The notes below the pieces were generated by a model. It was not told the origin of the DNA. It saw only the letters and a program-made list of their open reading frames with translations, and ran no database searches. Made by a program: the position numbers and the translations under genes. Positions 1 to 44,964 of a stretch of DNA of 44,964 nt are shown here, piece by piece; positions within the stretch are counted from its first letter, which is position 1; every line of letters starts with the position of its first letter. This DNA is from Candidatus Gastranaerophilales bacterium (GTDB lineage Bacteria; Cyanobacteriota; Vampirovibrionia; Gastranaerophilales; Gastranaerophilaceae): positions 1 to 44,964 of the forward strand of contig CALVEN010000010.1 of assembly GCA_944326585.1 (NCBI GenBank). Direction: 5' to 3'.

Positions 1-103
1 TAGTATCTTAGTAACTTTTCCCAAAATATACCGTCAAAACCCTTGTCCTGCCTACTTAGGAGAGTCGCCCCCCCCCGATATACTCTTTTTTCATATTTTT
101 CAT
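1..103 (-). other. Possible slipped-strand ORF with nine-G tract (runs off window)
   Basis: Reading leftward from an ATG at 103 (a second in-frame ATG is at 94), a short frame begins MKNMKKEYIGGG and stops at 56-58. It contains nine consecutive G (C68-76 on the plus strand). If the tract held ten G, the frame would stay open to the window edge and read on through ATLLSRQDKGFDGIF and beyond. An AG-rich stretch just before the start could serve as a ribosome site. I do not recognise the protein. It may be phase-variable, a remnant, or a homopolymer sequencing error. Confidence 0.3.
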
Positions 104-158
104 TGGCTTTCTCTTTCTTTTTGGGTTTATTATATCAAAAATTCTAATTTTTGGCAAG

Positions 159-188
159 AAAAAAGCACCCCTTGCGGGGTGCTTTTTT
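159..188 (-). terminator. Rho-independent terminator after tpiA
   Basis: GCACCCC at 165-171 pairs with GGGGTGC at 176-182 around a four-base loop. The stem has A6 on one side and T6 on the other, so it can work in both directions. It sits 12 bases past the tpiA stop codon and is its natural terminator. Confidence 0.9.
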
Positions 189-200
189 AAAAATCAAAAA

Positions 201-995
201 CTATACGGCAACTTTCATTGTATTTGCGATAATTTCATTAAAGCTGTCAGCTTTCAATGAAGCGCCGCCTACCAAAGCACCGTCGATATCGGATTGTGAC
301 ATTTGTTCTTCGATAGTTGAAGGTTTAACTGAACCGCCATAGAGAATTCTGATTGAATCGGCTGCAGATGAACCTGCTACATCTTTTACAACATTTCTAA
401 TCATTTTAATAACTCTGTTAGCTTCTGTTGAATCGCAGGTTTTGCCTGTACCGATAGCCCAGATAGGTTCATATGCGATAACTGATTTTGCAACATCTTC
501 TGATGAAATTCCTGATAAAGCAGCTCTGATTTGAGTTGCGATATGTTCATCGGTAATACCTGCTTCGCGTTGTTCAAGAGTTTCGCCGCAGCAGATAATA
601 GGAATCAAACCGCCTGCAAGAATTGCTTTTGCTTTTTTATTAATCATTTCATCAGTTTCAGAAAAATATTGTCTTCTTTCTGAGTGACCGATAATAATAT
701 AATCACAGCCTGCATCTTTAGCCATTGCAACAGAAATTTCACCGGTATAAGCGCCTGAATTTTCCCAGTGGCAGTTTTGAGCAGCAACGGAAATTTTATT
801 TCCGCCGCAACCGCAGTCACAGCCTACTGAACTTACAGCGCACAAAGATGTAAATGTCGGCGCAATTACAATTGTCGGCAATTGAGGTGCTGTATAATCT
901 TTTACAAAAGATTTAATGCCTTCAAAAAGTTCTTTGGCTTCGGATTGAAGCAGATTCATTTTCCAGTTTCCTGCAATAATTGGTTTTCTTGACAT
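201..995 (-). CDS. tpiA: Triosephosphate isomerase
   Basis: Interconverts dihydroxyacetone phosphate and glyceraldehyde 3-phosphate in cytosolic glycolysis and gluconeogenesis. The 264-residue length fits the family (about 250). The start IIAGNWKMN contains the catalytic Lys, IIIGHSERR carries the catalytic His, AYEPIWAIGTG the catalytic Glu and loop 6, and LYGGSVKP the phosphate-binding loop. A short Cys/Gly-rich insert (CDCGCGGN, about residues 58-65) is unusual. AAGGAGAG lies seven bases before the ATG. It is transcribed divergently from ribE and is not part of an obvious glycolytic operon. Confidence 0.97.
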   Translation of the reverse strand: MSRKPIIAGNWKMNLLQSEAKELFEGIKSFVKDYTAPQLPTIVIAPTFTSLCAVSSVGCDCGCGGNKISVAAQNCHWENSGAYTGEISVAMAKDAGCDYIIIGHSERRQYFSETDEMINKKAKAILAGGLIPIICCGETLEQREAGITDEHIATQIRAALSGISSEDVAKSVIAYEPIWAIGTGKTCDSTEANRVIKMIRNVVKDVAGSSAADSIRILYGGSVKPSTIEEQMSQSDIDGALVGGASLKADSFNEIIANTMKVAV

Positions 996-1087
996 AATAT
1001 TCTCTCCTTTTTTTGTAACATTTACATCAAAATTCTACTTTAAACATAAAAAATATTCAATTTTATCGGATTAGCGGAAATTTATGT

Positions 1088-1093
1088 TACAAT
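1088..1093 (+). promoter_or_regulatory. -10 element of ribE, leaderless spacing
   Basis: TACAAT ends six bases before the ribE ATG, so transcription would begin at or next to the A of the start codon. No Shine-Dalgarno sequence lies in between. No clear -35 box is visible. Confidence 0.45.
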
Positions 1094-1099
1094 AAAAAT

Positions 1100-1693
1100 A
1101 TGTTCACAGGTATAGTAGAAGAAACAGGGATATTAAAAAGTATAACGGGATCTGTAATTACCGTAGAATGCAGAAAGGTTCTTGAAGGTACAAAAATCGG
1201 CGACAGCATTGCAATTAACGGCTGCTGCCAGACAGTTGCTGGACTGACTTCAAATACTTTTTCGGCTGATGTAAGTGATGAAACTTTTAAAATAACTAAT
1301 TTCAAAACTCTCAAATCAGGCGACTCGGTTAATCTTGAACGCGCCCTGACACCTTCAACGCGTATGGGCGGACATATTGTTCAGGGGCATGTTGACATGA
1401 CCGCGAAATATCTGGGCAATATGACGTTTGAAGTTCCGGACAGCAAATACATTGTCTATAAAGGTTCTATCACCGTAAACGGCGTCAGCCTGACGGTTTC
1501 AAAACTCGACGGGAATATTTTTTCGGTCGCAATAATCCCGCATACACTTGAAAATACAAATTTAAAAAATTTACACTCCGGCGATCTTGTAAATATTGAA
1601 ACAGACATTTTAGGACGGTATGTTGAAAAATTTTTATCAACGGAGCATAATAAAATTGATGAAAATTTCTTAATGGAAAACGGATTTATGTAA
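1100..1693 (+). CDS. ribE: Riboflavin synthase, alpha chain
   Basis: Dismutates two 6,7-dimethyl-8-ribityllumazine molecules to riboflavin. The 197 residues hold the usual two lumazine-binding barrels. The first starts MFTGIVEETG and contains the family-typical NGCCQTV; the second starts MGGHIVQGHVD and contains SITVNGVSLTVS. The gene ends one base before ribBA, so the two are surely co-transcribed. The separate lumazine synthase (ribH) and ribD are not in this window. No FMN riboswitch is visible upstream, because the start codon lies only six bases from the -10 hexamer. Confidence 0.96.
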   Translation: MFTGIVEETGILKSITGSVITVECRKVLEGTKIGDSIAINGCCQTVAGLTSNTFSADVSDETFKITNFKTLKSGDSVNLERALTPSTRMGGHIVQGHVDMTAKYLGNMTFEVPDSKYIVYKGSITVNGVSLTVSKLDGNIFSVAIIPHTLENTNLKNLHSGDLVNIETDILGRYVEKFLSTEHNKIDENFLMENGFM

Positions 1694-1694
1694 T

Positions 1695-2903
1695 ATGGAC
1701 GAATTCAGATTTGACAGCATAGAAGATGCAATAAAAGATTTCAAAGCGGGCAAAATGCTAATTGTTGCGGATGATGAAGATCGCGAAAATGAAGGTGATC
1801 TGATTTGTTCGGGACAAATGGTAACGCCCGAGATTATAAATTTTATGGCAAACGAGGCAAAGGGGCTTATTTGTCTTGCAATTTCACCTGAAATCGCTGA
1901 AAAACTTGATTTGCCGCAAATGGTTGAGCAAAATACAGAAGGTATGAAAACAGCTTTTACGGTAAGCATTGATGCTTCTGAAAAATACGGAGTTACAACG
2001 GGGATTTCAGCATTTGACAGGGCAAAGACAATAGAAGTTGCCATAGCACCGGATGCAGTGCCGTCTGATTTAAGACGCCCCGGGCATCTTTTCCCGTGTG
2101 TTGCAAAACCTTGCGGAGTTTTACAAAGAACCGGACACACCGAGGCGGTTGTGGATCTTGCAAAATTATGCGGACATATTCCGGCAGGTCCTATGTGCGA
2201 AATTATGAATTCTGACGGTCATATGATGCGCCGCGATGATTTAAGAAAATTCGCCGATAAACACGGTATAAAATTTATTTCTGTTGCGGAACTTATTGCA
2301 TATAGACTTAAAACCGAAAGAATAGTAACCCGCGAGGCGGAAGCATTTTTGCCGACACAATACGGTGAATTTATGATTTACGGATACAAGAATAATCTCA
2401 CCGGTATGGAATATGCAGCACTTGTTAAAGATGACGGCAGCGACAAAATCCCTGCAATAAGAGTTCACAGCGAATGCTTAACCGGTGACATTTTCCACAG
2501 CCTTAAATGTGACTGTAATTCGCAGCTGCATGGTGCAATGAGCTATATTAATGACTACGGTAAAGGCGCCGTTATATATATGAGAGGTCATGAAGGAAGA
2601 GGCATAGGTTTAGTAAATAAAATTAAAGCCTATAAACTTCAGGAATGCGGTCAGGATACCGTTGAAGCAAATCATTCGTTAGGTTTTAAATCAGATTTAA
2701 GAAACTACGGCGACGGAGCTCAGATTATTCTGGATTTAGGGTTTACGACATTCAACCTGATTACCAACAATCCCAAGAAAATTATAGCTCTCAAGGGCTA
2801 TGGACTTAATGTTAATGACATAATAAAATTGACACCGGAAATTAACAAGTATAATAAAAGGTATATGGAAACCAAAAAAGATAAAATGCATCATATGCTG
2901 TAA
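1695..2903 (+). CDS. ribBA: Bifunctional DHBP synthase / GTP cyclohydrolase II
   Basis: Makes both precursors of riboflavin: 3,4-dihydroxy-2-butanone 4-phosphate from ribulose 5-phosphate (residues about 1-200) and the pyrimidine intermediate from GTP (about 205-402). The N half shows the acidic metal site DDEDRENEGD and RPGHLFP; the C half has the zinc-binding cysteines in ECLTGDIFHSLKCDC and the GHEGRGIGL motif. Both halves look intact and the length is normal for the fusion. It begins one base after ribE, pointing to translational coupling. Confidence 0.97.
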   Translation: MDEFRFDSIEDAIKDFKAGKMLIVADDEDRENEGDLICSGQMVTPEIINFMANEAKGLICLAISPEIAEKLDLPQMVEQNTEGMKTAFTVSIDASEKYGVTTGISAFDRAKTIEVAIAPDAVPSDLRRPGHLFPCVAKPCGVLQRTGHTEAVVDLAKLCGHIPAGPMCEIMNSDGHMMRRDDLRKFADKHGIKFISVAELIAYRLKTERIVTREAEAFLPTQYGEFMIYGYKNNLTGMEYAALVKDDGSDKIPAIRVHSECLTGDIFHSLKCDCNSQLHGAMSYINDYGKGAVIYMRGHEGRGIGLVNKIKAYKLQECGQDTVEANHSLGFKSDLRNYGDGAQIILDLGFTTFNLITNNPKKIIALKGYGLNVNDIIKLTPEINKYNKRYMETKKDKMHHML

Positions 2904-2911
2904 GGATGGTT

Positions 2912-3895
2912 ATGACGGAATATAGAGCAAAACTGTTATCAGAAGAAGATTACAAAGGGTTGGAACCGGTTTACGAAGATTTCAGAACACGAGCAACTAC
3001 AGATTATAACTTTGAATTGGAACCCTTGTCTTTTGATGATTTTATAGATTCCGTAAAAAAAGACCTTATAAAATGCATTATATTATTGGAAGACAGTATT
3101 CCTACGGCATTTTTGGTTTACACTACAATGATTTCGGAAGCTGTCGAGCTTAATATAATTCACGCACTTAATATGGAAAATTTTTTAGTCAGAAGCAAAT
3201 ATTTGATTGAAGAATTTTTAAACCAAACCAAAAAAGAACGTAAAGACAAAGTTGTATGTTATCCGATGCTCGGGGCGCAAAAAACTTTAATCGGAGAAAT
3301 TGCCCGTTTCGGATTTAAATTTGTAGGTATAGCTGTTTTACGATTTTTAATGAGCGGAACAAATTCCCGCGAAATTTTAAAAATGACACAACTAAGAAAT
3401 TTACCGAGCTGCTACAGCGTAATTCCGTGGGATGAAAAATATTTTGATGAGGCAATACATATAGTTCAAGAGGCTTTTGAAACCAGTGCCGATGCGCTTT
3501 TTGACCCGAGATTTCAGACACTTGACGGCACTTATGATATTTTGAATAAAATTACAAAAAATGTTTACGCCGAATTTTTGCCTGAAGCCTCCAGCATTTT
3601 GATGTGTGACAACAATCCTGTAGGATTTTGCTTTATGAACCTGACAGGCGGACAAATTGTAAATATCCCGATTGTGGGTATTAAAAAAGAACATCAGGGC
3701 AGAGGTTTGTCAAAAATGATGCTTAAATATTCAATGGATAAAATAATAAGCTGGGTAGAAAATGCCGAAAGACCTATAACAGAAATTAACACCTGCACTG
3801 AAACAAATAATTTCCAGGCACTCAAAATGTACAGACACCTCGGATTTAAAGAAGATTACAGCTATCCGCAGTCTTATCTGCCGGTCAAAAGATAG
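2912..3895 (+). CDS. Tandem GNAT-fold N-acetyltransferase
   Basis: A predicted cytosolic acetyl-CoA-dependent N-acyltransferase of unknown substrate. The C-terminal half is a recognisable GNAT domain: IVGIKKEHQGRGLSKMM gives the acetyl-CoA pyrophosphate loop, and NNFQALKMYRHLGF the closing strand. The N-terminal half looks like a degenerate GNAT domain without that loop. I chose ATG 2912 because AAGGA at 2902-2906 is correctly spaced to it; ATG 2906 would overlap that site. It lies eight bases after ribBA, so it is probably the third gene of that operon, but a role in flavin metabolism is not shown. Confidence 0.8.
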   Translation: MTEYRAKLLSEEDYKGLEPVYEDFRTRATTDYNFELEPLSFDDFIDSVKKDLIKCIILLEDSIPTAFLVYTTMISEAVELNIIHALNMENFLVRSKYLIEEFLNQTKKERKDKVVCYPMLGAQKTLIGEIARFGFKFVGIAVLRFLMSGTNSREILKMTQLRNLPSCYSVIPWDEKYFDEAIHIVQEAFETSADALFDPRFQTLDGTYDILNKITKNVYAEFLPEASSILMCDNNPVGFCFMNLTGGQIVNIPIVGIKKEHQGRGLSKMMLKYSMDKIISWVENAERPITEINTCTETNNFQALKMYRHLGFKEDYSYPQSYLPVKR

Positions 3896-3915
3896 ACTTT
3901 TTGTAAAAAATCATT

Positions 3916-3921
3916 TAAAAT
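3916..3921 (+). promoter_or_regulatory. -10-like TAAAAT before the 3928 gene
   Basis: TAAAAT lies six bases before ATG 3928. The intervening AGGTGT could instead be a close Shine-Dalgarno site, so leaderless initiation is possible but not certain here. Confidence 0.35.
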
Positions 3922-3927
3922 AGGTGT

Positions 3928-5034
3928 ATGAATAACTTTGATTTAGGACGGATGCTGATGAAATTTACAAACACACAAATGTTTGTAAACCGTCAAACGC
4001 CTGTAAATTCACAGGCTGCTGCAGAAAGTTTTGCGCAAAATGTCAGTCAAAATGTCACGGCACAGACAACCTCATCAACTGCCGCAAATCTTCAAATGAA
4101 CACATTGCAAAGTATGGATATGGCAGTTTACGCAAAAGAGGTCATGCAGCTTCCAAAAAATTTGAATGAATTTATCTATATGCTGCAAAAAGGAATGACT
4201 CAATTGCAGTTTAATCAAATGTTTTCACAGCAAATTGCTGCGCAAAAAAATGCTCTTTCCCAAATGCAGGCTCAAATTCTTGCCCAGCTTCAAGGGCTTA
4301 CGACACCGGGACAAATTCAAACTATTATTCAAACTCAATTGGCTACCCAGCTGCAATCCTCCATAAAAAATCTGGCACTTTCACCAAACGGAATGATAGA
4401 CTTGTCCCAAATAGCCCAGATGATTCAGGCAAACGGAAAAGAAGCCGTCACAAAATTGATTACCGCGATGACTGCAGCATCAAAACAAGGGATTACTGAT
4501 TTAAGCCAGATTAAAGAAATGGCACGGCTTATAAACAACAGTATGGCAGCCGCCGCACAAAATGATCCGGCACAAACCTTAAAAGTCTTGCTGCTTTTAT
4601 ACCTGCCGTGGCTTCCGCTTGAAGAAGGCGTCGGATTTGATCTTGATATTGAAACATCAGAAGACACCGAAGAAAGCGACAGCATACTAACAATCACTAT
4701 TTCCACCGTAAATTACGGCACTGTTGTCGCAACCCTTGTTCTGGAAACATCAAATTCGGTTCACGTATCAATTGAATGCTCAAAAGAATTCCCGAAAGAT
4801 GAACTTTTAATCAGAATTCAAGGCGATGAAAAGCATTACTCAATGAATTCCGTCATAACTTTTTCCGAAAAAGAGGCAAAAGCCGAAGAAGAAATTGCAA
4901 AAGCCAAAATTAATATGTCGCAGACAACCGAAATCAATCCGTTTATGCTCTTGATGGCACACACCGTAATCCGCCATACAATAGAAATCGATAACAATAA
5001 ATCAATCGGTGTTACAAGCCATATTGACGGATAA
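3928..5034 (+). CDS. Gln/Met-rich protein of unknown function, possibly FliK-C-like
   Basis: A 368-residue protein with no signal peptide or membrane segment. Residues about 20-210 are low complexity, rich in Q, A, M and T, and probably helical and partly disordered. About residues 225-300 form a beta-rich domain (SILTITISTVNYGTVVATLVLE and after) whose pattern of strands recalls the C-terminal domain of flagellar hook-length proteins. I see no flagellar genes nearby, so this is only a fold guess. It follows the GNAT gene by 32 bases and ends before a bidirectional terminator. Confidence 0.6.
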   Translation: MNNFDLGRMLMKFTNTQMFVNRQTPVNSQAAAESFAQNVSQNVTAQTTSSTAANLQMNTLQSMDMAVYAKEVMQLPKNLNEFIYMLQKGMTQLQFNQMFSQQIAAQKNALSQMQAQILAQLQGLTTPGQIQTIIQTQLATQLQSSIKNLALSPNGMIDLSQIAQMIQANGKEAVTKLITAMTAASKQGITDLSQIKEMARLINNSMAAAAQNDPAQTLKVLLLLYLPWLPLEEGVGFDLDIETSEDTEESDSILTITISTVNYGTVVATLVLETSNSVHVSIECSKEFPKDELLIRIQGDEKHYSMNSVITFSEKEAKAEEEIAKAKINMSQTTEINPFMLLMAHTVIRHTIEIDNNKSIGVTSHIDG

Positions 5035-5091
5035 TACTAAGTAGACTGTAAGTTAGGATTTTCAACATTAGATATACTTTTATTGCAACAC

Positions 5092-5118
5092 AAAAAAGAC
5101 CGCGGAAGCGGTCTTTTT
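5092..5118. terminator. Bidirectional terminator between convergent genes
   Basis: GACCGC (5098-5103) and GCGGTC (5108-5113) pair around GGAA, with A6 on one flank and T5 on the other. It serves both the gene ending at 5034 and the opposite gene ending at 5134. Confidence 0.9.
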
Positions 5119-5133
5119 ATTATTTATGTTAGA

Positions 5134-5904
5134 TTATACATTATACTTTTTAAGTATGTCAGACAATCCATTGTTTTTTATAGATTTAAAATCATCTATA
5201 TCTGCAATCTTATTATAATATTTTGATTGAAATTTTACATCTGTTAAATTTTTAATTTTCTCAAAAGTCTTGTCCGTTTTTTTATCTACAACCTTTAAAG
5301 GTTCAATCGGCTTTCTGGGTTCAAATAACTGCTGCCATTTTGAATCGAGTTTAGTTATAAGATCCTGATATCCCTTAAAAAGACGACAATAATGTTTTGG
5401 TGCCAATGACATTACTTGTTTAGCGTCTCCGGAAACATAACCTTTTAAAGCACCGGCATCAGCATTCAAGACAGCTTTTCCCTGATGCAATGTTGCATTT
5501 AACGATGCGTCCAGCGGCTGTGTTATTGTTTTATTTCCGTCTGCAAATACATTAAACCTTATCGGTGACATTCCGCGCTGCGGTAATATTTGACCTCTAA
5601 TTTGTACAATCGGTTTTGCTGCATTTGCATCTAACCCGCCGGCTAAATATCCGATATGGGTCTTGCCTGAATATGCATGTACCAGTCCGGTTACGGTATT
5701 TTTACCGCCCTTTACACCGCCTTTAAGACTGACATTTTTGTAACCTAAATTTGATAATTCTTTTAAAAATTTATCACCGCCGGGCAATTGTTTTACAAGT
5801 GAATTCGGAACATCACCCTTTACCTTAAAACCTTTTCTCATACATGTTTTTAAAGTATTACCCACTTTGGGCGTAAATAATTTTGATACTGATGCTATTG
5901 ACAT
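5134..5904 (-). CDS. Conserved-looking protein of unknown function
   Basis: I do not recognise this 256-residue protein. It begins MSIASVSKLFTPKVGN, is basic, and has a Gly-rich central part (about residues 45-170) with short alternating strands such as VSLKGGVKGGKNTVTG, followed by a charged helical tail. There is no clear signal peptide or membrane helix. ATG 5904 is chosen because GAAAGGA lies eight bases upstream; a longer frame reaches 5988 but has no such site. The upstream region carries a CCATA repeat at 6023-6043. Confidence 0.65.
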   Translation of the reverse strand: MSIASVSKLFTPKVGNTLKTCMRKGFKVKGDVPNSLVKQLPGGDKFLKELSNLGYKNVSLKGGVKGGKNTVTGLVHAYSGKTHIGYLAGGLDANAAKPIVQIRGQILPQRGMSPIRFNVFADGNKTITQPLDASLNATLHQGKAVLNADAGALKGYVSGDAKQVMSLAPKHYCRLFKGYQDLITKLDSKWQQLFEPRKPIEPLKVVDKKTDKTFEKIKNLTDVKFQSKYYNKIADIDDFKSIKNNGLSDILKKYNV

Positions 5905-6022
5905 AACTAATTCCTTTCTTTTTTCCTTAAAATTTTTGTGTGTATCCTTGTGTGAAATCGATTTCCCCTTACTCTTTCTTAAAAACAAAATCAGTTAAAT
6001 GATTGCTAAAGACACACTTCGA

Positions 6023-6043
6023 CCATACCATACCATACCATAC
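6023..6043. repeat. Pentanucleotide tandem repeat (CCATA x4)
   Basis: Four exact CCATA units are followed by C. They lie about 120 bases upstream of the start codon of the 5134-5904 gene, where a change in copy number could alter promoter geometry. Confidence 0.8.
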
Positions 6044-6374
6044 AGGCATTATAACTGGATTTCAGCTCTTTTTAAATTTATATTTACATTTCGTTACATT
6101 TGATGTATAGGTCAGTATTTTCCATAAAAACTATTATCGGAAGTTATTTTTATTTATTTTTTCAGAGCCTCCGGCGGGTGCTGCGCGCACGGCGGCAACT
6201 TGTCTTGGATTTGGACGACTCGCAAAAGCGTGGTTTTGCTCGTCAGGACGAGTATCGCTGCGCTCACTCTAGTCCAAATCCGCTTGGTGGCAAAAGCGAC
6301 GCAAAACCACCGCACGCTGCGTTCACTAATAACTTGTACGCCTCAACATAAAGGCGTGTAAACTCGCTCATGTC

Positions 6375-6395
6375 ACCCTGAACTTGTTTCAGGGT
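6375..6395. repeat. Short REP-like hairpin, copy 1
   Basis: ACCCTGAA (6375-6382) pairs with TTCAGGGT (6388-6395) over a five-base loop. A related hairpin with two compensated base-pair changes lies at 44705-44725. Confidence 0.7.
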
Positions 6396-6528
6396 CTCTT
6401 ATACTTTACCGCTCAGACAATACACGCCTATGAAGATTGTTTCGGCTACAGTTATTGTTCACTCCGCTATTGCGGTATTAATGCTGCGTAGCAGCTCCGC
6501 GCCGTGATTATAGGCGCGGTATGAGATT

Positions 6529-6598
6529 GCAGTATTTTAGCCCCTCTCCTGTCCTTCGGACATCCTCTCCCCAAAGGGGCGAGGGATAAAATACTGCA
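6529..6598. repeat. Long compound hairpin with TTCG loop
   Basis: GCAGTATTTTA (6529-6539) pairs with TAAAATACTGC (6588-6598). Inside, GTCC-TTCG-GGAC forms a small tetraloop hairpin, and CCCC/GGGG and CCTC/GAGG segments extend the fold. Confidence 0.65.
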
Positions 6599-6673
6599 AC
6601 GGCACGTAGTGCGCCCGTTAGGGCTTGAGCAATCCAAAGGATTGCAAATAAAAATGCGTGTTTTTCTTTTTCG

Positions 6674-6717
6674 GTTCACTTTTTCTTTTTGCATCGCTAC
6701 AAAAAGAAAAAGTGAAC
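6674..6717. repeat. Perfect 18-bp stem hairpin
   Basis: GTTCACTTTTTCTTTTTG (6674-6691) and its exact reverse complement (6700-6717) flank the eight-base loop CATCGCTA. It lies about 65 bases past the end of the RNase HIII-like gene and could act as a transcription or mRNA end for it. Confidence 0.75.
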
Positions 6718-6782
6718 ATAAAGACATACCGATAATAGTTTTTATGTATAGACAATGCAGCATCAGCAATAGTTTATGTAAC

Positions 6783-7400
6783 TCACACTTCGTTAAAAGT
6801 CTTGAAATGAGTTTTGCAGACTTCTTTTAACCTGTCTTTTCCGTATTTGGAAATAAATTCCCTTGCAGCATCCTTAACCTGAGATGCACAACCTTTAGGA
6901 AAAGTTATGCCGTATGCCTTTTCCATCTCAGCCATTTTGCGGACATAAGTTGCGCGGGCAAGAACAGATGCCGCCGCAACCGCTATATCGCTTTCCGCTC
7001 TGACCATCTGCCTCAATTCAATGTTTCTGCCGTATTTCATCAAAGCTGATTTTATAAGGCTTTCGTCCCCGAATTTGTCCGACAATGCGTAATCACACTC
7101 GTTATTTTCGCAAATATTTTCAATAACCCTTGCATGCCCCCAGGCAAGAAGTCTGTTCAAATTCTTTATATTTGCGTAAAGCTCATTATACCGCCCGTTT
7201 GAAATCGCTACAACCGAATGCACAGCGTTTGCACGGATTGATTTTTCAAGCTCAAGAATTTTTTTGTCGGAAATCTTTTTGCTGTCTTTTATGCCCAAAT
7301 CCGCAAAAAGCTTTTCGGTCTTTTCATCAACAAGCACTCCCGCAATGCAAAGCGGTCCGAAAAAATCTCCTTTTCCTGATTCGTCAACTCCTATATGCAT
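6783..7400 (-). CDS. rnhC: RNase HIII-like ribonuclease lacking the N-terminal domain
   Basis: Predicted to cut RNA in RNA-DNA hybrids. The first residues, HIGVDESGKGDFFGPLCIAGV, match the type 2 RNase H active-site strand in its RNase HIII form (DESGKGD). Further acidic residues follow in DYALSDKFGD and RAESDIAVAAASVLARA. At 205 residues it lacks the TBP-like substrate-binding domain of typical RNase HIII (about 300), so it may be a shortened RNase HIII or a HII/HIII intermediate. Its ATG overlaps the stop codon of the PBP gene (TAATG), showing coupling. Confidence 0.85.
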   Translation of the reverse strand: MHIGVDESGKGDFFGPLCIAGVLVDEKTEKLFADLGIKDSKKISDKKILELEKSIRANAVHSVVAISNGRYNELYANIKNLNRLLAWGHARVIENICENNECDYALSDKFGDESLIKSALMKYGRNIELRQMVRAESDIAVAAASVLARATYVRKMAEMEKAYGITFPKGCASQVKDAAREFISKYGKDRLKEVCKTHFKTFNEV

Positions 7401-9574
7401 TAACGTAAACTCTCCGGAACTGCCATAGGTAAAGGTGACGGTGCAGGAATTTGAACGGGCTGCTGAACAGGTTTTACCGATTGCGGTGTAGGTGCAGGAA
7501 GATTCTGGGACGGCTGCACTCCGATACTTGATTTTACGCTGTTTATAACATCTTTCGGGTTAATTAATTTTTTCTCGCCTGTCGGATTTGTTTCTTCTGC
7601 AGCGCCTTCATCTGGTTTCTGTTCCTCGGCCTCTTCTCCCTGTTTTATAATCTGAATATTTGCAGCATTAAGCTTAAACGGCTGAAGAACAACTTCGGGA
7701 TAATTAAAATCAAGTTTGCCGTAAGGTTCTGTTGCAACTTTCATAACATCTTTCCAGATAATCGCCGGAACCGTACCGCCCTGAATAGCTCTGCTCATAA
7801 CGGTATTGTCATCACTTCCGACCCAGACACCTGTTACAATATTAGGAGTATAGCCTACAAAATAAGCGTCCTTATTATCGTCTGTTGTTCCTGTTTTTCC
7901 AGCAGCGGGTTTCCCGATGTTTGCAGCAGCGCCCGTACCGTTTGTAATTACTGTTCTAAGCATTGCGGTCATCTCTGCAGCAGTCCTCAAGCTCAATTGA
8001 TGCGTAATTTTTGTTTTGGAAGCTTCATAAACAACCTTGCCGCGTGAAGTTTCAACTCTTTCTATACCGTAAGGCTGAACAACATATCCGCCGTTTGCAA
8101 ACGCGCCGTATGCTCTGGTAAATTCAAATAATTTAACACCGTTTGACCCGAGTGCAATTGTATAATCGTATTCCAAAGGTGTTTCAATCCCCAGAACCCT
8201 TGCAATCTGAATAACTGATCTGATCCCGACTTCCTGAATTACTCGCGCGGCGCAAACGTTTGATGAAACCATTAACGCACTATAGACAGGTATTTTGCCG
8301 CGATATTTATTACCGTAATTTCTCGGTGACCAGCCGCCGATTGTAATCGGCATATCTTCAATAAAATCATTCGGGCTTATACCTTTTTCCAGTGCCGCTG
8401 CGTATACAAAAGGCTTAAATGCTGACCCCGGAGGTCTTACAGCCTGAGTAACCCTATCATACTGGCTCTTTGTATAATCTTTTCCGCCGACATAAACTAA
8501 TATTTTTCCGTTTGTCGGGTCAAATGAAAATACAGCCGCTTGTTTTGCGTCGCCTGATAAGCCCCAGTTTTTCAAATCTCTTACAACAGCTTCATTCGCC
8601 GCATTCTGAGCTTTTGAATCAATTGTTGTAATAATTTTATAACCGCCGTGGATAATTTCTGTTTCATCAAATCCGAGTTTTTGCAATTCATTCATCACGT
8701 AATCACAAAAATACGGCGCCTTATTTGTTGTATAAAATTGCGGCATGTCGTTTAAGACAACTTTTGCCTCTTTTGCCTTTTCGTACTCGTCTTTTGTAAT
8801 ATAACGCATTTTATACATTCTGGTCAAAACCTGATTGCGTCTTTTGATTGCCAAATCAAGATTGTTATACGGCGAATAAACAGACGGAGCCTGCGGCAAA
8901 CCTGCAATTAATGCCAATTCCGGCAGGGTGCAATCTTTTATGTGTTTGTTAAAATAAATCTTTGCGGCACCTTCAACGCCGTATGCACCCGAGCCTAAGT
9001 AAACATTATTCAAATACATTTCCAAAATCTGGTCTTTGGAAATCGTTTTTTCAATACGTGCTGCAATTACAAGCTCTTTTATCTTTCTTGTAAAAGTTTT
9101 TTCATTAGACAAAAACAAAATTCTTGCAAGCTGCTGGGTAATTGTACTTGCGCCCTGAACAACACGTCCAGCAAGAATATTCTGAACCGTCGATCTTGCA
9201 AGCCCGAAAATATCATACCCGCCATGCCTGTAGAAATTTTTATCCTCTGTGGCAATTATGGCTTCTTTCAATTCTTCCGGAACATCTTTTAATTCGATTT
9301 TTGAAAATGTATATGCCGTGAATGTTTTTATAACTTCGCCGTCTTCAGAATAAAATTTGGTAACAATATTCGGCTTAAACTGTTCCAAATTTTTAATCGG
9401 AGGCTGGGATGACAAATATAACTGCAAAGCTGCAAAACCCGCAAGGACAAATGCCGCACCGACTATACACAACATTTTTAAATTTGAGACAAAATCACTG
9501 TCCATCTTCTTCTTTTTGATATTTCGCCTTGCAATTTCCTTATCAGATACACGTTTTTTAGATTTTTTTGCCAT
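7400..9574 (-). CDS. Class A penicillin-binding protein (PBP1A type)
   Basis: Polymerises and crosslinks peptidoglycan at the inner membrane. Layout of the 724 residues: a basic cytosolic tail; one membrane helix (about 33-53, MLCIVGAAFVLAGFAALQLY); a GT51 transglycosylase domain with EDKNFYRHGG near residue 113 and GASTITQQLAR; then a transpeptidase domain with the serine motif in PGSAFKPF (about 381-387), SSN near 436 and KTGT near 560. The C terminus is a Pro/Gln-rich linker, probably disordered. TATAAT and a GAGGG site precede the start. It is the first gene of a pair with the RNase H gene. Confidence 0.95.
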   Translation of the reverse strand: MAKKSKKRVSDKEIARRNIKKKKMDSDFVSNLKMLCIVGAAFVLAGFAALQLYLSSQPPIKNLEQFKPNIVTKFYSEDGEVIKTFTAYTFSKIELKDVPEELKEAIIATEDKNFYRHGGYDIFGLARSTVQNILAGRVVQGASTITQQLARILFLSNEKTFTRKIKELVIAARIEKTISKDQILEMYLNNVYLGSGAYGVEGAAKIYFNKHIKDCTLPELALIAGLPQAPSVYSPYNNLDLAIKRRNQVLTRMYKMRYITKDEYEKAKEAKVVLNDMPQFYTTNKAPYFCDYVMNELQKLGFDETEIIHGGYKIITTIDSKAQNAANEAVVRDLKNWGLSGDAKQAAVFSFDPTNGKILVYVGGKDYTKSQYDRVTQAVRPPGSAFKPFVYAAALEKGISPNDFIEDMPITIGGWSPRNYGNKYRGKIPVYSALMVSSNVCAARVIQEVGIRSVIQIARVLGIETPLEYDYTIALGSNGVKLFEFTRAYGAFANGGYVVQPYGIERVETSRGKVVYEASKTKITHQLSLRTAAEMTAMLRTVITNGTGAAANIGKPAAGKTGTTDDNKDAYFVGYTPNIVTGVWVGSDDNTVMSRAIQGGTVPAIIWKDVMKVATEPYGKLDFNYPEVVLQPFKLNAANIQIIKQGEEAEEQKPDEGAAEETNPTGEKKLINPKDVINSVKSSIGVQPSQNLPAPTPQSVKPVQQPVQIPAPSPLPMAVPESLR

Positions 9575-9626
9575 TTTTCCCTCTTTTGCTATTATATTAT
9601 AACATGCTAATATATAGTGACAATAT

Positions 9627-10028
9627 ATGAAAAAAATAATAGATTTTATACAGGTTATAATAAACGAATTTTTATCAAACTTTGTGCCGGAGCGCGTAAG
9701 CTATGAAATTACGGGCGAATGCAAAAAGTGCGGTAAATGCTGCAACTATATGTACAGCGTTGATACATATACCGAAAAAGAATTCAAGATAATGCAATTT
9801 TTATTCCCGCAATATAAAAGATTTTATATAAAAGGAAAAGATGAAGAAGGCAACCTTATATTTGCCTGTAAACTTGTAACGCCGGACGGCTTATGCTCCG
9901 ATTACAAACACCGCCCCCGCATGTGCCGGAATTACCCCGCAAAAAGAATTTTCTACCCCGGCAAACTCCATGACGGCTGCGGATATAAGGTTAATATCAA
10001 AACTTTTGACGATTATATGAATAAATAA
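9627..10028 (+). CDS. YkgJ-family cysteine-cluster protein
   Basis: A 133-residue cytosolic protein with the CxxCGxCC cluster (ECKKCGKCCNYM, about residues 32-42) and later Cys in FACKLV, LCSDYKHRPRMCRNYP and GCGY. These probably bind zinc or an Fe-S centre. The biochemical role of the family is not established. TATAGT lies eight bases before the ATG with no Shine-Dalgarno site between, so the transcript has almost no leader. It diverges from the PBP gene. Confidence 0.85.
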   Translation: MKKIIDFIQVIINEFLSNFVPERVSYEITGECKKCGKCCNYMYSVDTYTEKEFKIMQFLFPQYKRFYIKGKDEEGNLIFACKLVTPDGLCSDYKHRPRMCRNYPAKRIFYPGKLHDGCGYKVNIKTFDDYMNK

Positions 10029-10055
10029 AAAAAAGCCGTCTTTAATAAGAACGGC
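10026..10055 (-). terminator. Rho-independent terminator downstream of prs
   Basis: Read leftward, GCCGTTCTT (10055-10047) pairs with AAAGACGGC (10043-10035) with one mismatch and one G-U pair, then runs into eight or more T. It also lies immediately after the convergent YkgJ gene. Confidence 0.85.
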
Positions 10056-10140
10056 TACCAGACTTGGGGAGGAGGTATGAAAAACCGAAGTTTTTCATAT
10101 CATATTCCTTTTATCGGCAGCCGTTCTTGTAAACTTTTAA
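10030..10140 (-). ncRNA. Putative 3'-UTR-derived small RNA with C-rich seed
   Basis: On the minus strand, after the prs stop codon, three structured parts follow each other. AAGAACGGCT (10128-10119) can pair with AGCCGTTCTT (10056-10047). ATGAAAAAC and GTTTTTCAT (10098-10077) form a hairpin closed by a C(UUCG)G tetraloop. ACCTCCTCCCC (10076-10066) is left unpaired between the hairpin and the terminator. That C-rich piece is complementary to Shine-Dalgarno sequences, as in several known regulatory RNAs. The AGCCGTTCTT segment can pair either upstream or with the terminator arm, so two folds compete. Expression is not shown. Confidence 0.45.
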
Positions 10141-10174
10141 ACTTTACAAAAATCTCGTACGTTCGGTGTAGATT

Positions 10175-11188
10175 TTAAGAAACCTGAATATCTTTTTCAA
10201 AACCGAACAATGAGCTTACGGATTCATCATCATGAATTCTGGAAATTGCCTGCCCGAGGAGTGATGCAACAGATAACTGTTTAATATTCGGAGGCATTTT
10301 TTCCATATCCAGAGGAATTGTATTTGTCACAACGCATTCTTTAATCGGTGCGTTTGCAAGTCTTTCGATTGCAGGACCTGAAAATACCGGATGTGCCGCA
10401 CAAACGTAAACTTCTTTTGCCCCTTCTCTCACTAGAAGTTTTGACGCCTCACAAATCGTTCCCGCAGTATCTATAATATCATCAAACATCACGCAAACTT
10501 TGCCTTTAACATCACCGATTACGTGTGATGCAATGGCTTCATTGTGTTTGTCGCGGCGTTTATCAATAATCGCAAGCGAACAGCCGATTTGTTTTGCAAA
10601 ATGTCTTGTCCTTTGAACACCGCCTGTGTCAGGGCTTACCGCAACCATATCATCAGGATTGATATTCAAACTCTTGATATAATTTACCAGAATCGGTGTT
10701 GCAAAAATGTGATCCACAAGAATATTAAAGAACCCTTGAATTTGACCTGTATGCAAATCCATTGCCAGAACTCTGTTTGCACCTGCAGTCGTCAACAAAT
10801 CCGCTACAAGTTTTGCTGTAATAGCTTCACGACCGGATGTTTTTCTGTCCTGTCTTGCATAACCGTAATACGGAATTACGGCAGTAATTGTTTTTGCGCT
10901 CGCACGTTTGAAAGCATCAATTATAATCAATAATTCCATCAAATTTTCATTAACAGGATTACACAACGGTTGAATAATAAAAACATCATCTCCGCGGACA
11001 CTTTCTTTGACCTGTACATAAATCTCACCGTCAGCGAAATTTTTTACAACCATAGGTCCGATTGTTGTACCTAAGTAATCCGCAATTTCCTGAGCCAGTT
11101 TGGAATTGGCGCGTCCCGCAAATAATTTTATGTCATGGGTCGGATTAATTGCGCGTTCCAGCTGCGGAAATGTCATTTCTAAAACCAT
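10175..11188 (-). CDS. prs: Ribose-phosphate pyrophosphokinase
   Basis: Makes PRPP from ribose 5-phosphate and ATP for nucleotide, histidine and NAD synthesis. The 337 residues show class I features: KLFAGRANSKLAQEIA at the start, FADGEIYVQVKESVRG, the Mg-ATP site around AMDLHTGQIQGFF, and the PRPP-binding loop VCVMFDDIIDTAGTI. AAAGGA lies before ATG 11188. The N terminus has about 15 residues before the usual start of homology, so a slightly later start is possible. Confidence 0.96.
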   Translation of the reverse strand: MVLEMTFPQLERAINPTHDIKLFAGRANSKLAQEIADYLGTTIGPMVVKNFADGEIYVQVKESVRGDDVFIIQPLCNPVNENLMELLIIIDAFKRASAKTITAVIPYYGYARQDRKTSGREAITAKLVADLLTTAGANRVLAMDLHTGQIQGFFNILVDHIFATPILVNYIKSLNINPDDMVAVSPDTGGVQRTRHFAKQIGCSLAIIDKRRDKHNEAIASHVIGDVKGKVCVMFDDIIDTAGTICEASKLLVREGAKEVYVCAAHPVFSGPAIERLANAPIKECVVTNTIPLDMEKMPPNIKQLSVASLLGQAISRIHDDESVSSLFGFEKDIQVS

Positions 11189-11298
11189 TATTCTTAATCC
11201 TTTCTGTTTTTGCCGAGCATGATTATTATAAATCTTTGGGGTGTTATCTACAAGTTTATTTTAAGTAATATTACCAAAACACAAAAAAATAATTTTTG

Positions 11299-12042
11299 CT
11301 ATTTATCTTTCCAGAAGGCACATATATGACACAAATCTTCACCTGTTTCGGCATTTTTCAAAACATGTGTTGTTGTATTTTCCAAAATTTGCACCTGCGA
11401 AAGAACTTTGCATCCGTATGTAACCTCTTTTTTAAAAACCATATCCAGCGTTTTAAGTTTTTTGGAGCTTCTGAAATTAAAATCCAACGGCTCAAATGCC
11501 CAGACTATATAATTCGCATTATTAACATGCTTATTAACATCTATATCGTCATACCTTATCTCAAAAATCTTTTCCGCATCAACTTTTTCAATCGGTTTTA
11601 TTTTTTCAAAAACCAGATCATCCTCACGTTTTACATAAGGCGGCATGCCGGGATTATTTTCAAGAGCATCTCCAATAGGTACAATACTTTTGGTATTAAT
11701 ATCAACTAACGACCACGTGCTTGATGCTCTGCCTAAAAGTTTTTCTCCGTCATATATTGAAAAATTACGAAAAGCAAAAATTTTATTATACCCTCTGGGT
11801 TCGGTTGTAAGCCTCAAGTCATAAATTTTTTCCGGATAATCCTCAAACTCCATTCTGTACTTGAGTAAAAACCATGCCAGATTCTTCTTTATTATAAAAG
11901 AATACCCGAAACCCAAATTTTCAGCATTGTCGCTTGCCATATCCTGTAAAAAATGCAGCAATACCGCAGGTTTTAACACTAAATTCAAATCCATTTCCGA
12001 ATATCTTATTTTTAAATTCTCTGCAAAAACTTTTTTATCCAT
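11299..12042 (-). CDS. Acyl-ACP thioesterase (FatA/FatB type)
   Basis: Releases fatty acids from acyl carrier protein in the cytosol. The 247 residues fit a double hot-dog fold: the first domain about 1-130 (IRYSEMDLNLVLKPAVLLHFLQDMA, WFLLKYRMEFEDYP) and the second from about 150, where DVNKHVNNANYIVWAFE supplies the catalytic Asn/His region. SSTWSLVDINT is also typical. TAGAAT lies six bases before the ATG with no ribosome site, so the mRNA is probably leaderless. The chain-length specificity cannot be read from the sequence. Confidence 0.88.
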   Translation of the reverse strand: MDKKVFAENLKIRYSEMDLNLVLKPAVLLHFLQDMASDNAENLGFGYSFIIKKNLAWFLLKYRMEFEDYPEKIYDLRLTTEPRGYNKIFAFRNFSIYDGEKLLGRASSTWSLVDINTKSIVPIGDALENNPGMPPYVKREDDLVFEKIKPIEKVDAEKIFEIRYDDIDVNKHVNNANYIVWAFEPLDFNFRSSKKLKTLDMVFKKEVTYGCKVLSQVQILENTTTHVLKNAETGEDLCHICAFWKDK

Positions 12043-12048
12043 AAAATT

Positions 12049-12054
12049 ATTCTA
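12049..12054 (-). promoter_or_regulatory. -10 element of the thioesterase gene, leaderless spacing
   Basis: TAGAAT (minus strand) is followed by AATTTT and then ATG 12042, giving the six-base spacing also seen at ribE, the histidine kinase and the receiver gene. Confidence 0.5.
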
Positions 12055-12082
12055 TCATAAAATACTACAATTATTTTACTTG

Positions 12083-12111
12083 TTGACAAATCCCAAACTA
12101 TATACTACAGT
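12083..12111 (+). promoter_or_regulatory. Sigma-70-type promoter for the DUF2085 operon
   Basis: TTGACA at 12083-12088, a 17-base spacer and TACAGT at 12106-12111 precede the 12150 gene. Confidence 0.6.
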
Positions 12112-12149
12112 AATAGCCATACGGTACAATACTTGTACAGCGGTATTAA

Positions 12150-12608
12150 ATGAAAAAGATTAAAGCTTTTGTAATTATATTTTTTAGTGTCTATAGTTTA
12201 TTTTTTGTAGCAGGAAGTTTATTAGCGCCTATAATGGCACATTTCGGACAATACGAACTGTCATCACAGCTTACGGCAACTTTTATGTACTCTTGTCATC
12301 AAAAACCAGACAGATCATTTTGGATACTGGGTTATCCGGTGGCTTTATGCTGCAGATGCTTGGGTTTTTATACGGGCGTAGCAGTTTCAGGATTTATGAC
12401 CGCTTTTAACAAATTAAAAATACCCTTAAAACTTTACATTATTTTATTTTTATTAGCGGTAATAGATATAGCTTTAAATTACCTGTTCAAAATAAGTACA
12501 GCCAATATAGTACGTTTTTCGGCAGGAATAATTATGGGCTTTTTGTTTATTAGCACTTTATTTTATATATTTGAAAAAGGAGAAAAATTATGGGATTTAA
12601 AAAATTAA
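12150..12608 (+). CDS. DUF2085-family membrane protein
   Basis: A 152-residue inner-membrane protein with about four hydrophobic helices (residues about 6-28, 65-88, 92-112, 118-140). The signature SCHQKPDRSFWILGYPVALC followed by CRCLGFYTGV, with its Cys and His residues, is typical of DUF2085. The function of the family is unknown; metal or redox chemistry is a guess. Its end overlaps the next gene by 19 bases, so the two are an operon. Confidence 0.82.
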   Translation: MKKIKAFVIIFFSVYSLFFVAGSLLAPIMAHFGQYELSSQLTATFMYSCHQKPDRSFWILGYPVALCCRCLGFYTGVAVSGFMTAFNKLKIPLKLYIILFLLAVIDIALNYLFKISTANIVRFSAGIIMGFLFISTLFYIFEKGEKLWDLKN

Positions 12609-13207
12609 CAAGCAGTTTATTGTTACTGATCTTTATGTGTTCATCAGCATCACCGTTAACCGCAGCAACAACAAAAGACGAAACTTTATATGATTTTATG
12701 CAAAATACAAAAGACATAAAAGCATCATATACATATCCTTCAATGAAAACATCTTCAAATATTGAAGGAACAGTAAAATTGCCTGCAAACACACCTGTAA
12801 TTTTGAAAAACCGCAATACAATATCTACTAAATTTATCGTAAACGGTACAAGTGTACCATTTACCGTTGCGGATGACGTAAAAGATGAAACAGGCACAGT
12901 ACTAATCAAAGCAGGAACACCTGCATCCGCAAAAATAACATTTGTGGAATACAAAAAAGCAATCGGAAGATCAGGCGAAATCCAAATCAGTGATTTTCAC
13001 ACTACTGCCGTAGACGGAAGCTATGTTCCTTTATCCGGCACTCTGTCTTCAAACCCTGACAACCGAATGGTGCTTTCAATTGTATTAAGTGCTGTAATTT
13101 GCCCTCTGTTTTTATTAATGGAAGGGCGTGAGGCAGAAGTTTCAGCAGGTACTACAAAAACTGTTTATACCGCGATTGATACACATATTAATACTGAATA
13201 TAAATAA
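12590..13207 (+). CDS. Secreted or periplasmic protein of unknown function
   Basis: A 205-residue protein starting with a signal peptide (MGFKKLTSSLLLLIFMCSSA, cleavage probably near SPLTAA). The mature part has a short repeat-like beta region: NIEGTVKLPANTPVILKN and GTVLIKAGTPASAKIT share the pattern I-x-G-T-x-V. A second hydrophobic stretch (MVLSIVLSAVICPLFLLM, about 160-177) may anchor the protein. AAGGAG lies eight bases before the ATG. It follows the DUF2085 gene in an operon; I do not recognise the family. Confidence 0.7.
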   Translation: MGFKKLTSSLLLLIFMCSSASPLTAATTKDETLYDFMQNTKDIKASYTYPSMKTSSNIEGTVKLPANTPVILKNRNTISTKFIVNGTSVPFTVADDVKDETGTVLIKAGTPASAKITFVEYKKAIGRSGEIQISDFHTTAVDGSYVPLSGTLSSNPDNRMVLSIVLSAVICPLFLLMEGREAEVSAGTTKTVYTAIDTHINTEYK

Positions 13208-13244
13208 ACTATCATAATAATATTTAAAACACAATAAGATAAAA

Positions 13245-14351
13245 TTAATCAAATAACTTTAAGCATTTATCTTGAATATCTAAGGCAATATCTTTAGCAG
13301 ATTTTTCCTTAAACCCTATATTTTTTGCAACCGCTAAAATATCATCCAAATCAGGATTTTTGCCTTCGCCGTTAATCGTTGTTGCATGTTCTCCGTTAAA
13401 AGAAGAACTGTAAGTCAGGTCATACGCGGGAGATAGGTGCCATTCTTTTTTATTGCCATCGTAAAGATAAGAAAAATTCTTTGAATGGTCATCTTTATTA
13501 TGTGCAAACACATTGAAACACATCAGCCTGAATAAGTGCTCAATATCTTCATAATTTCTTGTAAGCTCAAGCGTAAGCTTCATCAAAATATTGTAATCCA
13601 GATTAGGAAGCCTGTGACTTGTTTCTAACAGTCCGCTTGCTGATACCATATGAATTTTTCTGCCGTTTTTACGGTCAAACCTTTTTACCCCAAAATACCC
13701 CGAACAAATTTTTGATGAAAAAAGCCTTGTTTCCGGCATATCTATTCCGCAATCTTTTGCGCATAATGAATATTGATACTCTTTTTCGCCAATATTTTTA
13801 GGGTCAAAAGATGACGGGAATTTAATTATCCAGTCTTCGTTATCTATAGAAGTTAAAATTTTAGGCCTTGCACCGCCGGATGAACCGCCAAGTTGAAAAA
13901 GTTCATCTAAGTTAGCCGAATCTTGTGATTCCAGTATTTTGGAACACTCTTGAGCAAGAATGTCATAATCGCAAATTTTGTTTTCCGTTTCAAATATGTG
14001 TTCAGGCTTATAAGTCAAGGCACCCATCCCACTTTTCTGAACAACAGCAAGACGATTAAGATTATCAATTTCAGCAGGATTTATTTTGTTTTTCAAAAAC
14101 AATCTGTCAACAAGCAACCGTCCCCAACCGTCAGGCAGACTGTCATTAAAAACGCCAAACAATCCGCCAAAAGGTTCGTATTTAGGGAAAAAAACTTTCT
14201 TGACAAGGGGTAGACTAAAGGGCGAAATGCTAAAACCATTATTTAGCCAGTCAGAATCATATTCAAAAGCAACAACCCTTTCGGGAGTTTTTGCAAGAGT
14301 TCCGACTAAAATATCATTATAAAATACTTTTAAATATTTATAGTTGTCCAT
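13245..14351 (-). CDS. hipA: HipA-family serine/threonine kinase toxin
   Basis: The toxin of a HipBA-type toxin-antitoxin pair. Characterised relatives phosphorylate glutamyl-tRNA synthetase and stall translation; the target here is unknown. The 368 residues show the HipA N-terminal subdomain (YNDILVGTLAKTPERVVAFEYD, SISPFSLPL, GLFGVFNDSLPDGWG) and the kinase core: WIIKFPSS for the ATP lysine, AHNKDDHSKNFSYL for the catalytic Asp/Asn, and LSPAYDLTYS for the DFG-like Asp. The kinase appears intact. The start overlaps hipB by 14 bases. Confidence 0.9.
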   Translation of the reverse strand: MDNYKYLKVFYNDILVGTLAKTPERVVAFEYDSDWLNNGFSISPFSLPLVKKVFFPKYEPFGGLFGVFNDSLPDGWGRLLVDRLFLKNKINPAEIDNLNRLAVVQKSGMGALTYKPEHIFETENKICDYDILAQECSKILESQDSANLDELFQLGGSSGGARPKILTSIDNEDWIIKFPSSFDPKNIGEKEYQYSLCAKDCGIDMPETRLFSSKICSGYFGVKRFDRKNGRKIHMVSASGLLETSHRLPNLDYNILMKLTLELTRNYEDIEHLFRLMCFNVFAHNKDDHSKNFSYLYDGNKKEWHLSPAYDLTYSSSFNGEHATTINGEGKNPDLDDILAVAKNIGFKEKSAKDIALDIQDKCLKLFD

Positions 14352-14622
14352 TTATGACCTCATCAATGGAAGTGTAGCTTTTTTGCGTAAATAAATTTTC
14401 CAAATCCCCTTCTAAATTGAGAGCAATCAGAATTTTTATAAAAGAATTCAAAGAAATTTCATACTTTGATTCAAACCTTTTGATAGAACCAAGGCTGACA
14501 CCCGATTTTGAAGCAAGCTGAATTTGTGAAATCTTAAGTTTTTTACGTTGCTGCTTAATTTTTTCAACTAATTCTTTTGCTATTTCATTAGGAGTTTTAG
14601 GGTTAAACAAAAAACTGTTCAT
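14338..14622 (-). CDS. hipB: HipB-like XRE antitoxin
   Basis: The 94-residue helix-turn-helix partner of HipA. The DNA-binding segment is about residues 28-55 (ISQIQLASKSGVSLGSIKRF). It should neutralise the kinase and repress its own operon. Two palindrome-like sites overlap and lie just upstream of the ATG (14622-14682), which supports autoregulation. The first gene of the pair, as expected for an antitoxin. Confidence 0.88.
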   Translation of the reverse strand: MNSFLFNPKTPNEIAKELVEKIKQQRKKLKISQIQLASKSGVSLGSIKRFESKYEISLNSFIKILIALNLEGDLENLFTQKSYTSIDEVINGQL

Positions 14623-14682
14623 AGATAATATATTATACTATTTTTATTAAAAAGTCAATATTTAGATAATATATTATCTAAA
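14621..14682 (-). promoter_or_regulatory. HipB operator pair
   Basis: A perfect 22-bp palindrome occupies 14661-14682, centred on ATAATATATTAT. A partial copy (TAGATAATATATTATACTA) lies at 14622-14640 against the start codon. The centre-to-centre distance is about 40 bases, near four helical turns. A TATAAT hexamer for hipB lies inside the proximal copy. Confidence 0.75.
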
Positions 14683-14705
14683 AAGATATACAATCTTCCC
14701 CAAAA

Positions 14706-14740
14706 CAAAATACAACAAAATGAAGTTGTGTTGTATTTTG
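14706..14740. repeat. Inverted repeat upstream of the element
   Basis: CAAAATACAAC (14706-14716) and GTTGTATTTTG (14730-14740) can form an 11-bp stem, with further CCCC/GGGG pairing outside it. No T run follows, so this is not a clear terminator. Otherwise the 285-base gap between hipB and the recombinase holds only the phased array listed next. Confidence 0.5.
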
Positions 14741-14811
14741 GGGTAAAAGTTTGTGGGTAGGGGTGAATGAATTTTTGCAGGCGGAAGTATATTCTGAACA
14801 TTGCTGAAATT

Positions 14812-14861
14812 TTTGAACATTTTTTGAACGCTGTTTAAATGTCGTTTAAACGGTGTTTAAA
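14812..14861. repeat. Array of five GTTYAAA half-sites spaced ~11 bp
   Basis: TTTGAAC begins at 14812 and 14823, and GTTTAAA at 14833, 14844 and 14855. The two types are reverse-complement variants of one half-site, and the spacing is 10-11 bases throughout, about one helical turn. The array lies 70 bases before the recombinase. Likely roles are recombinase arm sites or a regulator's operator. Confidence 0.7.
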
Positions 14862-14931
14862 TTTTGTGTCATTAGACTTTACTTTTTATATGGAAGAAGC
14901 AATCATTGTCTGTGATTAGACGAGTTTGAAA

Positions 14932-15471
14932 ATGAATGTAGTACAACCTATAAAAAAGCTAGAAGATATTCAAAAGATTAAAAAATATTTGGCAAAAAAG
15001 CCAAGAGATGCATTGCTTTTTAGTTTTGGAATAAATACGGGACTTAGAATATCAGATATATTATCGCTTGATGTAAGAGATGTAAAAGACAGAGATTATA
15101 TTGAAATAAGAGAGAAAAAGACGAATAAGTATAAGAAATTTCCGCTTAATAGGTTTTTGAAAGAGGAGATTGATGTATTTGTAGAAGGATTGCCCGTAGA
15201 ACAACCGCTTTTTTATACTCAAAAACATTGCAGGCTCGATAGAGCACAGGCATATAGAATTTTGAATATGGCAGCACAAGCAGTTGGGGTGAAGGAAAGA
15301 ATTGGAACACATACACTAAGGAAGACATTCGGGTATCATCATTATAAAAAATATAATGATATAGTACTCCTGCAAAAAATATTTAACCACTCCTCTCCAT
15401 TAGTAACACTTCGCTACATCGGCATCGAACAAGACACAATCGATGAAAGCTATATGAATTTTTATTTATGA
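14932..15471 (+). CDS. Small tyrosine recombinase / integrase
   Basis: A 179-residue phage-integrase-family protein consisting of little more than the catalytic domain. It shows LFSFGINTGLRISDILSL (first catalytic Arg), HTLRKTFGYHHY (His-x-x-Arg) and HSSPLVTLRYIG (His and the catalytic Tyr in RYIG). The arm-binding and most of the core-binding regions are absent, so it may need a partner or act on short sites. ATG 14932 is preferred; a TTG two codons earlier is possible. It overlies no hsdS inverted repeats, so it is more likely to move the element than to shuffle hsdS. Confidence 0.85.
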   Translation: MNVVQPIKKLEDIQKIKKYLAKKPRDALLFSFGINTGLRISDILSLDVRDVKDRDYIEIREKKTNKYKKFPLNRFLKEEIDVFVEGLPVEQPLFYTQKHCRLDRAQAYRILNMAAQAVGVKERIGTHTLRKTFGYHHYKKYNDIVLLQKIFNHSSPLVTLRYIGIEQDTIDESYMNFYL

Positions 15472-15493
15472 TAAACTTATAAAAAAGGGGTTT

Positions 15494-15610
15494 ATGGCGT
15501 TAATAGAAACAGAGCTTGAAGTTATTAATATTAAGGATTTAAAAAATATTAAAATTCCTGATTATCAAAGACCATATTTTTGGAGTGTAGAGTCTGTAAA
15601 TACTATGTAA
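15494..15610 (+). pseudogene. N-terminal remnant of a DUF262 (GmrSD/ParB-like) gene
   Basis: Thirty-eight codons beginning MALIETELEVINIKDLKNI and continuing IPDYQRPYFWSVESVNTM before a stop. The I-P-x-Y-Q-R-P-Y-x-W motif marks the start of the DUF262 nuclease domain found in GmrSD-like anti-phage proteins. AAAAGGGG lies before the ATG. Everything past the tryptophan helix is missing, and the stop is 22 bases from the end of the retron reverse transcriptase, so retron arrival or a linked deletion probably removed the rest. Confidence 0.75.
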
Positions 15611-15631
15611 AACTCAAGATATTTTTTACAT

Positions 15632-16606
15632 TTATGATTTAATCATTTTATTTAATGTTTTTAAAATTATATGCTCAGATATATTGTGCTTTTTACAAAT
15701 CGCAAGGGCATATTTTTTTATTTTTTCTCCGTAATCATCTTCAATAGAAATAACAAAAGCTATTTGACCTATTAATTTATCATTATTAGTTTTATTTTTA
15801 ACTATACAGAAATAAAGTTCTTTTCGGATGTTTCTTTTTAATTCTTTAGAAACTTTTATTTGATTATTATTAATAGTTATACCTGTAACTTTTTTATGCC
15901 AAGGTTCTATGATAAATTTTGTTTTTCTTGTATTAATTTGTAAATTAAAAGATTTTGAACGGTAAGGTGATATTAAATTTTCTATATTTTCTTTGATTGT
16001 CATTAGTTCTTGTTTATTATTTGAAGAAAAAAACAAATCATCCGCATATCTAGTATATTTAATATCTCTTTCTTTACAATAATAACTAATGCTATCATCT
16101 AGCTGAGAGCAAACTAAATTCGATAAATATGGAGAACAAATTCCACCTTGAGGAAGCTCTTTACAATAAGTGCATAATTCTGCTAAAATTTCAGATATTT
16201 TCTCAGAATAACCTATATCAATGAATAAATATCTTATTTTATCATATTTAATACTTTGAAAAAAATTACAAAAATCGAACTTCAAAAGATATGAGCTGTT
16301 TTGATGAATCTTTGCATTTTCCAACAAACCATTTTTGCCTTTTACAAAAGCCATTGCTGCGTCGGAGCAAGGAATTTTTTCTAAAATTTCTTTTAGTATA
16401 ATTTTTTGAGCCATTCTTAAATATTTTTTTGGAGCATTAATTATTCTTTTATCTTTAGAATGTTTTTTAGGAATTTTAAATGAGACATATTGTAAAGATT
16501 TTAACATGAAAAACTTATTCAACTGCTTATTAGTAAAAAGAAGCAAATGATTTAAGTCATTCATATTATCTAATTTTGGAAGTTTTAATAATTCAAGTTT
16601 ATCCAT
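15632..16606 (-). CDS. Retron reverse transcriptase
   Basis: Copies part of its own RNA into the msDNA of the retron. The 324 residues carry the catalytic RYADDLFF (about residue 187), PQGGICSPYLSNLV, and both retron hallmarks: NAKIH (the NAxxH motif, about 97-101) and VTG (about 239-241) followed by KVSKELKRNIRKELY in the thumb. There is no maturase or integrase domain, so this is neither a group II intron nor a DGR enzyme. It is encoded directly downstream of its msr-msd RNA and the effector, on one strand. The length is typical of retron enzymes. Confidence 0.93.
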   Translation of the reverse strand: MDKLELLKLPKLDNMNDLNHLLLFTNKQLNKFFMLKSLQYVSFKIPKKHSKDKRIINAPKKYLRMAQKIILKEILEKIPCSDAAMAFVKGKNGLLENAKIHQNSSYLLKFDFCNFFQSIKYDKIRYLFIDIGYSEKISEILAELCTYCKELPQGGICSPYLSNLVCSQLDDSISYYCKERDIKYTRYADDLFFSSNNKQELMTIKENIENLISPYRSKSFNLQINTRKTKFIIEPWHKKVTGITINNNQIKVSKELKRNIRKELYFCIVKNKTNNDKLIGQIAFVISIEDDYGEKIKKYALAICKKHNISEHIILKTLNKMIKS

Positions 16607-16618
16607 GATTATAAAAAA

Positions 16619-16792
16619 AATCGTTATTTTTCTTACTTAGTACGGTTTTAAAAATTGAGCAAAGACTTTTGCGAGATTTTTAAAACCGGACTGTGTCTTC
16701 CAACAGTCTTTAATTATCTTTACGAAGACGCCATCATCCTCAGACAAAATTTATTTTATACAATTTTGTTATATCTAAGAAAAATAACGATT
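16619..16792 (-). ncRNA. Retron msr-msd RNA
   Basis: The gap between effector and reverse transcriptase begins and ends with a 17-bp inverted repeat (16776-16792 and 16619-16635), the a1/a2 pair. Read leftward, a1 ends CTTA and is followed by G16775, a candidate branching guanosine. Then come msr hairpins: ACAAAATT/AATTTTGT (16769-16744) and GACTGT/ACAGTC (16708-16689), whose loop GAAGAC could also pair with GTCTTC at 16729-16724. The msd part is one long hairpin with a 13-bp stem (16643-16655 with 16676-16688) and an inner five-bp GCAAA/TTTGC stem. a1 overlaps the effector stop codon. Confidence 0.9.
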
Positions 16793-17660
16793 AATATCTA
16801 CAACCTATTATAGCTGAAATTATTTCATTGTAAATATCTTTATCATTTTTATTTAAAATTTCACAGATAATATTTTCTGCTTTTTTAGTTATACGAATTT
16901 TATCATCAACTTTTTTGATAAAATTTTCATTAAACAATAATTTTTTTGTTGATGTGAATATTGTATCAAAAAAATTTACATCTTTATTTAAATAATCAAC
17001 AAGTAAATATCTAGTGTAATTAGATAATTTAACCAGAGAAATTTCTTTGAAAAAGTATATTAATAATGCAATAAAATAAAATAATCCCATTAAATTATCA
17101 ATACTTCTTGTATTTCTATTGCTTATAGCAACTTCTTTAAATTTAGATTTTAATTTCTTGATTAACGAACTCTTATTTGAATTATTATAATAATATACTG
17201 AATTTATAAATTTTTTCTCCATATATTTTATTGGACCAAGACTTATAAATGATTTCGAATTTCTGAAATTTTCATGGTTCAAAATTATCAACTTATTTTT
17301 TAATTCCTCAGCATTAGTAAAAGCACCTAATTCACAAACGGACCCCCAACTTTCACAAGCAATGCATATAAAATCAACTTGAGACGCTAACCAATTTTCT
17401 AAAGTTAAATAATCAGCATTTTTATTCATTTTAAAATAATCTTCAAAAATAGCTTCTGGATAGAAAATTCTAACAAAAGGAACTCGTTCAAAATTTTCTT
17501 TTAAAAAATTTCTTAAATTTAGTTCCTCGGTACTACCACCACAAAGGAATATATCTACTTGATTTTTCTGAAAATCTGTATAAATAAATTCGTAAATTTT
17601 TACTAATAAATCAATTTCTTTAATAGAAGGTTTATCACCATAATTTATTGCAACTGTCAT
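16791..17660 (-). CDS. Retron effector, nucleoside deoxyribosyltransferase-like with C-terminal wHTH
   Basis: The toxic arm of the retron. The N-terminal domain (about residues 1-155) is NDT/TIR-like: DIFLCGGS near the start and ESWGSVCELGAF (about 103-114) with the Glu expected at the active site. The C-terminal part (about 170-289) is helical and ends in a winged-helix-like stretch (KVDDKIRITKKAENIICEIL). In type II-A retrons such as Eco1, the related effector is held by RT-msDNA and attacks a nucleotide cofactor, reportedly NAD, once phage disturbs the complex. ATG 17660 is chosen: TATTAT lies exactly six bases upstream; a GTG at 17675 overlaps that promoter. Confidence 0.85.
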   Translation of the reverse strand: MTVAINYGDKPSIKEIDLLVKIYEFIYTDFQKNQVDIFLCGGSTEELNLRNFLKENFERVPFVRIFYPEAIFEDYFKMNKNADYLTLENWLASQVDFICIACESWGSVCELGAFTNAEELKNKLIILNHENFRNSKSFISLGPIKYMEKKFINSVYYYNNSNKSSLIKKLKSKFKEVAISNRNTRSIDNLMGLFYFIALLIYFFKEISLVKLSNYTRYLLVDYLNKDVNFFDTIFTSTKKLLFNENFIKKVDDKIRITKKAENIICEILNKNDKDIYNEIISAIIGCRY

Positions 17661-17666
17661 TTTTTT

Positions 17667-17672
17667 ATAATA
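17667..17672 (-). promoter_or_regulatory. -10 element of the retron operon, leaderless spacing
   Basis: TATTAT, then AAAAAA, then ATG 17660. The whole retron (effector, RNA, RT) probably starts from here. It faces away from hsdM. Confidence 0.45.
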
Positions 17673-17770
17673 CACAAAAAATTCTTTTTTAGAAACCTAA
17701 TTAATCATAAAAATGGAGGATTTACCATATTTACATTTCTTAATATATTTAATATAAAATGAGGTATAGT

Positions 17771-19357
17771 ATGGGTTTTGATTTGAAAGATTTTCAGAAT
17801 AAGCTATGGAAAACAGCTGATGATTTACGTGCTAATTCCAGTTTGAAATATAATGAGTTTTCTACTCCTGTATTAGGATTGATATTCTTGCGTTTTGCAG
17901 ATTATCGTTTTCAAAAAGCAAAACCTGAGATAGAAAAATTAAAATCTACCGCCTCTCGTAGAGCGTTTGATGAGAAAAATGCTTATCAAGCAAGAGGAGT
18001 TTTATTTGTCCCTAAAAAAGCCTCTTATAAATATCTTTTAAATCTTCCTGAAGGTGAAAGTGCAGGTAGTGCATTAAACGAAGCTATGTCATTAATGGAA
18101 AACGAAAACTCTATTCTTAAAGGAGTTTTGCCTAAAAATTATTTAAGAATCCCTGATGACTTATTAGTTTCAACAATGAAAATCTTTAATGATGTTGAGT
18201 TTGACCGCAACAATGGTGATATATTTGGTAAAGTTTATGAATTCTTCTTAGGTAAATTTGCAAGCTCAGAAGGACAAAAAGGTGGAGAATTCTATACACC
18301 TACATGTTTGGTAAAACTACTTGTTGAAATTATGAAGCCATTTCATGGTAATGTTTATGACCCAGCATGTGGTTCGGGCGGTATGTTTGTTCAAACTGCA
18401 GAGTTTGCCAAAAGAGAAAATAAAGACTCTGATAAATCTGTTAACGATTTGATAACTGTTGAAGGTCAAGAAAAAACAGAAGAAACTGTTAGATGGTGTA
18501 AAATGAACCTTGCAGTCCACGGTCTTGAAGGTGATGTTAAACAAGCAAACAGTTTTTATGAAGATGTATTTAACTCAGTAGGTAAATATAATTTTGTTCT
18601 AGCAAATCCTCCATTTAACGTTGATGGGGTAGATAAAGAGAGATTGAAAGGTGATAAAAGATTCCCATTCGGATTACCAAAAGCCGATAACGCTAACTAT
18701 CTGTGGATTCAAATGTTTTACTCTGCACTAAAGACTCCAGAGAATGGGGAAAACTCTCGTGCAGGATTTGTAATGCCAAATTCTGCAAGTGATGCTAGAC
18801 AAACAGAACAGACTATTCGAGAAAAGATTATCCAAGACAATGCCGTTGATGTAATGGTATCAGTTGGCTCAAATATGTTTCATAACGTAACTTTACCTTG
18901 TACCCTTTGGTTTTTGGATAAAGGAAAGAAAAATACCGATAGAAAAGATAAAGTACTTTTCTTAGATGTAAGAGAAATTTATACTCAAATAGATAGAGCT
19001 CATAGAGAATTCACTGATGAACAAATAGAATTTATTACAAATATTGTCAAGTTATATAGAGGGGAAGCTCCTGAATACAAATGGGGTAGTAAAAAACTAA
19101 CCCTTGAACATTTTCCTGATGAAAAATATAAAGATATAAAAGGTCTTTGTAAAGTTGCAACTATTACAGACATAGAAAAACAAGGATGGAGCTTAAATGC
19201 AGGACGTTATGTAGGAGTAAAAGAAGTCGAAGAAGAAGACTATATCTTCGAAGAAAAACTCCAAGAGTTGAACTCTGAACTAGAAAAGTTAAATTCTGAA
19301 TCCAAAGACCTTGAAGAAAAGATTGCACATAATATAAAACAATTGTTAGGTGTGTAA
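17771..19357 (+). CDS. hsdM: Type I restriction-modification methyltransferase subunit
   Basis: Methylates adenine within the site chosen by HsdS; two copies join one HsdS. The 528 residues have the helical HsdM N domain ([23 protein letters not shown]), the AdoMet motif [10 protein letters not shown] (about residue 198), the catalytic NPPF (about 279) and a C-terminal coiled coil ([22 protein letters not shown]) that should contact HsdS. ATG 17771 is preferred because GAGGT lies seven bases upstream; ATG 17759 contains that site. First gene of the operon hsdM-hsdS-x-y-z-hsdR. Confidence 0.95.
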
Positions 19358-19358
19358 G

Positions 19359-20633
19359 ATGGTAAATAAATGCTATAAAAAACTATCCGATATTTGCTCA
19401 TTAATAGCAGATTGTGTCAATAAAACCGCTCCAAAAGTTGATTTTGTTACACCGTATAAAATGCTACGAACGACTAACATAAAAAATGGATACATTGATT
19501 TTGAAAATGTTAGTTATGTTACAAAAGAAATATTTGAAAAATGGACTAGGAGGTGTCTTCCTCAATATGGAGATATTATTTTAACAAGAGAAGCTCCAGT
19601 TGGAGAAATAGGACGTTTTAATATAGACTCAGATAATTATTTTTTAGGTCAACGATTATTTTTATATAGAGCGAATCCTGAGTTGTTGGATTGGAATTAT
19701 TTGGCATATGCATTACTGAGTCCTGAAATGAAAGGCATATTGTCTGGGATTTCTAATGGTTCTACAGTTGCACATATAAAAGTTCCAGATGCTGAACATT
19801 TAAAAATCCCTTATTTCCCAATAAAATTTCAAAGGAAAATTGGTAAAATTTTATCAAACTATGATGATTTGATAGAGAATAACAACAGGCGTATAAAGAT
19901 ATTAGAGGAGATGGCACAGAAGATATATAAAGAGTGGTTTGTAGATTTCAAATTCCCCGGACACGAAACCACAATATTCAAAGATTCCCCTCTAGGTAAA
20001 ATACCAAATGATTGGGAGGTAAAAAAAGTTGTTGAATTATCTACATTATCAAAAGGAAAATCTTATAAAAGTTCTGAATTGGTTGATAAAAAAGATGGTT
20101 TACCTTTTTTAAATTTAAAATGTGTTGAAAGAGATGGCGGATTTAAAAGAGAAGGTTTAAAGTGGTTCTGTGGAAAGTATAATGATAACCAAGTTGTTTT
20201 ACCTGAAGATATAATTATGGCAGTTACAGATATGACTCAAGAAAGGAAATTAGTTGCTAGACCTGCAAGAATTCCTCATAACTGGTATAAAAAATATATT
20301 ATGTCTATGGATTTAGTTAAATTAGTTGCTAATAATGATATAAATAAAACGTACCTTTATTCGTTGTTAAAATATTCTAACTTTTCAGATGAAGTAAAGA
20401 ATCATGCAAATGGTGTCAATGTATTGCATCTTAATCCTCAAAATATTGAACAATTTGAACTTGTTGTTGCAAGTGAACCACTAAGAAATAATTTTGGGGA
20501 ATTTGCTAAAAGAATATTTAATCAAATAGATGTTTTATATTTAAAAAACGAAAACTTAAAACAAACACGTGATGTATTGCTTCCTCGCCTAATCTCCGGC
20601 GAAATTAACGTTGAAAATATGGAGGTGTTGTAA
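19359..20633 (+). CDS. hsdS: Type I restriction-modification specificity subunit
   Basis: Sets the DNA sequence recognised by the restriction and modification complexes. The 424 residues hold two target-recognition domains (about 1-155 and 215-375), each followed by a conserved helical region: NNRRIKILEEMAQKIYKEWF and NENLKQTRDVLLPRLISGEI. The second recognition domain starts at LGKIPNDWEVKKV, the usual boundary. Both halves look complete. It begins one base after the hsdM stop. I found no second or inverted hsdS fragment, so there is no sign of specificity switching here. Confidence 0.93.
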   Translation: MVNKCYKKLSDICSLIADCVNKTAPKVDFVTPYKMLRTTNIKNGYIDFENVSYVTKEIFEKWTRRCLPQYGDIILTREAPVGEIGRFNIDSDNYFLGQRLFLYRANPELLDWNYLAYALLSPEMKGILSGISNGSTVAHIKVPDAEHLKIPYFPIKFQRKIGKILSNYDDLIENNNRRIKILEEMAQKIYKEWFVDFKFPGHETTIFKDSPLGKIPNDWEVKKVVELSTLSKGKSYKSSELVDKKDGLPFLNLKCVERDGGFKREGLKWFCGKYNDNQVVLPEDIIMAVTDMTQERKLVARPARIPHNWYKKYIMSMDLVKLVANNDINKTYLYSLLKYSNFSDEVKNHANGVNVLHLNPQNIEQFELVVASEPLRNNFGEFAKRIFNQIDVLYLKNENLKQTRDVLLPRLISGEINVENMEVL

Positions 20634-20641
20634 AAGAGCTG

Positions 20642-21112
20642 TTGTTTTCAATAATTAATTTTTTCTTAAGTTTTCAGCATTTGGTCGTTTTTGCAGGTAC
20701 AATTGCAGTGTTATTATTTATTGTAAAAAGAAATATTATAATGAAATTTTTTGAAAAATATATACATACCATTTGGTTTATATTTGTGTTTTCAACAACA
20801 ATGTATTATTGCTGTAAAAATTGGGCTGTGATTGTTGCAGCAAAGCCTTATGAATGTAATTTTATATTGTTTTGCTTTTTGCTTATTCTTGCCCTTTTGC
20901 CGTATATTTCAAATTTTAAAATTTTTAATTTCGAAGGAAAAATTAATAACCCACTTTGCCCTACAAAGAAATTGGCAGAAGAAAATCTAACTAAAATTGA
21001 AGATAAGACTCCTATTCAAAACAATGTGAATTTGAATATTCAAGTTAACCAAGAAGAATACAAAAAACAAATAGCAAAAATATTGCAAGAAAAGGGGGTT
21101 AAAAATGAATAA
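20642..21112 (+). CDS. Small membrane protein inside the type I operon, unknown
   Basis: A 156-residue protein with three membrane helices (about residues 10-28, 42-60, 75-93) and a charged cytosolic tail that ends in a helix (NIQVNQEEYKKQIAKILQEK). The frame opens with TTG 20642, eight bases after hsdS; the first ATG is at 20741 and would remove the first helix, so I keep TTG with some doubt. Its last codons overlap the start of the next gene. I do not recognise it. Its place between hsdS and hsdR suggests a role linked to restriction, or simply cargo. Confidence 0.6.
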   Translation: MFSIINFFLSFQHLVVFAGTIAVLLFIVKRNIIMKFFEKYIHTIWFIFVFSTTMYYCCKNWAVIVAAKPYECNFILFCFLLILALLPYISNFKIFNFEGKINNPLCPTKKLAEENLTKIEDKTPIQNNVNLNIQVNQEEYKKQIAKILQEKGVKNE

Positions 21113-21401
21113 CCCAATATATCAAATATTTAATACTCAAAAAACAAATATTCAAAATGTAAAATTAATAACAGATGCAGCCAATAAAGGTATTGAACTA
21201 ATGAATCGTGAAATTGATTATGCTTTATTGAATGCTTATCAAAATTATATTATTTCTATTTTAAATATTGTTTCTAATAATACAAAAACTAATTATATTG
21301 ATTTATATAATAGATTTTGTATTTCAAATTGTTATTTGTCATGCTATGATCAATTAAAAAGAAATATAGAGTTTTTAATTGATTTGGCAAAACGGTTATA
21401 A
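21105..21401 (+). CDS. Small helical protein of unknown function
   Basis: Ninety-eight residues, almost entirely predicted helix, Asn- and Tyr-rich, without a signal peptide or membrane segment. AGGGGG lies just before the ATG, which overlaps the preceding stop codon by eight bases, so the two genes are translationally coupled. A 128-base gap follows before the next gene. No family recognised. Confidence 0.6.
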   Translation: MNNPIYQIFNTQKTNIQNVKLITDAANKGIELMNREIDYALLNAYQNYIISILNIVSNNTKTNYIDLYNRFCISNCYLSCYDQLKRNIEFLIDLAKRL

Positions 21402-21529
21402 TTGAATAATTTTATCTAGATAAATATTGTTTTATACTAATTATTCTTTTTAAGTTATAAATACAAATTATGCATTTTCTGAAATATCTGTTTAAATATT
21501 TACTAATATATTTATAGTATTATTGAATT

Positions 21530-22759
21530 ATGAATAATCATGGGTATTTATTTTGTAATTACGACTTAAACCAAATTTTAGAAAAATCTAAACAAAGTAT
21601 TCAAGAAAAAATACAATCTGAATCTAATGAATATATCGCAAATGTTAATCAAGATGATTACTTATCTTGTATTCAAGCTTCATTTAATATCGAATGTCCA
21701 ATATTAAATGAAGAGAAAATTAGTATTGAAAAGAAAGAAGCTAGAATAGAAAAATATAATCGTTATTTTTCTGAAACAGGATATGTTGACGGAATTATTA
21801 TAAAAGTTACAATCCCTTTTACTGGTGATCCGGATTTATTTTTAGCTAGAGCAAATACTTTTTCATCTAGGCATCCTATAGGTGACGTTTCTAATCATCA
21901 AGTAACTCTCTCTTTTCCACTTGCGATATATGAGCTTGAAGAAACTGATATAAACCAAAGAATTCAAGACGAAATTAATATTATAAAAAAATATTTAAGT
22001 TTCGTAGAAAAAGATTTAAATGCTTTTAATAGTTCTATTAAAACAATCGCGAAAGCTGCAATAGATTATAAAATTGACAAATATAACAAAATAAACAGTT
22101 TTGTAAAAGGAATTAAATATGAATTAAAAACAAATGAACACATTCCAGAAACATATAAAATCCCAAATGTTGTTAGAAAAATAGAAATAATAAGACCAGA
22201 ATTAAAAAAGTTAATTCCAGAACCGGTTTTAGAAGATGAAGAATATAATCATATATTAAAAATCTGTTCAGATATGTCATTAGTAATGGAACGAAGTCCA
22301 AAATCTTTTGCTCAAATGGATGAAGAAGCTTTAAGAACTCATTTCCTTGTTCAGTTAAATGGTCATTATCAGGGACAAGCTACTGGTGAAACATTTAATT
22401 CTAATGGAAAAACAGATATTTTGATAAGAAATGATAACCAAAATGTTTTTATTGCTGAGTGCAAATTTTGGAAAGGTAAAAAGGGCTATTTATCTACAAT
22501 TGACCAATTATTAGGATATGTAACTTATCGAGATACAAAAACTGCGATATTCATGTTTGTGAAAAATAAAAATTTTACAGAAGTTTTCCAGCAAATGAAA
22601 GAAACTGTAACTGAACATCCAAATTTTATAAAATTTATTGATTCTTATACACCTCCAAAAGATTCTTCTGCATTTAGATGTGAATTTAAAAACCAAAATG
22701 ATGAAGAAAAACATTTTTATATTACGTTTATGGCTTTTTGCATTCCTGATGGAGATTAG
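21530..22759 (+). CDS. PD-(D/E)XK-like nuclease within the type I operon
   Basis: A 409-residue protein. About residues 1-190 are an uncharacterised helical and beta region (a central stretch reads VKVTIPFTGDPDLFLARANT with I for the first V). The C-terminal third resembles a restriction-endonuclease fold: NSNGKTDILIRNDNQNVFI supplies the Asp, and AECKFWKGKK (about 308-317) the E-x-K, followed by DQLLGYVTYRDTKTAIFMF. This layout is seen in stand-alone nuclease domains of anti-phage proteins. It lies between hsdS and hsdR with its own upstream gap, so it may have a separate promoter. Function unproven. Confidence 0.65.
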   Translation: MNNHGYLFCNYDLNQILEKSKQSIQEKIQSESNEYIANVNQDDYLSCIQASFNIECPILNEEKISIEKKEARIEKYNRYFSETGYVDGIIIKVTIPFTGDPDLFLARANTFSSRHPIGDVSNHQVTLSFPLAIYELEETDINQRIQDEINIIKKYLSFVEKDLNAFNSSIKTIAKAAIDYKIDKYNKINSFVKGIKYELKTNEHIPETYKIPNVVRKIEIIRPELKKLIPEPVLEDEEYNHILKICSDMSLVMERSPKSFAQMDEEALRTHFLVQLNGHYQGQATGETFNSNGKTDILIRNDNQNVFIAECKFWKGKKGYLSTIDQLLGYVTYRDTKTAIFMFVKNKNFTEVFQQMKETVTEHPNFIKFIDSYTPPKDSSAFRCEFKNQNDEEKHFYITFMAFCIPDGD

Positions 22760-22810
22760 TAATATTGTTTATTAACAAAATTTATGTTAGTCTGAATTTG
22801 GAGAATATGA

Positions 22811-25800
22811 ATGCATAAATTATCAGAAGAAGCATTTGAAAAAGACTTAATGCAGGAATGTAAAGATTCACTAGGGTTTGAACTTTTTGACGCAACCTAT
22901 GAAATCGTTGGTTCTGATGATTCTACTTTTGGGAGACAAACAACAGAAGAAGTTATTTTATCTAAAAACCTAAGAAATGCATTGGAAAAATTAAATCCTG
23001 ATTTACCTCAAGAGGCTATTGATAATGCATTTTATGAATTAACTCAAAATTTATCAAATAAAACAGAAATTGGTGCTAACCAGTTTATTTATAAAATTAT
23101 TAAAGATGGGGTTAAAGTTCAATTTAAAGATAACAACGGAATTGATTCCAGTGATATTGTGAAAGTTATTGACTTTAATAGACCTAAAGAAAATGATTTT
23201 TTACTCGTTAGGCAGTTTAAGATCTCAGGAGAAAGATACAATTGTAGAGCTGATTTGATTTTATTTGTAAACGGTTTACCTCTTGTATTCATTGAATTAA
23301 AAGCAACTCATAAACACATAGAAAATGCTTTTTATAATAACATCACTCATTATAAAAAAGAAATTCCGCAAGTATTCTGGTATAACGCTTTTATTGTGGT
23401 ATCTAATGGAACAGATGCTAAATTCGGAACTATTACTTCTAAATGGGAACATTTTTCAGATTGGAAGAAAATAAGTAATGAAAATGAAAAGGGTATAATT
23501 TCTGCTGATATTTTATTGAAAGGAATGTGTTCTCCAGATAATCTACTCGATATTATTGAAAATTATACACTATATCAAGAAACAAAGGGCGGAACAATAA
23601 AAATTTGCGCAAAAAATCACCAATTTTTGGGTGTTAATACTGCTATTGAGAATTTTGAAAGCAATAAAGATGGGAAATTAGGAGTTTTTTGGCATACCCA
23701 AGGTAGTGGTAAAAGTTTTTCAATGATATTTTTTGTTCAAAAAATACTGAGAAAAGTCAAAGGAAATTGGACATTTCTAATCGTTACAGATAGAACAGAC
23801 TTAGATGATCAAATATATAAAAACTTTGTTTCAACAGGAGCTGTGACAGAACAAAATGTTCAAGCTACAACAAGAGAACATTTAAAACAACTTTTAAGAG
23901 AAGATCATAGAACAGTGTTTACTATGATTCAAAAATTTGGTACTGAAGAAAAAGGACAAAGTTTTGAAAAAATTTCTGATAGAGATGATATTATTGTAAT
24001 TACTGATGAAGCCCACCGAACTCAGTATGGAACGCTCGCTATGAACATGCGAGAAGCCTTGCCAAATGCAAAATTTATAGCATTTACAGGCACTCCATTA
24101 ATGAAGGATGATGAAAAAACTAAACTTGTATTTGGTGATTATGTTAGTAAATACACTTTCAAACAATCTATTGAAGATCATGCAACTGTTCCATTGTATT
24201 ATGAAGCTCGAATTCCCCGAATGCAGCTTACAAATGATGAATTAGAAGAGGATTTACAAAATATCATTGATTCTGCAGATTTTACTCCCGAACAAGAGGA
24301 ACAGTTTGAAAAAGAATATGTAAATATGTATCAGGTAATTACAAGGGAAGATAGGCTTGATGCAATTGCAAAAGATGTTGTTGAACATTTTATGAACCGC
24401 GGTTTTATGGGAAAAGCTATGTATGTTGCAATCGATAAAGCAACTGCGGTCAAAATGTATAATAAAGTCAAAAATGAATGGGGAAAATATATACAAAAAC
24501 TAAAAAATAAACTTAAAACAGCAAATGATGATCTTAAAGAAATTATCAAAAAAGATATCGATTATATGGAAGAAACCGATATGGCTGTCGTTGTGTCCCC
24601 TTCACAAAATGAAATTGAACAATTAAAACAAAAAGGCGTTGATATTACTCCTCACAGAACAAGAATGAAAAATGAGGATTTAGCAACAAACTTTAAAAAT
24701 GAAAAACATCCGCTACGCCTAGTTTTTGTTTGTGCAATGTGGGTTACGGGTTTTGATTGTCCTACTATTTCGACATTGTATCTTGATAAAATTTTAAAAG
24801 AACATACTTTAATGCAAACAATTGCCAGAGCTAATAGAGTATCAGAAGGAAAGTTTAATGGTCTAATTGTTGATTACATTGGGATATTCAAAGCATTGCA
24901 AAAAGCTTTGGCGATTTATGGTGAGCCAACAGAACCTGCAGATAATGATGAAGATCCGGCAGAAACTAAGACAAAATTAATTGAGCTTCTTGAAAATGAA
25001 TCGAAAAAGATGAAGAATTTACTTGATTCTAAGGGAATTAATGTGGATAAAATATTTGATACAAGAGCATTAGAATGTATTAAAAATACAGAAGAAGCTG
25101 TAAGTAAATTATTGGAGAATGAAAAAACAAAAGAAGATTTCTTAAAATATACACAAAATTTAAAAATGTTATTCAAGGCTATATTACCAGATTCAGAAGC
25201 AAGAAGATATGCCAAATTAGTTTTTGTGTCTTCAGTGATTTATTCAAAAATAAAAGAAGCTTTAGTAGAATATGTAGACAAAACAGAAGTAAAAAGACTT
25301 GCACTGCAAGTAGAAGAGTTGTTAAATGAATCAATAAAACTAGCATCTTATAAAATTAATTCTGGAGAAAAATTAGATTTAAGTAAAATTAATTTTGAAG
25401 AACTTCAAAGACGAATTCTAAAAGAGAAAAAACTTGCATTATTAGAAAAATTAAAAGCATCTATAAGTTCTAAATTATCTTCGATGTTGAAACTAAATGA
25501 TATGAGAAAGCATTTTCAAGAGAAATTTGAACAAATTATTGAAGATTATAATAATGGTAAGTTAACTATGGAACAAATGTATGTACAGCTCGTTGCTTTA
25601 ACTAACCAGCTAACAGAAGAAGAAAAACGCCATTTGGATGAAAATTTATCAGAAGAAGAACTCGCAATTTTAGATATTTTAACAAAACCTGAGCCAAAGC
25701 TTTCCAAAAAAGAATTTGAGACTGTTAAATTAGCAGCACAAAAATTGGTAAAAGTAATAAAAAAAGAAAAATTAGTTTTGGATTGGCGCAAAAAACAATC

Positions 25801-25960
25801 AACAAGAGCTAAAGTAAAAGAAGCAATCGAAACAATTTGTGATGAGATATTACCTGAAATATATGATAAAGATTTATTCCAGAAAAAATGTAATTATTTA
25901 TACAACCACTTTTATGATCACTATAACAATTACAAAGACAATATTTATGATGTTGCATAA
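22811..25960 (+). CDS. hsdR: Type I restriction endonuclease subunit R
   Basis: The motor and nuclease of the type I complex; it translocates and cuts unmodified DNA. The 1049 residues show the N-terminal nuclease site (RADLILFVNGLPLVFIELKA, E-x-K near 161), Walker A QGSGKSF (about 299-303), DEAH near 398, AFTGTPL, VTGFDCPT and QTIARANR for the SF2 helicase, and a helical C-terminal region for HsdM/S contact. All catalytic motifs look intact. GGAG lies seven bases before ATG 22811. The operon can therefore encode an active system. Confidence 0.95.
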   Translation: MHKLSEEAFEKDLMQECKDSLGFELFDATYEIVGSDDSTFGRQTTEEVILSKNLRNALEKLNPDLPQEAIDNAFYELTQNLSNKTEIGANQFIYKIIKDGVKVQFKDNNGIDSSDIVKVIDFNRPKENDFLLVRQFKISGERYNCRADLILFVNGLPLVFIELKATHKHIENAFYNNITHYKKEIPQVFWYNAFIVVSNGTDAKFGTITSKWEHFSDWKKISNENEKGIISADILLKGMCSPDNLLDIIENYTLYQETKGGTIKICAKNHQFLGVNTAIENFESNKDGKLGVFWHTQGSGKSFSMIFFVQKILRKVKGNWTFLIVTDRTDLDDQIYKNFVSTGAVTEQNVQATTREHLKQLLREDHRTVFTMIQKFGTEEKGQSFEKISDRDDIIVITDEAHRTQYGTLAMNMREALPNAKFIAFTGTPLMKDDEKTKLVFGDYVSKYTFKQSIEDHATVPLYYEARIPRMQLTNDELEEDLQNIIDSADFTPEQEEQFEKEYVNMYQVITREDRLDAIAKDVVEHFMNRGFMGKAMYVAIDKATAVKMYNKVKNEWGKYIQKLKNKLKTANDDLKEIIKKDIDYMEETDMAVVVSPSQNEIEQLKQKGVDITPHRTRMKNEDLATNFKNEKHPLRLVFVCAMWVTGFDCPTISTLYLDKILKEHTLMQTIARANRVSEGKFNGLIVDYIGIFKALQKALAIYGEPTEPADNDEDPAETKTKLIELLENESKKMKNLLDSKGINVDKIFDTRALECIKNTEEAVSKLLENEKTKEDFLKYTQNLKMLFKAILPDSEARRYAKLVFVSSVIYSKIKEALVEYVDKTEVKRLALQVEELLNESIKLASYKINSGEKLDLSKINFEELQRRILKEKKLALLEKLKASISSKLSSMLKLNDMRKHFQEKFEQIIEDYNNGKLTMEQMYVQLVALTNQLTEEEKRHLDENLSEEELAILDILTKPEPKLSKKEFETVKLAAQKLVKVIKKEKLVLDWRKKQSTRAKVKEAIETICDEILPEIYDKDLFQKKCNYLYNHFYDHYNNYKDNIYDVA

Positions 25961-25982
25961 AGTTTGACTTTAGCAAACTTTT
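25959..25982 (+). terminator. Weak terminator after hsdR
   Basis: AAAGTTTG and CAAACTTT form an eight-bp stem around ACTTTAG, with only a short T run. It overlaps the hsdR stop codon. Confidence 0.45.
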
Positions 25983-25991
25983 AAGTGATGA

Positions 25992-26018
25992 ATACGACAC
26001 CTGAAAAGGAGGTCGTAT
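25992..26018 (+). promoter_or_regulatory. Hairpin masking the ribosome site of the 26017 gene
   Basis: ATACGAC (25992-25998) pairs with GTCGTAT (26012-26018). The loop holds AAGGAG and the stem includes the first two bases of the ATG. Such a fold would hold translation down until opened. Confidence 0.55.
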
Positions 26019-26241
26019 GAGTAAAAATAAGAAATACAAGATTAAACAAAAAGATTTTAGGAAGTTAGAAAAATTAGCTGAGCGGATTTATAACACAGTT
26101 GTTGTAATTGATTATTTTTGCAGGACTCAACAAGAGATTGAAGAGTTGTATAATCTTACTCCAGTCGTTGAAAATTTAAGACGAGATTCTGATACAGTAA
26201 ACGCTTATTTTATAAATTATCCTGACAACAAAAATTTTTAG
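26017..26241 (+). CDS. Small basic helical protein, unknown
   Basis: Seventy-four residues, Lys-rich at the start (MSKNKKYKIKQKDFRKLEKL) and helical, ending in YFINYPDNKNF. A strong AAGGAGGT lies right before the ATG, within the hairpin noted above. No family recognised; size and context suit an accessory gene of a mobile element, perhaps a regulator. It follows hsdR by 56 bases. Confidence 0.6.
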   Translation: MSKNKKYKIKQKDFRKLEKLAERIYNTVVVIDYFCRTQQEIEELYNLTPVVENLRRDSDTVNAYFINYPDNKNF

Positions 26242-26257
26242 ATGGTATTTAAAACTT

Positions 26258-26286
26258 GTTTTAATACCGTTCAAACAGTGTTCAAA
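26258..26286. repeat. Second phased half-site array
   Basis: GTTTTAA at 26258, GTTCAAAC at 26269 and GTTCAAA at 26280 repeat with exact 11-base spacing. The following TTGTGTC and the general layout match the array in front of the recombinase. It lies 95 bases before the 26381 gene. Confidence 0.6.
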
Positions 26287-26358
26287 AAATAAATTGTGTC
26301 TGAATGATACGTTTTGAGAGAGTTTGCTTGATATTTTACTCATTAAGAGTGATGAATG

Positions 26359-26384
26359 TCATTGCTGATAAGAGGTAGCAATGA
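26359..26384 (+). promoter_or_regulatory. Hairpin enclosing the ribosome site and start of the 26381 gene
   Basis: TCATTGCT (26359-26366) pairs exactly with AGCAATGA (26377-26384), which contains the ATG. The ten-base loop is GATAAGAGGT, carrying the ribosome-binding sequence. Confidence 0.6.
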
Positions 26385-26596
26385 TTGAATTAGGCAAAAA
26401 ATACAAACTAAAAAAGATTAGAGGTTTTGAAAACTCTGATAATGAGTATTACAAAGTAATTGGATTCTATAACTTCGACACTGTAATTTGTGAAAACGCC
26501 TACGGAGAAAGATTTGTATTTATGAAAGAGTTTTTAATAGACCCACAAAAGCCTGATAAAATCTATTCAGATTTAATACTTGAAAGGAAAGAATAA
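26381..26596 (+). CDS. Small protein of unknown function
   Basis: Seventy-one residues with a beta-rich look: YKLKKIRGF, YYKVIGFYNFDTVICEN and ERFVFMKEF suggest a small barrel. No membrane segment. It starts inside the hairpin noted above and its last base is the first base of the next gene's ATG. First of three tightly packed small genes (26381-27013). Confidence 0.6.
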   Translation: MIELGKKYKLKKIRGFENSDNEYYKVIGFYNFDTVICENAYGERFVFMKEFLIDPQKPDKIYSDLILERKE

Positions 26597-26796
26597 TGAC
26601 AGAAAAAGACTATGCACTTTATGGAACAAAGGTTTTGAATTTAAAGACACAAGAAATTGGCTTGCTAATTTGTATTTGGAAAAATAAGTTTGCCGATGCA
26701 GAGGTAGATTACGCAACTTGTGTTGATAAGCAAGGCAAAAGATATAATATAGAGCTTGATAACATACGAGGGTTTGAAGATGATTTTGAAAAATAA
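26596..26796 (+). CDS. Small protein of unknown function
   Basis: Sixty-six residues: MTEKDYALYGTKVLNLKTQE, then GLLICIWKNKF and a VDKQGKRYNIELDNI segment. The alternating strands and short turns suggest a small SH3- or KOW-like barrel, as in many phage and plasmid accessory proteins, but no family is identified. AAGGAAAG precedes the ATG, which overlaps the previous stop by one base; the 3' end overlaps the next gene by 17 bases. Confidence 0.55.
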   Translation: MTEKDYALYGTKVLNLKTQEIGLLICIWKNKFADAEVDYATCVDKQGKRYNIELDNIRGFEDDFEK

Positions 26797-27013
26797 ACTG
26801 ACGCGAGAATCTGTAGAAATAAATTATTCTGAATTTAGAAAAAAGTTTGCAAAAGAAATCCGAACTGCTTTTGAAAGTTATCGCAGAACACAATTAAATA
26901 AGTATTCTTATAACTTTAAAGATGACAACTCAATGGAATACAATTTCTATTTCCAATTACAATGGAACTTCAATCACTTTGGAAATTCTAATTGGTATAT
27001 TGAAAGAATGTAA
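26780..27013 (+). CDS. Small protein of unknown function
   Basis: Seventy-seven residues from ATG 26780 (MILKNKLTRESVEINYSEF), preferred over a TTG at 26756 because GAGGG lies eight bases upstream. A helix-rich basic N half is followed by an aromatic, Asn-rich end (FYFQLQWNFNHFGNSNWYIE). Unrecognised. Last gene before a 207-base gap that carries a third half-site array. Confidence 0.55.
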   Translation: MILKNKLTRESVEINYSEFRKKFAKEIRTAFESYRRTQLNKYSYNFKDDNSMEYNFYFQLQWNFNHFGNSNWYIERM

Positions 27014-27026
27014 ATTTTTAGCATTT

Positions 27027-27053
27027 ATTAAACAATTGTTAAACGGTATTTAA
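27027..27053. repeat. Third phased half-site array
   Basis: ATTAAAC at 27027 and GTTAAAC at 27038 are 11 bases apart, with a weaker TTTAA site at 27049. It closes the stretch 14.8-27.05 kb that opens with the similar array before the recombinase. The rest of the gap to 27220 is AT-rich without other visible signals. Confidence 0.45.
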
Positions 27054-27220
27054 TTACCATAATAGTTCTTTATTTATACATATAAATCTGTCATCAATAA
27101 AATTATTTTATAAAAACCTTTGTTTTATACATTTTTTAATGTTTTCTATCTTAAACATACTTATCTTTTGGCAATCCTTTATCATAAATGTGCATTGCAT
27201 ATTATTAATATGCCTAAATT

Positions 27221-30200
27221 TTAATTGGTACTTAATGTATTATTTAAGATGTGCCAAATTTTATAATATACAGAACCGTCTATAGATAATTCTTCTTTTC
27301 TTGCTATATTATTCCAATCTGAGACTGTTAAATTTTTAATCCAGTCAAAAGTTTCTATTGGGGTTTTATTAAATATATTTTCTTCACTTTCTTTATAGAA
27401 TTTACCTAATGCTACCGATATGGTTCTAGGAACTCCATTTTTTCTCATTAATACAGCTTCATTTGTGTTAACACCGTAATATATCATAGCAGATGTATTG
27501 TTTATTTCTAACTTTTCTTCTTCAGTTAAATTATCAAAATCAATTCCTGATAATTTTTGAATTGAAGCCATTCCCCAAGTAGCAGAATATGAGATATCTT
27601 TTGTAAGTTTTTGATAACACTCTGTTATAATTCCTGTATCGTTTTGGTTAGAATTTTCTCTTTTAAAGTATTTTAGTGCTATTTCTCTTATCGTATTGCC
27701 ATTTACCCAATCAGAAACAAGAGAAGCAAGTGTATTACTATCTTTTTTGTAAATACCTATTTGCTTTAATGGTTCATTAATCTCAGGTATTTTTAACATA
27801 ACTCCCATTATATTTTTTAACTTACTATTTTCATTAAATAAATTACTTGAATGTAAAGACTCTTTAGTTAAACCCAAATCAGATATATTTGAAATATTTG
27901 CTCTAATTGTTTCAAAAGAAAACCCTGTATTGTCAGATTGTTTTGATAAACCTCTGTTGTTGTTTAATTTTGTTACATAATCTTTAACACGTTTTGTTAA
28001 AAACTCTCTTTGAGAATCTGTAATTTGATTAAAACCAAGTGTTTTACGAAGTATTATTTCTATACGATTGTTAAAAATACTTACATCTTCAATTTGGTTA
28101 TATATATGAGTCAAATATTGCAAAAATTCAGACCATTTTACAAATAATGCTTGCTTTTGAAAATAAAAATTATTATCAAATTTGAAATTTTCTAAATCTT
28201 CTATATTTTCTAATAATTTTTTTAAAACGGAATACAAATCTTTGGTGTTTTCACGTATATAATTTTTTAATTTTTTTGTATCTTCTTCATTGTCATTATT
28301 CAAAGCTATTCCGACAACACCTAATGAGCTATGATTCATTCTACCGGCTCGTCCAACTAAATTCCAAAAATCTTTTGTAGGCATTTTTCCATATGGATAT
28401 GAATATGATGCCATGAGTATTTTTGAAACAGGGAAATTTATACCTTGGGCTATAGTTGTTGTAGCAACTAAAACTTTTAATTTATTGTTTTCCATTAACC
28501 ATTCCATAAGATATCTAATTTCATCAGATAAACCTCCATGATGAATTCCAATACCTTTTTCTAAATATTTGGCTAAAACAAAATCTTCACCCAATTCAGC
28601 TCGAATAAATTTTTGCACAGTTATTATATCATTATCATTTTGTATGTTTACATCTGTTGGAATAAAATCATATAATAATTCTGCAACTTCCCAACAATCT
28701 TTTGGTTTCATACAAATACAAAGAATATTACCATCCCCGACTAACTGAGAAGTAACAATTGTTGTTAATAATTTTTTATTATTTTTAATTCTACTACAGG
28801 TATAATTATATATATTACAATCATTTTTAATAGCAATGTCTTTTTCTATTTGTATTCTCGCATTACTTGTTATCAAAGTCTTAAAGCGACTTTGCCAATT
28901 TCTTTTTTCTCCTTCTACATAGTAGGCTCCAATTATTCTATCATTAGGACACCAATCAATATCTAGTTCAACTTCTTGTGGATTATCAGAATCTAGCCAT
29001 TTTGAAAGTTCAGCCGCGTTTGGAATAAAAGGAGTTAATAACAAGAAATTAGCTTTTGGACAATCATTACTAATGTTGGCCAATAATATTTCATAAGCTA
29101 AGCCTCTAGAATCAGCTTCAATATTGTGTGCTTCATCCACAACAGCCAAAACAAGTTTTTTTGATAATTCACTAAAAGCCTTTTTTCTTAATAAAAAATT
29201 TAACTTTTCAGGGGTGATGACTAGAACATCAAACATTTTTTTTGTCTTTGTTTTCTTTAGCAAATTATCTTCATATAAATCAATATCCATCGAGCCACTT
29301 AATTTTTGCACTTTTATATTCAATGGTTCAAAATCTCTTTTTAATTTCGCGGCAATTTGATTTACTAATGCTCTTGTAGGGGCAATATAGGCTACCCATC
29401 CTTCATCGTCTTTGAATTGATTTAGAGCTTGCAATATTCTAAATTCGGCTATAATTGTTTTTCCACTTGATGTAGGAAGATTTACAACAATTGCTTTATG
29501 CGCTGGATTTAACAATCCTTTATTGATTATAGCCTCTCTTTGAGGATACAATAACTCATAAGCGGCATTATGCTCGAGTTTTGTTATTGATTTTACAAAA
29601 TTAGATATTTGCGAACAAACACCTCTGCTAATCCACCAAATTGAATTCTTAATCATTTGTTCTGCCATATCTTTTAGTAATGATAACAGTAAAGATAGTT
29701 CAAAGTTGGCAGTTATTTCAGAAGACTTGATAGCATTATCAAAATGATAATCAATTTGTTCTTTAATATCAGTTGTATTACCATTTATTAGGTAACAAGC
29801 TAATAGTTCTATTATTTTCGCAAAATGATAGAGCGATAAAAGTTCCATAGGTTTATTTAATGAGGCATTATTATTTAGATAAACGGTTTCAAAGTCTTTT
29901 TGTAGTTCTCTTAGATTGTTAATTTTCTCAATTGCTTTTTCTAAATCCTTCCAATTATCTTTTTTTACAAGATACAAAAAAGCATTGTATAATGTTTTAA
30001 ATATTTTTACATCCCAAGTATCATTATCATTATCATTATCATTATCTTCAACAAGAATTGCATCAAAATAATTTAAGATAAATCTTCGTCCAGATTCCCA
30101 AGATTGTCCCAAATAAGAATATGAGATTATTTTAAAAATATATTTAATCTTTTGCATATCATTACTTGGAATACCAAGGGCTTGATATAACAAAAATAGG

Positions 30201-30463
30201 TCTTTGCAATAATGGTAGAAATCAGCCATTAAATGTTCATCAGATTTTAAATCATTTTTTAATTGAATCAAAAACAATTCAAAGACTTCAATAAATGCTT
30301 CAAGATATTCAGATTCTTCAAGAAAAACTTCATCATCATTTAATTCAAATTTATTTTCCAAGGTTTTATTGATAAGTCTCTTATTGGCAATATTTATAGC
30401 TTTTTGATATGAATCTTTTCCTAAGGTATCTAAAAAATCATTTTGAGGAGTATTATTTATCAC
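27221..30463 (-). CDS. Ski2-like DEAD/DEAH defence helicase (HamB-like)
   Basis: A 1080-residue superfamily 2 helicase. A roughly 300-residue helical N region precedes Walker A LPTSSGKT (about 326-333), YIAPTRALV, VITPEKL, VVDEAH (about 441-446), and in the second RecA domain ATTTIAQGINFP and NLVGRAGRMN (about 702-708). The rest is helical. Size, motif set and the nuclease gene immediately upstream fit HamB of Hachiman (or the related AbpAB pair). An in-frame TCATTA repeat (30021-30046) encodes a run of Asn-Asp pairs near residue 140. It begins 11 bases inside the nuclease gene's end. Confidence 0.82.
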   Translation of the reverse strand: MINNTPQNDFLDTLGKDSYQKAINIANKRLINKTLENKFELNDDEVFLEESEYLEAFIEVFELFLIQLKNDLKSDEHLMADFYHYCKDLFLLYQALGIPSNDMQKIKYIFKIISYSYLGQSWESGRRFILNYFDAILVEDNDNDNDNDTWDVKIFKTLYNAFLYLVKKDNWKDLEKAIEKINNLRELQKDFETVYLNNNASLNKPMELLSLYHFAKIIELLACYLINGNTTDIKEQIDYHFDNAIKSSEITANFELSLLLSLLKDMAEQMIKNSIWWISRGVCSQISNFVKSITKLEHNAAYELLYPQREAIINKGLLNPAHKAIVVNLPTSSGKTIIAEFRILQALNQFKDDEGWVAYIAPTRALVNQIAAKLKRDFEPLNIKVQKLSGSMDIDLYEDNLLKKTKTKKMFDVLVITPEKLNFLLRKKAFSELSKKLVLAVVDEAHNIEADSRGLAYEILLANISNDCPKANFLLLTPFIPNAAELSKWLDSDNPQEVELDIDWCPNDRIIGAYYVEGEKRNWQSRFKTLITSNARIQIEKDIAIKNDCNIYNYTCSRIKNNKKLLTTIVTSQLVGDGNILCICMKPKDCWEVAELLYDFIPTDVNIQNDNDIITVQKFIRAELGEDFVLAKYLEKGIGIHHGGLSDEIRYLMEWLMENNKLKVLVATTTIAQGINFPVSKILMASYSYPYGKMPTKDFWNLVGRAGRMNHSSLGVVGIALNNDNEEDTKKLKNYIRENTKDLYSVLKKLLENIEDLENFKFDNNFYFQKQALFVKWSEFLQYLTHIYNQIEDVSIFNNRIEIILRKTLGFNQITDSQREFLTKRVKDYVTKLNNNRGLSKQSDNTGFSFETIRANISNISDLGLTKESLHSSNLFNENSKLKNIMGVMLKIPEINEPLKQIGIYKKDSNTLASLVSDWVNGNTIREIALKYFKRENSNQNDTGIITECYQKLTKDISYSATWGMASIQKLSGIDFDNLTEEEKLEINNTSAMIYYGVNTNEAVLMRKNGVPRTISVALGKFYKESEENIFNKTPIETFDWIKNLTVSDWNNIARKEELSIDGSVYYKIWHILNNTLSTN

Positions 30464-31277
30464 AATCCGCCTCCTTTACAATATTTATCCAAGCATCATT
30501 TTCCATTTTTAATCCAGAATATATTGCAATAAATTCTGCTTCTGTATCCATGTGAATATAGTTGTTTATTTCATGAGCTTTTGCTTTAATATCAAGTTCA
30601 TTTGGAACGGTATCTCTTACTAGAACCCCAAATAACTTGAATTTCTTTTTCTTGCTTTTATAATATGTAACTAAAGCTTTTTCGTAATCTTGACGAAAGA
30701 CATTGTCTTTAGGTAAAGGCACTATCTTGTTTGCCAGCCATTGCAACAGGCATTGTTTTGTTTTGCTATTACTTAATAAGTCTTTTAATTGTGACTGCAT
30801 ACCTGTACGACCATAAATAACACTTGGTGGGGATGACGTATCTTGTGATGTTTTAACTTCACCGAAAACAAAATAAGTTTCATTATTTATTTGACAAAAA
30901 CCTACAATGTCTGTACCTGTTTGGTTGGCATTAGGGTTTTTAGCATCACGAAAATGATTATAGTGAAATTTTACATCATAATTATCTTCAAGGATGCACT
31001 CTGTTAAAAATTCTCCAATCAACCAATTCTTAACTTCTATAGTAGACGAAAAATCTTTTTGAATTTTAGATCGAAGTTCTTCATTAGAAAATCCTGTTGA
31101 TTCTAACGCATTTATAATTTCAACCTGAATTTTTTCACGATGAATTGTATCATGAAGTTTATCTTTCACTCTCGCACGCAAATAATTTCCAAATTCCTGA
31201 GGCGAAACAAACTGAAGCCCAGTATATGGGACTTTCTGATTATTCTCGTTTGCATATATTTTCTTAATAGCATCCAT
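30453..31277 (-). CDS. PD-(D/E)XK nuclease partner (HamA/DUF1837-like)
   Basis: A 274-residue protein from ATG 31277; an earlier TTG at 31295 has no better ribosome site. The nuclease core is visible: EFLTECILEDN helix, NQTGTDIVGF with the Asp (about 120), then TYFVFGEVKTS with E-x-K (about 140-145). The remainder is helical and basic. In Hachiman, HamA is the nuclease kept inactive by HamB until DNA is damaged by phage. Assignment to DUF1837 rests on these motifs and gene order only; other nuclease-helicase pairs remain possible. Confidence 0.7.
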   Translation of the reverse strand: MDAIKKIYANENNQKVPYTGLQFVSPQEFGNYLRARVKDKLHDTIHREKIQVEIINALESTGFSNEELRSKIQKDFSSTIEVKNWLIGEFLTECILEDNYDVKFHYNHFRDAKNPNANQTGTDIVGFCQINNETYFVFGEVKTSQDTSSPPSVIYGRTGMQSQLKDLLSNSKTKQCLLQWLANKIVPLPKDNVFRQDYEKALVTYYKSKKKKFKLFGVLVRDTVPNELDIKAKAHEINNYIHMDTEAEFIAIYSGLKMENDAWINIVKEADCDK

Positions 31278-31378
31278 TGAGATTAACCCATACAAATATT
31301 ATCATAAAATTGAAATTTAGTACAATTTTGAACCTGAAATTAACGTAATTATCAAAAATAGACTTTTATAATATGCAT

Positions 31379-31657
31379 TTACTTAATTTTATTCAAATCT
31401 GGGTTTTCAGATAAAATTTTTCTATAATGCTTAATCGCACGAAGGTACATATTATGCCCTTTTGAATTTTTGGCCATGAATTTATCATTATTTTCTAAAT
31501 TAAATATTATTTTTTCAACAATTTCAGGAGATGTAATAGAAAAAAGATTTTAATTTAAGAATTTTCTAGAAGTACTATTTATTCCACTAACATAATTAGA
31601 ACCAGACTTTGCAGATTTTGGTCTTGATTGAATATATTGTAAAAACTTATCTTCCAT
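31379..31657 (-). pseudogene. Small gene broken by an in-frame stop
   Basis: From ATG 31657 (AAAGG six bases upstream) the frame reads MEDKFLQYIQSRPKSAKSGS and ends at TAA 31552-31550 after 35 codons. The same frame then continues without shift through NLFSITSPEIVEKIIFNLEN to KGHNMYLRAIKHYRKIL, stopping at 31379. The S-x-Y-v-s-x-I and G-h-x-M-Y-x-x-A-[IL]-x-x-Y pattern resembles the N-terminal module of McrB- or HNH-type restriction proteins. A single base change would restore the full 92-codon frame. Likely a decayed defence gene fragment. Confidence 0.65.
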
Positions 31658-31700
31658 ATTTTACCTTTTTCTACAAGGATAGCACAAAAATTTGCAGGAG

Positions 31701-32099
31701 TTATTCTATACCTAAAATTTCACGCTCGATTTGGCGGATGAAGTCCGGTGAAAGTTCGGTTTTTATTTGGGGTGTTTCGTTTTGAGTATTGTTTTCTTTC
31801 AATTCAGGGAGAAAGTTCAAAATATTCACAAGGGAATAGTATTCTGCTTGGCTTATCTGGCTGTTAGTTTTATTACTGTTTGCGATTTTATCCATAAGTT
31901 TTTGAGCAAACTTTTGCAAATCCTCTTTGAACTGGGATTTATCATACATGGATTCTTTTCGCTTTTTATCCCAATCATATTGCTTTTTCCAGTAAAACAA
32001 AGTTCTTTTTGCAATTCCAAGATCTAAAGAGATTTCACTAATGGTTAAACCTTTTAAATACATTTGCTCTGCTTGTTTAAATAATTTTATTTTACTCAT
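31701..32099 (-). CDS. Helix-turn-helix protein, terminase-small-subunit-like
   Basis: A 132-residue protein with an N-terminal HTH (KQAEQMYLKGLTISEISLDL, then GIAKRTLFYWKKQYDW) of the kind found in phage terminase small subunits and Mu-like DUF1804 proteins. The rest is helical with an acidic end. It is the last gene of the transposition operon and its ATG overlaps the stop of the gene before. It may bind transposon ends or regulate the operon; a packaging role is unlikely because no terminase large subunit is present. Confidence 0.65.
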   Translation of the reverse strand: MSKIKLFKQAEQMYLKGLTISEISLDLGIAKRTLFYWKKQYDWDKKRKESMYDKSQFKEDLQKFAQKLMDKIANSNKTNSQISQAEYYSLVNILNFLPELKENNTQNETPQIKTELSPDFIRQIEREILGIE

Positions 32100-32659
32100 T
32101 AAAATCCCTCAAAAATTAAGTTTTCTATTCTAAAATGGTTTTTGTCTTGTACTTTTTTAACCTGATAAACGCAACTTCTATCAATCACTCCAAGGTGTTG
32201 GAAATACTTTATTAATTGATTTAGAAGTGCCATTGTATTTTTAATTCTGCGAGGTTTCAGGCGTCTTAATTCGCAGACTTTAAAAAGTTCTTTTATCGAC
32301 TCAATATCAATTTCGTGCAGGTAATAGCAGTTTATAAAAGGTATAATATTGAAGTTAAAAATTGCGTTATAGTTCCTGTAGGTCTCGAATTTGCAGTATT
32401 TTTCGACATAATTTTTCATAAAATATTCTTTTGCATCTTCTATACTAATTTTTATGTGTTTATTCTTTAGCGGGCTGAATATTTCATAATTTTCATCTGT
32501 TTTCGTTTCCTCATTGTATTTATAAATCCCGTTTTCATAAAGTATTTTATTGCTATTCAAAAGCTGTTCAAGCTTTGTTTTGCAATCGCATTCTGCTATC
32601 AATTCAATATCATCAAGGGTAAATTCTTTTAATCTCTTTGCTAATTTTTCAATGTTCAT
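32099..32659 (-). CDS. Transposition accessory protein with core-binding-like domain
   Basis: A 186-residue protein. The N third is acidic and helical; residues about 75-175 (YFMKNYVEKYCKFETYRNYN, IIPFINCYYLHEIDIESI, RRIKNTMALLNQLIKYFQHL) strongly resemble the SAM-like core-binding domain of tyrosine recombinases, but no catalytic domain follows. It overlaps the ATPase gene by four bases (ATGA) and the HTH gene by one. It could be a DNA-binding or target-choice subunit of the transposon. No known family name is assigned. Confidence 0.6.
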   Translation of the reverse strand: MNIEKLAKRLKEFTLDDIELIAECDCKTKLEQLLNSNKILYENGIYKYNEETKTDENYEIFSPLKNKHIKISIEDAKEYFMKNYVEKYCKFETYRNYNAIFNFNIIPFINCYYLHEIDIESIKELFKVCELRRLKPRRIKNTMALLNQLIKYFQHLGVIDRSCVYQVKKVQDKNHFRIENLIFEGF

Positions 32660-33336
32660 ATAATTTGCTCCATAACTTCTTTTGTAATTTCTTCTAAATT
32701 ATTTTCTTTTGCAAAACTTTCAAGTTTGCTTATAAGCTGTACTATTTGTCTGAATCTATTGTATTTTTTGTGGATATATTCTATCGAATCAGGGGTAAAC
32801 GGGATTTCAGAAAGTTGGCTAAAAATCTGGCTCAAATCTTCTATTTCAAAGGTCTCAAACTTTACAATCTCGCTAAATCTGTCATACAGGTGCTTGTATC
32901 TTTCAAGTTTTCTAAGAGCCAAGCCCATTCCGACAAAGACTATCGGACAATCGGTTTTATCGTGGATATCTCTTAGGGTCTCGACACTTTTGTAATTGTT
33001 CATTAGGTAGTCGATTTCGTCTACAAAAATAATTTTGGGCTTTTGAATAAGTTTGCTAATCACGACATTGAAGTTGTCCGAGGTTAAATACCGAGGAAGT
33101 TCATCCATTTCTCTAACAATTTCTTCAACAAGCCACCTGCTTGTCATAAGGTTTGAGGCACGAATGTAAATTCCGTCATACTTGCAGGCTAGCCAAAGTG
33201 CCGTTTGAGATTTTCCGAGCCCTGGCTCGCCATATATAAGGCCCATTTTAGGAATGTTTTTGGGTTTGCTTTTCAGGGCTTCAACTAAGCCTATAAAATT
33301 CCTTACATTTCGAGTTTTTATAAAGATTTTTTTCAT
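32656..33336 (-). CDS. Transposition AAA ATPase (MuB/TniB-like)
   Basis: A 226-residue ATPase that should deliver target DNA to the transposase. Walker A is GEPGLGKSQ (about residues 35-43), Walker B IIFVDEIDYL (about 107-116), sensor IVFVGMG, and the arginine-containing RFSEIV region follows. There is no N-terminal HTH as in MuB. It lies 57 bases downstream of the transposase and AAGGATAAA precedes its ATG. Typical of MuB/TniB/IstB partners in length and layout. Confidence 0.85.
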   Translation of the reverse strand: MKKIFIKTRNVRNFIGLVEALKSKPKNIPKMGLIYGEPGLGKSQTALWLACKYDGIYIRASNLMTSRWLVEEIVREMDELPRYLTSDNFNVVISKLIQKPKIIFVDEIDYLMNNYKSVETLRDIHDKTDCPIVFVGMGLALRKLERYKHLYDRFSEIVKFETFEIEDLSQIFSQLSEIPFTPDSIEYIHKKYNRFRQIVQLISKLESFAKENNLEEITKEVMEQII

Positions 33337-33393
33337 TTTATCCTTTCTTGGTTGCTCGCAATAAACGGGTATTCACCCTCTGCTCGCAATCCG

Positions 33394-35151
33394 CTATTCA
33401 TATAACAGTTTGTACTCCTTTGTTTGTTTAAATTCTGTAATCCAAGCGTCGCTTGGGTTATGTTTTATCAAGTATTCATACTTTTCTGAGTTGTTTTTGA
33501 AAATTGGGAGTGACTTTTCTCCTTTGTTTATTTTTTGAACACCATTTGAACGAGGTTTGAACTCTTTTTGAAAATTGTTAGAATTTTCCAGTTCTTCTTG
33601 GTTCGACCTTGCTTCAATCAGTTTTATTTCATCATTCGTCAATAATTTTTTAACCGAGTTTATAGTTTTTCGTTTAAGTTTTTGTTGTTTTTGGATTTTT
33701 TGTTTGTAATCCTCTAAATCCTCGACCGATCCTAAAATCTTTGCCATCGGGTGGGTTTCGGTTACTCGCTCTGCTGTGCATAAATATTCACCTTTCGGGG
33801 TAAAAATTTTTACATTAGCTAGATCAAATAGGTTGTATTTTACTAAAACTTTTCCTTTCAGCCCGTATAGTCTTTCGTCAAAATAATCGCAGTTCAAGAA
33901 CCTTACACCATTTCGCTGAATTGTTTTGACTTCAGTCGCCATCATCAAGTCATCAAGCAAGCTTTTATCAATATTCTGTTTTTTACGATTTCCTAAAACC
34001 TCTGCGATTGTCATATTTGGTGCATTTGTGCAGGGCTGAGAGTTCTTGAACTTAAGCCACATATCAATCATTTTGATTGTTTCTTCTATTGTGGGGATAT
34101 AATCATTATGCAGGTTTGAGTGGAATTTTTCGTTTCGTTTCAAGTATGCGGGTTTGTTGATAATTGATGAACCAACATAGCTTGGCATAAGTTTTTCAAA
34201 GCCTTCTTGAAATTCTTTGAAGAATCTCTCAATAACTTTTGACCTTGCGTTATATGGTCTTGCAAACACCGTTTCAATCCCGAGTTTTGCATAAAGCCCA
34301 TAAAAGCCTAATTCTCCGAACCCTTTATCATCTGTGAAGTACTTTGCTCTAAATGCTCTGCCGTTATCTTGATAGACAATTTTAGGTATCATATCGAGGT
34401 TTATTATTGCGTTTCTTAGGGCACTTGCAATACATTGGGTGTTTTCTTCAAGCATAATTTCATACCCGACCAGTGCTGTTGATTTCCAGTCCAAAAATCC
34501 GACTAAAGTTGCTCGACAAGGCTTGCCCGTAAACGGATTAATCACTTGAAACGCCAGTTTGTGCCCGTCTGCGACTAAAATATCCCCAACATCAAGCAGG
34601 CTTGCATCTCTTTTAATATAAGGCTCGACCTTGTCGGAAAGTGCCTTTTCACCATCTCGAGCAAGCACCCATTTGTCATAATTGTTATCCTTAAACCATT
34701 TTGCATAGCGTCTAAATGTAATATCTGCAGGGATGAAACTTTGACCTTGTTCTTTGAGCTTGTATTTAGTAAGTGCGATTGCTTTGCCGATACAAATTCT
34801 ATTTGGGTGCAGGAGCAAGCCCATAAATATTTTGATTTCTTCATCTGTTAGACATGTTCTGTATTCATTTATAGAAACGTATTTGTAATTAGGGATTAAC
34901 CTTGTGTAATCCTCTGTCCCGTCTAAACTGGCTTTCCAACGATGCAGGCTCCCTCGTGAGATTTTACCTAAAACATTGAAAAGGTAGGAATTTGAACTGT
35001 TATGCAGTTTGACAAAATCATAGTCTGCTTGGAGTTTGTTTACTGCTTTACGGCGAAATTCTTGCCATTTGCGGATTAAATCAAGTTTTGCAAGAGCGTT
35101 TTGTTTTGCCTTCTCCGGGGTGTATTTGATTGTCTCAACTTGGTTTTCCAT
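33394..35151 (-). CDS. Mu-type DDE transposase
   Basis: A 585-residue transposase. The N part is a helical DNA-binding region; the catalytic core has ILVADGHKLAF (first Asp), YQDNGRAFRAKYF (second Asp) and SKVIERFFKEFQ (Glu), spaced as in MuA/TniA/Tn552 enzymes. A Mu C-terminal beta barrel follows (FLNCDYFDERLYGLKGKVLV), then a charged tail. I chose ATG 35151 (MENQVETIKY); an in-frame ATG at 35187 adds twelve residues and cannot be excluded. First gene of the transposition operon. Confidence 0.88.
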   Translation of the reverse strand: MENQVETIKYTPEKAKQNALAKLDLIRKWQEFRRKAVNKLQADYDFVKLHNSSNSYLFNVLGKISRGSLHRWKASLDGTEDYTRLIPNYKYVSINEYRTCLTDEEIKIFMGLLLHPNRICIGKAIALTKYKLKEQGQSFIPADITFRRYAKWFKDNNYDKWVLARDGEKALSDKVEPYIKRDASLLDVGDILVADGHKLAFQVINPFTGKPCRATLVGFLDWKSTALVGYEIMLEENTQCIASALRNAIINLDMIPKIVYQDNGRAFRAKYFTDDKGFGELGFYGLYAKLGIETVFARPYNARSKVIERFFKEFQEGFEKLMPSYVGSSIINKPAYLKRNEKFHSNLHNDYIPTIEETIKMIDMWLKFKNSQPCTNAPNMTIAEVLGNRKKQNIDKSLLDDLMMATEVKTIQRNGVRFLNCDYFDERLYGLKGKVLVKYNLFDLANVKIFTPKGEYLCTAERVTETHPMAKILGSVEDLEDYKQKIQKQQKLKRKTINSVKKLLTNDEIKLIEARSNQEELENSNNFQKEFKPRSNGVQKINKGEKSLPIFKNNSEKYEYLIKHNPSDAWITEFKQTKEYKLLYE

Positions 35152-35231
35152 TGTCTCAAAATCCTTGTAATGCGTTGTGCAACACATTCATCACTCGTTT
35201 TGAGACAGAAGTCAAGTCCTGAAATACCGTC

Positions 35232-35987
35232 TTAGAGATATTTCAACACGTTATTTATACTTTGATGTATTCTGGCATTTCTCGCATTTAAGAATTCCAT
35301 TTGTTTATTATAAAGAGTAAACCATTCCTCAACAGTTTGAGGTCTTGGATTTCTTTCAAAATTATCAAAATCTAAGTAAAAATTAATAGAATTATAATCC
35401 TCCGAAACCAAATCATTGAGATAAAAGAAATCAACATAACCTTTAAAATCAACAAATAATTCAAAGAAATTTGAATCCTCTTTAAGGACATTATATAGTG
35501 GATTCTGTTCGTTATTATAAAAACGTCTTATACATTCCAAAGTTAAATCAAACCGATCTTTAATCTTAGCATTAGTACCTCTTAATCTATTTATAGACCA
35601 TGTCCTCTTGGGGAAAATAATTTCACCGCCAATAGTATAACTTTTTCTTAAATATGTTTCATTAATGTTTTCGAAATTGTTTATTTGTTTCTTTACATCA
35701 TTAATTAACCATTGTAATCCTTTATGATGAATATACATGTTGATAATAGAATCACTTCCAAATCGAAAATTTTTCCAGTATAAATAATTAAATTCAGGGT
35801 TATTGCCTTGTTGCAAATTTAAAAAATCACCATTAGGCAAAGGTTTGCTATATAATAACTGTTGATATTCTCTCATTTTTGGACTCCAAATATCAGGGTC
35901 TTTACAACTTTTGCCAGATTTGAAATCTTCCCAATAATGGGGAGTATCAGTTGTAAAATCAAAATTAATATCAATAGCTTCAAGCAT
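35232..35987 (-). CDS. DUF6994-like cargo protein, function unknown
   Basis: A 251-residue soluble protein starting MLEAIDINFDFTTDTPHYWE. The sequence DPDIWSPKMREYQQLLYSKP with LPNGDFL after it matches what I recall of DUF6994. The remainder is mixed helix and strand, with RLRGTNAKIKDRFDLTLECI and a C-terminal helix. GGAGG lies five bases before ATG 35987. It has no link in sequence to transposition and is probably cargo. Nothing is known to me of its activity. Confidence 0.6.
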   Translation of the reverse strand: MLEAIDINFDFTTDTPHYWEDFKSGKSCKDPDIWSPKMREYQQLLYSKPLPNGDFLNLQQGNNPEFNYLYWKNFRFGSDSIINMYIHHKGLQWLINDVKKQINNFENINETYLRKSYTIGGEIIFPKRTWSINRLRGTNAKIKDRFDLTLECIRRFYNNEQNPLYNVLKEDSNFFELFVDFKGYVDFFYLNDLVSEDYNSINFYLDFDNFERNPRPQTVEEWFTLYNKQMEFLNARNARIHQSINNVLKYL

Positions 35988-36057
35988 AAATACCTCCATT
36001 ACACCGATTGTAAATCAAAAATATTATTTCAAAAACTTACTTTATCTTTATCTCTTA

Positions 36058-36326
36058 GATAATTTGTGGTATCTCAATTCGCAAGCAAAAATTAAAATTG
36101 CACTTTTTTGCACTTTCTTGCACTGGGCTTATCTTTAAACACCAAGGCGATTTGAGCCTAATGTGGTCTTAAAATTTTGCAAATGGAGTGCAAAAGAGTG
36201 CAAGAAAAGAGTACTTAAGTGCAAGAAAAGACCGGTACATCTCAATACTAAAAAACAGCCTCAATCGTGCTGTCTGTTTGATTTTTTATTAAATTTTCCC
36301 TGTCTCAATGTCTCAGAAACCTATTA
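36058..36326. repeat. Long direct repeat, copy A (inner)
   Basis: About 269 bases, roughly 90% identical to copy B at 37255-37521. Three TTGCACT (36098, 36108, 36118) face three AGTGCAA (36187, 36197, 36218) across a 60-base spacer. TCTCAAT-like words recur at its two ends. It lies between the cargo gene and the proposed right end of the transposon, where transposase or regulator binding is expected. The rest of the gap to 36540 has only a GC-rich patch (36390-36420) without identified role. Confidence 0.85.
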
Positions 36327-36542
36327 TTAACCTGCAAAAATTTCGCATCCAATAAAGGTTCATAATATATAGATTTATATATTTATACATGCACTCAGTG
36401 GACTGGGACCATCAGCCCATATCTATTCAGTTAAAATTTAATTTAGCTTAATTTGTTCTTTTTTAATACCTCCTTATTAACTTTTACATACACATTAATC
36501 GCTCTTGTAGCAATAAAAGTCAAGTCATTTGCTCAAAACTTT

Positions 36543-36563
36543 TTATTAAGAACTTATTAAGAA
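36543..36563 (+). promoter_or_regulatory. Direct-repeat operator candidate of the toxin-antitoxin pair
   Basis: TTATTAAGAA occurs at 36543-36552 and again at 36554-36563, 11 bases apart, just upstream of the -35 box. Confidence 0.45.
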
Positions 36564-36577
36564 TAATTACTCCAAAA

Positions 36578-36606
36578 TTGACAAAGTGTCTGCTATAGTT
36601 TACACT
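36578..36606 (+). promoter_or_regulatory. Promoter of the toxin-antitoxin pair
   Basis: TTGACA (36578-36583), a 17-base spacer and TACACT (36601-36606), six bases before ATG 36613. Confidence 0.6.
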
Positions 36607-36612
36607 ATTAAT

Positions 36613-36936
36613 ATGAACATGCGAATTGTAAAAATTGCCCAATTAGCAAACGACAAAGCACCATTTATTGAATGGATGAATTCGCTTGATAAAAATACAA
36701 AAATTAGGATACAAAGCAGGTTAACAAGGTTATTGGAAAATAATTTTGGAGACCATAAGAAAATAGACAATGAAATATCTGAACTAAGATTTAAGTTTGG
36801 ATCCGGATATCGGATTTATTATACTGAAATAGATAATATAATAGTTTTACTTATTAATGGTGGCGATAAATCAACACAAAGTAAAGATATCCTAAAAGCA
36901 AAAAGTATACTTCAAGAATGGAGAAACTTACAATGA
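36613..36936 (+). CDS. RelE/HigB-family toxin
   Basis: A 107-residue addiction-module toxin of the Gp49/HigB type: FIEWMNSLDKNTKIRIQSRL followed by ELRFKFGSGYRIYYTE and IVLLINGGDKSTQSKDILKAK carry the usual RelE-superfamily core. Relatives cut mRNA on the ribosome. ATG 36613 is favoured over a GTG at 36586, which falls inside the promoter. The toxin comes first and overlaps the antitoxin (ATGA), the order usual for HigBA. Confidence 0.85.
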   Translation: MNMRIVKIAQLANDKAPFIEWMNSLDKNTKIRIQSRLTRLLENNFGDHKKIDNEISELRFKFGSGYRIYYTEIDNIIVLLINGGDKSTQSKDILKAKSILQEWRNLQ

Positions 36937-37238
36937 AAGAATTAAAACATACAATAGATTTAGAAAATTATATAGTTAACGACTTAAAAACTGATGAAGA
37001 TATTAAATTATATCTAAATACAAGTTTAAAAGATTATATTGAAGATGGCGATTTTAATTCTTTTTATCGAGCATTAGAAATTGCCATCAAATCAAGAAAT
37101 TCAATTTCAGGTTTTGCAAAGAAAATTGGGATGTCCAGAACTCATTTATACAGTTTATTCAAAAATGAAAAAGAACCTAAATTTTCAACCATTGTAAAAA
37201 TATTCCATGAATTAGGGTATGAATTAGAAATTGCGTAA
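36933..37238 (+). CDS. HigA-like antitoxin
   Basis: A 101-residue antidote. The N half is acidic; the C half is an XRE-type helix-turn-helix (ISGFAKKIGMSRTHLYSLFK, about residues 60-80) followed by FSTIVKIFHELGYELEIA, typical of the addiction-module antidote family paired with HigB-like toxins. GGAG lies eight bases before ATG 36933, whose last bases form the toxin's stop. It should bind the toxin and repress the operon. Confidence 0.85.
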   Translation: MKELKHTIDLENYIVNDLKTDEDIKLYLNTSLKDYIEDGDFNSFYRALEIAIKSRNSISGFAKKIGMSRTHLYSLFKNEKEPKFSTIVKIFHELGYELEIA

Positions 37239-37254
37239 ATATCCAAATCTTATT

Positions 37255-37521
37255 GATAATTTGGGGTATCTCAATTTGTAAGCAAAAATAAAATTGCACT
37301 TTTTGCACTTTATTGCACTAGGATTAACTCCAAACACCAAGCTGATTTTAGCCTAATGTGGTTTTAAAATTTTGCAAATGGAGTGCAAAAGAGTGCAAGA
37401 AAAGAGTACTTAAGTGCAAGAAAAGACCCATACATCTCAATACTAAAAAACAGCCTCAATCGTGCTGTCTGTTTGATTTTTTATTAAATTTTCTCTGTTT
37501 CAATGTCCCAGAAACCTATTA
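37255..37521. repeat. Long direct repeat, copy B (outer)
   Basis: Same orientation as copy A (36058-36326). The middle part, from the AGTGCAA array to the ATCTCAATACTAAA segment, is nearly identical, while the TTGCACT side has small indels. Together the copies bracket the toxin-antitoxin cassette. Confidence 0.85.
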
Positions 37522-37567
37522 CTGAAAAACTCTAAAAATTTAATGCATTCTTCACACTACAGAGATT

Positions 37568-37598
37568 AAAAAAGACAGGTATAAAACCTGTCTTTTTT
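37568..37598. terminator. Strong bidirectional terminator
   Basis: A perfect 13-bp stem, AAAAAAGACAGGT with ACCTGTCTTTTTT, around ATAAA. It lies five bases past the 3' end of the tRNA and also faces the end of the accessory region. Confidence 0.92.
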
Positions 37599-37602
37599 AA
37601 TC

Positions 37603-37676
<74 letters not shown>

Positions 37677-37719
37677 GTATATTTCTATTCTATTGTAAAA
37701 ACTTTTTTTATCAACCCTT

Positions 37720-37800
37720 GGGCTGTGACCCTTATCAGGCCTCTCACTCGACAACACTTAGTTGTCTCGTTCGGCACAGTGCTCTAACACCTGAAGCCCG
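37720..37800 (-). pseudogene. Scrambled tRNA-Ile remnant
   Basis: Pieces of the neighbouring tRNA recur in order on the same strand: GGGCT, TCAGGTG, TTAGAGC and CCTGATAAGGGT, ending near CAGCCC. Between the D-arm and anticodon pieces lies a foreign segment with a CGACAAC/GTTGTC hairpin (37749-37769). No intact cloverleaf can form. Confidence 0.65.
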
Positions 37801-37946
37801 TATTTCGGCAATTCCTAATTTATCATGGACATTTTTTAAAATCAAGTAGATGATTAAAATTTTAATGTTAAGAAAGGTTACAAATATACGCATGCATTGA
37901 ATTCGCCGGCTTAAAAAACCGTTATTATATATATCGAGGATTAACT

Positions 37947-38855
37947 ATGTCTATTGCTATTGATACCAATATCGCATATCTTCAAAGCAAATTGAATTTA
38001 TCCGCTGAAAAACTTGAACTTTATCAGGGTAAATCAATTGAAGAAGTAATTGAGGCGGAAACCGCTGCAGGCAACCCGCTTGCGGTTCAATTGGCCAGTG
38101 AATTATTGACTGATGTTAATCTGCTTATTGAAATTTTTAAACTCGCTGACCCGAATAATAAATTCATAATCCTTATGAATATGGATGAACAACAATTGAG
38201 AGAATTCCTTCCGCTTATGGAACATAATGACCTTGTTCAGGGACTTATGTATTTCACTCAGGACAAACTGCTGGAAATGCTTGAAGAAATCCCGCCCGAA
38301 CAACTTGTTGAAACCGTTCTTCAATTGTTTTCACAAGAAGAAGTTATAAGTCTTGTTCCTGAAGAACAACTGGATAAAATCCTAACTTACCATGATTTGG
38401 ACAAAAACAAAGTTTTGCAGCATTTGAAATCTGTTCCGCCGGAATATATCGCTCAAATGCTTGAAAGCGTGACCGGTGAAGAAGTCGAAAATCAAAACCA
38501 ACTTGCAATGATTAAACAAGTAGGCAACCTTAATCCTCTGGAATACAAAGAAGCACTCACAAGTCTGCAACCTACACAAAAACAACAGTTGACACTTTCT
38601 CTGGCAAAAGAAAATCCTGAACTCTACCAGCTGATTGATGCAAGAGCTTATACAAATATGATTGACACACACAAACAAAAACCCGAAATCGTAAAAGCCA
38701 TGACCGTCATTGAAGATGAAGAATTGATTAAAATGATAGGTCAGCTTCCTAATGATTTAATGTCAATTGTAATCACACAACTTGATACGGAAATTTTTGC
38801 AGATCATTTAATGAAGAAAAACCCTGAAATCATTGCTGATATTATTGCCGGATAA
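37947..38855 (+). CDS. Helical-repeat protein, MgtE-N/FliG-like
   Basis: A 302-residue acidic cytosolic protein built from helical repeats of about 30 residues: DEQQLREFLPLMEHNDLVQG, PPEQLVETVLQLFSQEEVIS, VPEEQLDKILTYHDLDKNKV and so on. The pattern of L-x-x-L-P/D turns resembles the MgtE N domain and FliG superhelices, which usually mediate protein contacts. No membrane or catalytic part follows, so the role is unknown. GAGGA precedes the ATG. The end overlaps the convergent pncC gene by 48 bases. Confidence 0.7.
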   Translation: MSIAIDTNIAYLQSKLNLSAEKLELYQGKSIEEVIEAETAAGNPLAVQLASELLTDVNLLIEIFKLADPNNKFIILMNMDEQQLREFLPLMEHNDLVQGLMYFTQDKLLEMLEEIPPEQLVETVLQLFSQEEVISLVPEEQLDKILTYHDLDKNKVLQHLKSVPPEYIAQMLESVTGEEVENQNQLAMIKQVGNLNPLEYKEALTSLQPTQKQQLTLSLAKENPELYQLIDARAYTNMIDTHKQKPEIVKAMTVIEDEELIKMIGQLPNDLMSIVITQLDTEIFADHLMKKNPEIIADIIAG

Positions 38856-39314
38856 TACATCATACGCCAGATTTACGGCATGATCTGCGAACTGTCGTTT
38901 CATTACGCATCTTTCTATATCCGGATTTAATAGAACTTTTTTTACATAAGTTTTATCTTGATATTTGCAAGATATATAACAAAGTCCTACGGGTTTTTCA
39001 ACCGTTCCGCCGGTCGGACCCGCAATTCCCGTTGTGCAAAGTGCTATATCACAGCCGGTTCTTTTCATCAAACCTTCTGCCATTTCTCTTGCACATTCTT
39101 CGCTGACTGCTCCATACTTTTCAAGAGTTTCCATGCTTACACCCAGAACCTCGTGTTTTGCCTCATTTGCATAAGTTACAAAATTAAGCTTTGTATATGC
39201 GGAACTGCCGGATACATCCGTCAAAACAGAGCTTAAAAGCCCGCCGGTACAAGATTCTGCAGTTGATATAACTAATTTTTTTTCTATTAACAGTTTTGTT
39301 AATTTTTCTATCAT
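38808..39314 (-). CDS. pncC: Nicotinamide-nucleotide amidase, CinA C-terminal type
   Basis: Hydrolyses NMN to nicotinate mononucleotide and ammonia, recycling pyridine nucleotides. The 168 residues from ATG 39314 match the stand-alone CinA C domain: STAESCTGGLLSSVLTDVSG with the active-site region, and CTTGIAGPTGGTVEKPVGLC. The cinA N-terminal domain is absent. In-frame ATGs at 39335 and 39341 give a slightly longer form; none has a strong ribosome site. The 3' end reaches 48 bases into the convergent helical-repeat gene. Confidence 0.9.
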   Translation of the reverse strand: MIEKLTKLLIEKKLVISTAESCTGGLLSSVLTDVSGSSAYTKLNFVTYANEAKHEVLGVSMETLEKYGAVSEECAREMAEGLMKRTGCDIALCTTGIAGPTGGTVEKPVGLCYISCKYQDKTYVKKVLLNPDIERCVMKRQFADHAVNLAYDVLSGNNISNDFRVFLH

Positions 39315-39392
39315 AATCAAAACATATTTTAACATACGCATGACAAATTTCCATCTTGTTGTTATATCATGTTAAATACGAAAGGGGTTGGC

Positions 39393-40766
39393 ATGCCAGC
39401 AGTCAAAGAAAAAATAAACGAAGGCAATCTTCTGCCGCAGAATATAGAAGCGGAAGAAGCGGTTTTGGGTGCTATTCTTGTAAACCCCGATGTTTTGACA
39501 AAAGTTGTTGAAACCTTAAAACCCGAAAGTTTTTACAAACCCGCACACAAATATGTATATGAGGCCATGCTCCAGCTTTTTAATACCAATGAACGCATTG
39601 ACCTTGTATCCGTATCCGATGTATTAAGCTACAACTCAAAACTTGAAGCTGTCGGCGGACGTGCATTTATTAATGATTTAAGCTACAAAACAATTACAAC
39701 CTCAAACATTGAATATTATGCGAGAATAGTACAGGAAAAAGCCGTAAAAAGAGCCTTGATTAATGCGGGCGGCGAAATAGTATCTTTCGGATACGATATG
39801 AATCCTATTGACGAATCACTGGAAAATGCCGAAAAATTAATATTTGACATTGCATCTAAAAAAGCTACTACGGATTTGAGCCACATTAAAGATCTGGTAA
39901 TGAACTCCTACCAGAAAATGGAATACCGTTATGAGCACAGGGATGAATTAATCGGCTTAAGAACCGATTTTTATGAACTTGATAACATGACAAGCGGACT
40001 TCAAAAATCAGATCTTATAATTCTTGCGGCACGTCCTTCAATGGGAAAAACTGCGTTTGCGCTTAATATTGCGCAAAACGTTGCAATAAAAGAAAAAGTT
40101 CCCGTTGCAATATTTTCACTTGAAATGTCAAAGGAACAGCTGGTTCAGCGTATGTTGTGTTCACAGGCAGAAGTTGACACCCAGCGCATTAAAACAGGTA
40201 ATATGAACCAAAAAGACTGGGATAAAATCGTAAATGCAATGAACGATTTTGCAAATGCACCTATCTTTATTGACGATACAAGCGGCTGTACCTTAACCGA
40301 TATAAGGGCGAAATGCCGCAGATTAAAAATGGAGCAAAAAGATTTAGGCTTGGTTGTAATAGACTATTTGCAATTAATGGAAAGTTCAGGCCGCGAAGAT
40401 CGTATGCAGCAGATTTCGGCAATATCAAGAGGCTTGAAAACTCTTGCGCGTGAACTTGATGTACCGGTAATCGCACTTTCGCAATTGTCACGTGCGGTTG
40501 AATCAAGAACCGATAAGCGTCCGATGTTGTCAGACTTGAGAGAATCAGGTGCAATTGAACAAGACGCGGATATTGTAATGTTTATCTACCGTGACGAATA
40601 TTACAAGAAAAATGACGAAGAAGCAGAAGTTGCAAAAGCCGCATCCAAAGGCGAATCCGAAATCATCATTGCAAAACACAGAAACGGCCCCGTCGGTAAA
40701 GTTGATCTTTTATTCCAGGCAAATATTACAAAATTCAAAAACCCTATTAAAACTGACGTGTTTTAA
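39393..40766 (+). CDS. dnaB: Replicative DNA helicase
   Basis: Unwinds the fork ahead of the replisome as a hexamer. The 457 residues show the N-terminal helical domain (NLLPQNIEAEEAVLGAILVN), the linker, and the RecA-like core with Walker A ARPSMGKTAF (about residues 215-224), Walker B LVVIDYLQLM, PVIALSQLSRAVE and RDEYY. No intein is present. ATG 39393 is chosen because AAAGGGG lies five to six bases upstream. Divergent from pncC with a short shared promoter region. Confidence 0.97.
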   Translation: MPAVKEKINEGNLLPQNIEAEEAVLGAILVNPDVLTKVVETLKPESFYKPAHKYVYEAMLQLFNTNERIDLVSVSDVLSYNSKLEAVGGRAFINDLSYKTITTSNIEYYARIVQEKAVKRALINAGGEIVSFGYDMNPIDESLENAEKLIFDIASKKATTDLSHIKDLVMNSYQKMEYRYEHRDELIGLRTDFYELDNMTSGLQKSDLIILAARPSMGKTAFALNIAQNVAIKEKVPVAIFSLEMSKEQLVQRMLCSQAEVDTQRIKTGNMNQKDWDKIVNAMNDFANAPIFIDDTSGCTLTDIRAKCRRLKMEQKDLGLVVIDYLQLMESSGREDRMQQISAISRGLKTLARELDVPVIALSQLSRAVESRTDKRPMLSDLRESGAIEQDADIVMFIYRDEYYKKNDEEAEVAKAASKGESEIIIAKHRNGPVGKVDLLFQANITKFKNPIKTDVF

Positions 40767-40769
40767 AAA

Positions 40770-40976
40770 TTATTTTTTAACAAATTCAAGGTTATAACCT
40801 AAAATATCGGCAATAATTGCTGCTTCTTTAAATGATACTGAATCACGATTTATACGTGATGTTATGCCACCCTGAGTATATTTTTTACCGGTTGCGGCAG
40901 TCAGCATTTCAGCCAACTTTTTCATGCTTATATTATGCAATTTTAATATTGATTTTAAATAATTTTTTGTTTCCAT
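40770..40976 (-). CDS. Small helix-turn-helix regulator
   Basis: Sixty-eight residues (METKNYLKSILKLHNISMKK...) with an XRE-like fold: LHNISMKKLAEMLTAATGKK then ITSRINRDSVSFKEAAIIAD. The extra loop between helices recalls a widespread family of small HTH proteins of unknown role. TATAAT lies exactly six bases before the ATG, so it is probably leaderless. It is convergent with dnaB (three bases apart) and divergent from the 41077 gene, whose promoter palindrome is a candidate binding site. Confidence 0.7.
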   Translation of the reverse strand: METKNYLKSILKLHNISMKKLAEMLTAATGKKYTQGGITSRINRDSVSFKEAAIIADILGYNLEFVKK

Positions 40977-40982
40977 TATTTA

Positions 40983-40988
40983 ATTATA
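40983..40988 (-). promoter_or_regulatory. -10 element of the small HTH gene, leaderless spacing
   Basis: TATAAT on the minus strand, then TAAATA, then ATG 40976. Confidence 0.5.
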
Positions 40989-40994
40989 TAAATA

Positions 40995-41023
40995 TTGACA
41001 AATAAAGTTAAATATTTTATAAT
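40995..41023 (+). promoter_or_regulatory. Consensus sigma-70 promoter
   Basis: TTGACA (40995-41000), a 17-base spacer and TATAAT (41018-41023): every base matches the consensus. Such a strong promoter normally needs a repressor; the 42-bp palindrome starts at its -10 end. Confidence 0.8.
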
Positions 41024-41063
41024 TAACTCATATATGTAATAATTATTACATATATGAGTTAAT
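41022..41063. repeat. Perfect 42-bp palindrome at the transcription start
   Basis: Each half is ATTAACTCATATATGTAATA or its complement, meeting at a central AATT without spacer. It covers the expected start site of the consensus promoter. It may be an operator, or fold as a hairpin in the 5' leader of the 41077 gene. Confidence 0.9.
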
Positions 41064-41076
41064 ATAGTAAACTTTT

Positions 41077-41280
41077 ATGAAGGCAATGCATAAAAAACTG
41101 ACAACGATTTTTAACGAACTGTGCCATGTAAGATATCTGTACCAGATAATGCTGGAAGCACTTAACTATTGCATTGAAAATGAATTAGAATGCGAACACA
41201 TCAACGAACTGAATAACATTATTAAAACAAAATTCAGAGAATTAATAAACGAACTTGACTATTTAATTATGGATTTATAA
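41077..41280 (+). CDS. Small helical protein upstream of the histidine kinase
   Basis: Sixty-seven residues in two or three helices (MKAMHKKLTTIFNELCHVRY... YCIENELECEHINELNNIIK), no membrane segment. Unrecognised. It lies behind the consensus promoter and palindrome and 51 bases before the kinase gene. TATAGT lies eight bases before the ATG and could also start a nearly leaderless transcript. Confidence 0.55.
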   Translation: MKAMHKKLTTIFNELCHVRYLYQIMLEALNYCIENELECEHINELNNIIKTKFRELINELDYLIMDL

Positions 41281-41331
41281 ATATATTGTTAATTTTGAGC
41301 AAAACGCAGCAAAATTTGTTATAATCAAAAT

Positions 41332-42045
41332 ATGGACAACTATGAAGATTTTATATCAACCGTAAGTCATGAATTAAGGACACCTCTGACATCTATCAGG
41401 GGGTTTGCCCAGACAATGCTGACATCATGGGACAAACTGGATGACGAAAGCAAGAAAAAATTCCTGAAGATTATTGAAGATCAATCCAACAGACTTATCG
41501 GGTTAGTGGAAAATATGCTTTCCGTCACAAAACTGCATTCCGAAAAAGAAATTCTTATCTTTAAAGAAGCAAATTTAAAAACGCTGATTGAGCCGGTTAT
41601 AGATATCATAAAAACAGCATATCCGACGCATAAATTTGAATTTAATTTCAATGAAAACACGCCGAATATAATTGTAGATAAAGATAAATTCCAGCAAATA
41701 ATGACGAATTTAATAGAAAATGCCGCGAAATATTCAAATGAAAACACGACAATAACAATTACAACCGAACCTGCCGGAGATTACGTTTCAATAAAAGTAA
41801 CCGACCGCGGGGTAGGAATTTTGCCGGAGAATTACAACAAAATTTTCACAAAATTTTCCAGAATAGACAACCCCCTGACCAGAAAAGTTCAAGGGAGCGG
41901 ACTGGGGCTATACATAACCAAAAATCTTGTTGAAAAAATGGACGGCAAGATATCAGTCATTTCAGGTGACGGCGAAACCACATTTGAAATTTTGTTTCCT
42001 GTCAAAAGCGTTGAAGAACAGGCGAGGGTAAAATGCAATCGGTAA
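41332..42045 (+). CDS. Soluble histidine kinase
   Basis: A 237-residue kinase consisting only of the phosphotransfer and ATP domains. The H box FISTVSHELRTPLTSIRG has the phospho-His near residue 13; the N box is NLIENAAKYS, G1 DRGVGI, the F region KIFTKFSRID, and G2 GSGLGLYI. There is no sensor or membrane part, so input must come from a partner. TATAAT lies six bases before the ATG (leaderless). It overlaps the next regulator gene by 13 bases, which is therefore its likely partner. Confidence 0.92.
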   Translation: MDNYEDFISTVSHELRTPLTSIRGFAQTMLTSWDKLDDESKKKFLKIIEDQSNRLIGLVENMLSVTKLHSEKEILIFKEANLKTLIEPVIDIIKTAYPTHKFEFNFNENTPNIIVDKDKFQQIMTNLIENAAKYSNENTTITITTEPAGDYVSIKVTDRGVGILPENYNKIFTKFSRIDNPLTRKVQGSGLGLYITKNLVEKMDGKISVISGDGETTFEILFPVKSVEEQARVKCNR

Positions 42046-43316
42046 CATTGTTGATAGATAAAAGGCGTGAGCTTTCAACCAAATATAAAAAGTTACTGGA
42101 GAATGATACAAATATTGTACTTGTATCAAAAAACCTTATATCGGCAATGAAAACCATTCAAGACACCGAACCTGATGTAATAATTATTTCCGACAGCATA
42201 GACAGTGACCTTTCGGATTACTGCAAAAAAATTCGGGCATTGACTTATAACATGCGGCCGGTCATTATTGCGATTTCAAAATCTGCAGAAGTTGACGACC
42301 GTTTAAAGGTTTTAGAAAACGGTGCGGATGATTTTATAAGCGAGCCGGTAAATTCCGAAGAGTTTGTAATGAGGATAAAGGCGCATCTAAGACGCGAATT
42401 TGAATCAAACCTTGATTCCAAAAAGCTTTTACCGAACAAAAATTATTCCTTAAGAGCGCTCAAACGAATTATAAAATCAAAAAATAAATGGGCGGCATTA
42501 CTTGTCACCATTGACAATTTTGAAAGCTATAAAGAAACTTACACAGAGCTTGCCTCCGATAAATTAATCCAAACTTTCTGCGCAATTATTCAATCGGCAC
42601 TGAATAAAGATGACTATCTGGGGCTTGTATCTGACAACGAATTTTTAATTCTCACCGATATGTACAAAGCAGATAAAATAGCAAATTATCTGACTTTTGC
42701 AATTGATTCGGTATCACCGAAATTTTATTCATATGAAGATGTAAACCGCGGATATATGATAATGCAAGGGGATGAATTTGCAGGCAGAAGAGGTGAATTC
42801 ATTCACACAACAATAGGTGTTGTAACAAATGAATTTAACAATTTTACCAATGTTTCACAATTGGTTAACGCACTTGTTCAAACACGAAATATGGCGCATA
42901 TACCAACACAGTCAAACTATTTGATAGAATGTCCTAAAATTACTGCTCAAGATGCGGTTATGGAAAAAATTTATAATAACAAAGTCAGAATAATTGAGCC
43001 GGATGAGGCAATGAATACACTTTTAAAAACTATTCTGGAGCTTCAGGGGTATGAAATTATAGAAAATCACAACGAAACAACTCCGGCGGTTATTATTCTT
43101 GATGCAGGGGATGTTGAATCACAAAAAGGATTGGATCTTTGTAAAAAATTGAAAACCGACGAAAGACTTTTAAATTCCAAATTAATAGTGACATCAATAT
43201 TTCACGATAAAGAAACAGTTTTGAACTGCGGTGCGGATTTATATATGCCGAAACCGTACGAATTAACCCATCTTGTAAAATGGGTAGACGCTTTTGTAAG
43301 AGAATTTAACCGATAA
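42033..43316 (+). CDS. REC-degenerate GGDEF-REC regulator
   Basis: A 427-residue cytosolic regulator. Residues about 1-118 are a receiver domain (PDVIIISDSIDSD with the phosphoacceptor Asp; GADDFISEPVNSEEF). Residues about 140-300 look like a GGDEF domain (WAALLVTIDNFESYKETY), but the signature is SDNEF instead of GGDEF, so diguanylate cyclase activity is doubtful. Residues about 310-427 are a second receiver (AVIILDAGDVES, LYMPKPYEL). It overlaps the kinase gene and ends 11 bases into the convergent RHH gene. Probably a signalling hub rather than a DNA binder. Confidence 0.85.
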   Translation: MQSVTLLIDKRRELSTKYKKLLENDTNIVLVSKNLISAMKTIQDTEPDVIIISDSIDSDLSDYCKKIRALTYNMRPVIIAISKSAEVDDRLKVLENGADDFISEPVNSEEFVMRIKAHLRREFESNLDSKKLLPNKNYSLRALKRIIKSKNKWAALLVTIDNFESYKETYTELASDKLIQTFCAIIQSALNKDDYLGLVSDNEFLILTDMYKADKIANYLTFAIDSVSPKFYSYEDVNRGYMIMQGDEFAGRRGEFIHTTIGVVTNEFNNFTNVSQLVNALVQTRNMAHIPTQSNYLIECPKITAQDAVMEKIYNNKVRIIEPDEAMNTLLKTILELQGYEIIENHNETTPAVIILDAGDVESQKGLDLCKKLKTDERLLNSKLIVTSIFHDKETVLNCGADLYMPKPYELTHLVKWVDAFVREFNR

Positions 43317-43494
43317 GCTCTTCCAGCTTTTCAGCGTTAGTTGATGCCGCCTTTGCCTGAGACGCGGAAATTCTTCTCATATAAGTTCTCAAAGCTTCTC
43401 TAATCAATTCGCTGCGCGATCTTTGTTCTGTTAATGCAAGTCCGTCAACTTTATTCAAAAAGTCATCCGGCATAGTTACCAAAATTTTTGCCAT
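43306..43494 (-). CDS. Ribbon-helix-helix (CopG-like) DNA-binding protein
   Basis: Sixty-two residues. The N-terminal strand MAKILVTMPDDFLNKVD and the helices RSRSELIREALRTYM form a standard RHH fold, binding DNA as a dimer. The tail is Ala/Lys rich. AGAGG lies before the ATG. No toxin gene follows, so it may be a lone regulator. The 3' end overlaps the convergent REC gene by 11 bases. Confidence 0.82.
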   Translation of the reverse strand: MAKILVTMPDDFLNKVDGLALTEQRSRSELIREALRTYMRRISASQAKAASTNAEKLEELIG

Positions 43495-43621
43495 AAACCA
43501 TTTTCCTCTTTACATATATTTTACCACATTATATAATATTCCGCAACAGGATTAAGTCACGTCGGTTATGGACAAAATACAGGAGTTTGAATAATATAAT
43601 TCAATAAGAAAGGAGAGTCTT

Positions 43622-44152
43622 ATGGAAGAAAACAACAATTATGAACACAGAAAATGTGAATTTGAACGCCATCCGATTTTAAAACATTTGTTATATGGTC
43701 TTATGGCTTTAATAGGTGCATTTTTGGCATTTTATGTAGTTACGGACTGGTATTTCAAAGCCATGCTCAATCCTGTAAATCAAATGAAAAGAATGGACAG
43801 AGCTATTGAAAGACGCGACAGAGAAATGGAAAAAGCGTTCAAAAAAGCTTTTCACGGGACAGAAAGACTTCAGGAGCGTGCAAATCACATCATAAAACTT
43901 GAACAGGATGACGATGAATACAAAGTTCTGGTAGATTTGGTTCCGCTAAACGACAGCGAAAAAAATGTTGAAGTAAAAACAAACGGCAATCTGTTAACAG
44001 TAAAAGCAGCCGGTATCCACGGTTTCGGGGACAGAAAATCACTGGTTGAATTCACACAAAGCTATATGTTCGGCGACAACGTTGATTTAAGCAAATTGAC
44101 AAAAGAACGCAAAGGCGATACCTACGTTATAACAATTCCTATTGAAGACTAA
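43622..44152 (+). CDS. Membrane-anchored Hsp20/alpha-crystallin-like protein
   Basis: A 176-residue protein with one N-terminal membrane helix (about 22-42, LLYGLMALIGAFLAFYVVTD), a charged coiled-coil stretch (about 52-90), then an alpha-crystallin-like beta sandwich: EYKVLVDLVPLNDSEKNVEV, NGNLLTVKA, and the terminal VITIPI, which resembles the I-x-I motif of small heat-shock proteins. A membrane-bound form is unusual. It might hold unfolding proteins near the membrane. GAAAGGAGAG precedes the ATG. Confidence 0.75.
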   Translation: MEENNNYEHRKCEFERHPILKHLLYGLMALIGAFLAFYVVTDWYFKAMLNPVNQMKRMDRAIERRDREMEKAFKKAFHGTERLQERANHIIKLEQDDDEYKVLVDLVPLNDSEKNVEVKTNGNLLTVKAAGIHGFGDRKSLVEFTQSYMFGDNVDLSKLTKERKGDTYVITIPIED

Positions 44153-44156
44153 TTTT

Positions 44157-44179
44157 AAGGGCGGGAAATCCGCCCTTTT
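44157..44179 (+). terminator. Terminator after the Hsp20-like gene
   Basis: AAGGGCGG and CCGCCCTT pair around GAAAT, followed by a short T run. The next gene's -10 hexamer begins five bases further on. Confidence 0.75.
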
Positions 44180-44183
44180 ATGT

Positions 44184-44189
44184 TATAAT
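44184..44189 (+). promoter_or_regulatory. -10 element of the receiver gene, leaderless spacing
   Basis: TATAAT, then AATTTT, then ATG 44196, immediately after the terminator, so this must be the gene's own promoter. Confidence 0.55.
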
Positions 44190-44195
44190 AATTTT

Positions 44196-44582
44196 ATGAA
44201 AAAGATATTAGTTGTTGATGATTCCCCGAGCTGGGTACGGCACCATATTTTTAACATCAAATACATTTTAGGCGAAGATAATATAGAAATTTTGTCTGCG
44301 AATTCCGCAAAAGAAAGCGACAAAATATTATCGGCAAATATAGACAAGCCGTTTGATATAATTTTCACGGATATGCAGATGGAGCCGGATTTTTTACCCT
44401 TAAACGCGGGTGAATGGCTGATAAAACAAATCCAATTTTATCCTGAATACAAAAACACAAAAATTGTAATAATTTCCGCATCACCGAGAATTGACAAAAT
44501 AGCGGAAAAATACGGAGTTGAATTTATACCAAAAAGGCTCTGCCAGACAACCGTTCCGTATGAAAAAATATTATTGCCCTAA
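44196..44582 (+). CDS. Single-domain response regulator
   Basis: A 128-residue receiver domain without output. MKKILVVDDSPSWVRHH gives the acidic pocket, FDIIFTDMQME the phosphoacceptor Asp (about residue 54), IVIISASPR the conserved Ser/Thr position, and FIPKR the conserved Lys. It has no linked kinase; the soluble kinase at 41332 lies 2 kb upstream. ATG 44196 is set by the promoter and by the start of the receiver fold; a longer frame from 44142 would run through the terminator. Confidence 0.88.
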   Translation: MKKILVVDDSPSWVRHHIFNIKYILGEDNIEILSANSAKESDKILSANIDKPFDIIFTDMQMEPDFLPLNAGEWLIKQIQFYPEYKNTKIVIISASPRIDKIAEKYGVEFIPKRLCQTTVPYEKILLP

Positions 44583-44704
44583 ATCTAAAAACATGATATA
44601 ATAAACCCGTAACAGAATATTTTGGAGGTTAAAAAATGGGCGCAAATACGCATAACAACTACTTTTCATTCAGGGGGGGGGGGCAGTTAGCTTAACCTCC
44701 GGTC

Positions 44705-44725
44705 ATGCTGAACTGGTTTCAGCAT
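44705..44725. repeat. Short REP-like hairpin, copy 2
   Basis: ATGCTGAA pairs with TTCAGCAT over CTGGT. Compared with copy 1 at 6375-6395, two base pairs differ and both are compensated; the flanking GTC and CTC are also shared. Confidence 0.7.
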
Positions 44726-44774
44726 CTCAAAAAAATAAAAATCTTTGTGAAAAAATAAATCTACAAACTATAAA

Positions 44775-44960
44775 CGTCATCCCGCACTGCCAAAGGCAGG
44801 ACATTACACTTGAGCTTGGACAATCCTTATACGTCATCCCGCACTGCCAAAGGCAGGACATTACACTTGAGCTTGGACAATCCTTATACGTCATCCCGCA
44901 CTGCCAAAGGCAGGACATTACACTTGAGCTTGGACAATCCTTATACGTCATCCCGCATTT
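44775..44960. repeat. 57-bp tandem repeat, three copies plus a partial
   Basis: Units begin CGTCATCCCGCA at 44775, 44832, 44889 and 44946. The first three are identical over 57 bases. Each contains a CTGCC-AAA-GGCAG hairpin. The fourth diverges after CGTCATCCCGCA. There are no spacers, so it is not a CRISPR array. Confidence 0.95.
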
Positions 44961-44964
44961 ATTG

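What the first reader, a model, noticed from the sequence alone, without database searches (positions are those of the whole stretch)
16619..17660. Complete retron with readable msr-msd architecture
Effector, RNA and RT are contiguous on one strand. The RNA shows a 17-bp a1/a2 repeat, a candidate branch G right after a1, two msr hairpins and one long msd hairpin; the RT has both NAxxH and VTG. The a1 arm overlaps the effector stop codon, tying effector mRNA and ncRNA together. Type II-A retrons use NDT-like effectors; one in this lineage would be a distant example with its own msDNA fold.
Basis: partly seen in the sequence, partly recalled or inferred. Interest (0 to 1): 0.8.

Follow-up and report, generated by a model that had tools for sequence, protein, structure and literature searches.

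The report
A type II-A retron in Gastranaerophilales
This is an intact-looking anti-phage retron of an already known type, a reverse transcriptase with its folded template RNA and a probable NAD-destroying toxin, found in a little-studied group of bacteria related to cyanobacteria; it is a real but largely ordinary find.

Summary
On the minus strand lie an effector gene (17660/17675-16791), a folded RNA (16792-16619) and a reverse transcriptase (16606-15632). The 17-bp a1/a2 repeat is exact and has no equal in the window. Both proteins match PADLOC's type II-A models best (E 1e-98, 5e-75) and pass NCBIfam's St85 retron cut-offs; their nearest solved relatives are the RT and effector of retron Eco1/Ec86, whose mutated active-site Glu aligns with E115. 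Four other genomes of the order carry the same gene order, one with a broken effector. Against a diverged relative (RT 41% identical) a1/a2 keeps 14 of 14 compared pairs, three by changes on both sides. Corrections: the interval leaves out the RT; a third small hairpin exists; the 2-nt overlap of a1 with the effector stop is not conserved; and promoter-like sites 6-19 nt before a1 in 4 of 4 distinct loci of the order suggest that the RNA has its own promoter inside the effector's end. A new member of a known kind, with a near-identical copy in another genus and a seat in a variable slot before a type I R-M operon.

The parts
16791..17675 (-). NDT-like effector with a C-terminal part aligned to the Ec86 DNA-binding region (294 aa from GTG 17675; 289 aa from ATG 17660, my preferred start); predicted catalytic Glu = E115 in the 294-aa numbering
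   Evidence: PADLOC NDT_II-A PDLC02930 E 5.2e-75; NCBIfam NF038232 retron St85 family effector, 154.7 bits, cut-off 100; phmmer to the Ec86 effector chain E 5e-22; ELG at 115
16807..16834 (-). promoter-like site TTTACA-16-TATAAT (11 of 12) inside the effector's 3' end, 14 nt before a1; candidate promoter of the ncRNA and RT
   Evidence: sites of 10-11 of 12 ending 6-19 nt before a1 also in G356, G162 and G223, each expected in 1.5-3.6% of Markov-1 sequences
16776..16792 (-). a1 arm of the ncRNA; overlaps the effector stop by 2 nt
   Evidence: exact 17-bp repeat; stop TAA 16793-16791
16775..16775 (-). candidate branch guanosine, inside TTAGATRTAAC, shared by own, G356 and G162
   Evidence: sequence and alignment; its role is inferred from known retrons
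16744..16769 (-). msr stem-loop 1 (8 bp)
   Evidence: fold; 2 of 6 compared pairs changed on both sides in G162
16723..16742 (-). msr stem-loop 2 (8 bp)
   Evidence: fold; 1 of 8 pairs changed on both sides in G356
16689..16708 (-). small third hairpin (7 bp) between msr and msd; which side of the boundary it belongs to is unknown
   Evidence: fold
16643..16688 (-). msd hairpin (13 bp plus an inner 5 bp), predicted reverse-transcribed part
   Evidence: fold; a 17-bp hairpin of different sequence sits at the same place in G162
16619..16635 (-). a2 arm of the ncRNA
15632..16606 (-). retron reverse transcriptase (324 aa; NAKIH, YADD, VTG), start 12 nt after a2
   Evidence: PADLOC RT_II-A PDLC02941 E 1.2e-98, next family RT_III-A 4.2e-74; NCBIfam NF038233 266 bits, cut-off 235; phmmer to the Ec86 RT E 2.9e-39

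Best explanation
A type II-A retron, acting as a three-part toxin-antitoxin system against phage. The ncRNA and RT are probably transcribed from a promoter inside the effector's 3' end, with read-through from the effector also possible. The RT binds the msr, starts at the 2'-OH of G16775 after a1 pairs with a2, and copies the msd hairpin into a short branched msDNA. RT, RNA and msDNA hold the NDT-like effector inactive. When a phage function damages or modifies the msDNA, the effector hydrolyses NAD+ (catalytic E115) and the infected cell stops growing. Shown here: genes, motifs, family membership, RNA fold and its conservation. Inferred from retrons Eco1, Asa1 and Squ1: msDNA synthesis, sequestration, NAD+ hydrolysis and the kind of trigger. 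The promoter rests on a consensus match.
For: Best matches to type II-A models for both proteins; NCBIfam cut-offs passed. Nearest solved relatives are the Ec86/Eco1 RT and effector; the chain of the Eco1 entry titled inactive effector E106A shows that the changed Glu aligns with ELG-115. RNA fold z -7.1, unique 17-bp repeat. In the three distinct RNAs compared (own, G356, G162) 14 of 14 inner a1/a2 pairs are kept, 3 with changes on both sides; 6 of 6 in msr stem 1, 2 such changes; own against G356, 8 of 8 in msr stem 2, 1 such change. Same gene order in 5 of 5 loci with a strong NDT hit, own included. RNA model R1 hits 4 of 383 genomes at E<=0.001, all NDT-retron genomes; own, G356 and G162 built the model and G360 shares the window's RNA, so this tests specificity only. 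The locus lies among other defence genes. NAD+ hydrolysis by Eco1: a passage in the introduction of PMC12405507. Triggering of II-A retrons Asa1 and Squ1 by a phage adenine methyltransferase: passages of PMC12548924.
Against: No msDNA, expression or phage data. Only three distinct RNAs could be aligned; own and G356 are identical in a1/a2, so that covariation rests on one diverged relative, whose effector is broken. The helices counted were the ones I picked from single-sequence folds; msr stem 2 of G162 and the third hairpin were not counted. The fifth locus, G223, has a different RNA that R1 misses at the genome threshold and scores at 20 bits locally, no better than unrelated stretches at 22-24 bits in the window (6673-6722) and L010. 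The AlphaFold model of the effector is poor (mean pLDDT 52.8), so the Foldseek hits to Eco1 (TM 0.30-0.34) add little beyond sequence. No Rfam retron match. No GATC, the motif noted for Asa1 and Squ1, is in the RNA. Phaeobacter and Thioclava relatives show no promoter-like site before a1 (0 of 2).
Confidence: 0.88

Rival explanations
1. A decayed or silent retron: the parts are recognisable but the system no longer works, as part of a wrecked integration site.
For: A relative shows decay: the effector of G162 is split into two frames. Beside the window's RT stand a short ORF (15494-15610) that looks like the start of a longer gene (read by eye) and an integrase with only its catalytic domain matched.
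Against: Both retron genes are open over full length with all motifs; the near-identical copy in G360 is also open, with 2 changed residues in the RT, 4 in the effector and 0 of 184 changes in the stretch between them.
Confidence: 0.08
2. The RNA fold is a transcription terminator or attenuator between two genes, not an msr-msd.
For: The a1/a2 stem is followed by a T run; one terminator-like site is called in the region, though on the other strand.
Against: The stem is AT-rich and encloses 140 nt with three further hairpins or more in a retron-like order; TTAGATRTAAC after a1 is shared by three sequences while the msd sequence is replaced and its hairpin kept; each of the four genome hits of the RNA model has it between an NDT and a retron RT.
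Confidence: 0.03
3. A retron whose effector does something other than NAD+ hydrolysis, for example true nucleoside transfer or regulation of DNA.
For: The ESPGS of the other four effectors aligned is ESWGS in own and G356; the C-terminal part is weakly conserved; identity to the Ec86 effector is only about 26%.
Against: E108, S109, G111, S112, E115, L116 and G117 are invariant in the six effectors aligned, from Gastranaerophilales to Rhodobacterales (the G162 row is the fragment of a broken gene).
Confidence: 0.12

Closest known systems
Retron-Eco1 (Ec86), type II-A
   Same: RT and NDT effector are the nearest solved relatives; catalytic Glu conserved; RNA with a1/a2, branch G after a1, msr hairpins and a long msd hairpin (plan of Eco1 recalled).
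   Different: About 26% effector identity; the ncRNA lies between effector and RT here, whereas in Eco1 it lies before the effector (recalled, not checked here); the Eco1 RNA itself was not compared.
Retron St85 family (NCBIfam NF038233 RT, NF038232 effector)
   Same: Both proteins pass the curated cut-offs.
   Different: No difference beyond sequence divergence was tested.
NDT retrons of Phaeobacter inhibens and Thioclava plasmids (L043, L044)
   Same: Same gene order, with 173- and 181-nt gaps that fold into a retron-like RNA.
   Different: Effector identity 24 and 26%; the Phaeobacter RT scores higher with RT_III-A than with RT_II-A models; both RTs lie outside the window's clade in the tree; no promoter-like site before a1.
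NDT retrons of phages and viral contigs (L042, L047, L048, L060, L061)
   Same: NDT effector and retron RT side by side.
   Different: Effector and RT overlap or abut, so the RNA cannot lie between them; their RTs form another clade.

Membership tests
Retron, type II-A | Retron RT with NAxxH, YxDD and VTG | tested here: met
   NAKIH 97, YADD 187, VTG 240; RT_II-A best model, 80 bits above the next, RT_III-A
Retron, type II-A | ncRNA with a1/a2 repeat, a G right after a1, msr hairpins and msd hairpin next to the RT | tested here: met
Retron, type II-A | NDT-like effector with DNA-binding C-terminus | tested here: met
   NDT_II-A over residues 16-287 of 289; the alignment with the Ec86 effector runs to residue 277 of both. 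The winged-helix part itself is not resolved in the poor model
Retron, type II-A | Catalytic glutamate of the effector (Eco1 E106) | tested here: met
   E115 aligned with the residue that is Ala in 8qbl
Retron, type II-A | RT groups with type II-A RTs in a tree | tested here: inconclusive
   The four distinct Gastranaerophilales NDT-associated RTs form one clade with 86/92 support; Ec86 was not among the 28 rows and deeper forks are weak
Retron, type II-A | Production of branched msDNA; phage defence; NAD+ hydrolysis | not testable with these tools
   needs experiments
Rfam msr (retron) family | match to a retron RNA model in Rfam | tested here: not met
   no retron family among matches at gathering score (window) or at E<=5 (16560-16850); that retron RNAs are very diverse is recalled
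Retron, type III-A | PRTase effector and III-A RT | tested here: not met
   RT_III-A 247.6 bits against 328.1 for RT_II-A, effector NDT_II-A; a III-A-like RT (L009, G351) is present elsewhere in the order

The most novel reading that the evidence does not exclude
The retron is a module of a shared defence cassette: it sits in an exchange slot just before hsdM, moves between genera with that R-M operon, and its msDNA senses DNA methylation or R-M inhibition, so that loss or abuse of the neighbouring methylase triggers suicide. Weak hints: its position, the methyltransferase triggers known for other II-A retrons, and one CCGTAC site in each of the three RNAs, picked post hoc.
Probability: 0.06. 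Interest if true: 0.6.

Novelty: new member of a known kind. Interest (0 to 1): 0.3.

Why it matters
It puts a type II-A retron with a conserved, readable ncRNA into Gastranaerophilales, non-photosynthetic relatives of cyanobacteria known mostly from metagenomes (recalled), and supplies diverged RNAs (own, G356, G162, G223) for tests of which parts of an msr-msd are constrained. The near-identical copy in another genus points to recent movement of the module.

Tried and rejected
Rfam found no retron RNA. Viral contigs gave no relative with the single RT; with the RT alignment, 14 loci, of which 3 (L046-L048) also held an NDT effector by my profile. A phylum draw gave no further NDT locus: 3 of 386 genomes, all three already seen. 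Two NDT hits in the order, G189 and G249 (E 8.9e-4 and 1e-4, 57 positions inside a 744-residue frame with a stop), were taken as chance, not counted among the five and not examined. An E. coli plasmid hit (L045) has only an RT fragment of 129 residues in frame and was left out of the layout comparison; H4 and most of the 17 phage records were not opened. The AlphaFold model was too poor for fold evidence. Over the whole stretch 15450-18000 promoter-like sites are not above chance, 17 against a mean of 19.7 in shuffles; only the site before a1 was followed, and I looked at it because it was the top match. A DNA search of E. coli with L046, meant to check the Eco1 gene order, found nothing. Mestre et al. 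2020, the classification paper (recalled), is not held. Paper searches for retron with Melainabacteria and with Gastranaerophilales gave 0 papers; retron with Cyanobacteria, phylogeny and effector gave 12, of which 8 were seen as a listing only.

Full report
What is there. The window is contig 10 of a 1.70-Mb genome (99.7% complete); two of the three named relatives of the RT in genome contigs are Candidatus Gastranaerophilales at 99 and 74% identity, the third a Smithella at 25%. On the minus strand, in order of transcription: effector 17675/17660-16791, RNA 16792-16619, RT 16606-15632.

Proteins. The RT carries NAKIH, YADD and VTG. Its best PADLOC model is RT_II-A (328 bits), then RT_III-A (248), and it passes NCBIfam's retron St85 RT cut-off. 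The effector has no Pfam match at E<=0.1 but matches NDT_II-A at 5.2e-75 and NCBIfam's St85 effector above cut-off. The nearest solved chains are the Ec86 RT (2.9e-39) and the Ec86 effector (5e-22). One Eco1 entry is titled as the inactive effector E106A; in the alignment of its chain the changed residue faces E115 of the window protein. E108, S109, G111, S112, E115, L116 and G117 are invariant in the six effectors aligned.

RNA. The a1/a2 repeat is 17 of 17 exact, and no other perfect inverted repeat of 14 bp or more was found in the window with seeds 60-300 nt apart. The region folds far better than its shuffles (z -7.1), although 26 of 1494 sampled stretches of the window fold as well or better. 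The fold gives a1/a2, two msr hairpins, a small third hairpin and a long msd hairpin. G16775 follows a1 in a stretch TTAGATRTAAC shared by own, G356 and G162.

Conservation. Of 383 genomes of the order 7 had an NDT_II-A hit at E<=0.001; 5 are strong, own included (G000, G360, G356, G162, G223), and 2 weak. RT homologues of any kind were in 81 of 383. The five strong loci have the order effector, gap, RT, with gaps of 184, 184, 190 and 292 nt in own, G360, G356 and G223; in G162 the effector frame is broken. Between own/G356 and G162 (RT 41% identical to own) the 14 inner a1/a2 pairs are all kept, 3 changed on both sides; msr stem 1 keeps 6 of 6 with 2 such changes; between own and G356 msr stem 2 keeps 8 of 8 with 1 such change. 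The msd hairpins of own and G162 share 21 of 48 alignment columns, yet both are long hairpins at the same place. A covariance model from these three hits 4 of 383 genomes at E<=0.001: own, G360, G356 (there also the opposite strand) and G162. G223 has another RNA and is missed there; locally it scores 20 bits, no better than unrelated stretches. The RNA evidence thus rests on few sequences.

Is the RNA tied to the effector mRNA? In own the stop overlaps a1 by 2 nt. In G356 a1 begins right after the stop. In G162 the last frame runs through a1 and stops at the TAG of CTTAG. The closeness is kept, the overlap is not. The best promoter-like match in 15450-18000 is TTTACA-16-TATAAT on the minus strand at 16834-16807, 14 nt before a1. 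Sites of at least 10 of 12 ending 6-19 nt before a1 are found in own, G356, G162 and G223, 4 of 4 distinct loci; each is expected in 30-72 of 2000 Markov-1 sequences; the Phaeobacter and Thioclava loci have none. Limits: the own and G356 sites lie in similar coding sequence and are not independent, the a1 of G223 was placed by me from its fold, and the test was made after the site was seen. So the RNA with the RT may well be transcribed from inside the effector gene.

Position and movement. G360, of another genus of the same family, holds a near-identical copy: 97.8% over 3.48 kb, up to the end of its contig on the hsdM side. Differences are unevenly spread: 11 in 2127 nt (15632-17758) but 57 in 1118 nt of hsdM start and integrase ORF (Fisher p 3e-17). 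Left out of that test: 3 in 160 nt between integrase and RT and 5 in 73 nt before the integrase ORF. With 4 changes in the RT and 5 in the effector, of which 2 and 4 alter residues, recent exchange is likelier than selection alone (inference). In 12 loci with a close hsdM and DNA reaching upstream (L068, L070-L080), and in L081 and L083, the match that runs through the hsdM start ends between window positions 17711 and 17736 (L069 begins inside hsdM; the weaker L084-L096 were not printed). None of the 15 loci searched besides G360's own copy (L068-L083 without L082) has the retron proteins there (tblastn), though L069, L072, L074 and L080 have little or no upstream DNA. In L081 an integrase 65% identical to the window's ends 120 nt before hsdM, and L080 shows 23 residues of its end. 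The place before hsdM therefore looks like a variable slot, filled by the retron here.

How it most likely works. By homology with Eco1: RT, RNA and msDNA form a complex that holds the NDT effector; on infection it is activated and destroys NAD+. That Eco1 forms filaments and acts by NAD+ hydrolysis I take from a passage in the introduction of PMC12405507. That the related II-A retrons Asa1 and Squ1 are triggered by a phage adenine methyltransferase, with GATC in their RNAs, is from passages of PMC12548924 (its section 6 read). The window RNA has no GATC; it has one GTAC. The trigger here is unknown.

Compared with what is known. The tested features of type II-A are met, except the tree, which is inconclusive without Ec86. 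Two layouts exist among the NDT retrons seen: RNA between effector and RT (the five loci, Phaeobacter, Thioclava, probably L046), and effector overlapping or abutting RT (L042, L047, L048, L060, L061). The window's layout is therefore not unusual. I found no paper on retrons in this lineage in the held library, but standard tools would annotate it.

Verdict. Real, correctly read in the main, and a new member of a known kind; interest 0.3.

Noticed in passing
window 13245-31295: Defence island: HipA-like gene (13245-14351) with a small neighbouring ORF, the retron, a type I R-M operon (17759-25960) with a PDC-S54 gene inside (21530-22759), and a HamA/HamB-like pair matching PADLOC's candidate PDC-M23A/B (27221-31295).
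   Followed up: partly
window 17711-17758, loci L068-L083: The stretch upstream of hsdM is a variable slot in related R-M operons; L068, L071, L076 and L077 carry there a divergent ORF of 346-376 aa with MTAIY.IEARD at or near its start; L068 and L071 were searched and have no Pfam family above cut-off.
   Followed up: partly
window 15632-17758 versus L002: The retron block is 99.5% identical between two genera while hsdM start and integrase are 96 and 94% identical: probable recent exchange of the module.
   Followed up: partly
window 15494-15610: Short 38-codon ORF beginning like a DUF262/GmrSD-type protein (IPDYQRPYFW; resemblance recalled, no search) and cut off beside the RT end: a likely gene remnant (read).
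   Followed up: no
L009 (G351): A retron with a III-A-like RT, an upstream frame that looks like a phosphoribosyltransferase (my reading, not searched) and its own folded RNA before the RT, in the same order of bacteria.
   Followed up: partly
window 6100-6740: Repeat-rich stretch with several strong hairpins, the best-folding part of the window; no Rfam match at gathering score.
   Followed up: no
ncRNAs of own, G356, G162: CCGTAC occurs once in each of the three RNAs, at a different place in G162, against 3 times in the whole 45-kb window on the + strand; picked post hoc.
   Followed up: no

Follow-up and report, generated by a model that had tools for sequence, protein, structure and literature searches.

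Three additional genes stand between hsdS and hsdR of a type I restriction-modification operon from a Candidatus Gastranaerophilales bacterium, and the question they raise is whether they form one defence system with the enzyme around them or are separate modules carried at this position. The window, i.e. the whole stretch of DNA analysed, comprises 44,964 nucleotides. The hsdS–hsdR gap of its operon is probably a swappable cargo slot holding two independent accessory modules, namely a pair of small genes, designated here TM156 and S98, and a gene coding for a protein of the PADLOC candidate defence family PDC-S54.

The type I operon and neighboring defence loci

The host operon lies on the forward strand and consists of hsdM (17759..19357), coding for a type I DNA methyltransferase of 532 aa (Pfam N6_Mtase, 2.1e-76), hsdS (19350..20633), coding for a specificity subunit of 427 aa (Methylase_S, 3.3e-20), and hsdR (22811..25960), coding for a restriction subunit of 1049 aa (HSDR_N, 7.1e-44, and SWI2_SNF2, 4.8e-77). 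With HsdM_N and T1R_D3-like domains also recognised by Pfam, these genes represent a standard type I system, and the enzyme itself is ordinary. An earlier note on this DNA had described three extra genes splitting the operon; the ORFs are as described there, and Pfam and blastn confirm that they interrupt an operon which is otherwise complete, with hsdS on one side and hsdR on the other. The close packing noted at the same time is also present: on the same strand, TM156 (20642..21112, 156 aa) begins 8 nt after hsdS and S98 (21105..21401, 98 aa) overlaps TM156 by 8 nt, followed after a 128-nt gap by the PDC-S54 gene (21530..22759, 409 aa). The dN/dS values of TM156 and S98 are mostly low, and the conservation of all three genes indicates that they are real. 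A scan for promoters and terminators returned counts close to the shuffled expectation.

Defence-related loci are found on both sides of the operon. A Type II-A retron (15632-17675, reverse strand) adjoins hsdM and includes a reverse transcriptase (RT_II-A, 1.2e-98) and an NDT-type effector (5.5e-75), and the interval between their genes contains a strongly structured RNA at 16600-16800 (z -7.1, with 0 of 200 shuffles as stable), which has no Rfam match and looks like the msr-msd of the retron. Downstream of the hsd operon, PADLOC detects the two-gene candidate defence system PDC-M23A/B together with a HamB-like (Hachiman-like) helicase at 27221-31295 on the reverse strand.

Exchange of the genes between hsdS and hsdR

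A search of the bacterial family with the HsdM of the window resulted in a set of operons with HsdM 90-98%, HsdR (where present) 82-98% and hsdS 33-69% identical to those of the window, the HsdM of locus L019 being 89.6% identical. Every complete operon of the set possesses genes between hsdS and hsdR, and their content differs. The combination of TM156, S98 and PDC-S54 occurs in the window's genome only, among those searched. L019 has an AbiJ-like gene and PDC-S54 at this position, L018 has PDC-S54 and a HATPase/DUF4325 pair, L136 has the HATPase/DUF4325 pair before the contig ends, L129 has DUF6978 and DUF1828 genes (PDC-M24-like), L134 has an AbiJ-like gene and a gene for a 272-aa protein, and L130, L131, L132 and L135 have Fic genes with different partners, the Fic proteins falling into two classes (SoFic-like). 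Further cargo among the relatives includes GIY-YIG, as judged by sequence reading. The slot proteins of 217 and 272 aa have no clear Pfam or PADLOC match (there is one weak Pfam match below the cut-off); located at 4728-5381 in L132, 5956-6774 in L134 (reverse strand of the locus) and 4923-5738 in L135, they are regarded as products of further candidate defence genes.

The limits of the slot were obtained from a blastn comparison with L129, which belongs to another genus, and from the junction sequences. The two loci share 93% nucleotide identity in hsdM, conserved hsdS blocks, central as well as close to the 3′ end (the latter at 20557-20624, about 68 bp), and 96% identity in hsdR and downstream of it (22810-26484), while the cargo at 20625-22809 is devoid of any DNA homology between them. 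The slot was therefore placed at 20625..22809 on the forward strand, with the 3′ end of hsdS as its left edge and the start of hsdR as its right edge. The set amounts to a natural experiment, in which operons from different genera, with HsdM 90-98% identical and HsdR 98% identical in the closest case, carry entirely different genes at one fixed position.

Such an exchange may proceed by recombination through the conserved hsd blocks, with hsdM and the central and 3′-end blocks of hsdS on the left and hsdR on the right, so that a single event would swap the hsdS target domains and the slot genes and keep hsdM and hsdR. The pattern suggests a joint exchange of restriction specificity and accessory defence. 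A scan of 14900-26000 for recombination-site repeats gave short AT-rich matches only, which were taken as chance, and no dedicated site. The window also contains, at 14926-15471 on the forward strand, a gene for a small tyrosine recombinase of 181 aa consisting of the catalytic part only. Homologues of it (65-72%) are located upstream of hsdM in L019 and L140; the recombinase may therefore travel with these hsd loci or act on them.

L140 and the window have common outer island flanks in blastn (HipBA, the small tyrosine recombinase and the region 25980-26793) and a different hsd family between them. L140 displays a second embedding position as well, with genes for a 90-aa protein and a 455-aa membrane protein, the latter having no family match, between hsdM and hsdS (9661-11297, reverse strand).

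The PDC-S54 nuclease

The 409-aa protein belongs to PDC-S54 (PADLOC PDLC05036) over its full length, its residues 1-406 matching positions 1-407 of the 410-position profile with an E-value of 1.8e-132; neither Pfam nor NCBIfam gave a match that passed the cut-off. A literature search for PDC-S54 by name yielded no paper; the family is listed by PADLOC as a candidate defence family only, and its anti-phage role is likewise a candidate one.

The AlphaFold2 model (mean pLDDT 87.5) opens with an N-terminal α/β region, continues through a long helix at 141-193 and a linker of low confidence at 206-228, and ends in a C-terminal domain covering residues 236-409. Residues E266, D296, E310, K312 and Q326 are invariant in all 45 aligned members from many bacterial and archaeal phyla, which supports the D...E-x-K nuclease pattern read in this protein earlier and answers the concern that its residues might not be conserved; the D...(D/E)xK residues typical of the PD-(D/E)XK superfamily are thus present. 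In the structural comparison of the C-terminal part, OkrAI, BamHI and BglII came out on top (Z 7.2-7.8; 130-144 residues aligned at an rmsd of about 4 Å), followed by McrBC and EcoRI, and the Foldseek match was not significant (E 0.15). Because the Z-scores are below 8, the fold match is consistent with a nuclease but not conclusive alone. A sequence search of solved structures gave two weak matches confined to the helical stretch, taken as chance. Residues 236-409 can be clearly read as a PD-(D/E)XK nuclease domain from the invariant motif and the predicted fold together. The domain has the D/ExK catalytic pattern of BamHI, BglII, OkrAI and McrC and a predicted fold consistent with theirs but only about 10% sequence identity to them, and PDC-S54 possesses the extra N-terminal region. 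Conservation is 0.73-0.74 in the nuclease core versus 0.43-0.46 in the N-terminal region, as would be expected for a variable sensor part.

Relatives of PDC-S54 are found in many bacterial and archaeal phyla, on plasmids and in a few viral contigs. PDC-S54 lies directly beside or between hsd genes in about 11 of the 80 GTDB loci, namely L018, L019 and, in distant phyla, L030, L031, L039, L043, L064, L065, L069, L072 and L087; this count is a lower bound, since the HMMs are narrow and many contigs are short. In L053, L071 and L094 hsd-like genes are located further away, and the remaining GTDB loci have no hsd genes within the DNA examined. Methylase_S is the commonest Pfam family among the immediate neighbors, yet it accounts for only 5 of 135. 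Plasmid copies mostly stand alone, and the copy from Thauera follows hsdS- and hsdR-like genes at a distance of about 2 kb. Embedding in hsd loci is therefore recurrent but neither tight nor obligatory, and most copies of this protein are found away from such genes.

The TM156 and S98 pair

TM156 had been described as a three-helix membrane protein. It is indeed a membrane protein, with two clear hydrophobic stretches; the middle stretch is weaker in the window and clear in homologues, which are present in nine other genomes of the family. Its TTG start codon is probable rather than certain, because in the alignment the N-terminal hydrophobic segment is present in L140, whereas the homologues of L137-L139 are shorter and lack it. 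S98, noted before as helical, is predicted by AlphaFold2 to be all-helical with four helices (pLDDT 92.8), and a fold search with it returned generic helical bundles only (E 0.5 or worse). Its homologues, found in ten other genomes of the family, show dN/dS of 0.05-0.10 among the closer ones. Both proteins have only weak Pfam matches below the cut-off and none in NCBIfam, PADLOC or PHROGs, and the assignment of a family name to either was dropped for these reasons. S98 has no match in the viral contigs of IMG/VR and was found only in the window's own bacterial family, in 12 of the 339 genomes searched across the phylum.

In nearly all loci examined S98 adjoins a TM156-like gene. The pair is located beside HipBA in L137, L138 and L143, near an RT-trypsin gene in L139, next to McrB-like and methyltransferase-like genes (named from sequence reading) in L145, beside or in Mu-like elements in L141 and L144, and within a Mu-like element, adjoining a Hachiman-type HamA and a helicase, in L146 (4776-8929, reverse strand; HamA 3.2e-49). 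In L140 it occupies the hsdS–hsdR gap of an unrelated type I operon, with HsdM 36% and HsdR 33% identical to those of the window. The window itself has a HipBA pair at 13245-14622 (reverse strand), whose homologues (85%) are the ones found beside or near TM156 and S98 in L137, L138 and L143. PDC-S54 is absent from all the loci of the pair examined outside the window (L137-L141, L143-L146). As judged from gene content, TM156 and S98 constitute a conserved adjacent pair and a candidate two-gene module without earlier description.

Separate modules or a single system

Because PDC-S54 occurs in none of the other loci of the pair, the three genes are best described as two modules, TM156 with S98 on the one hand and PDC-S54 on the other, both of which are known elsewhere without hsd genes. 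The earlier note had suggested a composite defence in which restriction is followed by a second response, i.e. the three genes and HsdMRS would act as a single dedicated machine with a membrane or nuclease response after restriction. All the genes are indeed tightly packed and co-directional in one operon, and TgvAB with its host type I operon protected more strongly than TgvAB alone (PMC11411939); nevertheless, the pair and PDC-S54 are each found without the other and mostly without hsd genes, and the slot content changes beside near-identical hsdM and hsdR, which makes such a machine very unlikely. A three-gene composite system was rejected on the same grounds, the modules being separate across loci. 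Still less credible is a one-off, functionless insertion: the three-gene set is unique to the window's genome among those searched, but the dN/dS values (0.22-0.48 for PDC-S54 and the low ones of the closer S98 homologues), the invariant active-site residues of PDC-S54 and the recurrence of the same modules elsewhere argue against it.

An origin of TM156 and S98 from Mu-like phage elements, with a function in superinfection exclusion or lysis and a secondary arrival in the slot, appears unlikely, though less so than the foregoing. Four of the homologous pairs are found in such elements or next to them (L141, L144, L145, L146); against this, IMG/VR and PHROGs gave no match, and several copies, located beside HipBA or hsd genes or near the RT-trypsin gene, have no Mu genes in the surrounding DNA examined. 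Defence cargo borne by a phage would give the same picture, so this explanation overlaps with that of a cargo slot. As for PDC-S54, there is an appreciable, if minor, chance that it is a modification-dependent (type IV-like) enzyme cutting modified phage DNA and complementing the type I enzyme as TgvAB does. Its two-part layout of a variable N-terminal region and a conserved PD-(D/E)XK domain, its frequent stand-alone occurrence and the TgvAB precedent are in line with this, but no modified-base reader domain was recognised in PDC-S54 and no structure clearly matched its N-terminal region, the comparison list being filled by matches to the nuclease domain.

The cargo slot with two accessory modules remains the preferred explanation, and an accessory role in defence is the best reading of the extra genes, because Fic, AbiJ-like and other genes of defence type fill the slot in relatives. 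This role is inferred from association, the cargo elsewhere being largely known or candidate defence genes. The PDC-S54 nuclease would probably cut invading DNA missed by the type I enzyme, its variable N-terminal region being the likely sensor. TM156 might, at a guess, be a membrane effector held or triggered by S98, and the pair could conceivably provide an abortive-infection-like second line. A broader proposal is put forward only tentatively: TM156 and S98 may be a new lineage-restricted, membrane-acting anti-phage module and, at the same time, the gap may be a general cassette slot which reassorts defence modules together with HsdS specificity. If so, a single recombination event would change restriction specificity and backup defence at once.

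Comparison with known systems

Defence genes nested inside multi-gene defence clusters were reportedly treated as 'guilt-by-embedding' by Payne et al. in a bioRxiv preprint of 2024 (10.1101/2024.01.29.577857), to which both PMC12255303 and PMC11411939 refer for embedded defences. The statement of the earlier note that no named system has this set of genes is true of the set, although the 409-aa protein already belongs to a listed PADLOC family and the embedding position has been published. TgvAB (VC1766-67) is embedded in the VPI-2 type I restriction-modification operon of Vibrio cholerae (PMC11411939) and is similar to the present case in having two extra genes among type I hsd genes and accessory restriction as a second defence line; it differs in being a GmrSD-type enzyme, and none of the three slot proteins has a Pfam match to DUF262 or DUF1524. 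DarTG2 was found embedded between hsdS and hsdR, at a site called a potential recombination hotspot (PMC12255303); the insertion position is identical, but the cargo there is a toxin-antitoxin system, and no PADLOC or Pfam match to a DarT toxin or DarG antitoxin exists among the three slot proteins. RloF is cited as another precedent for hsdS–hsdR embedding in the TgvAB paper (PMC11411939). The hsdS–hsdR gap as a position for a second defence is thus not new. What is new here is TM156 with S98 as a candidate module and the unusually clear evidence of cargo exchange. Because near-identical operons of different genera carry different genes in it, the slot is a practical hunting ground for defence modules, having yielded TM156 with S98 and the 217-aa and 272-aa proteins in the window's family alone.
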